A stretch of 64,000 nucleotides of DNA from Selaginella tamariscina (lineage: Eukaryota > Streptophyta > Lycopodiopsida > Selaginellales > Selaginellaceae), in contig PUQB01000025.1 of the NCBI GenBank assembly GCA_003024785.1, positions 992,001-1,056,000 on the forward strand. Direction: 5' to 3'. This document shows positions 1 through 64,000 of this stretch, in pieces. The translations under genes and the position numbers were made by a program. Numbering within the stretch: the stretch's first letter is position 1; each line of letters opens with the position of its first letter. A model generated the notes under the pieces. It ran no database searches. It was not told the DNA's origin and saw only the letters and a list, made by a program, of their open reading frames with translations.

Positions 1-240
1 CCATTGAACTTTTTTAACATGCTGATCTTCGGCTCCGAAGAAAAGTTTGATGGGGAGAAAACCATCGATGCTTGAGAGAGAGCCTGTGCAACAGCCTTGG
101 AGGATGCATCACAACTGCATGCGCCGCGTTGGTGGAACCTTGCAAATCTGTGACCACTTGGCGCAAAGTGGCCAGCTCATGAAGCAACATTTGGTGTTCA
201 GGTTGAAAGTGTTCAAAATCAGCCATGATCTATAAAAGGA
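1..240 (-). pseudogene. Ty3/gypsy gag, N-terminal fragment cut by the window edge
   Basis: The minus strand starts at about 226 with the same Gag N-terminus as the complete element further right (MADFE.FQ.EHQMLLHELA, then TLRQVVTDLQGSTNAAH). The match breaks after about 35 residues through a frameshift. Gag is the structural protein that packages retrotransposon RNA. Only the first part is in the window; the rest of the element lies to the left. The downstream LTR at 341-938 belongs to it. The frameshift and truncation make a working protein unlikely. Confidence 0.75.
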
Positions 241-340
241 AAAATAAAAAAGAGGAAAACGAAGGAGAAAAACCAAGGAGGAAAAAAAAAAAAAAAAGTA
301 ACTAGGAATCGGAGAGCTATGAAAGTAGTTATTATTAAAC

Positions 341-938
341 TGTCAAGCCACAATCTAGGAACCAAGAAGAGAGCAGGGTTCCAAGAACAAGAAGGCTTGA
401 CTTAAGAGCAAGACAGAAAGTAGGAACTCAGGAGCAAGACAAGGCGCAGGACAGGATCCAAGAGCAAGACAGGAACAGGATAGGATTCAGGAGCAAGACA
501 GGAGCAGGACAGGAAGGTGCAGGACAGGATCTAGGAGCAAAACAGGAACAGGAGGCAAGAAGCAAGACACGAACAAGACAAGAACAAGAATGATCGTAGA
601 ATGACTAGTGTTGATAGTAACTGATTGTACAACAATTAGGTCGGAGCTTTTATGTTCACAACTCCAAGAGTTAATCTAGGCATGAGTGCTAAAAGTGGTT
701 GCATGCATCTAAAAATGGCAATAAGCATGCAGAGGCTAAAACGAGTCCACATGTCCCTTATCCTCTAGGCATATCCTGTGATATATCCTATAGGAATATC
801 CTCTAGGAATATCTTGTAGGCATATCCTTTAAGAATATCCTGTAGGTATATCTTGTAGGAATATCCTACATGCATATCCTGTATCCCGTATCCTGTATCC
901 TGTATCCGAAATCCTGTATCCTGTATCGGGTCTTGACA
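341..938 (-). repeat. 5' LTR of a truncated minus-strand Ty3/gypsy element
   Basis: The block starts TGTCAAGCC and ends TCTTGACA, the same TG...CA termini as the other LTRs in the window. It holds an A/G-rich segment (AGGAGCAAGACAGGA units), then a promoter-like stretch with GCTTTTATG. It ends with a minisatellite of about 11-13 bp units (TATCCTGTAGGAA/CATATCC). It is longer than the 405-bp LTR at 32950-33354, mostly through extra minisatellite units. Confidence 0.8.
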
Positions 939-2135
939 TTTGAGATGTTCTACATGTTTGTCTTCTTTTATACACTATGTGTTCATTATCACATGTTTTG
1001 TCCATTTTGTTGCAAACCCATGTTCAAAAGCTTCTTGATTAACATTAAAAACATTTATTTGTCTCATCTTTGAACTACTCGTTGGTGTATTGAATCTCTT
1101 AGACATTAAATTAATGATTGTTGGTTCTTGTTGCACTAACTTGTTATCTTTAAAATCCTTCTGCCGGGTGCTTTATAGAAGTACCTTTGCAAAATCATCA
1201 CAATAAGCATTATAAAAACTATTGTGAGACTTATAAACTTTTGTAGCTAATCAATTGTTATGTTTTAATCAATTGTTGTGTTTTAATTTTAAATAATTTA
1301 TTTTTGAGGGCTAAGCAACTTCCATGAGCATTTTTCCTATATATATTCAATAAATCTTAGAGAATATTGTGATTAAATTAAAAATTGTTATTTACTTATA
1401 ATTGACACCTTACTAAGTTGATAAATATCCATGGTGATTGGATTGAACAACCAATTATTGTTCAAACTTTGAGAATAAGAAAGGAACAAATTATTAAAAA
1501 GAAACATGTGGTACATATGACTCTAGAGATAGAGGGTATCGTTGCCCGAATAGCAAACAAGTCTTAAAGGCATCGTACAAGAGGGAAAAAGAAAAAATAG
1601 AAGGGATAGGAACAACAAACAAAAACCAAGAGGAAGAGGGTTGAGGGATTAGGTAAGTAATTGATTATGTCAATTCAAATAACAATGAAAACATAAGTAG
1701 AAATAGTAAATAGGGCCTACATAGAACGACACATGGACATGTTGAAGATTATTATGAAATAGTGCAATTAGACATGAAATACATACATCTATTATAAGAA
1801 AGTTAGAAATTATGATGCACACTTAGTTTTGACTAGGATACCAACAAAGTTCTCATATGGGAAGAGAATGACATAGTAAAGGCTTGGAAAAGATATAGTA
1901 CAAACGTAGTTCAAAGTTTGGTGAGTTTGTTAGCAAAAAATGTGGATGATAATAGATAGATATGCATGTTCACTCAACAAACAAGGCTAAGGAAGTGACC
2001 TTTAAGTTGAGAGAATGTGAATTGAAAAGAGTAAGAAATTACATTATTGTATTAGGTTCAAAAGATGATAACTTTTGGACAACACTAAAATGATAAAGGT
2101 AATCAACATAGTCATATTTATAATTCATTATTTAT
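939..2135. other. Intergenic, no gene recognised
   Basis: This AT-rich stretch lies between the left-edge LTR and P450 copy A. I saw no long open frame, no retroelement domain and no repeat shared with the rest of the window. Confidence 0.5.
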
Positions 2136-2171
2136 ATAACTGAAGTAAATTACATTCATAAAGTATAAATG

Positions 2172-3732
2172 CTAATTACATATTAAATATGTTCCAGGCC
2201 TGAGTGAAGCATTAAGAACCAAGTCTGGCGTACGCTTAAGCATAATGCCACGTTTGTTTTCTTCCATATCAATTTCCCCAGGGACACTCCAATCAAATAT
2301 CTGCAGCAAGCTGGCCAAGACAAGCGGTATAGTTCGCATTGCCAGAGGGTACCCGGGACAAATTCTTCTGCCGGACGAGAAGGGAATAGACTGGAAATGC
2401 TGCCCAGTTACTTTAATATTTGTTCCTAGAAAACGTTCTGGTCGAAACACATGTGGTTCACACCAGTAAGCTTCGTCCCGTCCTATTGCCCATATATTTA
2501 CCAACACCTTACACCCTGCAGGGATTCTATACCCTGCCAACTTCACCTCATTCGGATTGTAATGAGGAACGGCAAGAGGTATAGCTGGATGCATACGCAA
2601 AGTTTCCTTCACCACAGCTTGAAAGTATTGAAGACTCTGAAGGTCGCTCTCTTCCACCACGCGCGCCCTGCCTACCACATTATCAATCTCTTCTTGAGCC
2701 TTCTGCATCGCCTCGCTGTTGGATACTATCTCTGCCATTGCCCAATCAAGCATTATTCTTGTTGTATCCAGTCCAGCAGCAATCATATCCTGCACATTGA
2801 AGCTTAAGCTAGTTATGTGCATTTGTGTAACAGGGGCTGTTACTTATAACTTACCATGACCAAAGCAATGATGGAGATGTCTGGGAGCTGATCGTGCTCA
2901 TCAAGGGATATAAGGACATCGATGAAGTCACGAACAATGAATCCATCTCCAGCTTGATTTTTCCGCTCCTTGTGTTCTTGTATCTCCTTCTCAACGATGC
3001 CTTTCAAGGAGGGAACAAAGCTATTCATTCTCTTATATATTCCATGCAAGTCAAACTTATCGAGTGCAGGAATTATTTCCCCAATGTTCACTGTCCGGTT
3101 TTGTTCCCCATGGAGTTGATTAGCTCTGCTACCCTTAGCCCTTTCTTGCTGAAAAGGGTGAGACAAAGTGAGTTAGAGACGAATTGCTCAAACAAATGGG
3201 TGAGATTAACTCTTTTGTGATCCTTTGCAAGGTGAAATATAGATTCTATCGCGGTTCGAAGCTCAGAGTTGCGGAAAACAGCACTTGAATTGAGCATGTT
3301 GTTATTGAAGAGATGCATGCTTGTTATTCTTCGCATTCTCCTCCACTCTCTTCCAGGTGGGGAAAATACCAAATTCTTGTATCCAAAGCTGAATATCTTA
3401 AAAAACTCCATATGCGGACGGTGTGCGAAATCCTGATCATGGATTTTCAACACTTGCTCAGCCATTTCGGAATTGTTCACTATGAGAAATGGAACCATAC
3501 CAATTTTCACATACAAAATTGGTCCATACCTCTTGCTTAGATTTGCAAAGTGTTTATGTAATGGCATCTGGAGTGAAAACAATGAGCCAACGATTGGCCA
3601 TGGCAAGGGGCCTGGAGGTAACGATGACGTGTTGAAGCATGTGACGATGACTGCCGAACTAATATATTCCGTGTTGAGATTCCGTGTTGAGTCCCTCCAA
3701 AAAGAAGGCTCATGGCTAGTATGAAATTTCAT
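2172..3732 (-). pseudogene. Cytochrome P450 copy A (A-type, CYP71-clan-like), damaged
   Basis: Heme-thiolate monooxygenase, normally anchored in the endoplasmic reticulum. Exon 1 runs from about 3690 down to 2855 and exon 2 from 2789 to 2172, split by a 65-bp phase-0 intron (2790-2854, GTAAGT...TGCAG). Exon 1 has the proline hinge PPGPLPWPIVG and the helix C motif WRRMRR. Exon 2 has the helix I oxygen-binding motif AAGLDTTR, the ExxR motif KETLRMHP, FRPERFL and the heme loop [11 protein letters not shown] with its cysteine ligand. Two lesions are visible. The N-terminal membrane anchor and start codon are deleted: about 190 bp present in copies B and C are missing near 3648. One C is also missing near 3107, which shifts the frame in mid exon 1. 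Exon 2 is fully open. The motif pattern is that of plant A-type P450s; I cannot assign a subfamily or substrate. Confidence 0.88.
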
Positions 3733-4801
3733 TTGCAGAGGAATATACTTGATGAGTTAATTAATAATTCATTAACCTCTAAACCTAAGTGCACTAAATA
3801 AGCATGTTTCCTCTACACCTAGGGCTTATCAACATAGTATAGTAGGTAATAACAATCGACGTCCAAAGTAAAAAGGAGTCATAATAAAAATTATGACACA
3901 TTCCCGCCTTTGAAAATGCCAACATCCTCGTTGATGTTCAACTATAAGACTAAATAATATTAGAAAAAATTAACCAAAACTAACATATCACTTTATGCGG
4001 AGTTAACCAAAAGTTCACATAATTTCATTACCCCTGTTGCATTACGCAAAACCAAGTACCTCAGAACTGTCATCTATTGAGCGACTAACTCAACTGCCGA
4101 AGGCACCACATGCGACATGAAGTCACTTGGAGACCTTTTGCACATCTGCAAAGTCTGTCACCCGACGCCACAAACAATGATTAATTTTTTTACTTAATTA
4201 TAATTTATATTGGAGGCCTCTAGTTAGTGTTGTTTGCCGGCCCCTTGGTTAATAAGAAATAAAGACTTGCTTTATTCCTTAATAATAAACGCTGTTGACG
4301 ACACTTGTCGTCTAGCACCCAACAAGTAGTTTGAGTTAATCTCAAATGCTTAACCAAACACCTCCAATTGTTCCACATTTTTACATGTCATAGTATTATA
4401 GCCTCATTTTTCTGTATCCCTCGATGTTTCTCATTACCCCTTTACATAAGGGTCTGCTATTATACCTATCCCTCGTTAGTATATAGTTACACCAGATTAA
4501 GTATGAGACTTTTATTGGAATTAAGCTCTTTTCCGATATTAGAGTATTATTTCCAAAACCATGTTCTTTATAGACATGTCAATTTGGCTAGAGACGATCT
4601 CAGAGGCACATGACTGTACACATGTATACGACAAGAGTTTACCAATTTAAAATTAACCCATTCACTTGATGTGTCATTAACATAACTTCATTTCCAATAG
4701 GAATCAAATTTAATCAAATCTGATCATGATGACTCAGTTATGCTTGAGTCTTTTTACCCACATATCTCATATATTCCACAATCTTTACCCAAGTAGTCAA
4801 C
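3733..4801. repeat. P450 upstream flank, copy A (triplicated)
   Basis: The sequence upstream of P450-A matches about 16380-17370 (upstream of B) and 52980-53970 (upstream of C). Shared landmarks are the 'cctctacacctagggctta' segment and 'ggaggcctctagttagt'. No coding region is seen. It shows that whole gene-plus-promoter segments were duplicated, not processed copies. Confidence 0.7.
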
Positions 4802-6290
4802 TCGGCAAAAGAGCAACGAGCTTAGTCATGAACCCAGAAGCCCTCTTACTACATACTCTACCTTATTTATGTTCCAGCCCATTTATGTAAACATGAAAAC
4901 AGGGGGCCTTTATCACAAAATCTCATTTCTAGAGGAAATATACTTGGTGAGTTATCCATTGACCCCTAAACCTAACCTGTCAAACCTAGGGGTATTTTTT
5001 AATATATCCGACATGCTAAACTCACCGGAACTAATCATTAACCCAACCGGGACACGAAAAACCAAGGTAAGAGTTTTTTAAATGGAAGTGCTAGCTTTGC
5101 CTAGAATTTCTTACAAATACCTAATGACACCCGGTCGGACCATCACTAAATACCCAAGTGTACTAAGCGGGCATGTTTCCTCTACATCTAGGGCTTATTA
5201 ACATAGTACAGTAAGTAACAACAATTAACATCCAAAGTAAAGGGAAGTCATAATAAAAATTATGATAATTATAATCAATTCATAATAACATAAAAAGCAC
5301 TACCATTGTAGATAATAAGCATTTACAAGAATATTCAAGACTAGTTTTTAATATTAGAATATTATTAAAATCAATATATTTGATTTAAGCCTTTTTTAAT
5401 ATATTTAAATTAACAGCTCATCAAAGCAATCGAAACAAGTTTAACTTTCTTTTTTATGAAAATATTCTTTTCTTAAAATATTGCTTCTCTAAACTTAATA
5501 AGCCATCTTGTAATATAATAGAACTTTCTAGAACTAAAATATATTAAAATCAAAAAAAATATTTAGTAAATAAGAATATTCTAGGAATCCATGAAACATG
5601 CTTATTTTTATTTAAGAGTTTTTTATTCAAGAGAACCATAAGAAGTTTAAAAGTTATTATCAGAGTACTTCAATATTGTGCTTTTTATTATTAAAATATT
5701 TGAAATTTAAGTAACTTAAATTCCCTTAAACCCTTATTGATTTAATTAACTTAACATATTTATGTCTTATAAACATAACATGTAAATACTATTATCATTA
5801 TTTACATATGAATGTGGTTAGAATATTGATAATAATAAAATATTAAATTAAAAAATACATTTAATAATTAATATGTATTTTATGTTATACAACAAGTTAT
5901 TGACATTCACCCAATTTGTGCAAGGAAAATAACAAGTATCTACAATATATATAAAAAGTAAATATTTAATATATATTTTGAATGTTTAATTTAAACCTTT
6001 GTTTTTTTGAGATTGAGTATATATAAAGTTACACAAAATAAACCATTTACACACACACACACACACCTAATAAATGACTAGTTTATACATTAGCAATACA
6101 GTATATGTATTCCATGAAAACACCTTTGCATATATTTCTTTCAATCTTACATGCATATATATATAAGTAAATTACATTAATAAAATATAAATGCTAAAAA
6201 CTAGTTAAATATATCTACAAATAAAAAAGAAAATGTAAGAGATGACAAGTTAAAATTTACATAGTAAATTACATTCATAAAGTATAAATG
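4802..6290. repeat. P450 downstream flank, copy B (pair of 35018-36399)
   Basis: From 'ggcaaaagagcaacgagcttag' to the end of P450-B this AT-rich stretch is collinear with 35018-36399, which lies downstream of P450-C and is now cut off from it by element E2. It includes a (CA)n run at 6051-6066. No gene is seen. Confidence 0.7.
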
Positions 6291-6923
6291 CTAATTACAT
6301 ATGAATTCCCATTAAATATGTTCCAGGCCTGAGTGAAGCATTAAGAACCAAGTCTGACGTACGCTTAAGCATCATGTCACGCTTGTTTTCTTCCATATCA
6401 ATTTCCCCAGTGGCACTCCAATCAAATATCTGCAGCAAGCTGGCCAAGACAAGCGGTATAGTTTGCATTGCCAGAGGGTACCGGGACAAATTCTTCTGCC
6501 GGACGAGAAGGGAATAGACTGGAAATGCTGCCCAGTCACTTTAATATTTGTTCCAAGAAAACGTTCTGGTCGAAACACATGTGGTTCACACCAGTAAGCT
6601 TCGTCCCGTCCTATTGCCCATATATTTACCAACACCTTACACCCTGCAGGGATTATATACCCTGCCAACTTCACCTCATTCGGATTGTAATGAGGAACGG
6701 CAAGAGGTATAGCTGGATGCATACGCAAAGTTTCCTTCACCACAGCTTGAATGTATTGAAGACTCTGAAGGTCGCTCTCTTCCACCACGCGCGCCCTGCC
6801 TACCACATTATCAATCTCTTCTTGAGCCTTCTGCATCGCCTCTCTGTTGGATACTATCTCTGCCATTGCCAATCAAGCATTATTCTTGTTGTATCCAGTC
6901 CAGCAGCAATCATATCCTGCACA

Positions 6924-6931
6924 TTGAAGCT
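6924..6931. repeat. Left target-site duplication of the MULE
   Basis: TTGAAGCT at 6924-6931 recurs at 15261-15268. The uninterrupted site in P450-A (near 2793-2805) and P450-C has this word once. It can be read as 9-10 bp with one mismatch or indel, in the 8-11 bp range typical of Mutator-like elements. Confidence 0.85.
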
Positions 6932-7135
6932 GGGTCTCGGCGAAAAGGAGGCTCCGGCTCAGGAGGCTTCATATTATTCTAGTATATTCGCGGATATTCT
7001 AGGGTTATTCTAGCATATTCTAGCATATTCTCAAGAATATTCTAGAATATATAAGTTTTTTTAATATGCCGACTGGTTTAATATACGCCGACTGGCTTAA
7101 TATATGCCCACTGGCTTAATAAGACATTATCCTAA
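6932..7135. repeat. Left terminal inverted repeat and subterminal region of the MULE
   Basis: The outer 36 bp start GGGTCTCGGCG and hold GGAGGCT and CAGGAGGC blocks at the same distances as the inverted right end. Further in are AATATTCT repeats and three GCC(G/C)ACTGG units. The right end shows the same order: GGAGGC blocks, AATATTC repeats, then GCCGAC units. Confidence 0.8.
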
Positions 7136-7147
7136 ACCCTAAACCAT

Positions 7148-10100
7148 TTATCCTTGTAGCACCGGTGGGTCATGAACTCTGTTGCAATTCACCAGCAAAC
7201 GGTGGACCTCCATGTCACTGAGCGATCGCCTTTGTAGAAAATATGTGACTTCCGGGTTCAAGCCAAGCACACGGCTATAGACGAAGTACATGTGTACACA
7301 TGGGCTCCAACTTTTGCTCTTCTGAAATGTAGAACAACTGCATGAAGGATAAGTATTAATAGTCACCTTTGCAGAGTCATTTCCTGCCGACACAACGAAA
7401 GCCTCCTTCCGTCCTCTAGCTGTCACTTCAACATTTCGCACATAACCTAAAAACGTCTTGGCCTTGCGGAAATTCTTCTCTTGTTCCTTAGACATTTTTG
7501 TTGGAGTCCGAACCATACGTCCTTCGAAAGGTGGAATTGTTGTAGATCCAGCTCCACGTGGTGGCGATGGTGTTTTGTCCTTCTGACCCTCATCTACTCT
7601 TCCTGCCATCCCCTGTAAACCTTCCAGAACAAAGCCTGCATCCTGTAGTTCTCTGACCTCCTCACTTGTCAGCTTTGTTTCCTTGAGCACAGGCCAAACC
7701 GTTGGTGGTGTTGGAATATGTGACCGAAGAATTTTGCCGTTTGGCCGCGTGAAACACCCTGAATCTTTTGGGCAGAACCACATCATCTGTTGTACATACT
7801 CCTCATTCCCCAAGGCATCAATGTACATTCGTTTTCCATAGAATCCTGGTGCTGGCACTCTGCTTGGATAACCGATTGGTTTTCCACACAGAGCAGTTCT
7901 TCCTGATTCATCCCCAAACACTTAACCTTACTGAATGCTCTGATTCGTCTGATGGCCCACTCTGTTTGAGCAATCTCTCTCTCCGAAACCTCTTCGAACC
8001 TTAACCTCTTTCTCCTGTTGTTTTGGACCACCCGCTCTGTGTACTCTACATCATGTCTGTGTGAACGTCGAGCATCAGACTGTTCTGTTCCTGTGACTGT
8101 TCTCCTAACAGTTTGCACTCGAACGTTAGTGGTACACGTGAACTCCGGGCTGGTCAAGTGTTCCTCGCCTTCCACCAGATTAATAATTGTTGATGGAGAT
8201 ACTTTTCCCCTCAGAGAGTTTGCGTTGCACTCGTTTCAACAGAGTTTCCTTCGAAGGCCCTGACCCTGTATACCTCCCTTCTATTGCCGCTTTCACCTTC
8301 GCACTCTGCATAACTGCATCGGTGAGGTCTAACATTGTCGCCTCCAGCAGTGGTACTCTTTTGGCCAATCTTGCTCTTCTTGCTCTAGCGTGAATCACTT
8401 CAGCATTGTTTGTAGTTGGAACGCTCGCGAGTCCTTCTTCTGTCATGTCTCCCAGTTCCGCCATGGAGATGTGGTCCTCATGCCTGATCCACCAAGACAG
8501 CCATGTCTTCAAAGCTCGAATGTTTGACGCTCGTCCTTCCCAAAAAGACTCGAGAATTGCCAGTTGTTCTTTCTTAGATTGTTCATTCAGTGCTGCAGGC
8601 CAGGCACGAGCAAGCTTCATGTGTTCTTCGCGATGTTCTTCTGCGATCCATTTCTTTGTCACCTGACGCACGGATTGCATAAAGTGAAACAGACAGCTTC
8701 TTTCCCTCCCTTTCATCTTTGCTCCGTTGTTGAATACTTGGCGCAAGGCTATCCATATCGCTCCAGCCTCATCCGACATGAAACCAGCAAAGTTGACATT
8801 CTCCAAACCCTGCTTTTTACAAACCTCTAGCATTGTGTTCAAGAACTTCAGCACTGCAACATTATCTTCGCGGCACATATCTGCGTAAGCTATAGTCACC
8901 ATGGATCTGACACTGCAAGAGAGCGTTAGATAACGAAGATTAGAAAGTGTTATGAAGAGTTTTACAACTTACAATGGGTCATAAAGGTGTATTCCAATTG
9001 TCGCCCAGTCTGGTATGCGGTGCGTGTGGTCCAGAACAACCCATTGATCATGAAGGTCTCCTCCACTTTGACACCTTCTGATGTACTCAACTCCTGAACC
9101 CGGTCCCTCAACTGTCATTTTGAAGATCAGAGGCTGCTCCTCAGCACCATGCAGTTCCATCCCTGGAACATGTATGACATGAATGAAAGGTATTGGCAGC
9201 TTTGTCTTCAGCTCTAGAAGACCCTCGTAACCCTCTCTAAAGTGTGTCTCTTCTGTCTTGATTGTGTAATCCAGTCCCGAGTCCTAAAGAAAAGGTCACG
9301 TCAGTGTGTAGAGATCTAAAAAAAATACCTTCGATGGTTTGTTAGAGGTTCAAGTTTTGAGAGTAAACCAGTGTACGAGACTTCTCCTTCTTCCTTGAAA
9401 AGTTCTTCAAAGATGAGCTCACGCGCGGCTTGAAACTCAATCACTCGTTGATTGGTTTGCGGACTGCTCTTTACCACGTTGCTGACACTAGATCTGGCTC
9501 GCTGAACGTTTGAAGCTGACATTGAGGGGCTGACTGGATGCTGATGAACACCTCTGTGAATGAACAACCTTGTAAAAGAAATCGTCTGGCAGAATGTAGT
9601 ACACATAAGCCGGACAAGTGTGCACCAGCAATGGCTCCTCTCCACAATGCTTACATTTTATGCCTATTACTTTGCCTGTCTCAGTTGTCTTTGCCTTCTC
9701 CACAGCACCCTTGAAGTGACATTCATTTGCTTTCTTCTCAAAAGCCAAGTAGGGGCAAGTAGGATTGATGCATTGGAGATGTCCGACACATGAACTTCGA
9801 CTGACTCGCGCCGGAACATGCCAGTGTGTTGTGCTCGGGTGTGTCCAATGGTAGCAGCCATCCTTGCGATTCATCCCCGAGTACTTCTCTATGCTTTCTG
9901 TCTTAGGGGGAAGTTCAAAAATGACATTTCCATTGTATATGCGGTAGTTCAGAGACTCGTTTAACTTCAGACGAACCAATGAGATCCTTCCCTATCCTAC
10001 ATTTGTCTGCTCTTAGAAGACACACCATCATGGATTCCTCACGCTCCTCTGTCCGCAACCTGAACAACGGGCCCTTTGCGGGCACAATGTGTAAAAGACA

Positions 10101-10237
10101 AACTGGTTTGATGCATTGCCTTCTGGTAACAACTCCACATCTTCTCCAGAACTCGCAGAAACTGACATCAATTGAACCACATGTATACTGAACCAACAAG
10201 GAATGTTGAAAGCAATGTGAAGATCATGTTCAAACAC
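7148..10237 (-). pseudogene. MULE transposase with SWIM zinc finger, several frameshifts
   Basis: Read on minus, the N-terminal part (about 9979-9560) is cysteine/histidine-rich (HWTH, CINPTC, KCKHCGEE), a likely DNA-binding zinc module. After an intron at about 9327-9283 (GTATTT...TTTAG) comes the first catalytic region, WVVLDHTHRI (about 9045). A second intron follows at about 8965-8912. The next exon has GFMSDEAGAIW, CLFHFMQSV and TTNNAE, which fit the D...D...C/H...E pattern of the MULE domain. Near the C-terminus (about 7390-7270) CSCS...CVHMYFV is a SWIM zinc finger. Frame changes near 9985, 9565, 8205 and 7918 break the reading; several are in homopolymers. The first start is uncertain. 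The gene lies divergent to the methyltransferase gene and would mobilise the element if intact. Confidence 0.82.
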
Positions 10238-10794
10238 AAAAGCATTTCCATCTTCATCGACTGGGAAATCTTTGTCAATGCCTTCATAGGTAACTCTGGC
10301 TATGACAACACAAGGAGAAAGCTTGATGGTTTAGGAAAGCAAAGCAAAAGATTAAACACACTTTCTCTTACCAAAAAAAAATTACAATCGTTAACAATAA
10401 ACGTGAATACACATTTGTATATAATTAATTCTATGCTGCCCAGTTCACAGTTCTTAATGATGTCCTCTCTAGTATCACCGATTTAATTTAATTTCTACCT
10501 TTTATGATTTGAAATATCTTCACATTTACCAATTATTCACATATTTTAAAATAAACCCTAAATATTAATGTCACATTTATTCCGTAGGGTTCACTGTTTC
10601 ATTGCAGCTAGGGTTTTTTGGTAGATAGGGTTTACTGTTTCCATTGCGGCTAGGGTTCTTTCAATCTCAGATCTGTTTCCACTGCGGTAGATCCAGAGGG
10701 TTTCTTTAATCTCAGATCTCAGAGTTACGGTTTCCACTGCGGCGCCATCCATTTCGACTCGATTCGTGCAGCGCCCAAGTATAACAATGGAGAT
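10238..10794. promoter_or_regulatory. Divergent intergenic region with telo-box-like repeats
   Basis: Between the two MULE genes there is an AT-rich half, then a repeated block at about 10580-10745. There AGGGTT...CTGTTTCCATTGCGGC and 'aatctcagatct' recur in degenerate tandem form. TAGGGTTT words resemble plant telo-boxes, which are common near transcription starts. I infer that it drives both transcripts. No clear TATA element was assigned. Confidence 0.45.
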
Positions 10795-11765
10795 TTCTGT
10801 GCCGATTTAGATTCTCGGCACCATCCTGCTCAGCCGGCGGCCACAAGGTATGTGTAATTTCTGTATTTTATGATTTGCTGCTCAAAGTATTTCTTTTCCA
10901 GAGATATAGGGTCTTCTTATTTGTGCCGACTAAGAGCAACGGCACCATCCTGGTTCAGTCGGCAAACACAAGGTATCGTCGATTTATTTATTTTTTCCTT
11001 GCGGCTCAAGTATACGTGTCACAATGTTTTTTTTTCAGAGTTAATGGGTCTTTCCATTTGTGCCGACTGAGAGTGACGGCACCATCCTGGTTCAGTCGGC
11101 AAAAACAAGGTATTTTCGATTTGTTTTTTTTTTGCTTTCTGGCTCAAGTATTCGTATCACAAGGTTTTTATTTTCAGAGTTAATGGGTCTTCCCATTTGT
11201 GCCGACTGAGAGTGACGGCACCATCCTAGTTCAGTCGGCAGCCACAAGGTATGTTCGATATTTATTTTTTGCTTTCTGGATCATGTATTCGTATCACATT
11301 GTTTTTTTCAGAGTTAATGTGTCTTCTCATTTGTGCCGACTGAGAGTGACGGCACCATCCTTCTTCAGTCGGCAGCCACAAGGTATTTTGAATTTGTTTA
11401 TATTTGCTCTGCGGCTCAAGTATCCGTATAACAATGTTTTTTTTTTTCAGAGTTATAGTGTCTTCCCATTTGTGCCGACTGAGAGTGACGGCACCATCCT
11501 TCTTCAGTCGGCAGCCACAAGGTATTTTGAATTAGTTTTTTTTTTCTTTGTGTCTCAAGTTTCTTTTTAAAACAGTTAATGGGTCTTCCCATTTGTGCCG
11601 TCTGAGAGGGACGGCACCATCCTATCTCAGTCGGCACCATTATCTCTTCTGTGCCGTCTGACAGAGTCGGCACAAACTATCTCAGTCGGCAGGTTTTTTC
11701 TTCTACATCTCTGCGACTGAGAGGGTCGGCAGCATCTAGCTTGAGTCGGCAGCCACAAGGTTAGT
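10795..11765 (+). repeat. Tandem hairpin array, probably repeated noncoding leader exons
   Basis: About six to seven units of 120-140 bp. Each core is GTGCCGACTGAGAGTGACGG, then CACCATCC and TTCAGTCGGC, so GCCGACTGA and TCAGTCGGC form a stem. Upstream of most cores is a pyrimidine tract ending in CAG followed by AGTTAATG. Downstream is CACAAG followed by GTAT. Each unit thus looks like an exon with a 3' and a 5' splice site. The last unit (11590-11765) is expanded with extra GCCG(A/T)CTGA arms. The methyltransferase start codon at 11835 follows after one more acceptor (TTTCCAG at 11818-11824). Confidence 0.75.
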
Positions 11766-11834
11766 CATCTTTGTTTGTTTTTTATTTTGACTCCTCATCA
11801 ATTGACTTGTGTGTTTACTTTCCAGAGTTCCCAA

Positions 11835-14800
11835 ATGGTGAGAGCTTCAAAACGTCTACTAGAGACTGCGCCTGATGAAGAGCCACGGGAAGAGAAGAGG
11901 ATATCGAAGCAGAAGCGAGGCAAGAGAGGAGAACCATCTAATGTACCAAAGGAGGATCCTCCAGTGACTCAGTCTGGAGTAGTAGCAGTTGAGCAAGAAC
12001 AGCCTCCACCAACAATCACAGATTTCCCGGAGAGCTCGTCGCAGTTGCCTCCTTCATCCGCTGAGGTTGCAGTCCTGAACGAGCAAGTGCAGATGATAGA
12101 GGCAGCTGAAGCTAGCGAGGACGACTTGGAGGAGGCAGTCAGCAAAAGAGAGGCCGCGGGAAAGCTGATTCAAAAGGCAAGAAGGCGAAGAGCGATAAGG
12201 AGCCGAAGGAGTTATAAGCATACCGGCGAGCCTGCATTTGGAGAGCTCAGCAAACCTGCTCGACAAAATTACTATAAGGGACTTGGTGATCCTCCTGATG
12301 TGCCCATCTGCAGAATACATTCCAAAGAGGTGGTTCGACGAGTGAACCCAGGGGACTTGGACAGGCTGGTGTCATCGTTGAAGAAGGCTGGTTATCTACG
12401 CAACACGGCCATGTTCATTCTGTCCATCGGAGATCGACTCACTGCTGAGGAGCTATCGGAGCTGTCGAAGGACACGATTCAGTACGAGCAGCACCGGTCT
12501 TTCGAGCAAGCTCTTACTCAGCCGGAGTACAAACAGTGGGCTTCAAGGCTCTCAACAGGAAGTTTAGCTGTTGGGACGGGAACCATAGGCTACAGGCTTT
12601 GCAGAAGCTGTACCCGAGAGGATGCAGAGGACAACCAGCGATGGGCTATTCGCGTCGATCGAGTTTCATCTCCACGGAGAACCTCGACATTCTTCAATTG
12701 GTTTCGATGTTCCAATCGATTAACATGTGAGTATTTTCTTTTCTTTTTGTTAAGAGTTTAGACTTACAGTTTCGTTGAACAGATCTTCAGCAACATCTGT
12801 GGAAACAACGCTACCACATATTCTCCTCGCTGTAAAGGCGGTCTGCACTAGTACAGAAGGAACTCAGAAAATCCTCGAGTCACTCACGGAGGTTGATCGT
12901 CTTGAGGTGCGGAAGTGGAAGGAGAGTTCATCAGGAAAGACGGCTTGGCATCCTCTTCCGAACCTGATCTGCGCAAAGATACTTTTCAAGGTAACCTCCG
13001 ATTTAATTTATAGGAAAGAAATTTTTAACTTGTTCTATGTGCAGAACGAGATCGACGATGATCTCGACAGAGCAGTCACCAGTGCTAAGGGCAATCCACA
13101 GGTTGAGGTGAACCTGAAGCAGCTAGTATACAAGAAGCATGACAAGCGTATGCACAAGTTCCTCTCCATCATAGACCCAGACTTGGGGGAGGAGTGGTTC
13201 CAGAAGGTGACAAACATCTCTCATAAGCAGTGTCGCTGGATGGGCATTGAGAAGCTGTATGCGATGTCAAGGGCGAAGATTCCAAACATGCTGCGACTCC
13301 GATACCTCAACAAGCTCACCCGTCTCGAATCCAAGGCAGAACAACAGACACTTGGGCTACCGGGCATGCAGGACAAAGAGTGGATCAAGTGGTTCACCTT
13401 GGACTTATATTGGAAGGCTGTGCGCGAGGAAGCCATTCAGATCCTTAAGGGGTTGCGAGAGGATGGTGAAGAAGTTGGAACGGATGTCGACTTCATGAGC
13501 TGGTTTGACGAGATGAGAATTCGGAGCAAGTGCCTGGTCTTTCAGCCCTTCCATGACTGCATACGGTTCACTTATTCGATGGAGCCGAATGAGTTTCTGG
13601 AGCGTGAGGAATCTGCGCGTCGGATGATATGGAGGTAAGCTTTCAATCCAGCATTGCTACTGTCTGACTTTGTGTTGCAGGTTCATACTGGCGAAGCAAA
13701 TGACACCGTCCCATACGATGAAGCTGTGGACAGATCATACAAGCGAGCCTCACATGTGGTCGAAGAGCAGAGGAGCTCTAACACCGTTCGAACGGGAGCA
13801 TGTTCCATTCTGGCTCGACTGTCCGTCGCAACAGCCACCAGCTTGGGAGAGCACACTATTCGACATGCACGCCAATGATCTACCAGCGATTTTGGGAGCC
13901 AGAAGAAGTAGAGGCTATCAAGAAGAGCAAGATGAAGAAGACGGTGCGGAAGACAACTACACCTGCAAAGGGATCGGGAGCGGGACCAAGCTCTTCTACA
14001 GCACCTCCGCCGGCATTCGACTTTACAATCAATGAGGTACAGCCACTTGTAGCTAGTTTGGACATCAAGGACGACCTGATGACCTTCATCCCGACCCTGG
14101 CTGCATCCCGTGGATCCTACGACCTAGCTGTGTGCGACATGGAGGAGATGAGCAGGTCTTTCTTCGAGCCAGGTGCTTCCCAGACAGAGGTGTACACCAA
14201 GCTCCGAGAACAGGTTGACAGACTACATACGGTTGAGTCACAAACGTTGTTCCAGGAAGTGGTAGGTGAATACGGCTTCAACCTCATCATCCTCGACTTG
14301 CCCAATGAGCTTGTATATGGAGGTGCTAGCATCAACAAGGACATTGTGCAGCTAGATCCGGTGAAGTTTGAGGAGGCCTTGCAGTTCAGTGGAATGCACT
14401 TGGCAGCGAGTGGTTTCATGGTCGTCTTCGCGAGTTCTCCTTCTGTTTCGGCGGTGATTCAGGCGGCTGCAGTAATCAACTTGGAGGTTGCAGGGACTTA
14501 CAGCGTCTACCGTGCACGAGGCTGGGGATACCGTGACAAAATTAAGGTAAGCTAGCTATTCAAGTTCAAGTTTAACTTGGTCTATGTGGCAGGATAACTT
14601 GTTAGTTCTCTTGGTGCTGCAAAGCTCTGAGAAGAAGTCGAAGAGGCCAAACCCTCTGGCGTTGACGAACACGATCCTCGTCGACACTGCCGACCGTTAT
14701 CAGGAGGCTTGGTAAGGAAGTGCTTTGCTATGTTTATCCTAATGGAAGATTGTGCAGGATTATGATTCAACCGAAGAGTGTTCGACTCATGCAGCTTTTG

Positions 14801-15055
14801 ATCGAGCGTCTCAGTAGACCTGGCGACCTAGTCTGGGATATTGGTTCCGGAACCGGGTCATCATTGTTAGCTGCCGTCGAGCTCGGAAGGAATATTATAG
14901 GAACCGAGAAGAGTTTCGAACTCTCTAGGTTGGCAACAAACAAGCTTGCAGAGAACATTAGACCAGAAGAGTTACCTACTCAAACACCTCCACGTCCAAG
15001 CGTAACTGGTGGTTCGAGAACTGCAGCTTTACTTAAGATGAAGAAGAAACTTTAG
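11835..15055 (+). CDS. ParB-like / DNA methyltransferase-like fusion protein, spliced
   Basis: My gene model has exons 11835-12726, 12783-12990, 13045-13634, 13681-14546, 14593-14711 and 14758-15055, with GT-AG introns of 46-56 bp. Frame is kept across all junctions. Protein order: a charged, low-complexity N-terminus with nuclear-signal-like KQKRGKRG; a ParB-type region (PICRIHSKEVVRRVNPGDLD, later CWDGNHRLQALQ, matching ParB dGhHRlxA); a middle region without recognised motif; LIILDLPNE in the place of motif IV (D/N-P-P-Y); and DIGSGTGSSLLAAVELG followed by IIGTEK, the SAM-binding motif. Motif IV before motif I is the beta-class N6-adenine/N4-cytosine order. The catalytic PP is reduced to LP, so activity is uncertain. 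Frame breaks near 12530 and 13870 interrupt exons 1 and 4. ParB-methyltransferase fusions are known from phages and other prokaryotic mobile elements; introns and position show that this one belongs to the plant transposon. Confidence 0.78.
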
Positions 15056-15119
15056 CTAATGTATATTGAGTAATAAATTAAGCTAATATAAAAAAAATTA
15101 AAAAGAAATACAACAGTTT

Positions 15120-15260
15120 TAATAGAATTCTTTTTTGCCGACTGAGGCCAATACTGCCGACCAGAAAGAATATTCCAAAATATTCTAGAATATTCTAATA
15201 TTCTTGAATATTCGAGCCCAGGCCTCCTGGGCCCCAAGCCTCCAAAATGGCGACACTCAT
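15120..15260. repeat. Right terminal inverted repeat and subterminal region of the MULE
   Basis: Read inward on minus it starts about GAGTGTCGCC, then GGAGGCTTGG and CAGGAGGC, matching the left end. AATATTCTAGAATATTC repeats and two GCCGAC units (GCCGACTGAG at 15137 and GCCGACC) follow. Confidence 0.78.
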
Positions 15261-15268
15261 TTGAAGCT
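15261..15268. repeat. Right target-site duplication of the MULE
   Basis: TTGAAGCT, a direct repeat of 6924-6931, followed by the intron sequence 'taagctagttatg' that continues P450-B. Confidence 0.85.
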
Positions 15269-16157
15269 TAAGCTAGTTATGTGCATTAGGGGCTGTTACT
15301 TTAACTTACCATGACCAAAGCAATGATGGAGATGTCTGGGAGTTGATCGTGCTCATCAAGGGATATAAGGACATCGATGAAGTCGTGAACAATGAATCAT
15401 CTCCAGCTTGATTTTTCCGCTCCTTGTGTTCTTGTATCTTCCTTCTCAACGATGCCTTTCAAGGAAGGAACAAAGCTATTCATTCTCTTATATTTCCATG
15501 CAAGTCAAACTTATCGAGTGCAGGAATTATTTCCCCAATGTTCACTGTCCGGTTTTGTTCCCCCATGGAGTTGATTAGCTCTGCTACCCTTAGCCCTTTC
15601 TTGCTGAAAAGGGTGAGACAAAGTGAGTTAGAGACGAATTGCTCAAACAAATGGGTGAGATTAACTCTTTTGTGATCCTTTGCAAGGTGAAATATAGATT
15701 CTATCGCGGTTCGAAGCTCAGAGTTGCGGAAAACAGCACTTGAATTGAGCATGTTGTTATTGAAGAGATGCATGCTTGTTATTCTTCGCATTCTCCTCCA
15801 CTCTCTTCCAGGTGGGGAAAATACCAAATTCTTGTATCCAAAGCTGAATATCTTAAAAAACTCCATATGCGGACGGTGTGCGAAATCTTGATCATGGATT
15901 TTCAAAAACTTGCTCAGCCCATTTCGGAATTGTTCACTATGAGAAATGGAACCATACCAATTTTCACATACAAAATTGGTCCATACCTTTGCTTAGATTT
16001 GCAAAGTTGTTTATGTAATGGCATCTGGAGTGAAAACAATGAGCCAACGATTGGCCATGGCAAGGGGCCTGGAGTAACGATGACGTGTTGAAGCATGTGA
16101 CGATGTAGATACAGACAAGTCCGAGGAAGAAAAGAGTAAGCTGAAGAGCCAGTCCAT

Positions 16158-17880
16158 ACTGTGGATGTGAAACACGAGAGGATTTGATAGATTAAATATA
16201 ATATGCATCCACTTCTCCTACAACTATATATACAATACAATGGCCTTCTGCCATCTATATAGCAAAAATGTATACATATGCATTGACGATGACTGCCGAA
16301 CTAATATATTTCCGTGTGAGATTCCGTGTTGAGTCCCTCCAAAAAAAAGGCTCAGGGCTAGCACGGAATCTCATTTGCAAAGGGAATATATTTAGCAAGT
16401 TAATTAATGATTCATTAATTTCTAAACCTAATTGCACTAAATAAGCATGTTTCCTCTACACCTAGGGCTTATCAACATAATATAGTAAGTAATAACAGTC
16501 GACGTCCAAAGTAAAAGGGATCATAATCAAAATTTATGACACATTTCCCACCTTTGAAAATGTCAACATCCTCATTGATGTCCAATTTTCAAGACTAGAT
16601 AATATTTAGAAAAAATTAACCAAAACTAAAATATCACTCTATGTGGAGTTAGCCAAAAGTTCACATAATTCATTACCCCCGTTGCATTACGCAAAGCCAA
16701 GTACTTCAGAATTGTCATCCACTGAGCGACTAACTCAGCTGCTGGAGGCACCACCTACGACATTGAAGTCACCTAGAGACTTTTTGCACATCTGCAAAGT
16801 CTGTCACCCGACACACAAACACAATGGTTATTTCTTTACTTAATTACATTTATATTGGAGGCCTCTAGTTAGTTTGTTGCCGGCCCCTTGGTTAACAAGA
16901 AATAAAGGCTTACTTTTTTTTAATATAAACGCTATTGACAACCCTTGTCGTCTAGCACCCAACAAGTAGTTTGAAGTTAATCTCAAATGCTTAACCAAAC
17001 ACCTTCACGTTTCTTCAATTGTTCCACATTTTTTACATGTCACGGTTTATGCCTCACTTTTCTGTATCCCTCAGTGTTTCTCATTACCCCTTTACATAAG
17101 GGTTTGCTACTATACCTATTCCTCGTTAGTACTATAATAACTACACCAGATTAAGTATGAGACTTTTATTGAATTAAGCTCTTTTCCGATATTAGAGTAC
17201 TATTTCCAAAACCATGTTCTTTATAGACATGTCATTTGGCTAGAGGCGATCTCAGAGGCACATGGCTGTACACATATATACGACAAGATTTCGCCAATTT
17301 AAAATTAACTCATCCACTTGATGTGTAACTTCATTTCTAATGGGAATCAAATTCAGTCAAATTTGTGACCAGGTGTAATAGCACTACCATTTGTCTTTCA
17401 CAACCAACTTGTACTCTTTAATAACACTAACCAGTTCAAGGACCAAATAAGCTAACATTCTTTCATAAAAACTAATGTGGAAATCAAGAAATTTCACCCA
17501 TTTCTAGTACTTCAATCGATGACCTTTAAATAGCATGTGTCTTAATTGACATGCTCATTGTATATTCATTCTCCAAGAGCACAACATACTAGATGTCATT
17601 CAATAATTCCTAACTCCCATCTCACTAAGTTCAAAATACTAAATTTTAAACTTAGTTTACACGATAAGAGTCTCCTTGAACTCAAAATACTGCATGCTTC
17701 TGTAACATTATATTATTTCCAACTCTCAAATTGATTATGTAAATATTTCTCAACACTATACCGAAGTATAGCATTTCTACTAATTAAGCAATTAGTGTTT
17801 TGACAAGCAACTTCAAAAACTAATCCTAAATCCATAAACATTACAATTTGATATTGATACTCTTGAACGGATAACGATTG
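16158..17880. repeat. P450-B upstream flank with TATA-like box
   Basis: This flank is collinear with the upstream regions of P450-A and C. TATATATA at 16225-16232 lies about 70 bp upstream of the P450-B start on the minus strand and is conserved in C. The stretch up to 17880 matches the sequence left of the second E2 copy, so 17880/17881 is the empty E2 target site. No gene is seen. Confidence 0.6.
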
Positions 17881-19682
17881 TCTTAACTTCAAAATCTTAA
17901 GTTTACTAAATAGTTTGTTATATTAGCAGATATAACCTTACAATCGTATCAATTTATTAAAATGTTACAACTGTAATATGGACATGGTCTTAATTTATAC
18001 GAATCGAACTTCAATTTTAAGATGGAATATAATGGTACTTTAGTTATTCCGAGTAATCGTTCAGAGACTAAGAGGAATCATGAATGAGTGTTTAGTTCAT
18101 CTAATTAATTTAGTAAGATATTATTTTTCACACTAATGTTATCATGACACCAACATGCCACATTAACTCATGTTTCAGTTATATTCCATAATTTAGCATC
18201 TCCCCAAACATGAATAAGATATTTAATTCAGTACGTCAAACTAAGATATACTATTCATTCTAGACATCTAGCAATTATCAGAGTACACATTGCTCCTCAT
18301 AATGTATTGAGAAACTTTTCATTTCTCAACTAATTTGAAAACACGTTTCAAGTTACAACACTAAGGTACTGCCTTACCAAAGTATAAAAACTCAGATCCG
18401 CTTGAGTATTTATATTTTATGATTATGGCCACCTTTGATTCATAACCAAGTTCCGATATTGAGCGCTCCAAACTCAATATTGAGGATATATCATACCATA
18501 CTTTGATAAGTCATTTATAACCAATCTTAAAAAGATTATCACAAATACTTCTAAAGTTTAAAATATAAATATCTTAACAAATTCATATTCTCGTATCGGA
18601 TATTGGACCATACGCTAGGAACCATGAATTATGATCATCAAGAAGGGACACAACTTCTTGAGTTAATTGATATCCTACTTTCACAAATGTTAAAGTAAAT
18701 TCAATGAACACCATCAGACCTTGAAATAGAACCGACAACTAACCCAAGGAATACAATCAACCCTTGAGTCAAGAATAATTCTATTTTTCAATATTTCGAA
18801 GGATTGAAGTACTACTTTATTTGTTCTTTAAGTGCCCACATTTGCGACCATGATGCAGAGTCAAGAAACCATCTTTTGAATAATCATATTCGACTCTAAA
18901 ATGAATCGATATTGAAAACCAATACCAATTCTCACCGAATATGACTCTTGAAGAGGTACATGCACTTAAACCTTCAATGGAAATCGACTGTTACTAACTC
19001 ATTGATAGTTCTCAACATAAGTTATCAAATTTAACAAGTTCCTTAACCGATAAACAAAGTGGAGAATCCCAAATCTACTCTTCTTAACCAAGGAATCACC
19101 CTTGTTCAAGAGCTTATCCCCACATTGTAAACAACGTTACAAATTTCAAGATTACAGAGTTAACAATGAAAATGCACAAGTGTGCGCTGAACGCCTTCAC
19201 TATGCAAGTCCTTCATTACTCAGTAAACTAAAAATGTAAACGTATGTTTTCAACATTACTCTTTCTAATAGATCATGCCATCTACCAAAAAGCTTCATTG
19301 TTAGGGATGCAACATCAAATCTGTTTACTGCCAAAATCTATTATTCTATCTCATTCTTATGATCCCACATAAGATAACTTCATAATCAAGTTAGTCGAGC
19401 TAGCTAACTTGAATACAAAGTGCGCGCTTACAACTAACTAAGGTTTCAAGTTGCACTTTGTTCAATCAAGTAACTTGAACTTAGTAAAATATTTCACCTA
19501 ATGTTACTTGTAGTTAGTGTCATTAAAAATATTGCGAACATCGAAAAATACTTTGATTACATTGGATCTAAGAACCAACTGCTTAACATTCATCATATGT
19601 TTAATATTTGACATTTTATTGTATTATAAATTCATCATCATAGTCTGCTTCTGGAGTTACACTCTGAAAAACACGCATTAAT
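17881..19682. other. Intergenic, no gene recognised
   Basis: AT-rich sequence between the P450-B flank and the plus-strand Ty3/gypsy element. There is no long open frame and no recognisable domain. It is probably the continuation of the ancestral P450 upstream segment. Confidence 0.45.
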
Positions 19683-20097
19683 TGTCACTACTCGATACAG
19701 AATACAGGATTTACTTACAAGTATAGGATATAGGATACATGATACAGGATACGGGATACAGGATATGCTTATAAATATACCTATAGGATATGCCTACATG
19801 ATATACCTACATGATATGCTTATAGGATATACCTATAGGATAAGGGACATTATTTTTAGCTCATGACTAAATTAGCTCTTGGAATATATTTTTAGCTCAT
19901 GCCTAAATTAGCTCTTGGAGTTATGAGTATAAAAGCTCCGACCTAATTGTTGTACAATTAGTTACTATCAACACCAGTCATTCTATGATCATTCTTGTTT
20001 GTTCTTGTCTTGTTCCTTGCTTCATATTCTCGTTTTGTTCTTAGTTCTTGTTCTGCTCTTGAGTCAAGCCTTTTTGCTCTTGGATCGTGGCTTGACA
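19683..20097 (+). repeat. 5' LTR of the plus-strand Ty3/gypsy element
   Basis: It starts TGTCACTACTCGATACAG and ends GGCTTGACA. The GGATA(T/C) minisatellite lies in the first third and 'gtataaaagctccgacc' at about 19927 looks like a TATA region. The sequence after the LTR (GTTGATAGTAATTG) does not start with TGG. Confidence 0.82.
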
Positions 20098-20193
20098 GTT
20101 GATAGTAATTGATTTCATAGTTCTTCCAATTTCCAGTTACTTTTTTTTCCTTAGTTTTTCTCCCTTGTTTTCCTTCTTTTTTTTCCACGGATC

Positions 20194-21600
20194 ATGGCAG
20201 ATTTTGAGTAATTTCAACGCGAGCACTAAATGTTGCTTCATGAGCTAGCCACTTTGCGCCAAGTGGTCACAGATTTGCAAGGTTCCACCAACGTGGCACA
20301 TACAGCTGCTAATGCATCTTCCAAGGCTGCTGCACAGGCTCTCTCTCAAGCATCCATGGTTTCCTCTCCATTGAACTCTTCTTCAGAGTTAAAGTCAGCA
20401 TGCCAGAGAAGTTCAGTGGCAATCGCACCGATTTCCAAAGTTTCCTGAATCATATCAGGCTTTTGATCCGCATGCAGCCACGCCATTACCGATTATGCAC
20501 AAAAGGTTGGCCTTTTGGCATCTTTACTAGTGGATCTCACGGGCTTGGGTTGCCCCTTTGCTATAGCATGACAACCCATTGATAAAGACTTTGAAGGATT
20601 CGTGGCTGCCTTTGAAGCCTGCTTTGGAGATCTCAATAAGTACTGTTCCGCATGCACGAAGTTAAGGAAGCTCACACAAGGATTCCGACTAGCTTTCATC
20701 TATGCATCCAAATTTCAATAACTTTACACGAACATTCTATGGGATGAGACTGCATTGATCGAATATTTCCATTTTGGGTTGAGGGATACGTGAAGGACCT
20801 TCTCCTTACGTTATCGAATGCCAAACTTTAGCGGAGTCATGCAACAAGCCGTTTGCTGCGAAACCGTTTGTTCGGCATCATTAGGAAAATCTTGTCAGCA
20901 GTTCCTGCAAGCCATCCTATAGCTGTAGCACATATTCCTATGACACCTTCTAGAGTAGTTCATATGGAGGTTGACAAATACAAGTGTGGCCCACTTTCAG
21001 CTGTTGAGAAGCAACATTTCACGGTGAGAACTTATGCTTGTTTGTGGTGAAGCATGACACAAGGTGGCAGAATGTCCTATTAAAGTCAAGAAGTTCAAGA
21101 CGTGTGAGTTGAAGCTTAAGTTCAGCCGGAAAACTTCAATGTCCAGTTCATCTAGGAGCCGCGAAGTTGGACGTAGGTGCAAGCTCCATTGGTGCTACTC
21201 ATACCATTTTATCACTCAAGTTTCCTGTACACATTCGCCTCAATAATCAAGAGCTCAAGGAGTTTGCTCTGTTAGACACTAGTGCAAATGCATGCTTCAT
21301 GGATGACACTTTTGCAACTCAACATGGCATTCCAGTGTGGTGAAGTTGAAGAGTGCAGTTCCTGTAGAAGTTGCAGATGGTCGTCTGATTGCTTCTGGTG
21401 CAGTTACTCATGCTACCACACTCTCTCTTGCACTCATGGAGCATTCAACTATTCGATTTCCTTCAACTTGATCAAGACTCGAACAATCCCATCGTTTTGG
21501 GCATGCCATGGTTCGTAGTGGCAAATCCTCAGATCGATTGGAGGTCCAGGACGCTCACATTTTTCTCTTCGGTAGCCAGGATTAATTTTGTACCTTTCTG
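20194..21600 (+). pseudogene. gag-protease region of the plus-strand Ty3/gypsy element
   Basis: The Gag start at 20194 (MADFE) meets a stop after five codons and another shortly after. Gag-like segments MLLHELATLRQVVTDLQG and PEKFSGNRTDFQ remain. A CCHC knuckle remnant is near 21040-21090 (AECPIK). Around 21270-21500 'LLDTSANACFMDDTF' fits the aspartic protease active-site region, with DTS in place of DTG/DSG. Frames change repeatedly. Confidence 0.75.
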
Positions 21601-22349
21601 CGTGTAGGATATGACCTTAGTGTTTAAGGCAGCACAAGTTACAGGATTGACCGTGCCTGTTCATATATCAGTGTTGAAGATTCTCCTCGACAGGATTCAC
21701 CTCATGTCAGTTCATCATCCGCAGGCTCTCTCCACTCATGTAAGTTCACGGATTCCTGTACATGGTTTTTTCAATCCTGTATCAGTGTCGAAGGTTCCTC
21801 TTCAACAGGATCACCTCCTGTCAGTTCGTCAGCACATTCACAGGCTCTCCTCACTCCTATGCATTCACAGACTTCTGTACAAGATTCTTCCAATTCTGTA
21901 CGCTCGTCAACATCAGCACAGATTTTCCCCAATCCTATCTTCTTTTCATTACTCTGCTTCTATTCCATCCACCAAAATCCTTCATCTTTTTCATTCACAG
22001 CTCCCTCCTTCTCCTCTCCGAGTTCTTACCACTACTATGCATGAACTTGTCATTGATCCTACTCCTTTTCATCTCTTTGCTTTTCAAGTAACTCTTACGT
22101 CTCTTCTACCTCTCCTATATCTAACTCTCATGTTTTCAATCCCCTTCTTCTCCTTCTACTTCTTCCTTGCCATCCAAGTATCACTCCTTCCATGACATTT
22201 TTAATAAGCACAAGGTTGAGTTCTTCCTATTCACAGGTCCTACAACTGTCCTATCGATCTTACGGAGGGAAGACTCACCATTTGGGCTAATTTATGCCCT
22301 GTCACCTACAAATTGGAGGTTCTTCGCCAGTACATCAAGGACAATTTAG

Positions 22350-25040
22350 CATTTGGCTTCATTTGTCATCAAAGTCCCCTACAGGGAGCCTATCTTCTTT
22401 GTCAAGAAGAAATATGAGAGTTTGGGTTGGTTGTGGACTACAGGGGTTTGAATAAAGTCACCATCCGGAATCGGTACCCATTGCCATTGATCCCGGAACT
22501 TCTCGTCGACTACAAGGAGCAAAGGTGTTCACGAAGATCAATTACGAGGGGCCTACATCTTGTACGGATTTATTCAGGCAATAAGTGGAAGACTATCTTT
22601 CATACAAGGTATGGACATTTTGAGTACACGGTGATGCCTTTCGGACTTACAAATGCCCCAGTCGTGTTCCAACACATGGTGAACGACATCTTTCGCGACT
22701 TCTTAGACTAGTTTGTGGTGATCTACCTCGAGAACATCCTGATTTTCTCCAAGAACCAGACGGCACAACGACTAGTTCTACAGAAGCTTTGCTGTATGCG
22801 AAGTTGGAGAAGTGTTTTTTCGACAGGGATATGTGGAGTTCTTGGCTACATCGTCTCTCCTGCTGGCATTTTCATGGACATGCTACAAGGTGAAGACTAT
22901 CGTGGAGTGGGAGGCCCAAGTCTGTACAAGACATACAATGTTTCCTTGGCTTTGCAAACTTCTACAGGCGATTTATACAGGACTTCTTCAAACATGTACT
23001 TCCACTCACGGACACCAAAGCGCACATGGGATTTCTCCTAGTCCGACAAGGCAGAACATGCATTCACAACACTAGACGCCTTCAAGACAGCTCCGATTTT
23101 AGCACACCTGATCTTCTCTTCCCTTCTTCATTCAGATGCTTCAGACTTTGCAGTAGGTTCTATTCTATCACAGTTGAAAGAAGAAAGTTATCAACCCTGT
23201 AGCCTTTCACTCTCGTAAGTTCCTTTCGGCAGAAATCAATTACGAGATTCATGACAAGGAACTCAAGGCCATTGTGGATTCGTTCGAAGAATGGCAGCAC
23301 TTCTTGGAAGGTGCTGCTTCATCATTACAAGTTCTTATGGATCACAAGAACCTGAAGTTTTTTCAAACGGCTCGAGTTCTTAGTCGGTGATAGGTAGGTG
23401 GGCGGAATTCCTATCACGTTTTAATTTTGTCATTGTCTACAGGCTTGGTTTTCAGAATGGCAAAGCGGATGCATTGTCTAGGCACTCCTACCTTGCACCG
23501 ACCTCGGACGATCCTGCATATGATTGTCAAAGTAAGTGTTGTTGGGTCCTGATTGATTTCGGCTTGCGGCATTACAAGTTCATCAGGCTCCAACAAATTC
23601 AACATTTCTATAGGGCATCCGTTTGCAATTGGCTACAGACGACTTGGTCAAGAATGTGTTTCACACATTAGTCCTGACATCGTAAGCTCTTCTTCCTGCA
23701 GTTCCCGTACAGACTACAAGTTGTTTGCCATATAGGATGAACTCCTATATCGGGAAGGTCTCCTGTAAATTCTTGTTGGTGTTTACAAGGATCGTGGTAC
23801 AGAATTGTCATGATACCCGCTACAAGACATTTTGGTGTGGCCAAGAAATTGAGTTGGTGACTCGCAACTATTGGTGCCTGGGTTGCGAGGTTTTGGAAAA
23901 GTTTGTACGGAGTTGTGACACTTGCAACATGTTAAAGATGCCTCGTCACGCACCCTCTGGTCTTCTTCGCCCTCTTCCTGTTCCCTCTGGTCCTTGGAGA
24001 TCCATTTTTATGGATTTCCTCATAGATCTTCCTCCTCGTGGATTTGATGCAGTTCTTGTGGTGGTTAACCATTCACTAAACATGCTCATTTTCTACCCTG
24101 TAACAAGACGGCTACAGGCCAGACAACTGCTAAGTTGGTGATCCGAGAAGTGTTTCAACATCATGGTCTTTTTGAGAGCATTGTTTCTGATCGAAGCCCA
24201 CAATCATGTTTAGGTTTTGGCGAGAGCTTCTTCGGAGTCTACAAGTTAAAGCGGATCTTTCTTCAGGATATCATCCGCAAATTGATGGACAATCAGAACG
24301 CAAGATTCAAACCTTGGAGTAGTATCTTCGTTGCTTCATCAGTTACCAACAGGACAACTAGTTGGACCTTCTTCCTATGGCAAAGTTTGCTTACAACAAC
24401 TCCATTCACGCATCTATAGGTCAGACACCTTTCTTCGCTCTTATAGGCTACCATCAACGTTTTGACTTTGCTCCTCATGCTTCTCCTTCTTCCGCTCCTG
24501 TAGTACAAGATCATCTCCAGCATCTTCGTCAAGTACAGGATGATCTCCAAGTTCATCTTCAACAGGCACAGGAACAATACAAACGTCATGCTGATGCTCA
24601 TCGTCAATCGGAACCTGCATACAAGGTTGGTGATCTTGTGTGGCTTCTTCGTCGGCAAATCCGCACCAACAGGCCTTCTTCTAAATTGGATTTTCAACGA
24701 TTGGGCCCTTATAGGATTGCGGCTAAGGTCAATCATGTAGCTTTCCAACTAGAGTTACCATCTATTGTGAAACTTCATCCTATGTTTCACACTTCTTTGT
24801 TGGAGCCATATCATCCTTCTTCTCTTCCTGGTCATGCTTCTTCTCCTCCCCCTCCTATGGTCATTGACAGTGAACCTGAATACGAAGTTGCAGCCATCCT
24901 TGATTCTCGTCTTCATCGCTACCAACTTCAATATTTAATGAATTGAAAAGGTTATTTGCCTACCAATCGCACTTGGGAACCTGTATCCAATTTACTCCAT
25001 GCTTCTTCTAAGGCTGCCAGTTAAACCAGGTCCCAAGACT
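22350..25040 (+). pseudogene. pol of the plus-strand Ty3/gypsy element (RT, RNase H, integrase, chromodomain)
   Basis: Reverse transcriptase motifs: [20 protein letters not shown] (22430) and [24 protein letters not shown] stands where Y-x-D-D is expected, so the catalytic aspartates are lost. RNase H is near 23130-23390 ([27 protein letters not shown]). The integrase zinc-binding region ends in CDTCNMLKMPRHAP (23920). The integrase C-terminus and chromodomain (about 24600-25010) show YRIAAKVNHVAFQLELP and then EYEVAAILDSRL...YLPTNRTWEP. Chromodomains steer integration into heterochromatin in this group. Confidence 0.85.
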
Positions 25041-25068
25041 CGTAAAACTCGTCCTTAGGAAGAGGTGT

Positions 25069-25409
25069 TGTCACGACCCGATACAAAATACAGGATATAG
25101 ACGGATATAGCATATGCCTACATGATATACCTACAGGATATGTTTACAGGATATACTTATATGATATACCTAGATATGCTTACATGATATACTCTTGGAG
25201 TATATTTTAGCTCATGCCTAGATTAGCTCTTGGAGTTGTGAGTATAAAAGCTCCGACCTAATTGTTGTATAATTAGTTATTATCAACACCAGTCATTCTA
25301 CGATCATTCTTGTTTTGTTCTTGTCTTGCTCTTTACCTCATGTTCTTTGTTCCTACTTCTTGTCCTGCTCTTGAGTCAAGCCTCCTTGCTCTTGGATCAT
25401 GGTTTGACA
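25069..25409 (+). repeat. 3' LTR of the plus-strand Ty3/gypsy element
   Basis: It starts TGTCACGACCCGATACA directly after a purine-rich tract (AGGAAGAGG, polypurine tract) and ends GGTTTGACA. Confidence 0.8.
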
Positions 25410-25592
25410 ATAATGAGAGCTTATTTTACAACTTCTGTCAAAATGTAGTGTTCACTCTTATGTTTAAATATGCCCTTCTTTTGAAGTCAAAGACACACAT
25501 TGAACATAAGTCTTTCCTCGTTTGAACACTTAGTCTATTGCTGAACCTGATATTGAATCTTGACCTAAGCCAAAACTCAATGGACATTGTCT

Positions 25593-27300
25593 GTGTCAAA
25601 CCATGATCCAAGAACAAGGAAGTGAGCAGGATTCCGAGAACAAGGAAGCTTGACTCAGAAGCAAGACAGGAGCAGGACAGGAACTGGAGCAGGACAGGAA
25701 CTAGGAATTAGGAACAAGACAAGAGCAGGAGGCAAGGAGCAAGACAAGACAAGATTGATCGTAGAAAGACTAGTGATGATAGTAATTGATTGTACAACAA
25801 TTAGGTCGGAGCTTTTATACTCACAACTCCAAGCTAATCTGGTCATGAGCTAAAAATAGTAACCCTTATCCTCTAGGCATATCCCATAGTATATCATGTA
25901 GGAATATCCTGTAGGTATATGTTGTAAGAATATCCTGCAGGCATATCATGTAGGTATATCCTATAGGCATATCTTGTAACCCATATCCTGCATCCTGCAT
26001 CCTGTATCGGGTCGTGACAACACCTCCTCCTTAAGGACGAGTTTCACGAGTTTAATCTGGTCATGAGCTAAAAATAGTGACCCTTATCCTCTAAGCATAT
26101 CCTATAGTATATCCTATAGGCATATCCTGTAACCCGTATCATGTATCCTGCATCCTGTATCGGGTTGTGATAGCATTTCCTCCCTAAGGACAAGTTCCAT
26201 AAGTCTTGGGACCTGGTTTAGTAAGATAACACCGATGGAAAGCAGCAACTTTGAAAGAAGCATAGAGTAAGTTGGATGCAAGTTCCCAAGTGCGATCGGT
26301 AGGCAAATAACCTTTCCAATCCACCAAGTATTGAAGTTGGCGGCAATGAAGACGAGAATTAAGGATGGCTGCAACTTCGTGCTCAGGTTCACCGTCAATA
26401 ACCACATGAGGGGAGGAGAAGAAGCACGACCAGGAAGAGAAGAAGGATGATACGGCTCCAACAAAGAGGTGTGAAACACAGGATGAAGTTTCACCATAAA
26501 TGGTAACTTGAGTCAGAAAGCTACAAGATTGACCTCAATCGCAATCCTGTAAGGCCCAATCGTTAAAAATCCAACTTAGAAGAAGGCATGTTAGTGTGAA
26601 TATACCAACGAAGAAGCCACACGAGATCACCAATCTTTTATGCAGGTGCCGGTTGACGATGAGCATCAGCATGATGCTTTTACCATTCCTGTGCCTACTG
26701 AAGATAAACCCGGAGATCCTCCTGTACCTGACGAAGATGCTAGAGAATACTCTAGGTTCTTATGATCCATAAGAACTTGTACATGATGTGCAGCACCTTT
26801 TAGGAAATGCCACCACTCCTCGAACAAATCCACAATGACCTTGAGTTCCTTGCCATGAATCTCGTAATTGATCTCTGCCGAAAGGAACTTACGAGAGTGA
26901 AAAGCTACAGGATGAAGAAACTTGTCTTCTCCAACTTGTGATAGAACATATCCTACTGCAAAATCCGAGGCATCTGCTTCAACAAAGAAGGACGAGAAGG
27001 ATCAGGATGTGCTAAAATCGGAGCTGTCGTGAAGGCGTCCTTGAGTGTTGTGAATGCATGTTCCGCCTTGTCAGACCAAGAGAACACTCCTGTGCGCTTG
27101 GTGAGTTCCGTGAGTGGAAGTACACACTTGGAGAAGTCCTGTATGAAATGCCTGTAGAAGTTTGCAAAGCCAAAAACATTGTACGTCTCATACAGACTTG
27201 TACGCCAAAATCACTCTCTTCTGCAGCAATGCTGACTAAGGCCAACTGGCCAGCTATAAGCAAAGACATCCGCTTGGGTTTGAACCACCATTAAGGTGTG
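25593..27300 (-). mobile_element. Internally deleted Ty3/gypsy fragment
   Basis: LTR sequence at 25593-26019 is followed by a second partial LTR end at about 26050-26171, then, on minus, chromodomain and integrase C-terminus (26172-26745). At about 26745 the sequence jumps directly to RNase H and the RT thumb region (26746-27270). Most of the integrase is therefore deleted, and gag and the second LTR are missing. It is a dead remnant next to the complete element at 27385. Confidence 0.8.
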
Positions 27301-27384
27301 CATGTACTCCGGAATCAAAACCCTAATTCTCCTTTACCCGTTACCACCATTGTAGGCCTCTATCCTACCGTTAAAAGTTGATAT

Positions 27385-27912
27385 TGTTAAGCCACAATCC
27401 AAGAACAAGGAAGTGAGCAAGATTCCGAGAACAAGGAAGCTTGACTTAAAAGCAGGACAAGGAGCAGGACAGGGAGCATGACAGGAACTAGGAACCAGGA
27501 ACAAGACAAGAGTAAGAGGCAAGGAGCAAGACAAGACAAGAACAAGACAAGACAAGATTGATCGTAGAAAGATTTGTTGATAGTAACTGATTATACAACA
27601 ATTAGGTCGGAGCTTTTATACTCACAACTCCAAGCTAATCTGGTCATGAGTTTAATTTGGTCATGAGCTAAAAATAGTGACCCTTATCCTCTAGGCATAT
27701 CCTGTAGTATATCCTATAAGCATATCCTGTAAGTATATCCTGTAGGAATATCCTGCAGGCATATCTTGTAGGTATATCCTATAGGCATATCCTGTAATAT
27801 CATGTAAGCATATCCTGTAGGAATATCTTACAGGCATATCCTATAGGTATATCCTATAGGCATATCCTGTAACCCGTATCCTGTATCATGCATCTTGTAT
27901 CGAGTCGTGACA
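27385..27912 (-). repeat. 3' LTR of the complete minus-strand Ty3/gypsy element
   Basis: TGTTAAGCC...TCGTGACA, 528 bp. On the internal side is the polypurine tract (minus strand ATGGAGGAGGTGC). It is about 120 bp longer than its partner at 32950-33354, mainly because the TATCCTGTAGG(A/C)A minisatellite has more units. Confidence 0.82.
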
Positions 27913-27924
27913 GCACCTCCTCCA

Positions 27925-29480
27925 TAAGGACAATTCCATGAGTCTTGGGACCTAGTTTAGTAGGATAACGCCGATGGAAAGCAGCAACTTTGGAAGAAGC
28001 ATGGAGTAAGTTGGATGCAGGTTCCCAAGTGCAATCGGTAGGCAAATAACCTTTCCAATCCACCAAGTATTAAAGTTGGCGGTGATGAAGACAAGAATTA
28101 AGAATGGCTACAACTTCGTACTCAGGTTCACCGTCAATGACCACAGGAGGGGAGGAGAAGAAGCCCGACCATGAAGAGAAGAAGGATGATACGGCTCCAA
28201 CAAAGGTGTGAAACACATGATGAAGTTTCACCATAGATGGTAACTTGAGTCGGAAAGTTACAAGATTGACCTCAACCGCAATTTTGTAAGGGCCCAATCG
28301 TTGAAAATCCAACTTAAAAGAAGGCCTGTTAGTGTGAATATGCCAACAAAAAGCCACATGAGATCACCAATCTTTTATGCATGCCGGTTGACAATGAGCA
28401 TCAGCATGACGCTTGTACCGTTCCTGTGCCTTTGAAATGAACCCGGACATCCTCATGTACCTGACGAAGATGCTAGACGATCCTGTACTGTAGGAGCAGA
28501 AGAAGGAGAAGCAAGAGGACAAAGTCAAAACGTGGATGGTAGCCTGTAAAAGCAAAGAAAGGTGTCTGGCTTGTAGATGCATGAATGGAGTTGCTGTAGG
28601 CAAACTCCGCCATTAAAAGAAGGTCCAACCAGTTGTCCTGTTGGTAACTGATGAAGCAGCGAAGATATTACTCCAAGGTCTGAATCGTGCGTTCTGACTG
28701 CCCATCAGTTTGTGGATGGTATCCTGAAGAAAGGTCTGCTTTAACCTATAGACTCCGGAGAAGTAATACTTCACGGATCACCAACTCAGCGGTTGTTTGG
28801 CATGTAGCAGTCTTGTGACAGGTAGGAAATGAGCCTGTTTAGTGAAACGGTCAACCACCACAAGAACTGCATCAAATTCACGAGAAGGAGGAAGATCTGT
28901 GAGGAAATCCATAAAATGGATCTCCAAGGAGCAGAAGGAATAGGAAGAGGACGAAGAAGGCTAGAGGGCGCGTGACGAGGCATCTTCAACCTATTGCAGG
29001 TGTCACAACTCCGTGCAAACTTGTCCACAAAACCTTGCAACCCAGGCCACCAATAGTTATGAGTCACCAACTCAACTGTCTTGGCCACACAAAAATGCCC
29101 TGTAGCCGGGGTATCATGACAATCCTGTACCACACGAGTCCTACAAACACCAACAGGAACGTACAGGAGACCTTCTTGGTACAGGAGTCTGTCCTGTATG
29201 GTAAACAACTTGTAGTCTGTACAGGAACTGGAGGAAGAGGAACTTGCGATGTCAGGACTAATGTGTGAAAACACATTCCTTGCCAAGTCGTCTGTAGCCA
29301 ACTGCAAACGGATGTCCTGTAGGAGTGTGAAATCTGCTGAAGCCTGATGAACTTGTAGTGCTGCAAGCCGAAGTCGATTAGGACCCAACAACACTTGCTT
29401 TTGACAGTCATATGCAAGATTGCCCAGGGTTGGTGCAAGGTAATAGCGCCTAGACAATGCATCCGCCTTGCCATTTTAAA
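27925..29480 (-). pseudogene. Integrase and chromodomain of the minus-strand element
   Basis: On minus, the integrase zinc-binding domain at about 29300-28980 has HDTPATGHFC...CDTCNRLKMP (HHCC pattern), followed by [13 protein letters not shown] of the catalytic core. The core is broken by frameshifts near 28900-28600. The C-terminal region (about 28360-27940) has RLGPYKIAVEVNLV, then EYEVVAILNSCL and WKGYLPTDCTWEPASNLL, the chromodomain. Integrase joins the cDNA to host DNA and the chromodomain directs the target. Confidence 0.82.
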
Positions 29481-29492
29481 AACCAGGCCTAT

Positions 29493-30770
29493 AGATGATG
29501 ATGAAATCAAAAGTGATAGGAACTTCACCCACCTAGCCTGTAGATGATGACGAAATCAAAACGTGATAGGAACTTCGCCGACCTAGCCTGTCACCGACTA
29601 AGAACTCGAGCCGTTTGAAAATACTCCAGGTTCTTGTGATCTGTAAGAACCTGTACAGGATGTGCAGCACCTTCCAAGAAATGCCGCCACTCCTCGAACG
29701 AATCCACAATGGCCTTGAGTTCCTTGTCATGAATCTCGTAATTGATCTCCGCCAAAAGCAACTTACGAGAGTGAAAAGCTACAGGATGAAGCAACTTGTC
29801 TTCTCCAACTTATGATAGAACAGATCCTACTGCAAAATCCGAGGCATCTGCTTCAACGAAGAAGGGACGAGAAGAATCAGGATGTGCTAAAATCGGAGCT
29901 GTCGTGAAGGCGTCCTTGAGTGTTGTGAATGCATGTTCCGCCTTGTCGAACCAAAAGAACACTCATGTGCGCTTGGTGAGTTCTGTGAGTGGAAGTACAC
30001 GCTTAGAGAAGTCCTGTATGAAACGCTTGTAGAAGTTTGCAAAGCCAAGAAAACATTGTACGTCTCGTACAGACTTGGGCCTCTCCCACTCCGCGATAGT
30101 CTTCACCTTGTGCATGTCCATGGAAACGCTAGCAGGAGAGACGATGTAGTCCAAGAACTCCACAGTATCCCTGTCGAAGAAACACTTCTCCAACTTCACA
30201 TACAGGCCATGCTCGCGAAGCCTCTGTAGGACTAGTCGTACATGCTTGTCATGAGCCGCCTGGTCCTTGGAGAAATCAAAATGTCATCGAGGTAGATTAT
30301 CACAAACTAGTCCAAAAAGTCACGAAAAATGTCGTTCACCATGTGTTGGAACACGGCTGGGGCATTGGTAAGTCCAAAAGGCATCACCGTGTACTCGAAG
30401 TGTCCATACCTTGTACAAAAGACAGTCTTCCACTCATCACCCGTACAAGATTATAAGCCCCTCATAAGTCAATCTTTATGAACACCTTTACTCCTTGAAG
30501 CCAATCGAGAAGTTTCGGGATCAATGGCAACGGGTACTGGTTCCGAATGGTGACTTGATTCAAACCTTTGTAGTCCACAACCAAACGTAAACTCCCATCT
30601 TTCTTCTTGACAAAGAAGATAGGTGCTCCTGCAAGGGACTTTGAGTGACAAATGAAGTCGGATGCCAAGTTTTCCTCCATGTACTAACGAAGAACCTCCA
30701 ATTCTGTAGGTGACAGTGCATAAATCGGTCCGAACGGTGGAGTCTTTCCTTCCACAAGATTGATAGGACA
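29493..30770 (-). pseudogene. Reverse transcriptase and RNase H of the minus-strand element
   Basis: RT start at about 30680 on minus: [20 protein letters not shown], then [17 protein letters not shown]. The palm motif near 30290 reads through a frameshift. The connection domain is at 30199 (KCFFDRDTVEFLDYIVSPA) and RNase H/tether at 29794 ([34 protein letters not shown]). A near-exact 43-bp tandem duplication at about 29493-29592 disrupts the end of RNase H. Confidence 0.82.
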
Positions 30771-31399
30771 GTCGTAGGACCTATGAACAGGAAGAACTAC
30801 AGCCTTGTGCTTGTCAAAAACGTCCTGAAAGGAGTGATACTTGGATGGTAGGGAAGAAGGAGGAGAAGAAGAAGGAACATGAGAAGGAGATTGAAAAATA
30901 GGGGAGTCAGATACAGGAAAGGTAGAAGAGGACGTAGGAGTTACTTGGAAGGCAAAAAGATAAAAAGGAACAGGATCAGTGGCAAGTTCATGCATGGTAG
31001 TGGTAAGAACTCGGAGAGGAGAAGGAGGGAGCTGTGATTGAAAAAGAGGAAGGATCTTGGGGGGTGGAACAGAAGAAGAGTAATGAAAAGAGGCAAGATT
31101 GGGAGAAACATGTGTGCATGTTGACAAGTGTACATGATTGGAAGAATCCTGTACAGAAGTCCGTGGATGCACAGGAGTGAGGAGAGTCTGTGAGTGTGCT
31201 GACGAACCAATAGGAGGTGAATCCTATTGAGGAGGAACCTTTGACACTGATACAGGATTGGAAGAACCCTGTACAGGAATCTGTGAACTTATAGGAGTGG
31301 AGAGAGCCTGCAGATGTGCTGAGGAACTGACATGAGGTGAATCTTGTCGAGGAGGAGTCTTCAACACTGATACAGGAATAGGCACGGTCAATCATGTAG

Positions 31400-32853
31400 C
31401 TTGTATTGCCTCAAACACTAAGGATGTATCCTGCACACAGGAAGGTATAAGATTGATCCTGGTTGCCGGAGAGGAAAACGTGAGCTTCCTAGACCTCTAG
31501 TCGATCTGAGGATTTGCAACAACGAACCATGGCATGCCCAAAATGATGGGAGTCGACCGAGTCTTGATCAAGTTGAAGGAAATCGAACAGTTGAATGCTC
31601 CATGACTACAAGAGAGAGGTTTGGAAGCATGGGTAACTGCACCAGAAGCAATCAGACGACCATCGCCACCTTTACAGGAACTGCACACTTCAACTTCACC
31701 ACCGGAATGCCATGTTGAATTGCAAAAGTGTCATCCATGAAGCATGCATTTGCACTAGTGTCTAACAGGGCAAACTCCTTGAGCTCTCGATTATTGAGAT
31801 AAATGTGTACAGGAAACTTGAGTGATGGAATGGTATGAGCAGCACCAATGGAGCCTGCATCTATGTCCAACTTCGCGGCTCCTAGACGAAGTGAACATTG
31901 AAGTTTTCCGACTGAACTTCAGCTTCAACTTCACGTGTCTTGAACTTCCTGGCTTTAATAGGACATTCTGCCGCCTTGTGTCCTGCTCCACCACAATACA
32001 AACATAGATTCTCACTGCGGCAACATTGCTTCTCAGCAGCGGAAAGTGAGCCACGCTTGTATTTCTCAACCTCCATAGGAACTACTCCAGAAGGTGTTTT
32101 AGGAGTATGTACCACAACTGCAGGATTGGTTTGTAGGAACTGTTGACGAGATTTTTCCTGACGACGCTCGAACAAGCGGTTGTTGCAGCGAACGACCTGT
32201 TGCATGATCTCTGCTAATGTTTGAGCATCCGATAACGTAAGGAGAAGGTCCTTCACCTCATCCCTCAACCCAAAACGAAAATGTTCGATCAATGCAGTCT
32301 CATCCTATGGAATGTTTATGCAAAGTTGCTGAAATTCGGATGCATAAAGAAGCTGGTCGGGATCCTTGTTTGAGCTTGCATAACTTCGTGCATGCGAAAC
32401 GGTACTTGTCGGGATCTCCAAAGCAGGCTTCAAAGGCAACCACAAATCCTTTAAAGTCCTCCATCAATGGGTCGTCACGCTCCAACAAAGGGGCAACCCA
32501 AGCCCGTGGAGATCCAGTAGGGATGCCAAAAGGCCAACCTTTTGTGCATTAGTTGAGTAGCGGCGTGGTTGCATACGGATCAAAAGCCTGATCTGATTCA
32601 GGAACCCTTGAAAATCGGCACGATTGCCATTGAACTTTTTCGGCATGCTGATCTTCGTCTCCAAAGAAGTGTTCGATGGAGAGAAAACCACAGATGCTTG
32701 AGAGAGAGCATGTGTAGCAGCCTTGGAGGATGCATCAGCAGCTACATGCGCCGCATTGGTGGAACCTTGTAGATCTGTGACCACTTGGCGCAAAGTGGCC
32801 AGCTCATGAAGCAACATTTGGTGCTCATGTTGAAATTGCTCAAAATCGGCCAT
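31400..32853 (-). pseudogene. gag and protease of the minus-strand element
   Basis: The Gag start at 32853 (MADFEQFQHEHQ) continues through MPKKFNGNRADFQGFLNQ. Further segments are in shifted frames (AFEACFGDPDKYR; FRFGLRDEVKDLLLTL). The nucleocapsid zinc knuckle CLYCGGAGHKAAEC is at about 31990-31950. The protease region (31870-31650) has LLDTSANACFMDDTFA with DTS at the active site. Between protease and RT a serine/proline-rich linker with repeated segments (about 31400-30780) is unusually long. Confidence 0.8.
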
Positions 32854-32949
32854 GATTTATGAAAGAAAAAAGGAAGAAAACGAAGGAGAAGAATCAAGGA
32901 AAAAAAGTAGCTAGAAATTGGAAAGCTATAAAAGCAGTTATTATCAAAC

Positions 32950-33354
32950 TGTCAAGCTACGATCCAGGAACAAGGAATCCGAAAACAAGAAAGCTTGACT
33001 CAAAAGCAGGATAAGGAGTAGGACAAGAACTAGGAACCAGGAACAAGACAAGAGCAAAAAGCAAGGAGCAAGACAAGACAAGAACAAGATAAGACAAGAT
33101 TGATCGTAGAAAGATAGTAACTGATTGTACAACAATTAGGTCGGAGCTTTTATGCTCACAACTCCAAGTTAATCTGGTCATGAGTTAAAAATAGTGACCC
33201 TTATCCTCTAGGCATATCCCGTAGTATATCCTGTAGGAATATCCTATAGGTATATCTTATAGGAATATCTTGTAGGCATATCCTGTAGGTATATCCTATA
33301 GGCATATCTTGTAACCCATATCCTATATCCTGCATCCTATATCGGGTCGTGACA
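32950..33354 (-). repeat. 5' LTR of the complete minus-strand Ty3/gypsy element
   Basis: TGTCAAGC...TCGTGACA, 405 bp. On the internal side (minus) the sequence is GTTTGATAATAACTGC, conserved in the other family members, and not a TGG-starting tRNA complement. Confidence 0.85.
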
Positions 33355-35017
33355 GTCTATTTCCAAATCATGTGTTATCCCAAATTCAAACACCTTTAAA
33401 GAAAAAGAAAAAATTTCAATAATGTGTAGACTTAGGATATCACAAGACCCACCTCACAAGACTTAATTTGTAAGCCAGAACAAACTAACATGTCATGTTT
33501 TATGGAAATATGTGATAAAATAACCTGAACAACCATAAGGTAAACTAACATGGCATACAACCTGGAAGTTAACGTCCAAGTGTTACCTTTGACATTCAAG
33601 TCTATAACCCACACCCACTTATGAAGTAGGTGTACTCTGAAGAGTTATAGATCTCAGGACCAACTCTTCACGTAGAATTCAAACGTTAGCCAAAAGTTAT
33701 AAAATACTTCAAAAATTTAAAATTAACTAAACCCTGAAACACCCTACAACTTTAGGTAGTTCTACTGAATGTAGAGAATAGGCTCCGATACTAATTGTCA
33801 AAGTTTTAACTCGAAGGCTAACACGTGGCAACAGGTGGCCGCCAAGTGGCCTTCTGGCGTCAATTCCCTGTGTGAGCAACACTAAGTCTTTCAAGATGAC
33901 CCCAAGAGTCTGACCCAGATGCCTAGTTAAATATAAGACTTAAAGTCCTACCCTAAGTCCCCTAGAATGACCATCCCTTGAACCCTAGAGGATATCCCTA
34001 GTAGACTTTAAGATCCTATCTTAGTAGACCTAGACAAGCTCATGTCCTAACCCTGCAAAGGAGATGTGTCCCACACATGCCCCCCCGTGATAGAGGTAAT
34101 GCATCGTTAGTTACCTTTTGAGGAATCACCCTCATTCGAGAGTACAACCCCTTTAGGGTGTCAAAGGGTACCCTGAACCACGACTAACCCCTAAGGGTTT
34201 GAGTGGCCAAGTCATACCCTAGACCTAGGGCTAGTACTTAGTGAGGACATGAGTGTGCACTGTAGGCGGACACGAATGTTCTGCTAAACAAACTCCTTAA
34301 GGCTAGGTTTGGATAACCCTAAATACATGACCTTGCGAGTGCCTCATAAAAGGGCTCATGCTAACAAGCTTAGGTTGTTCAACCCTTGGATTCCAAAGGA
34401 GAACATTCTCCTAGCCAAGTGTGCAAAACACACCAGTTACGAGACCTAACCTCCCTTGAGTAGATGCTCAAGGCTTAGCACTCTAGTGCGAGCACAAACA
34501 TGCATGTTTACTAGAGTATCCCAACACCTTGGCAACAAACCCATGATACAACCCCAAAGGGTGTGCCTTGGGCGTTATATCGTGTGACGTCTAGCTTAGT
34601 GTCACATCTCCATGTGACACTGCCTTCCACGATGTGGGCAATCATGCCATAGCCCTTAGATTCAAGAGTTGCACCAAGTGCCACAAACGTGGCTCTTAAA
34701 TGCCAACTCTAGAACCCCTTGGTGAACTCTTAGGAACTGGGTAATGTAAACCTCTCAAATAAGATCCCATGCCCACAATTGGACAAGGACACGAATGTGC
34801 CTTACTTGGCCATGAGTGCTACATCTAGCTTGACGTGGAGGAGGAGGCTGGAGACAAGCCTCAACCTCTGCCTCTTGGAACATGCATCACCTCCCAAGCA
34901 TGGATTCGCCAACATTAAGGGTAAGCTACCCTGAAGGTAGACGTACCCTGTCATCTGGAAGTTAGGGCGACACAACAGAGGGTTGTGCCTTAACGACACA
35001 AGCTAGAGCTTGCACTG
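33355..35017. other. Intergenic, no gene recognised
   Basis: Sequence of more even base composition than its surroundings, without a long open frame. Words such as 'gaaccctag', 'aaccctaagggttt' and short inverted repeats occur. It could be an old, unrecognised repeat; I see no domain. Confidence 0.45.
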
Positions 35018-36399
35018 GCAAAAGAGCAACAAGCTTAGTCATGAACCCAGAAGCTCTCTTACTACATACTCTACCTTATTTATGTGATAGAGGCCCCCCC
35101 TGTTTTCATGTTTACATAAGTGGGCTAGAACGAAATCTCATTTCTAAAGGGAATATACTTGGTGAGTTATCTATCGACCCCTAAACCCTAACCTGTCAAA
35201 CCTAGGGGTATTTCTAAACATATCCGACATGCCAAAACTCACCGGAACTAATCATTAACCCAACCGGGACACGAAAAACCAAGGTAAGAGTTTTCTAAAT
35301 GGAAGTGCTAACTTTGCCTAAAATTTCTTACAAATACCTAATGACACCCGGTCGGACCATCACTAAATACCCAAGTGTACTAAGCAGGCATGTTTCCTCT
35401 ACACCTAGGGCTTATCAACATAGTACAGTAGGTAACAACAATCAACATCCAAAGTAAAGGGGTCGTAATAAAAACTATGACAATTATAATCAATTCATAA
35501 TAACATAAAAAGCACTACCATCGTAGATAATAAGCATTTTATAAGAATATTCAAGACTAGTTTTTAGTATTAGAATATTATTAAAACCAATATATTTGAT
35601 TTAAGCCTTTTTTAATATTTTTAAATTAACGGCTCAGCAAAGCAATCGAGACAAGTTTAACTTTCTTTTTTTATGAAAATATTCTTTTCTTAAAATATTG
35701 CTTCCTTAAACTTAATAAGCCATCTTGTAATATAATAGAACTTTCTAGAACTAAAATATATTAAAATCAAAAAATATTTAGTAAATAAGAAATATTCTAG
35801 GAATCCATGAAACATGCTTATTTTTATTTAAGAGTTTTTTTATTCAAGAGAACCAACTAGTTAAGAAGTTTAAAAGTTATTATCAGAGTACTTCAATATT
35901 GTGCTTTTATTATTAAAATATTTGAAATTTAAGTAACTTAAATTCCCTTAAACTCTTATTGATTTAATTAACTTAACATATTTATTTCTTATAAACATAA
36001 CATGTAAATACTATTATCATTATTTACATATGAATGTGGTTAGAATATTGATAGTAAATAAAATATTAAATTAAAGAAAAACATTAATAGTAAATATGTA
36101 TTTTATGTTATACAATAAGTTATTGACATTCACCCAATTTGTGCAAGGAAAATAACAAGTATCTACAATATATATAAAAAATAAATATTTAATATATATT
36201 TTGAATGTTTAATTTAAACTTTGCTTTTTTGAGATTGAGTATATATAAAGTTTCACACAAAATAAATCATTAGTTTATACATAGTATATGTATTCCATAC
36301 ATGCATATATATATAAGTAAATGCTAAAAACTATTTAAATATACTTACAAATTAAAAAAGAAAATGTTAAAAAAGTTAAAATTTACAACATACATATAT
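35018..36399. repeat. P450-C downstream flank, separated from its gene by E2
   Basis: Collinear with 4802-6262, which lies directly downstream of P450-B. The match resumes only at 51176, on the far side of E2, showing that E2 inserted into this flank. Confidence 0.75.
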
Positions 36400-36426
36400 A
36401 TGCACGTTGTAACTAAAGTGGGCATG
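36400..36426. repeat. Left terminal inverted repeat of E2, copy 1
   Basis: It starts ATGCACGTTGTAACTAAA. The 27 bp match the inverted 51149-51175 with two mismatches, and the same 27 bp start copy 2 at 54456. Confidence 0.88.
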
Positions 36427-36688
36427 ATACGTGAAAATGGGAATATAAAATAAATTACTAATTAATACTTAAGTTTTAATTATTAATTAATCATTTAATT
36501 AATATGTAATTAAGCCTTAAATATTAATTAATTAATTAATTAATCCTTCAATAACCTTACTTAGTAAGGAATATTCCTAAAATATCTTAGAATATTCATA
36601 TTATTCTAAAAATAGTTTACAATAATGAAGAAATACTATCAAACATAATTACAAATGAAATCATTTTCTTATCAACATGTTAATTTTT
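36427..36688. other. E2 left subterminal region
   Basis: Strongly AT-rich, with TTAATTAATTAATTAATTAA tracts and the AATATTC words also found near 51030-51100 and in the MULE ends. No gene. Confidence 0.5.
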
Positions 36689-37879
36689 TTATAAATACTT
36701 TCTTTCTATCATACAAAGAAATCTTTTCATTTTGTCTAAATCATCACTCTCCGGATTAATCAAATCATTTTGGTCAATATCTTGATGTTGTTGCCACCAC
36801 TTAACACTCTCACGAATGCAATTGGGAGTTGCCATCCTTGTTAATACATAAGATGTGATAAGAGAAGGTCTGCATAAAGGCTCATCTAAAAACTGACGTT
36901 CCTTAAGAATAATATTATAAAGCGCCCGGTTGCTATCCTTCATTTTATAAAATTCAATATCACGAGAAAGAAAAGCTTCAGGAAATGTATGATACGGTGG
37001 ATACTGCTCACAAAAATTTTCGAGATTCTTCTTTCTGAGGCACGTATCCAAGTAGTTCACTAGCTCATCCATGATATCGGTATCAGAATATGGATCGAAA
37101 GTGATTGGATGAATACAAGCAATGTTTTGGTTGAGCATAGCCTTCTGAGGAGAGTCGTCTACTACTAAGATATGTGCATTCTTCGTTATCCTTAAGCGAC
37201 TGATCTCCCCATGAGTCCCAATTATTCTTTCATTCTTGAAGAAGTATGGCTTGCTTTCCTTTCTTATATTGTGAAATTCGAGAGGTTTATGACACATTCG
37301 CTGGTCAAAAATCCAATCTTTACGAATCACCTCTTCTGCAACACTACAATGTTTCTTAAGTAAACTCAACAGCGGTGTTAAGTTATGAATCTGCATGCAT
37401 GACCAAATCCCCACAAGCGCACCCATCTCCTTAAGCTTTTGAAAGAGACGATCCAACCCTGGACGAAAAATAATATCATATCGAAATTTACCATGACAAG
37501 GAATGAAATCTCCTTGTTTGATTTCTGTTTTTCTATCCTCGGGCCTTTGTCGATGAAGCAGAACACCATTGACATCCAACAACACAATATGGCCATGAGT
37601 AACATGAGATAGCGTTGCCTCTTGAATACTTTGCAAATCACTTGTTTGCTCCCTTTCACATTTATCCGTTGCCACTATTTCGTTGCCTATCCCTTCATCA
37701 TTTAATTGTACATCATCCTTACAAGATTCAGATATTGCATGCGCTGAAGAAATTGATTTCGGAACTGAAGCCAATAAAAATGATGATGCAAAAACTGAAG
37801 TGGCCCCCATGGTAACGATGTTTTGAGCTGCATTATTATCCATTTCCTGCATGAACTCTGTCATTCTGACATGTGGCAC
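36689..37879 (-). CDS. FCP1-like HAD-family phosphatase, E2 copy 1
   Basis: 396 residues, intact. The HAD motif I region is LLDVNGVLL (about residue 102), where the canonical DxDGT has N in place of the second D, as in plant FCP1-homology proteins of the DxNG type. Then come RPGLDRLFQ and VGIWSCMQIHN (motif II region), DWIFDQRMC, and the C-terminal VVDDSPQKAMLN, the conserved aspartate pair of motif IV. FCP1 relatives dephosphorylate serines, classically of the RNA polymerase II tail. The replaced second aspartate makes catalysis uncertain. The first 90 residues have no recognised domain. Upstream on minus, a GT-AG intron at about 37913-37871 may join an earlier exon, so the start is uncertain. 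Copy 2 (54746-55936) is also open, with only a few replaced residues, which suggests constraint or recent transposition. Confidence 0.8.
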   Translation of the reverse strand: MPHVRMTEFMQEMDNNAAQNIVTMGATSVFASSFLLASVPKSISSAHAISESCKDDVQLNDEGIGNEIVATDKCEREQTSDLQSIQEATLSHVTHGHIVLLDVNGVLLHRQRPEDRKTEIKQGDFIPCHGKFRYDIIFRPGLDRLFQKLKEMGALVGIWSCMQIHNLTPLLSLLKKHCSVAEEVIRKDWIFDQRMCHKPLEFHNIRKESKPYFFKNERIIGTHGEISRLRITKNAHILVVDDSPQKAMLNQNIACIHPITFDPYSDTDIMDELVNYLDTCLRKKNLENFCEQYPPYHTFPEAFLSRDIEFYKMKDSNRALYNIILKERQFLDEPLCRPSLITSYVLTRMATPNCIRESVKWWQQHQDIDQNDLINPESDDLDKMKRFLCMIERKYL

Positions 37880-38147
37880 AAGAAATTGTCGCCAAACCCC
37901 TCTCTTACCTCATGGCAATGCTGAAAATCCATGTTCTCAATTATTTCATTACATCTGCAAAATGATAATTAGCTGACCTTAAAATTATCAAGGTATATTA
38001 TTTACCTTGTTAATGTGTGACCCATGTTTGAACTAAAAGCTTCATTAATCCTTGAGAATTTATTTTCTGTACAAATATAAAAGAAATATACAAAAATGCC
38101 TTATGTTACACTCATTTACAACTATTCATCACTCTATCAATTCATTA

Positions 38148-41100
38148 TCAATTCTTCTTCGCTATTACCTTCTGATGAGGCGAAGAAGGTCTAAGCCGCT
38201 TGTGAGATGGTTCAAGATCTTCTGCATCTTCTATTGATGTTTCCATGGGTCCTGGAGTGTGCGAATGTTCTGTACTCCTCGAGATAACTTCCGGTCTAAT
38301 ATCTGATTGATGTTCGTTCTCAGACTCCGAGATTGAACCAGATTCACCTTCAGAGCTATCGCACTTATCTGGAGGGAACTTTCTCAAATACGCCTTTATG
38401 GATTCGTTGGGGTACTCAGTTGAGACCCAATCTATCCACTTGTTCAGGTCCTCAACCATGGTCTTATCCTTCTCAACGGCAAACACACATGTATGCCGAA
38501 GGTAACACTCCTTCAAGACGGACCCCCTAGTGCAGTAGTCAAAAACCCACGCATCACTGTGAGGACCCCTGATCAAGTTGACGATGCTCCGTGCCGCTTG
38601 ACTTGTAATGTTTGGATAACGTACATTGCCGAATACGTCACTCATACCTATCGGTGTATCGGATGGAGGTTCAGGGCCGTTGGAGTGCAAACAGATGCCT
38701 GGCCAGTCATTTGGAAGCTTGAAATTGTTTGGCGCATTCCTAACAACCAAGTGAACAACAGTATCAATGCACTTGGGATTAGCATCGTTCATATAAAATC
38801 CTGTCCAACGATGTCTATTCTTCTTGGCGAAGGCGAAGGCAAAAGTATCGGTGACATGAGCAAGAATCAAGAAATAAATACCTGAAAAAGTAGGTATCAG
38901 TGAAGAGCGCAAGCATGAATTCAATAATAAATACCTTCTATGTATATGCTTGCACGGCTAAGTTTCTCCACCAGATCCTCTAGTGCCCTATCTGTCGAAA
39001 GATTTTTTGACACCCGCCGATCCATCACGAACAATTGAAACGGTTTCCTACAAGCAGTGATGTTACCCCATAAAGTCTCCGAATCTAACAACAAACATCT
39101 GTAGGGCTTGTCGTGATTCGTAGCATCCTCCTTTATAAGGTTCAATTCGGTTCTCCGCTGCTGAAGGACTGCCATAAGAGAAGGCGTCATCCCAATGTTC
39201 TCCTTTTTGGCGTTGGCGTGCAATAGATTCTTGCCTAGATCTTCCGATTGGTTCACCCATTCGACAAGCATATCATCGTTCGTCACATGCAAATATTTGC
39301 TAACCTCTTCATATGTTGAAGTCGAGGTCCAACCCAGTTTGTGGCAGTGTATTCCCAACCACTCCTTGAAATGCCTGACCGTCTTCAACTCCATTGCCTT
39401 GAGATGAAAAGGAGAGGTTGGGCTGCTGTTATTAATTTGTAGTTTGCCATCGATCACCAAATCAGCCAAGACTTCCATCTCCTCCATCGTTGTTCCATTT
39501 AAAGGCTTCAACCATGTGAGCTTGAAATCGTTGTCTACATCCTTTGTAGATTGAACAGACTTAGCCTTCGGCGTCTTACTGGGTTTCTTTGCAGACTTTT
39601 CTGAGGGCTCCCCTTCACTTGTCTGCTTCTTCTTCAGTGTTCCTTTTGAAAAGGATTCCATAATCCCCAACCATTTGGCAAAGATCCTATCTTCGGGGCA
39701 AGAAATCAACATCATCAGAAATGATGTTTCCTTCCCGCCCACCTGGGCAAAATCAACTGCTGCAATTTCTTCAACTCTCTGAGGAAAAAGACAGATTAAT
39801 ATACCGGCGAGATAAATCCCGCCCAAACAATTTGCTTACCCGGTATTCCGCAGATTGTGTATTCCCTGCGGTAGCTCTTTGTGGTCGCTGAAGAGATTCC
39901 CACACGGCTCGCGTGTGTTTAAACTTCTCCCATATTTTGCTGTTGTAGTGGTTGGTGTCGGCAGCGTCCCATTCCGCCGATAACTTATGGTACTGCTCGA
40001 TTGTGAGATTCGGCTTAGCTAAAAACGCCGATCTTTTTGTCAGCTTCTCACGGGTATGCTCGGAAAGTTTTGTTGCCATCGTTCCTTTGTTGTGTTCATC
40101 GAGAAGTCGTTGGGCTGCCGTTATTGTGTGCTGGCCACTAATGATGTAGTACTTGATAGATTTTTATTCTCCGTCTGAATCTTCATGAGTTGTTCTGGTG
40201 TTGTGATCCAGACTTTGTCAGCACCCTTCCTTCTTTCATAGTATGGACACAAAACAGCATTATGTGGAACGGTATAAGAATTGTCGTCCTTCATCTTCTC
40301 CATGAGCTCAGCTACACGTTCCTGGTTGAGTGGCCTGTAATTGAAGTTTGGGTTGACGCTGCAATATTTAACCCTACAAGGATAAATCTTATCATCCAAC
40401 ATCATTTCCTTGTGACTTATTGCAGCATGAGATGCCACAGGTGCAGCTGACAAAACGATTGATGATTTTCTTTTGCGATCCGAATCAACATGTGTGATCC
40501 CCGACTGCAGCTGTTCTAGTGTTCTCGGCACACTCTTCCAGCTCCCAAAGCTTCCTAAGCAAATTGAACGTGATCTGTAGAGAACCTGAGACCGAGCCAC
40601 CTCTCAATCTCCTTATGATGTCGCTGTGTTCTTCTTCAATGTGAAGAGGGAAGATTGCTCCACTTGCTGATTTTCTGTATTGTGAAGCAATATCTCCTGA
40701 CAATACACCTACTCGATGAGTCTGAAGATCTTCGAAGTAGACATCCAGATGGATCCCCTCCATAGATGGGCTTTCGTTGAGTTGAAGAAGAACTCCAAGG
40801 TCAACATCATTAGTGAACACGTGAACGTCATTATCCACAAGTCGACAAAACCACCCGAATTAATGTTGTAACTGACGACCTCTGGATCCGAGAACGTGAC
40901 ATTGGATGGAACAAGGCATATCTGTCGAGCATCGTCCAATCTGGGTTCGCAGCCTGCTTTCGGGTGCTTGACTAGCGAATCTACTTTCCATTGTTTTGCT
41001 TGTCCATGAGATGTGACAGAGGTTAATTTGACAGCAACCATGGTTGCTCCAATGCGCTTCCCATTTATCTTAAAATATGGCCAAGTTGATTCCAGAATCC

Positions 41101-41278
41101 CCCTGCCCATCTCTTCTCCTGCTCTTGTCTTTAATGTCACCTCAATTCCACATCTGAATACAAAAATGATTAGTTCAAGTATCCGAGTATAACAGATTTT
41201 ATTTTAATTCTTACCCAGAATTTGACGACGACTCCATACTAATGACTCGATCTCCTTGTTTGATCAAATCGTCCTTCT
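38148..41278 (-). pseudogene. ParB / DNA methyltransferase-like protein, E2 copy 1 (frameshifted)
   Basis: On minus the exons are about 41278-41218 (reads KDDLIKQGDRVISMESSSNS), 41157-39842, 39780-38930 and 38882-38148, with short GT-AG introns. The N-terminal third is unrecognised. The ParB-like region (about 40400-40090) has VKYCSVNPNFNYRPLNQERV and, in copy 2, YYIISGQHTITAAQRL. The next exon has a lysine-rich KKPSKTPKAK linker and LLLDSETLWG in the position of motif IV. The last exon has AKKNRHRWTGFY and VFDYCTRGSVLKE...VFAVEKD, a degenerate SAM motif. It is the same architecture as the MULE gene at 11835-15055 but much more divergent, and the catalytic residues are not conserved. Frame breaks in this copy: near 40859, 40590 and 40160. 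It might bind DNA without methylating it. Confidence 0.7.
39806..39823. repeat. E2 palindrome inside the ParB gene intron, copy 1
   Basis: GGCGAGATAAATCCCGCC, a two-mismatch version of the array palindrome, lies in the intron between the ParB exon and the next exon. The same site is at 57858-57875 in copy 2. Confidence 0.8.
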
Positions 41279-41379
41279 GCAAAATAATACACTATAAATA
41301 TAAATTATATAAAAACGCACACACACTTGTATAAACCCGAATATACAAAAATAATACACAGAGAGAAGTAGACGTAATT

Positions 41380-41466
41380 AACTGTCCGAAGCTCACATTT
41401 GTGTTAGTGCAAAAGAAAGATAACATTTCGTTTTAGAACCACCACAAATGTGAGCTCTGGACAGTT
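41380..41466. repeat. 87-bp fold-back, E2 copy 1
   Basis: 24-bp arms AACTGTCC..AGCTCACATTTGTG (41380-41403) and their inverted partner (41443-41466) with two mismatches and a 39-bp loop. It lies just upstream of the ParB-methyltransferase gene and is conserved in copy 2. It could be a promoter structure or a tiny fold-back element. Confidence 0.8.
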
Positions 41467-41569
41467 TTACATAGATTCCTAGCTTTTACTCGAAATATTA
41501 TGATAAGATGATAAAAGTAAATAAAATGAGATATGCAACTTATATATACTAATACACATATATATTCAC

Positions 41570-43205
41570 ATGGAAGCGGGATTAATCTCGCCACCCCTTC
41601 AATGCCTCCTGAAAGAGTGGGCGGGATTAATCTCGCCACCTTTCTGGAGGCCTTGAACGGGAGTGCGGAATTAATCTTGCCACCCTTCTCGGTCTCAGAG
41701 AGAACTGGGCAGGATTTATTTCTCACACCCCTTCAGTGACTCCAGAAAGGAGGCGGGATTAATCTCGCCCACCATGTAAGGGATGGTTAAATGAATTTCC
41801 CCACCCTTCCCATTCTCTCCATTGGTATGTTGAAAACCTTCTACGTCTCAGACAGAAACGTTTGGGATTGGTCCGACTCACCAATGGAGAAAAAAGGAAG
41901 GGTGGCGGGATTCATTCCTCCAACAGGCATTGAAGACTCGGCGGGATTAATCCCGCCGCCCAGGGCCTTCACTCGGTCCCTATGCGGCGGGATTAATCCC
42001 GCCGGACGCCAATTCCCTCGCGGAATCGGGCGGGATTAATCCCGCCGCCTAGGCACTTCAGCAGGCCAATGGCGGCGGGATTAATCCCGCCGATTCCGAG
42101 CAGGGAATTGGCGTCGGCGGATTAATCCGCCCGATTCCCGAGCCAGGGAATTGGCGTCCGCGGGATTAAATCCCGCCTTCCCAGGCCCTTACTCGGGCCT
42201 TAGTCGGCGGGATTAATCCCGCCGAACGCCAATGCCCTGTGCGAAATCTTGCGGGATTAATCCCGCCGCCTAGGCCCTTCAGGCAGGCCAATGGCGGCGG
42301 GATAAATCCCGCCCGATTCCGCGCAGGGCATGCGTACGCGGCGGGATTAATCCCCCCACCATGTAAGGGATGGTGAAATTAATCCAACCACCCTTCTCAG
42401 TTCCCTCCATTGGTATTTTGTAAACCTTCTCCGTCTCAGACAGAGTTAGTCGGGATTGATTCAACATACCAATGGGGTAATGAAGGTTCGGAGATTAATC
42501 TCGCCACCGGGTAATGAAGGTTCGGAGGCTAATCCCGCCGCCCTCTCGTAAATCATGCGCTCACACATATATATTGGCTGCGGCATTTTTGAACAGGGAT
42601 GGGTGGGGGCGGGATTAATCCCGCCGCTTATATCCTGCGGAAGTGCCTGAGCGGCGGGATTAATCCCGCCGCCCTCCGTAAAGGGCATGAGCGTGGGGCC
42701 GGATTAATCCCGCCGTTCATGTCCTGCGTGAATTCCCTGGGCAGCGGGATTAATCCCGCCGCTCTACGACAAACCGAAGAGCGGCGGGATTAATCCCGCC
42801 GCCCATGGCCTGCGTGAGGGGCCTCGGCGGCGAGATTAATCCCGCCGCCCTCCCCTGTAAATGCCCTGCGCGGAATCCGCGGGATTAATCCCGCCCATTA
42901 GAATCTTCACACAGGCCATTGCCGGCGAGATAAATCCCGTCGCATTCCGCGCAGGGCATGGGGTGAGCGGCGGGATTAATCCCGCCGCCGAGGCCCCTCA
43001 CGCAGGTTATGGGAGGCGGGATGAATCCCGCCGCTCTTCGGTTTGTCGTAGAGCGGCGGGATTAATCCCGCTGCCCATAACCTGCGTGAGGGGCCTCGGC
43101 GGCGGGATTAATCCCGCCGCCATGGCCCCAACCATATAGCGGCGGGATTAATCCCGCCGCCGAGGCTATAAACCTATAGTGGCGGGATTAATCCCGCTGC
43201 TCGAG
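41570..43205. repeat. Palindrome array 1 of E2, copy 1
   Basis: More than fifteen close copies of GGCGGGATTAATCCCGCC, spaced about 40-85 bp apart. The left end (41570-41800) has weaker forms such as GGCGGGATTAATCTCGCC. Spacers are related to each other and often inverted: 42758-42845 is inverted at about 42960-43070, so palindromes sit inside a larger inverted repeat. No reading frame is needed to explain it; frames through it only repeat GGINPAA and AGLIPP. Confidence 0.9.
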
Positions 43206-43248
43206 GGGCTTAGCGAGATAAAAACACACACATATATATATGTGTGTG

Positions 43249-43299
<51 letters not shown>

Positions 43300-43968
43300 A
43301 TATATATAATATATATATATGTATGTATGTATGTATGTATAGGAGTGTACGTGTGTGTGTGCAAGAGATAGATAAATAAATAAAATTATACAGTACTGGT
43401 ACACCTAATATATGTGTGTACATAGGTATATATATGTGTGTATATGTATATCGTGTGTATGCGTGTGAGCGAAACAAATAAAATCATATAGATAAACAAA
43501 CACACACACACACATATATATACACAAGAGTGTGCGTGTGTGTGCGAAAGATAAAACTAATAAATAAATAAAATTATACAGATAAACACACACATATATA
43601 TGTGTGTATATAGATATATAATCTATAGAGAAAGAGAGAGAGTATGTGAATATATAAGCATATATATAAACTAGTGTTGTATGTATATATATATGTATAT
43701 AGGTATATATATGTGTGTATATGTATATTGTGTGTATGCGTGTGTGAGCGAAACAAATAAAATCATACAGATAAACAACACACACACACACACATATACA
43801 TACACAGGGTGTGCGTGTGTGTGCGAGAGATAAAACTAATAAATAAATAAAATTATACAGATAAACACACACATATATATATGTGTGATATAGATATATA
43901 ACCCATGTGAATATATAAGCATATATATATAAACTAGTGTTGTATACTATTTGTTAATATGCATTGAT

Positions 43969-44018
<50 letters not shown>

Positions 44019-44063
44019 AGAGATAGATCAATAAAAAAAAATTTACAGATACTGGTACACATA

Positions 44064-44128
<65 letters not shown>

Positions 44129-44425
44129 GCAGTGTGCGTGTGTGTGGGAGAGATAGATCAATAAAAAAAAATTTACAGATACTGGTACACATAATATATG
44201 TATGTATATATGTATATAGGTATATATATATATATATGTGTATATGTATATCGTGTGTATGCGTGTGTGAGCGAAACAAATAAAATCATACAGATAAACA
44301 AACACACACCCACACACACATATACATACACAGGAGTGTGCGTGTGTGTGCGAGAGATAAAACTAATAAATAAATTTATACGCACACTCCTATACATATA
44401 TACATACATACACACACACACAGAT
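43206..44425. repeat. Microsatellite field with a higher-order repeat
   Basis: Long (TG)n, (CA)n and (TA)n tracts. A TA run at about 43251-43320 could form a cruciform. A module of about 200-280 bp with 'gagtgtgcgtgtgtgtgcg', 'agataaaactaataaataaa' and 'gtgtgtatgcgtgtg..gcgaaacaaataaaatcatacag' repeats about five times. Confidence 0.85.
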
Positions 44426-46639
44426 CTCACCTGTGTGCACAGCCGCCGCCGCCGATTTCACAGCCGCCGCCTCTTGAAACCCTAAGAATATACCTAAACC
44501 CTAAAGGAATTAAATATATATATTAACCCTAATAGAATATTCCTTCTGAGAATATACTTAAACCCTTAAAATAATAAAATATAGATTCGCCCTAAACGAA
44601 TATTCTTTCATTATATTATTAGCGCGTGCGTGTGCGTGGGTGTATCACATACACCTCAAAAATATAAATCATGCAGGGATTTAACATGTGTGTGTCCATG
44701 AGAGTGTTAAAGTTTCATGTGTATCAATACATACATACACATTGCATATATTAATACACATAATATATACATACACACGTGTATACACACAGACATACAC
44801 ACATATTAGTACATAATATTAGAGAGACCGAGTACATATTATAGATCATGCATGGTGTATATGTTTGAGAGAAGAGAGACAGTACATATTAACATGGATC
44901 ATGCATGGTGTGTATGTATGAGAGAAGACAGAAAGTACACATATATACATACAGAGTACACATATATACATGCACACGTGTATACACACAGACATACATA
45001 CATATTACATGAGTAAATTCATTGTGTTACATATTAGGGTTTAGGGTTTAGGGTTTAGGGTTTGCTCCCAACAAGCTTAATATAAATATTACACATGTAA
45101 ATTCAATGTGTTACATACAGTCACACAGATTGAGTACATATATTATACATGCGTTGAACATGATGTTTTAATAAAGAAGCAACCTATTTCTTCAGTTTGG
45201 TTTAGGGTTGTGCATGTGTGTGCATATGTGTTTTTGTAAGTTCTTGTAATGCGTGTGTAAATTTATGATTGTGTTTATATATGTGTGCAAAACAAACATC
45301 GAATAATTAAGAAAATAATATTAATAAACACACTAGGAACATATTTTAAATTATACATAATAATATATGATTTTATCTAATATATAGCCATATATAGTTT
45401 TAATAATATATATTAATTTAATATTGATAAAAAGGTTTAACATTGAAATATTCTTGAAATAATAAGAAATTAATTGAGAAAATCCCATTAATATATACAA
45501 ATGTAAATTAAATACTCAAATAATTAACTAAATTAATTATCATAATCATGTTTAATATTGGAATATTCTTGGAATAATAAGAAAATAATAAAGAATATCC
45601 CATTAATATAAAGAAGATTAATTACTCAAGTAATTAAGGAAATGATATTAATATATATATTAAAACTATATATGACTATATATTAGATAAAATGATGTAT
45701 TATTATGTATAATTTAAAATATGTTCATAGTGTGTATTAATTTAATATTGATAATAAGGTTTAACACATGAATATTCTTGAAATAATAACAAATTAATTG
45801 AGAAAATCCCATTAATATATACAAATGTAGAATAATTACTGCAATAATTAAGAACAAGACTAATTTAATTATGATAATCAGGTTTAATATTAGAATATTC
45901 TTCAAATATTAATAAAATATTAAAGAATATCCCATTGATACTAGGAAATGAAAACTAAATACTCGAGTAATTAAGAAAATAATAATAATAAACAGACTAT
46001 GAATATATTTTAAATGATACATAATAATATATCAATTTATTTATTGTATAAGTATATATTTATATATATATATAATATAAATATACTTGAATACTAAGAA
46101 TGTAGAATATAGTCTAAAATTTCGTAATATTAAACAGCTTGAATCACTTGAATAACATTAAATGCAATTTTAAAATACTCATTGGAACTGGAGAGTATAT
46201 ATGTCAGAGTGTCGGATATTTGTGTCAACTCATCTTAAATTTTATTTTCTGTTCTTTTTAAAAAATTTGAATTTCTGACATATGTATTGTCGGTCTGACA
46301 TGTAAATTTGAAAATGCATTTAATTTCCAGATCTGGTTCTTTCTCCGGCAAGGGTTTTTCATTTCTGTATTTTTCACTCTTTAGATCTTCTTTTTCTTCA
46401 TAGTGATCATCTCAGGGGCGAGATTAAATTGGGTGCTATTCTTTATAGGAAAGCACGGCGCCTTCAGTGCTGTTTACAAGTATTATAAACAAATTTAAAA
46501 ATACTTATAAAGATTCACTCTCTTACATTCTCTCTTAAAATTACAATTTAGGGGTTTAGGAATGCATTAGGATTATAATATATTCCGTTAGGGATTTATC
46601 CGTTTAAATATCCTTTTAACTTAATATTCTAGGTTAACC
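44426..46639. other. AT-rich E2 interior, no gene recognised
   Basis: It starts with two GCCGCCGCC words. ATGGATCATGCATGGTGTGTATG repeats lie at 44850-44940. Two similar AT-rich blocks (about 45340-45620 and 45660-45960) share 'aatattcttgaaataataa' and 'gagaaaatcccattaatatatacaaatgta', so part is a decayed duplication, some of it inverted. No coding evidence. Confidence 0.5.
45032..45061. repeat. Interstitial telomere-type repeat, E2 copy 1
   Basis: Four TTTAGGG units in a row inside E2, the plant telomere type. Copy 2 has six units at the equivalent place. Confidence 0.9.
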
Positions 46640-47402
46640 GGGCCGGCGGGATTAATCCGGCCATTTCTTTTTGGCCTCTTCGAAGAGTGGTGGGATTAAT
46701 CCCGCCACCATCTCCCGGGCAATGCTTCTCCGCCACTGAAAAAGAGTGGCGGGATTAATCCGTCGATAACCTTCTCAACTGATGAAGAGTTACCAGAATT
46801 TATTAGAAAGAGTTGTCGGCGGGATTAATCCCGCCAACCATTTTAGGAGGCAGGGAAGGGGTGGCGGGATTAATCTTGCCACCACTTCCCTATTTTAAAG
46901 ATTTGGGGACAGAATTTATCCGAGATCTCTTTGAAATCATAGTTTTGAGAGAGTTATGTGGGTTTAATCCCGCCACCCATTCCCCGTCGTAAGAATTGTG
47001 GGCGGGATTAATCCCGCCTTGGACTCCCTCCGACAAGAAAGAGCCGCCGCCTCTTCCTCCTCGACGGGGGAGTCCGGCGGGATTAATTCCCGCCGACTCT
47101 CTCCGGCAAGGATGAGTCGGCGGGATTAATCCCGCCGGACTCCCTTCCTCGTCGGAGAGAGTCGGCGGGATTAATCCCGCCGACTCCCCCGAGGAGGAAG
47201 AGGCGGCGGGATTAATCCCGCCGGCTCTTCCTTGTCGGAGGGAGTCCAAGGCGGGATTAATCCCGCCGACTCTCTCCGAAGGGGTTGAGTCGGCAGCGGG
47301 ATTAATCCCGCCGACTCTTCTCGTCGGAGAGAGTCGGCGGGATTAATCCCGCCGACCGTTCCTCGTCGGAGGGATTCGTGGGCGGGATTAATCCCGCCCA
47401 TC
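46640..47402. repeat. Palindrome array 2 of E2, copy 1
   Basis: About twelve palindromes GGCGGGATTAATCCCGCC or close variants between 46640 and 47400. Spacers such as GACTC(T/C)(C/T)TCCG..G(A/G)GTCGG are themselves palindromic, so arms extend in many units. The array ends about 150 bp before the transposase-like gene. Confidence 0.88.
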
Positions 47403-47554
47403 AGTTGTATTAATCAAACATGAGATATTATCTCTAAACATAATTATGTATTATTGCATATGCATATTATTAAGTAACCGTAATTCAGATTTCTTGAAAA
47501 TATTGCATAAACAGATATCATAAATAATATACAATTATTTATGTGCAGGACAAT

Positions 47555-50500
47555 ATGTTTAATACTGGAGATAAAGTATGTCTTCTTCGGAACAACGAGA
47601 TAGTTGGCACTGGAACTGTGGAAGTTCGAGATAATAATGCATCATGTCACAATATTCCCAAGGATCTTGTGTGTACGTATGGGTGAACACCATTTACAAG
47701 CATGTTGAGGTTCTGGGAATGGAATTTGAGGAGGGTTCTCCTGTATTGTGGAATTTGGATGAAGTCAAGGCTGACACAGAATATGCAGAGTCACAAACAA
47801 ATAGTAGCACGAGTTTACCAGATGATGGCTTGCCTGCTGTAATGGATGAGGTGATTCTCTTTCTTCGTGAGATTGAAGTCGGAAGAGGCATCATCACAGC
47901 TATAAATCCAATGGAAGCAGTGTCAGAAGAGAAACTAGGGTCCGACTTCGTGGGTGTAGTTGTGACAGAGGTTTCACCTAATGGCACATTGTATCCTGGA
48001 TCCCTCGTGAGGTGGCGAACATCTGAATTAAGACGGCAAGATGGTTCAACATATTCTGGGTTGGATTTCAATAATAACAACCCGGAAGAACAACTCATAT
48101 TTGAAGAGGTTCCTTGCATTGGTCCTATTGTAAGAAAAAGGCGATTCATGGGTTGTAGATCTTCCCCTGCAAGTTTCAGCAAGAGGGTAAAGATGGATCC
48201 TACATCTTCCGAAAGTGTTACGAGCATTTCCACGATTGACTGTTGCAAGAAGAAGTGTTGTCAGATGGCAGACCGGAATGAAATTACCCAATGTAGACAT
48301 GTCTTTCGTATGCTCACCCAAAAGCAAAGGCATGAGTTTGTATATGCTGCACTAACTGGGTGTATTGATGGAATGGCCTCGGACACAGGTTATCAGAGTA
48401 CATCCATGGTATTTAATAAGGTGGCCATCTGCTTCAAAGCTTGGTACAGTATATACGGGATCCCAAAGACCACGTTCTACCGTCGGAGGGATGAGTGGCT
48501 AGATGGAGTGCGAACCTCAGTTCATGGGAACACTCGCTTGGTCAAAACCCGCTCTCACATCATGGCAGCCATAGAGATACTCAAGGCTTTTGTGGAAGCA
48601 AATGCAGACAGGATGCCTCACAAATGCCGAACCACAAATGCAGGGGTCAGGGAAAATCTCAAGGTTTTACCTTCAATCTACACTCAATTGAAACTGTGTG
48701 AACATGTGAACAAGTGCCTCAGTTTGATGGGGCTCCAAGCAATCTGCACTGGTACCTTCAACAACATATGGAATACTCATTTTAAGGATGTGGAGATTGC
48801 AAAACACTCTAGCTTTTCTAAGTGTGACACTTGTACATCATTGAAGGCTGCAGAGGCTTGTGCAAAAACCTTGGTGGAGATCACTACCATTCAAAGGAAG
48901 ATGGAGGCCCACATGATTGCACAACAAACTTGCCGGTCTCAGTACTATGCACACCGCATGCTTTCTGTGTCACGCCCATCAGAGTACCTGTGCTTGATCC
49001 ATGACAAGATGGATCATTCAAAGACCAGCATTCCAAAGCTCTTTGCAACACCAAAGTGCCTTGGAAATGTCATGAAACTTCCGATTTCATTGACAGGTGT
49101 GCTAACACATGGACACGGTTGTGAGTCATATGGACACTTTTCACTTCCACATTGGTCTAGCGACTCCAATTTCACTATTGGGTCGTTAGCCATGTGTTTC
49201 AGAAACCTTGAAGCCCACTCACAGACAAGTCCTATCAGTGATCTCAAAGTGAAGAAACAACACCTTCAACCTTTACATAATGCTCTCATGAACACATCTG
49301 CACTTGAGGCTACTTGGGAATATGAGAGGCATTGTCAGCAACCTGCACAAAAAACAGATGGCCCTGTTGAGAGTTCAGGTTCAGTGGAGGGATCTAGCTC
49401 TAATGTGTGTCCTCAACATCAAATAAGCTTCCTCGTCATTTGCTTTTACAGATGGATAATTGTGCAGGCGAGAACAAAAATAGGTAAATCATTTTACTTA
49501 AGGGTTTCTCAAGCTCATACTTACTTTTATTTTCTAGATATGTGCTAGCATACTTGTCAATGCTTGTTGCCAAAGGTGTGTTTGAAACAATCACGCTCAG
49601 TTTCCTTATGGTTGGTCACACTCATGAAGATATTGATGCGTTCTTCAGCAAGGTCTCCAACTCTACAAAAAGGACAAGTGCACTTACCTTACCGCATATG
49701 ATGAATCTTTTTGAAAATTGCATCTCCAAAAAAAGTTGTGCTTTGCTTGTGACTGAGGTGCCAGACTTCAAAAAATTTCTCAAGGAGTATATAAAAGAAG
49801 GGAGTGATTCTTTAGTTGGTCACCTTGTGCCGCTACAATTCTTTTTCTCCATACGAGATGGTATACCTATTATGCAGTACAAGTTACGGCCATCAGAGCA
49901 GGAGTGGTTACCGAAAGAGGGCTTAATGCTCTTCAAAAGTGGAGAGGATGGAAAGCCACTTCTCCCAGAAGGACAACCAGACCCTATTCCATTGAGTGCC
50001 CAGCTCAAGGAACAAGAGGTTATTATTGATGGCATCAAAAAATATGTGGCATGGGTTCAAAAATCGATGCCAAAGAATTCTGATAAGGCAACTGGTTACT
50101 CAGAACTATATAAGCATGTGGTCAACTATTGGGAGACTGTTGTTCGAGAGTTGGAAGGGCCTACTGTCACAAGTACAGAATTGCAACACCCTTTTGGCCT
50201 AAAACAAGGTGGCGAGAGGAGATTGAAATGACATCACTGAGCACAGACGACATAGAAGCCAGTAGTGATGTGGAAGTGCAAACCCCACATTTTGTTGGAC
50301 AAAGGAACCAAAAACCTAAAGCATACTTTGATTGCTGCAAGGATCTTCAAAAACTAATGATGGTTCTCATTACTCCAGATGCGTCATATAATCAGCCTAT
50401 TTGGATGGGTCAAATTATCGACACACCTGAAGTAATCACAAAAAATAGTATTGTTAAGGTTGCATGGTTCAAACCACAAAAAGGCGACACGAAAGGAGAG

Positions 50501-50663
50501 CGAAAGATATAATGGATGCCTAGAGAAAACATGGTCTCCCAATCAAAAAGACCCAGCATGTTTTATAAATGTTAAATCCATTCGATATGGGTGGATGTCA
50601 AGAAGCGTTGATAAAGTCACGATTAACAAAACTGCAAGGGAATGTATGTTTTCTGAAGCTTAA
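47555..50663 (+). pseudogene. Transposase-like protein (DUF7869-like, RNase H fold), frameshifted
   Basis: A likely start is at 47555 (MFNTGDKV, after a TGTGCAG acceptor). The N-terminus has SH3-like GDKVCLLRNN; the frame changes near 47670. The main open frame follows to about 49430. It has a helix-turn-helix-like IPKTTFYRRRDEW, the cysteine motif FSKCDTCTSLK and LIHDKMDHSKTSIPKL with a candidate first aspartate. A 44-bp intron (49494-49537) splits MDNCAGENKN from YVLAYLSMLV. Then VGHTHEDIDAFFS carries the last acidic residues. The C-terminus (to 50663) is reached through frame changes near 50200 and 50505. The DNC...GENKN and VGHTHEDID pattern matches plant and animal proteins annotated as DUF7869, from memory. 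It is the only candidate enzyme for moving E2. Frame changes near 47670, 49410, 50200 and 50505 break it as sequenced. Confidence 0.72.
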
Positions 50664-51148
50664 AGCAATTACAAAATTATAAAATATCATATATTTAATA
50701 TTCATAATTATTATAAACTCTTTAATAATAGTACCAAATTGTATACTTAACTATATAAATTTAAAAAATGATATGGAAGATTGACTATATTATTATAGGA
50801 TTTTATATATATATTATTACTACTACAAATTTTTAATTAATAATGTTATATTTAAATATTAATATTTTAATAACAACATCAATATTTATATAATGTACCT
50901 CTTATGCTCTTCCTTAATTGTTATATTAGGCAATATATTATATAATTTAATACATTCTACTTTTATAATGTTATTAATTTTTGTTCAATGAATGCTATAA
51001 TTTATTAAAGGGTAGAATACAAAATAGAATATTCTAAAGAATATTCTCTTTTCAAACATATATTCTAATTTAAAGAATATTCCTTTAATATTAGAAAATG
51101 CTAATTAAATAACTAAAATTGCTAATTATTAGGAAATGGGACTATAGC
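50664..51148. other. E2 right subterminal region
   Basis: AT-rich sequence without a gene. AATATTCT words cluster at about 51029-51095. Confidence 0.55.
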
Positions 51149-51175
51149 CATGCCCATTTTAGTTACAACTTGCAT
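51149..51175. repeat. Right terminal inverted repeat of E2, copy 1
   Basis: The inverted partner of 36400-36426; read on minus it starts ATGCAAGTTGTAACTAAA. The P450-C flank resumes at 51176. Confidence 0.88.
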
Positions 51176-51229
51176 ATATATAACTGAAGTAAATTACATT
51201 CATAAAGTATAAATGCTAATTACATATGA

Positions 51230-52761
51230 ATTCCCATTAAATATGTTCCAGGCCTGAGTGAAGCATTAAGAACCAAGTCTGACGTACGCTTAAGCATCAT
51301 GCCACGCTTGTTTTCTTCCATATCAATTTCCCCAGGGACACTCCAATCAAATATCTGCAGCAAGCTGGCCAAGACAAGCGGTATAGTTCGCATTGCCAGA
51401 GGGTACCCGGGACAAATTCTTCTGCCGGACGAGAAGGGAATAGACTGGAAATGCTGCCAGTTACTTTAATATTTGTTCCAAGAAAACGTTCTGGTCGAAA
51501 CACATGTGGTTCACCAGTAAGCTTCGTCCCGTCCTATTGCCCATATATTTACCAACACATTACACCCTGCAGGGATTCTATACCCTGCCAACTTCACCTC
51601 ATTCGGATTGTAATGAGGAACGGCAAGAGGTATAGCTGGATGCATACGCAAACTTTCCTTCACCACAGCTTGAATGTATTGAAGACTCTGAAGGTCGCTC
51701 TCTTCCACCACGCGCGTCCTGCCTACCACATTATCAATCTCTTCTTGAGCCTTTTGCATCGCCTCTCTGTTGGATACTATCTCTGCCATTGCCCAATCAA
51801 GCATTATCTCTTGTTGTATCCAGTCCACCAGCAACCATATCCTGCACATTGAAGCTTAAGTTAGTTATGTGCATGTGTGTAAGAGGGATGTTAGTTATAA
51901 CTTATAACTTACCAAGACCAAAGCAATGATGGAGATGTCTGGGAGCTGATCGTGCTCATCAAGGGATATAAGGACATCGATGAAGTCACGAACAATGAAT
52001 CCATCTCCAGCTTGATTTTTCCGTTCCTTGTGTTCTTGTATCTCCTTCTCAACGATGCCTTTGAAGGAAGGAACAAAGCTATTCATTCTCTTATATATTC
52101 CATGCAAGTCAAACTTATCGAGTGCAGGAATTATTTCCCCAATGTTCACTGTCCGGTTTTGTTCCCCCATGGAGTTGATTAGCTCTGCTACCCTTAGCCC
52201 TTTCTTGCTGAAAAGGGTGAGACAAAGTGAGTTAGAGACGAATTGCTCAAACAAATGGGTGAGATTAACTCTTTTGTGCTCCTTTGCAAGGTGAAATATA
52301 GATTCTATCGCGGTTCGAAGCTCAGACTTGCGGAAAACAGCACTTGAATTGAGCATGTTGTTATTGAAGAGATGCATGCTTGTTATTCTTCGCATTCTCC
52401 TCCACTCTCTTCCAGGTGGGGAAAATACCAAATTCTTGTATCCAAAGCTGAATATCTTAAAAAACTCCATATGCGGACGGTGTGCGAAATCTTGATCATG
52501 GATTTTCAACACTTGCTCAGCCATTTCGGAATTGTTCAGTATGAGAAATGGAACCATACCAATTTTCACATACAAAATTGGTCCATACCTCTTGCTTAGA
52601 CTTGCAAAGTGTTTATGTAATGGCATCTGGAGTGAAAACAATGAGCCAACGATTGGCCATGGCAAGGGGCCTGGAGGTAACGATGACATGTTGAAGCATG
52701 TGACGATGTAGATACAGACAAGTCCGAGGAAGAAAAGAGCTAAGCTGAAGAGCCAGTCCAT
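51230..52761 (-). pseudogene. Cytochrome P450 copy C, exon 1 intact, exon 2 frameshifted
   Basis: Exon 1 (52761-51913) is complete. From the start codon at 52759-52761 it codes for a hydrophobic anchor of about 20 residues (MDWLFSLAL...), the hinge PPGPLPWPIVG and WRRMRR, with the frame open to the splice donor. The intron is 51842-51912. Exon 2 (51841-51230) has an added base near 51810 just after the helix I motif (AGGLDTTR), which gives an early stop. A 2-bp loss occurs near 51513 and a 1-bp loss near 51457 before the heme loop. The two helix I changes from AAGL to AGGL are minor. This copy has the best preserved N-terminus, while copy A has the best C-terminus. Substrate and subfamily are unknown. 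Confidence 0.87.
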
Positions 52762-54455
52762 ACTGTGATGTGAAACACGAGGAGGATTTGATAGATTAAA
52801 TATAATATGCATCCACTTCTCCTAACAACTATATATACAATACAATGGCCTTCCGCCGTCCATACAGCAAAAATGTATACATATGCATTGATGATGACTG
52901 CCAAACTAATATATTCCGTGTTGAGTCCCTCCAAAAACAAGGTTCAGGGCTAGCATGGAATCTCATTTCCATAAGGAATATATTTAGTGAGTTAATTAAT
53001 AATTCATTAACTTCTAGATCCAAGTGCATTAAGTAGGCATGTTTCCTCTACACATAAGGCTTATTAACATAATATAATAAATAATAATAGTCAACGTCCA
53101 AAGTAAAAAGGAATCATAATAAAAATTATAACACACTTTCCGCCTTTGAAAATGTCAACGTCCTCATTAATGTTCAACTCCAAGATTAGATAATATTAAA
53201 AAAATTAACTAAAACTAACATATCACTCTATGCAGAATTAGCCAAAAGTTCACATAATTTATTACCCCCGTTGCATTATGCAAAGTCAAGTACTTCAGAA
53301 CCGTCATTCACTGAGTGACTAATTCAGTTGCCGGAGGCACCACCTGTGACATGAAGTCACATAAAGACCTTTTGCACATCTGCAAAGTCTATCACCCGAC
53401 ACACACAACACAATGGTTAATTTTTTTACTTAACTAAAATTTATATTGGAGGCCTTTAGTTAGTGTTGTTGCCGGCCCCTTAGTTAACAAGAAATAAAGG
53501 CTTGCTTTATTCTTTATTAATAAATGCTGTTAACGACCCTTGTCGTCTAACACCTAATAAGTAGTTTAAGTTAATCTCAAATGCTTAACCAAACACCTTC
53601 ATGTTTCTCCAATTGTTCCACATTTCTACGGTATTATAGCCTCACTTTCAGTATCCCTCGGTGTTTCTCATTATTCATTTACATAAGGGTCTGCTACTAA
53701 CCTATCCCTCATTAGTATATAGCTACGCCAGATTAAATATGAGACTTTTATTGGAATTAAGTTCTTTTCCGATATTAGAGTAATATTTCCAAAACCATGT
53801 TCTTTTATAGACATGTCAATCTGGCTAGAGGCAATTCCAGAGGCACATGGCTGTACACATGTATACGACAAGATTTTGTTAATTTAAAATTAGTCCATTC
53901 ATTTGATATATCATTGACATAACTTCATTTCCAATAGGAATCAAATTCAGTCAAATCTGCAACCAAGTGTGATAACACTACCATTTGTCTTTCACAACCA
54001 ACTTGTACTCTTTAATAACACTAACTAGTTCAGGGACCAGATAAGCTAACATATCTTTCATAAAAACTAATGTGGAAATCAGGAAATTTCACCCCATCTC
54101 TAGTACCTCAATCAACGACCTTTAAATAGCACGTGTCTTAATTGACATGCTCATTGTATTCATTCTCCAAAGAGCACAACATACTAGATGCCATTCAATA
54201 ATTCTTAACTCCCATCTCACTAAGTTCAAAATACTAGTTTACATGATAAGTGTCTCCTTGAACTCAAAATACTGCATGCTTCTGTAACATTATATTTATT
54301 TCCAACTCTCAAATTGATTATGTAAATATTTCTCAACACTATACCGAAGTATAGCATTTCCACAATTAGTGTTTTTGACAAGCAACTTCAAACTAATACT
54401 AAATCCATAAGCAATTGCAATTTCGATATTGATACTCTTGAACGGATAACGATTG
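52762..54455. repeat. P450-C upstream flank
   Basis: TATATATA at 52830-52837 lies about 70 bp upstream of the P450-C start and is conserved in copy B. The rest is collinear with 16160-17880 up to 'ggataacgattg', where E2 copy 2 starts. No gene is seen. Confidence 0.65.
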
Positions 54456-54482
54456 ATGCACGTTGTAACTAAAGTGGGCATG
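54456..54482. repeat. Left terminal inverted repeat of E2, copy 2
   Basis: Identical start ATGCACGTTGTAACTAAA. The junction with the flank is exact, because the empty site is known at 17880/17881. Confidence 0.88.
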
Positions 54483-54745
54483 ATACGTGAAAATGGGAAT
54501 ATAAAATAAATTACTAATTAATACTTAAGTTTTAATTATTAATTAATCATTTAATTAATATGTAATTAAGCCTTAAATATTAATTAATTAATTAATTAAT
54601 CCTTCAATAACCTTACTTAGTAAGGAATATTCCTTAAATATCTTAGAATATTCATATTATTCTAAAAAATAGTTTACAATAATGAAGAAATACTATCAAA
54701 CATAATTACAAATGAAATCATTTTCTTATCAACATGTTAATTTTT

Positions 54746-55936
54746 TTATAAATACTTTCTTTCTATCATACAAAGAAATCTTTTCATTTTGTCTAAATCA
54801 TCACTCTCCGGATTAATCAAATCATTTTGGTCAATATCTTGATGTTGTTGCCACCACTTAACACTCTCACGAATGCAATTGGGAGTTGCCATCCTTGTTA
54901 ATACATAAGATGTAATAAGACCAGGTCTGCATAAAGGCTCATCTAAAAACTGACGTTCCTTAAGAATAATATTATAAAGCGCCCGGTTGCTATCCTTCAT
55001 TTTATAAAATTCAATATCACGAGAAAGAAAAGCTTCAGGAAATGTATGATACGGTGGATACTGCTCACAAAAATTTTCGAGATTCTTCTTTCTGAGGCAC
55101 GTATCCAAGTAGTTCACTAGCTCATCCATGATATCGATATCAGAATATGGATCGAAAGTGATTGGATGAATACAAGCAATGTTTTGGTTGAGCATAGCCT
55201 TCTGAGGAGAGTCGTCTACTACTAAGATATGTGCATTCTTCGTTATCCTTAAGCGACTGATCTCCCCATGAGTCCCAATTATTCTTTCATTCTTGAAGAA
55301 GTATGGCTTGCTTTCATTTCCTATATTGTGAAATTCGAGAGGTTTATAACACATTCGCTGGTCAAAAATCCAATCTTTACGAATCACCTCTTCTGCAACA
55401 CTACAATGTTTCTTAAGTAAACTCAACAGCGGTGTTAAGTTATGAATCTGCATGCATGACCAAATCCCCACAAGCGCACCCATCTCCTTAAGCTTTTGAA
55501 AGAGACGATCCAACCCTGGACGAAAAATAATATCATATCGAAATTTACCATGACAAGGAATGAAATCTCCTTGTTTGATTTCTGTTTTTCTATCCTCGGG
55601 CCTTTGTCGATGAAGCAGAACACCATTGACATCCAACAACACAATATGGCCATGAGTAACATGAGATAGCGTTGCCTCTTGAATACTTTGCAAATCACTT
55701 GTTTGCTCCCTTTCACATTTATCCGTTGCCACCATTTCGTTGCCTATCCCTTCATCATTTAATTGTACATCATCCTTACAAGATTCAGATATTGCATGCG
55801 CTGAAGAAATTGATTTCGGAATTGAAGCCAATAAAAATGATGATGCAAAAACTGAAGTGGCCCCCATGGTAACGATGTTTTGAGCTGCATTATTATCCAT
55901 TTCCTGCATGAACTCTGTCATTCTGACATGTGGCAC
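54746..55936 (-). CDS. FCP1-like HAD-family phosphatase, E2 copy 2
   Basis: 396 residues, open throughout and same length as copy 1. LLDVNGVLL, VGIWSCMQIHN and VVDDSPQKAMLN are unchanged. Differences are a handful of substitutions (for example V/I at residue 39, R/G near 207). Both copies lack the second aspartate of the HAD motif I. It is the only gene intact in both E2 copies, so it is the best candidate for a cargo protein under selection. Role unknown; control of host transcription is one idea from the family. Confidence 0.8.
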   Translation of the reverse strand: MPHVRMTEFMQEMDNNAAQNIVTMGATSVFASSFLLASIPKSISSAHAISESCKDDVQLNDEGIGNEMVATDKCEREQTSDLQSIQEATLSHVTHGHIVLLDVNGVLLHRQRPEDRKTEIKQGDFIPCHGKFRYDIIFRPGLDRLFQKLKEMGALVGIWSCMQIHNLTPLLSLLKKHCSVAEEVIRKDWIFDQRMCYKPLEFHNIGNESKPYFFKNERIIGTHGEISRLRITKNAHILVVDDSPQKAMLNQNIACIHPITFDPYSDIDIMDELVNYLDTCLRKKNLENFCEQYPPYHTFPEAFLSRDIEFYKMKDSNRALYNIILKERQFLDEPLCRPGLITSYVLTRMATPNCIRESVKWWQQHQDIDQNDLINPESDDLDKMKRFLCMIERKYL

Positions 55937-56193
55937 AAAAAATTGTCGCCAAACCCCTCTCTTACCTCATGGCAATGCTGAAAATCCATGTTCTCAATTA
56001 TTTCATTACATCTGCAAAATGATAATTAGCTGACCTTAAAATTATCAAGGTATATTATTTACCTTGTTAATGTGTGACCCATGTTTGAACTAAAAGCTTC
56101 ATTAATCCTTGAGAATTTATTTTCTGTACAAATATAAAAGAAATATACAAAAATGCCTTATGTTACACTCATTTACAACTATTCATCACTCTA

Positions 56194-59100
56194 TCAATTC
56201 ATTATCAATTCTTCTTCGCTATTACCTTCTGAATGAGGCGAAGAAGGTCTAAGCCGCTTGTGAGATGGTTCAAGATCTTCTGCATCTTCTATTGATGTTT
56301 CCATGGTCCTGGAGTGTGCGAATGTTCTGTACTCCTCGAGATAACTTCCGGCTCTAATATCTGATTGATGTTCGTTCTCAGACTCCGAGATTGAACCAGA
56401 TTCACCTTCAGAGCTATCGCACTTATCTGGAGGGAACTTTCTCAAATACGCCTTTATGGAATCGTTGGGGTACTCAGTTGAGACCCAATCTATCCACTTG
56501 TTCAGGTCCTCAACCATGGTCTTATCCTTCTCAACGGCAAACACACATGTATGCCGAAGGTAACACTCCTTCAAGACGGACCCCCTAGTGCAGTAGTCAA
56601 AAACCCACGCATCACTGTGAGGACCCCTGATCAAGTTGACGATGCTCCGTGCCGCTTGACTTGTGATGTTTGGATAACGTACATTGCCGAATACGTCACT
56701 CATACCTATCGGTGTATCGGATGGAGGTTCAGGGCCGTTGGAGTGCAAACAGATGCCTGGCCAGTCATTTGGAAGCTTGAAATTGTTTGGCGCATTCCTA
56801 ACAACCAAGTGAACAACAGTATCAATGCACTTGGGATTAGCATCGTTCATATAAAATCCTGTCCAACGATGTCTATTCTTCTTGGCGAAGGCGAAGGCAA
56901 AAGTATCGGTGACATGAGCAAGAATCAAGAAATAAATACCTGAAAAAGTAGTGAAGAGCGCAAACATGAATTCAATAATAAATACCTTCTATGTATATGC
57001 TTGCACGGCTAAGTTTCTCCACCAGATCCTCTAGTGCCCTATCTGTCGAAAGATTTTTTGACACCCGCCGATCCATCACGAAACAATTGAAACGGTTTCC
57101 TACAAGCAGTGATGTTACCCCATAAAGTCTCCGAATCTAACAACAAACATCTGTAGGGCTTGTCGTGATTCGTAGCATCCTCCTTTATAAGGTTCAATTC
57201 GGTTCTCCGCTGCTGAAGGACTGCCATAAGAGAAGGCGTCATCCCAATGTTTTCCTTTTTGGCGTTGGCGTGCAATAGATTCTTGCCCAGATCTTCCGAT
57301 TGGTTCACCCATTCGACAAGCATATCATCGTTCGTCACATGCAAATATTTGCTAACCTCTTCATATGTTGAAGTCGAGGTCCAACCCAGTTTGTGGCAGT
57401 GTATTCCCAACCACTCCTTGAAATGCCTGACCGTCTTCAACTCCATTGCCTTGAGATGAAAAGGAGAGGTTGGGCTGCTGTTATTGATTTGTAGTTTGCC
57501 ATCGATCACCAAATCAGCCAAGACTTCCATCTCCTCCATCGTTGTTCCATTTAAAGGCTTCAACCATGTGAGCTTGAAATCGTTGTCTACATCCTTTATA
57601 GATTGAACAGACTTAGCCTTCGGCGTCTTACTGGGTTTCTTTGCAGACTTTTCTGAGGGCTCCCCTTCACTTGTCTGCTTCTTCTTCAGTGTTCCTTTTG
57701 AAAAGGATTCCATAATCCCCAACCATTTGGCAAAGATCCTATCTTCGGGGCAAGAAATCAACATCATCAGAAATGATGTTTCCTTCCCGCCCACCTGGGC
57801 AAAATCAACTGCTGCAATTTCTTCAACTCTCTGAGGAAAAAGACAGATTAATATACCGGCGAGATAAATCCCGCCCAAACAATTTGCTTACCCGTATTCC
57901 GCAGATTGTGTATTCCCTGCGGTAGCTCTTTGTGGTCGCTGAAGAGATTCCCACACGGCTCGCGTGTGTTTAAACTTCTCCCATATTTTGCTGTTGTAGT
58001 GGTTGGTGTCGGCAGCGTCCCATTCCGCCGATAACTTATGGTACTGCTCGATTGTGAGATTCGGCTTAGCTAAAAACGCCGATCTTTTTGTCAGCTTCTC
58101 ACGGGTATGCTCGGAAAGTTTTGTTGCCATCGTTCCTTTGTTGTGTTCTTCGAGAAGTCGTTGGGCTGCCGTTATTGTGTGCTGGCCACTAATGATGTAG
58201 TACTTGATAGATCTTTTATTCTCCGTCTGAATCTTCATGAGTTGTTCTGGTGTTGTGATCCAGACTTTGTCAGCACCCTTCCTTCTTTCATAGTATGGAC
58301 ACAAAACAGCATTATGTGGAACGGTATAAGAATTGTCGTCCTTCATCTTCTCCATGAGCTCAGCTACACGTTCCTGGTTGAGTGGCCTGTAATTGAAGTT
58401 TGGGTTGACGCTGCAATATTTAACCCTACAAGGATAAATCTTATCATCCAACATCATTTCCTTGTGACTTATTGCAGCATGAGATGCCACAGGTGCAGCT
58501 GACAAAACGATTGATGATTTTCTTTTGCGATCCGAATCAACATGTGTGATCCCGATGCAGCTGTTCTAGTGTTCTCGGCACACTGCTCCAGCTCCCGAAG
58601 CTTCCTAAGCAAATTGAACGTGATCTGTAGAGAACCTGAGACCGAGCCACCTTCTCAATCTCCCTTATGATGTCGCTGTGTTCTTCTTCAATGTCAAGAG
58701 GGAAGATTGCTCCACTTGCTGATTTTCTGTATTGTGAAACAATATCTCCTGACAATACACCTACTCGATGAGTCTGAAGATCTTCGAAGTAGACATCCAG
58801 ATGGATCCCCTCCATAGATGGGCTTTCGTTGAGTTGAAGAAGAACTCCAAGGTCAACATCATTAGTGAACACGTGAACGTCATTATCCACAAGTCGACAA
58901 AACCACCCGAGATTAATGTTGTAACTGACGACCTCTGGATCCGAAACGTGACATTGGATGGAACAAGGCATATCTGTCGAGCATCGTCCAATCTGGGTTC
59001 GCAGCCTGCTTTCGGGTGCTTGACTAGCGAATCAACTTTCCATTGTTTTGCTTGTCCATGAGATGTGACAGAGGTTAATTTGACAGCAGCCATGGTTGCT

Positions 59101-59340
59101 CCAATGCGCTTCCCATTTATCTTAAAATATGGCCAAGTTGATTCCAGAATCCCCCTGCCCATCTCTTCTCCTGCTCTTGTCTTTAATGTCACCTCAATTC
59201 CACATCTGAATACAAAAATGATTAGTTCAAGTATCCGAGTATAACAGATTTTATTTTAATTCTTACCCAGAATTTGACGACGACTCCATACTAATGACTC
59301 GATCTCCTTGTTTGATCAAATCGTCCTTCTGCAAAATAAT
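56194..59340 (-). pseudogene. ParB / DNA methyltransferase-like protein, E2 copy 2
   Basis: Same exon order as copy 1: about 59340-59270, 59209-57890, 57832-57000, and 56940-56194. The ParB exon is open here from 58505 to 57888 and shows the complete YYIISGQHTITAAQRL (about residue 105 of that stretch), which copy 1 has lost to a missing base. LLLDSETLWG and VFDYCTRGSVLKE are kept. Lesions in this copy are elsewhere: one base missing near 58945, two missing near 58553, one added near 57082 and further ones near 56230 and 56305. The C-terminal tail differs from copy 1 as a result. Taken together, the two copies show that the ancestor was open. Confidence 0.72.
57858..57875. repeat. E2 palindrome inside the ParB gene intron, copy 2
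   Basis: GGCGAGATAAATCCCGCC, same place and sequence as in copy 1. Confidence 0.8.
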
Positions 59341-59431
59341 ACACTATAAATATAAATTATATAAAAACGCACACACACTTGTATAAACCCGAATATACAA
59401 AAATAATACACAGAGAGAAGTAGACGTAATT

Positions 59432-59518
59432 AACTGTCCGAAGCTCACATTTGTGTTAGTGCAAAAGAAAGATAACATTTCGTTTTAGAACCACCACAAA
59501 TGTGAGCTCTGGACAGTT
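59432..59518. repeat. 87-bp fold-back, E2 copy 2
   Basis: Arms 59432-59455 and 59495-59518, same sequence as in copy 1. Confidence 0.8.
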
Positions 59519-59626
59519 TTACATAGATTCCTAGCTTTTACTCGAAATAATATGAAGAGATGATAAAAGTAAATAAAATGAGATATGCAACTTATATATA
59601 CTAATACACATATATATTCACATGGA

Positions 59627-61195
59627 AGGTGCGGCGGGATTAATCTCGCCACCCCTTCAATGCCTCCTGAAAGAGTGGGCGGGATTAATCTCGCCACCTT
59701 TCTGGAGGCCTTGAACGGGAGTGCGGAATTAATCTTGCCACCCTTCTCGGTCTCAGAGAGAACTGGGCAGGATTTATTTCTCACACCCCTTCAGTGACTC
59801 CAGAAAGGAGGCGGGATTAATCTCGCCCACCATGTAAGGGATGGTTAAATGAATCTCGCCACCCTTCCCAGTCCCCTCCATTGGTATGTTGTAAACCTTC
59901 TACGTCTTAGACAGAAACGTTTGGGATTGGTCCAACTCACCAATGGAGGAAAAAGGGAAGGGTGGCGAGATTCATTTCTCCAACAGGCATTGAAGACTCG
60001 GCGGGATTAATCCCGCCGCCCATGGCCTTCACTCGGTCCCTATGCGGCGGGATTAATCCCGCCGGACGCCAATTCCTCGCGGAATCGGGCGGGATTAATC
60101 CCGCCGCCTAGGCACTTCAGACAGGCCAATGGCGGCGGGATTAATCCCGCCCGATTCCGAGCAGGGAATTGGCGTCCGGCGGGATTAATCCCGCCTCCCA
60201 GGCCCTTCACTCGGGCCTTAGTCGGCGGGATTAATCCCGCCGAACGCCAATGCCCTGTGCGAAATCTTGCGGGATTAATCCCGCCGCCTAGGCCCTTCAG
60301 GCAGGCCAATGGCGGCGGGATAAATCCCGCCCGATTCCGCGCAGGGCATGCGTACGCGGCGGGATTAATCCCGCCCACCATGTAAGGGATGGTGAAATTA
60401 ATCCCACCACCCTTCTCGGTTCCCTCCATTGGTATTTTGTAAACCTTCTCCGTCTCAGACAGAGTTAGTCGGGATTGATTCAACATACCAATGGGGTAAT
60501 GAAGGTTCGGAGATTAATCTCGCCACCGGGTAATGAAGGTTCGGAGGCTAATCCCGCCGCCCTCTCGTAAATCATGCGCTCACACATATATATTGGCTGC
60601 GGCATTTTTGAACAGGGATGGGTGGGGGCGGGATTAATCCCGCCGCCCAGGGAATTCACGCAGGACATGAACGGCGGGATTAATCCCGCCGCCCTCCGCG
60701 AAGGGCATGAGCGTGGGGCCGGATAAATCCCGCCGTTCATGTCCTGCGTGAATTCCCTGGGCGGCGGGATTAATCCCGCCGCTCTACGACAAACCGAAGA
60801 GCGGCGGGATTAATCCTGCCGCCCATTCCCTGTAAATGCCCTGCGCGGAATCCGGCGGGATTAATCCCGCCCATTAGAACCTTCACACAGGCCATTGCCG
60901 GCGAGATAAATCCCGCCGCATTCCGCGCAGGGCATGGATGAGCGGCGGGATTAATCCCGCCGCCGAGGCCCCTCACGCAGGCTATGGGCGGCGGGATTAA
61001 TCCCGCCGCTCTTCGGTTTGTCGTAGAGCGGCGGGATTAATCCCGCCGCCCATAGCCTGCGTGAAGGGCCTCGGCGGCGGGATTAATCCCGCCGCTCACC
61101 CATGCCTGAAGGGCCTCGGCGGCGGGATTAATCCCGCCGCCATGGCCCCAACTATATAGCGGCGGGATTAATCCCGCCGCTCGAGGGGCTTAGCG
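59627..61195. repeat. Palindrome array 1 of E2, copy 2
   Basis: The same palindrome, more uniform than in copy 1: several spots that are imperfect in copy 1 (for example 42110-42180) are perfect here (60130-60200). The number and order of units differ at 60640-61150, which suggests gain and loss of units since transposition. The larger inverted repeat is also present (60770-60810 against 60990-61035). Confidence 0.88.
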
Positions 61196-61199
61196 AGAT

Positions 61200-61861
61200 A
61201 AAAACACACACATATATATGTGTGTGTGTGTATATATATGTATGTATGTATGTATAGGAGTGTACGTGTGTGTGCAAGAGATAGATAAATAAATAAACTT
61301 ATACAGTACTGGTACACCTAATATATGTGTGTACATAGGTATATATGTGTGTATATGTATATCGTGTGTATGCGTGTGAGCGAAACAAATAAAATCATAC
61401 AGATAAACAAACACACACACACACATATATATATACACAGGAGTGTGCGTGTGTGTGCAAAGATAAAACTAATAAATAAATAAAATTATACAGATAAACA
61501 CACACATATATATGTGTGTATATAGATATATAATCTATAGAGAAAGAGAGAGAGTCTGTGAATATATAAGCATATATATAAACTAGTGTTGTATGTATGT
61601 ATATATGTATATAGGTATATATATATGTGTATATGTATATTGTGTGTATGCGTGTGTGAGCGAAACAAATAAAATCATACAGATAAACAAACACACACAC
61701 ACACACATATACATACACAGGAGTGTGCGTGTGTGTGCGAGAGATAAAACTAATAAATAAATAAAATTATACTGATAAACACACACATATATATGTGTGT
61801 ATATTATGAATATATAAGCATATATATAAACTAGTGTTGTATACTATTTGTTAATATGCAT

Positions 61862-61895
<34 letters not shown>

Positions 61896-61978
61896 GTGTG
61901 TGTGTGTGTGTGTGTGTAAAGCAGTGCGCGTGTGTGTGGGAGAGATAGATCAATAAAAAAAAATTTACAGATACTGGT

Positions 61979-62063
<85 letters not shown>

Positions 62064-62320
62064 GCAAGATCAATAAAAAAAATTTACAGATACTGGTACA
62101 CAATATATGTATGTATATATGTATATAGGTATATATATATATATGTGTATATGTATATCGTGTGTATGCGTGTGTGAGCGAAACAAATAAATCATACAGA
62201 CACATATACATACACAGGAGTGTGCGTGTGTGTGCGAGAGATAAAACTAAGAAAAAAAATTATACGCACACTCCTATACATATATACATACATACACACA
62301 CACACACACACAGATCTCAC
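61200..62320. repeat. Microsatellite field, E2 copy 2
   Basis: Same modules as 43206-44425 with different (TA)n and (TG)n lengths; the longest TA runs are at about 61865-61893 and 61985-62023. Confidence 0.85.
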
Positions 62321-62664
62321 CTGTGTGCACAGCCGCCGCCGCCGATTTCACAGCCGCCGCCTCTTGAAACCCTAAGAATATACCTAAACCCTAAAGGAAT
62401 TAAATATATATATCAACCCTAATAGAATATTCCTTCTGAGAATATACTTAAACCCTAAAAAGAATAAAATATAGATTCGCCCTAAACGAATATTCTTTCA
62501 TTATATTATTAGCGCGTGCGTGTGTGTGTGTATCACATACACCTCAAAAATATAAATCATGCAGGGATTTAACATGTGTGTGTCCATGTACACATTGCAT
62601 ATATTAATACACATAATATATACATACACACGTGTATACACACAGACATACACACATATTACAT

Positions 62665-62694
62665 GGGTTTAGGGTTTAGGGTTTAGGGTTTTGG
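62665..62694. repeat. Interstitial telomere-type repeat, only in E2 copy 2
   Basis: About three to four TTTAGGG units at 62665-62694, with no counterpart in copy 1. Confidence 0.85.
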
Positions 62695-63131
62695 ATTTAG
62701 GATGGATCATGCATGGTGTGTATGTATGAGAGAAGAGAGAGTGTTGAAAAATTATTTTTGTACACATTGCATATATTAGTACACATATATACTTACACAT
62801 ATTATACACAGATATACATACATAGTATATGAGAGAAGAGAGACAGTACATATTAATATGGATCATGCATGGTGTGTATTATACACACAGACATACATAC
62901 ATATTAGTACATAATATTAGAGAGACCGAGTACATATTATAGATCATGCATGGTGTGTATGTTTGAGAGAAGAGAGACAGTACATATTAACATGGATCAT
63001 GCATGGTGTGTATGTATGAGAGAAGACAGAAAGTACACATATATACATACAGAGTACACATATATACATGCACACGTGTATACACACAGACATACATACA
63101 TATTACATGAGTAAATTCATTGTGTTACATA

Positions 63132-63174
63132 TTAGGGTTTAGGGTTTAGGGTTTAGGGTTTAGGGTTTAGGGTT
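63132..63174. repeat. Interstitial telomere-type repeat, E2 copy 2
   Basis: Six TTTAGGG units at the place where copy 1 has four. Confidence 0.9.
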
Positions 63175-64000
63175 TGCTCCCAACAAGCTTAATATAAATA
63201 TTACACATGTAAATTCAATGTGTTACATATACACAGATTGAGTACATATATCATACATGCGTTGAACATGATGTTTTCAATAAAGAAGCAACATATTTCT
63301 TCAGTTTGGTTTAGGGTTGTGCATGTGTGTGCATATGTGTTTTTGTAAGTTCTTGTAATGCGTGTGTAAATTTATGATTGTGTTTATATATGTGTGCAAA
63401 ACAAACATCGAATAATTAAGAAAATAAAATTAATAAACACACTAGGAACATATTTTAAATTATACATAATAATATATGATTTTATCTAATATATAGCCAT
63501 ATATAGTTTTAATAATATATATTAATTTAATATTGATAAAAAGGTTTAACATTGAAATATTCTTGAAATAATAAGAAATTAATTGAGAAAATCCCATTAA
63601 TATATACAAATGTAAATTAAGTACTCAAATAATTAACTAAATTAATTATCATAATCATGTTTAATATTGGAATATTCTTGGAATAATAAGAAAATAATAA
63701 AGAATATCCCATTAATATAAAGAAGATTAATTACTCAAGTAATTAAGGAAATGATATTAATATATATATTATTAAAACTATATATGACTATATATTAGAT
63801 AAAATGATGTATTATTATGTATAATTTAAAATATGTTCATAGTGTGTATTAATTTAATATTGATAATAAGGTTTAACACATGAATATTCTTGAAATAATA
63901 ACAAATTAATTGAGAAAATCCCATTAATATATACAAATGTAGAATAATTACTGCAATAATTAAGAACAAGACTAATTTAATTATGATAATCAGGTTTAAT

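Follow-up and report, generated by a model that had tools for sequence, protein, structure and literature searches.

A probable Mutator-like transposon of Selaginella tamariscina carries a divergent N6/N4-type methyltransferase gene with a probable ParB-like region

Introduction

Accessory proteins that join a ParB-like domain to a DNA methyltransferase are described, in passages of a published account, for transposons of brown, red and green algae, and the idea that such proteins mark their own transposon is already in print there (PMC12477816). As characterized in those passages, the brown-algal protein resembles the one analyzed here in size (about 1000 aa; 1104 there, 992 here), in its ParB-like and N4/N6 methyltransferase domains, and in having its gene inside a DNA transposon, with the transposase gene on the other strand. 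By the same description, it differs in its Sola-1 transposase (probably Mutator-like here) and in its algal rather than plant host; recognition-site arrays, of which there are candidates here, go unmentioned in the passages concerned.

Another parallel is offered by the VANC proteins of the VANDAL elements of Arabidopsis, portrayed in excerpts of the source as anti-silencing proteins encoded by a plant transposon, whose short target motif forms tandem noncoding arrays that differ between related elements (PMC5735166). The locus studied here shares an element-encoded protein and arrays of this kind. VANC differs in its motif, YAGTATTAY, and these excerpts describe it neither as a methyltransferase nor as a ParB protein.

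Phage fusions, such as Gp24 and Gp25 of Acidithiobacillus phage AcaML1 and others, have the same order of a ParB-like half followed by a methyltransferase, the former being recognized in the sequence itself and by how related matches are annotated. Unlike the gene described here, they are phage genes without a transposase, carry the motif [DS]PPY (DPPY or SPPY), and the methyltransferase used as the first template shares 17% identity with the plant protein over the aligned part. The gp46 protein of Corynebacterium phage Kimchi1738 was also considered; its sequence does not resemble a ParB fusion. The bdelloid N4CMT protein, according to the parts of its description consulted, is likewise a eukaryotic N6_N4_Mtase domain of bacterial origin linked to transposon DNA, but it is a chromodomain-bearing host gene product that is linked to the silencing of transposons, whereas the gene reported here is owned by the transposon (PMC8885841).

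An earlier note on this DNA had assigned ParB-methyltransferase fusions to phages and prokaryotic mobile DNA and proposed capture of one by a plant transposon. The methyltransferase gene does lie inside a mobile element, but the passages on algal transposons place such proteins in eukaryotic elements already (PMC12477816).

Results and Discussion

Insertion site, boundaries and copies of the element

The window is a 64,000-nucleotide stretch of S. tamariscina DNA (contig PUQB01000025.1), in which an 8327-bp transposon (GGGTCTCGGC ... GGCGACACTC; 6932..15258) is inserted in a cytochrome P450 gene. Both the left (E 1.3e-48, profile positions 285-414) and the right flanking ORF (E 9.4e-8, profile positions 57-161) match the P450 profile PF00067. 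When the window was compared with itself by blastn, flanks 6263-6931 and 15261-16105 were found adjacent in one unbroken stretch at 2144-3649 and in another at 51188-52708, with an overlap of 8 bases at the joint. The P450 gene is therefore split by the element, and the empty site persists in the two sister stretches, as had been claimed from the sequence alone.

The target site duplication had been given as 8 bp; our analysis corrects this to 9 bp. Its left copy, ATTGAAGCT (6923..6931, 9 bases), is present once in each empty site (2796-2804 and 51848-51856), while the right one, ATTTGAAGCT (15259..15268), is one T longer, the extra base falling within a base run. Among the seven copies with both ends located, window included, the duplication is an exact 9 bp in four (L037, L032, C726 and C1037) and close to it in the other three: besides the window, L036 shows one mismatch in 9 bp, and L035 either two mismatches or a run-length difference. 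In the remaining copies retrieved, an end was lost or could not be placed. This length sets the element bounds at 6932-15258. The inverted ends, previously taken to define the element, are present but short and imperfect (best local match of 22 columns), and 3 of 1000 shuffles reach its score in the window, 64 of 1000 in subfamily C726.

Copies L035, L036 and L037 have both ends, different flanks and target duplications of their own. A first look at the genome for N6_N4_Mtase returned 739 candidates; 150 places were scored, all above the cut-off. Of 17 further genomic places inspected, 14 have transposase and methyltransferase together, two of these with a partial transposase and one with a scrambled order, and both genes are found in identical order in the second subfamily, C726. 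These observations support a mobile element in which an N6/N4-type methyltransferase gene lies divergent to that of a transposase, and the element belongs to a high-copy DNA transposon family of this plant genome.

Transposase and superfamily assignment

The transposase gene (7148..10299, reverse strand) encodes a Cys/His-rich N-terminal part, a D-x65-D-x123-E core with C-x2-H, and a SWIM-like end. The two D residues are 65 residues apart, and C-x2-H and E follow the second D at 25 and 123 residues, respectively. Its reading frame is broken in the window copy, and the start codon was not located. Mutator-like transposases have as a signature a D-D-E triad in which C-x2-H follows the second D. 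The predicted SWIM-like zinc finger (CSC...CVH; 7271..7348, reverse strand) gave E 0.0036 and 17.3 bits, short of the cut-off of 19.6, and E 0.039 in the whole read-through. A protein search (7975 scored candidates, with records of this and near genomes possibly excluded) found one relative, P0001 (E 3.4e-45), which lacks the first D and keeps the D-D-E/C-x2-H pattern from the second D onward; its SWIM match (E 0.0027) is also under the Pfam cut-off. An AlphaFold2 model of the core, built on a two-sequence alignment, reached a pLDDT of 36.9.

The MULE transposase Pfam profile had no match up to E 10 in the window read-through, the core or P0001. Together with the Cys/His-rich N-terminal part, this leaves some room for a different superfamily with a SWIM finger, for instance KDZ (Kyakuja-Dileera-Zisupton), whose elements are known for (epigenetic) accessory genes in the sections of the sources used (PMC12477816, PMC12730594). 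The KDZ and CxC Pfam profiles were unmatched in the transposase too, and the D-x65-D-x25-C-x2-H spacing with E at 123 resembles that of Mutator-like transposases. KDZ target duplications are 8 bp long, while those of this element are 9 bp. We consider membership of KDZ or another such superfamily unlikely. Mutator membership is probable in view of the 9-bp duplication, the D-D-E triad with C-x2-H and the weak SWIM match; of the MULE transposase announced earlier, the triad stands, whereas the SWIM finger falls under its cut-off and the family name holds only as a probable one.

Structure of the second gene and its methyltransferase domain

The ParB-like/methyltransferase gene (11835..15055, forward strand) is divergent to the transposase gene and consists of six exons placed by hand (11835-12726, 12783-12990, 13045-13634, 13681-14546, 14593-14711 and 14758-15055), separated by GT-AG introns of 46-56 bp. 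An open frame of 992 aa is found in copy L036; in the window copy, exons 1 and 4 contain breaks of the frame, and 8 further spliced copies are broken as well. The breaks are mostly private single-base indels, and 44 indel events were counted against 35 substitutions between the window and L035. Since indels outnumber substitutions between close copies, the breaks in the window copy are likely to be read errors. The frame breaks in both genes of this copy are absent from the earlier note.

The C-terminal half of the product forms a complete methyltransferase domain of the beta-class N6/N4 type, a member of this fold family by sequence, with putative activity. It comprises a catalytic half with motif IV LDLPN (14271..14546, forward strand) and, following it, an AdoMet-binding half with motif I DIGSGTGSS (14593..15055, forward strand); the Pfam profile N6_N4_Mtase is matched above its cut-off (E 1.5e-9). 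An hhalign comparison of the full domain with 11 phage and plasmid enzymes, run without a shuffle control, gave a probability of 98.6% (E 1.5e-15) and placed DLPN on DPPY. The beta-class motifs recognized before are thus confirmed, with DLPN where DPPY is usual. Proteins similar to the methyltransferase read-through were not found at E 0.001 (7985 scored candidates), nor were any for its C-terminal 357 residues at E 1 (7324 scored candidates); as records of this and near genomes were possibly excluded from both sets, such absence is weak evidence. A scan of viral contigs produced no matches.

In both subfamilies motif IV reads DLPN, so that Asn replaces the final aromatic residue of [DNS]PP[YFW], which is present in all 12 comparison enzymes with a recognizable motif (13 examined). 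The enzyme half might accordingly be catalytically dead, the protein acting solely as a DNA-binding factor for anti-silencing or recruitment, as VANC does. We regard this as improbable, although worth keeping in mind, given that motif IV retains its Asp and second Pro and motif I is intact throughout, that Leu in the second place also occurs in two comparison phage enzymes (DLPY), and that pN of the methyltransferase core (0.275) is no higher than that of the ParB region (0.277).

The ParB-like region

A probable ParB-like domain lies in exon 1 (12297..12726, forward strand); in it, an insert some 42 residues long precedes CWDGNHRLQALQ. Curated ParB profiles of Pfam, PHROGs and NCBIfam gave no match (limit E 10; E 1 in one Pfam search), and a PDB profile search with this region returned nothing but a pair of designed repeat proteins (E 0.48 and 1.4). 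In profile-profile comparison with ParB, the whole region scored 21.2, above all 100 column shuffles (maximum 20.0), with a probability of 3% and an alignment of 23 columns that leaves out the motif. Removal of the insert, which was picked by eye, raised the score to 25.4, above all 60 shuffles (probability 20%), and in this alignment the GNHR motif falls on the ParB motif G[HQ]xR; cuts of equal size elsewhere gave scores of 18.5-28.4. ParB identity of the N-terminal half is therefore graded as probable, and weakly so. The profile check that had been suggested for the six-exon model was positive for N6_N4 methyltransferase and negative for curated ParB families, while the claimed ParB motif is present as CWDGNHRLQALQ, in a region whose score exceeds its shuffles.

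Selection on the gene

When the subfamilies are compared, each half of the protein shows a pN of 0.28-0.33 and a saturated pS of 0.83-0.89. Judged by these values, purifying selection has acted on the six-exon gene in two subfamilies. Captured pieces of genes are common in Mutator-like elements of plants, and with frame breaks in nine spliced copies, the window included, the gene could be taken for a Pack-MULE-like passenger without function for the element. What the subfamilies share is, by contrast, a whole multi-exon gene in conserved order, with saturated synonymous divergence and low pN; moreover, the frame is intact in the sister copy L036 and the breaks show the indel excess given above. 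A passenger gene is thus very improbable, and a plain pseudogene was judged unlikely on the same grounds (L036 frame, indels, pN). The order kept in the second subfamily, combined with low replacement and saturated synonymous change, identifies the gene as a selected part of the element.

Site arrays and a possible role of the protein

The region between the two genes contains an array (10798..11787) whose units, roughly 139 bp long, have TGCCGACT / AGTCGGCA as their basis. Single TGCCGACT sites are located near the left (7067..7074, forward strand) and right ends (15136..15143, forward strand). In C726 the array consists of the repeated palindrome CCCAGTCGGCATGCCGACTGGG in units of 37-40 bp. 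TGCCGACT is present at both ends of both subfamilies and is the core of both intergenic arrays; exact sites number 13-14 in the middle and one per end. Arrays built on this site with different unit lengths in two subfamilies are new here.

AGTCGGCA is the sole 8-mer that occurs in every one of the six noncoding zones that the two elements have between them, and none of 300 shuffles had any such 8-mer, a control that ignores the common descent of the elements. It occurs 31 times, whereas 500 permuted 8-mers average 0.04 occurrences and reach at most 7. In a weaker control on single elements, some 8-mer was shared by all three zones in 92 of 500 shuffles for the window and 70 of 500 for C726; with 8-mers of at least 5 G/C, the figures were 0 and 2 of 500, respectively.

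By analogy, these arrays suggest target-site arrays like those of the Arabidopsis VANC proteins. They also give the self-marking idea a concrete, testable candidate target. We propose, as a tentative reading that falls somewhat short of an even chance, a Mutator-like family with the ParB-like/N6-N4 methyltransferase gene as its regular second gene beside the transposase. The ParB-like front half would recognize the iterated TGCCGACT sites between the genes and near both ends, palindromic in one subfamily, and the enzyme half would methylate the DNA of the element at these sites (6mA or 4mC) or keep the region open. Either effect could relieve host silencing, ready the ends for the transposase, or both. 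The narrower version, in which the protein loads on parS-like palindrome arrays, deposits 6mA/4mC, shields the element from 5mC silencing and licenses transposition, we hold to be distinctly less probable. Binding to TGCCGACT, DNA methylation and an anti-silencing outcome are what we infer for the protein.

The sites, found near each end and in the promoter region between the divergent genes, also lie where a transposase or a transcription factor would be expected to bind. Array and end sites might hence bind the transposase alone, as subterminal sites do in other plant DNA transposons, or be promoter elements common to both genes, with the methyltransferase acting elsewhere or solely on excised or replicating element DNA. 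Against an end-binding transposase, 13-14 sites in the middle versus one per end is an odd share, and the C726 palindrome would fit a ParB-like dimer, though other dimers too. This explanation seems rather unlikely, with somewhat better prospects than the KDZ assignment.

Whether genuine, enzyme-written 6mA or 4mC occurs in vascular plants is disputed. The gene described here is a candidate writer that selection has retained; a sequence that may be its target and no fewer than 150 scored places in a single genome make the question directly testable. Should own-DNA marking by the ParB-like methyltransferase be true, selfish DNA of a plant would re-use the self-marking logic of bacteria and phages, in parallel to the VANC system and the algal ParB-methyltransferase transposons; that it would amount to a self/non-self code of a selfish element in a land plant is a doubtful prospect. 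The arrays of the two subfamilies, with a best local match of 42 bases (76%, E 0.004), are not wholly unlike each other.

Insertion site and ends of the element

The DNA transposon occupies window positions 6932-15258. Its flanking sequences (6263-6931 and 15261-16105) are uninterrupted in two sister stretches of the window itself (2144-3649 and 51188-52708), and the ORFs on both flanks are pieces of cytochrome P450 (PF00067, E = 1.3e-48 and 9.4e-8). The element has therefore split a P450 gene, and both sisters keep the empty site, as proposed in an earlier note on this DNA. The target duplication, described there as 8 bp long, comprises 9 bp in the seven copies with both ends located; 8 bp is the exactly matching part in the window. 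The duplication is exact in four of these copies and has one mismatch in a fifth, while the remaining two, of which the window copy is one, differ by one base in run length or by two mismatches. The element terminates with GGGTCTCGGC and, reversed, GAGTGTCGCC. Inverted ends are present, but the repeat is short and imperfect: its score was reached in 3 of 1000 shuffles for the window and in 64 of 1000 for a second subfamily of copies (C726-type).

Other repeats were found in the window. A 6.8-kb stretch adjoining duplicated P450 stretches is itself duplicated (36400-43275 and 54456-61256, 96.7% identity). Related repeats, direct and inverted and about 70-92% identical, cluster over ~13 kb (19722-33355) and look like nested mobile elements. 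Among the matches listed, dense inverted-repeat arrays with many self-matches in both orientations lie at 41600-43200, 47064-47403 and 59600-61200.

Genes carried by the element

The transposase gene runs from 10299 to 7148 on the minus strand. Its core consists of D-x65-D, with C-x2-H placed 25 residues and E placed 123 residues past the second D. From the second D onward this core is conserved in P0001, the single transposase relative found (28% identity across 55% of the query, E = 3.4e-45). P0001 comes from a short contig of 2430 bp (source lgn). The D, D, E region of the predicted MULE transposase was recovered, but its SWIM-like end falls below Pfam's cut-off in both proteins (E = 0.0036 in the window, 0.0027 in P0001), and profile searches with the two proteins gave no MULE or KDZ match. 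The assignment therefore rests on duplication length and signature, by which Mutator-like is the best fit for the element, short of profile-proven membership.

The second gene, on the plus strand (11835-15055), is divergent to the transposase gene, as had been noticed, and is composed of six exons separated by GT-AG introns of 46-56 bp. Its final exons match Pfam N6_N4_Mtase (E = 1.5e-9), phage families (phrog_67, E = 1.8e-10) and, weakly, MboIIA in PDB (E = 0.00033). Profile comparison with 11 of 13 fetched phage and plasmid enzymes gave an alignment over the full length of the domain, 213 columns in all (probability 98.6%, E = 1.5e-15, without a shuffle control). Motif IV precedes motif I, which is the order of beta-class enzymes, in agreement with the methyltransferase motifs originally reported. 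The alignment sets DLPN on DPPY: Asn replaces the aromatic residue of motif IV in both subfamilies, while 12 of the 13 comparison proteins have a recognisable [DS][PLI]PY motif and the 13th has none. Under the second-ranked rival explanation, the enzyme half would be dead and the protein would bind DNA only. The methyltransferase fold is secure on these matches; any activity, whether on A or on C, is putative.

The front half was said to carry a ParB motif. The string CWDGNHRL is indeed conserved in both subfamilies, but no curated profile in Pfam, PHROGs or NCBIfam, and no ParB chain in PDB, was matched by this half, so that searches against curated profiles bore out the methyltransferase part of the proposed fusion and not the ParB part. 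When compared with aligned phage ParB-like proteins (13 sequences), this half scored 21.2, more than any of 100 column shuffles (maximum 20.0) and more than the reversed profile (15.5). This match, however, covers 23 columns, leaves the motif outside and has a probability of 3%. When 42 columns before CWDGNHR, picked by eye, were removed, the match extended to 84 columns (score 25.4, all 60 shuffles lower, probability 20%) and GNHRLQALQKL aligned on GHGRLAAAQKL. Cuts of the same size elsewhere scored 18.5-28.4, neighbouring ones being equal or better, and the insert is therefore supported in rough position only. The available text of PMC12477816 reports the same ParB-methyltransferase pairing in other transposons, which raises the odds of ParB identity. 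A ParB-like domain in the front half is probable.

Intactness and selection

Both genes of the window copy contain frame breaks. Compared with copy L035, it shows 35 substitutions and 44 indel events across 8294 aligned bases; 24 of the 30 one-base indels fall in base runs, which points to uncorrected long reads rather than decay alone. Compared with copy L037, substitutions (104) outnumber indel events (61). Given the read-error-like indels in one comparison but the substitution excess in the other, the frame breaks prove the window copy neither dead nor alive. An open frame of 992 aa across all six exons was found in copy L036 and is missing in the other nine spliced rows compared with it, the window among them (the rearranged L032 was omitted).

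In shared parts the DNA of the second subfamily is 65-70% identical to that of the first, window-type subfamily, and the same pair of genes again stands in divergent order. Protein identity to the window type is 53% for the C-terminal part (from L024) and 61% for the ParB region (from L027); none of the five second-subfamily copies spliced whole has a fully open frame. Between the subfamilies pN is 0.28-0.33 and pS is saturated at 0.83-0.89, given as raw proportions because pS is too high to correct (the ratio came out 0). Since the ParB region behaves like the methyltransferase core, these values argue for purifying selection on both protein halves.

Site arrays and proposed function

An array with units of ~139 bp lies between the divergent genes (10798-11787); its counterpart at the corresponding position in the second subfamily is made of 37-40 bp units. 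Both arrays are built on TGCCGACT/AGTCGGCA, arranged as facing half-sites ~39 bp across in the window and, in the second subfamily, as the palindrome CCCAGTCGGCATGCCGACTGGG, but are otherwise little alike (the best local match spans 42 bases with 76% identity, E = 0.004). Counts of the palindrome were 3 to 10 per copy in five copies of the second subfamily and zero in six copies of the first.

AGTCGGCA is the only 8-mer common to six noncoding zones (left end, middle and right end of both subfamilies). No 8-mer shared by all six zones arose in 300 dinucleotide shuffles, a control that ignores common descent. AGTCGGCA has 31 exact occurrences, whereas 500 permuted 8-mers average 0.04 and reach at most 7; the middle count is inflated by tandem duplication. 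The single-element control is weaker, as some 8-mer was present in all three zones in 92 (window) and 70 (C726) of 500 shuffles; for 8-mers with five or more G/C the numbers were 0 and 2 of 500. The rest of the window (55,673 bases beyond the element) contains a single instance of AGTCGGCA or its complement. Strikingly, the subfamilies differ in unit length and in the greater part of each unit but retain the motif.

According to the available text of PMC5735166, Arabidopsis VANDAL elements encode a protein, VANC, whose binding motif has been multiplied into noncoding arrays by tandem duplication, and the whole element loses DNA methylation. The likeness lies in arrays that vary between related elements yet consist of a short motif. 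By this analogy, we hypothesize that the ParB-like/methyltransferase protein serves the element as a sequence-specific factor of its own, which would recognise TGCCGACT and whose likely output is local methylation of bases. In the leading rival explanation, the sites would belong to the transposase. What the assignment to the ParB-like/methyltransferase protein would add to the pairing already known from other transposons (PMC12477816, available text) is a testable recognition-site hypothesis. Among the papers listed in searches of the open literature, with most subscription papers outside the search, none reported such a gene in a land plant or a Mutator-like element. The P450 genes, short introns and type of transposon are read here as those of a plant host.

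Copies in the genome

A scan for the N6_N4_Mtase family covered the assembly to which the window belongs (300.7 Mb in 1391 contigs). Among 739 first-look candidates, all 150 places scored were over the cut-off, giving at least 150 places. Longer DNA was taken at 18 of them besides the window, picked non-randomly from the list; L028, with too little upstream DNA, was set aside. The transposase accompanies the methyltransferase at 14 of the remaining 17 places (L030 and L040 have a partial transposase, L032 a scrambled arrangement) and is absent from L031 and L039; the partial copy L022 (C560:817093) seemingly has none of its own. At the places examined in this assembly, the gene was not seen at fixed positions outside any element, the case that the earlier note, for related genomes, had set against its own reading. 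At L019/L034 (G000:C14:498k) and L015/L035 (G000:C111) a near-complete copy is adjoined by a further, inverted piece from the right part of the element, and at L022/L023 (G000:C560:805600-819500) two second-subfamily copies, one partial, are adjacent in opposite orientation.
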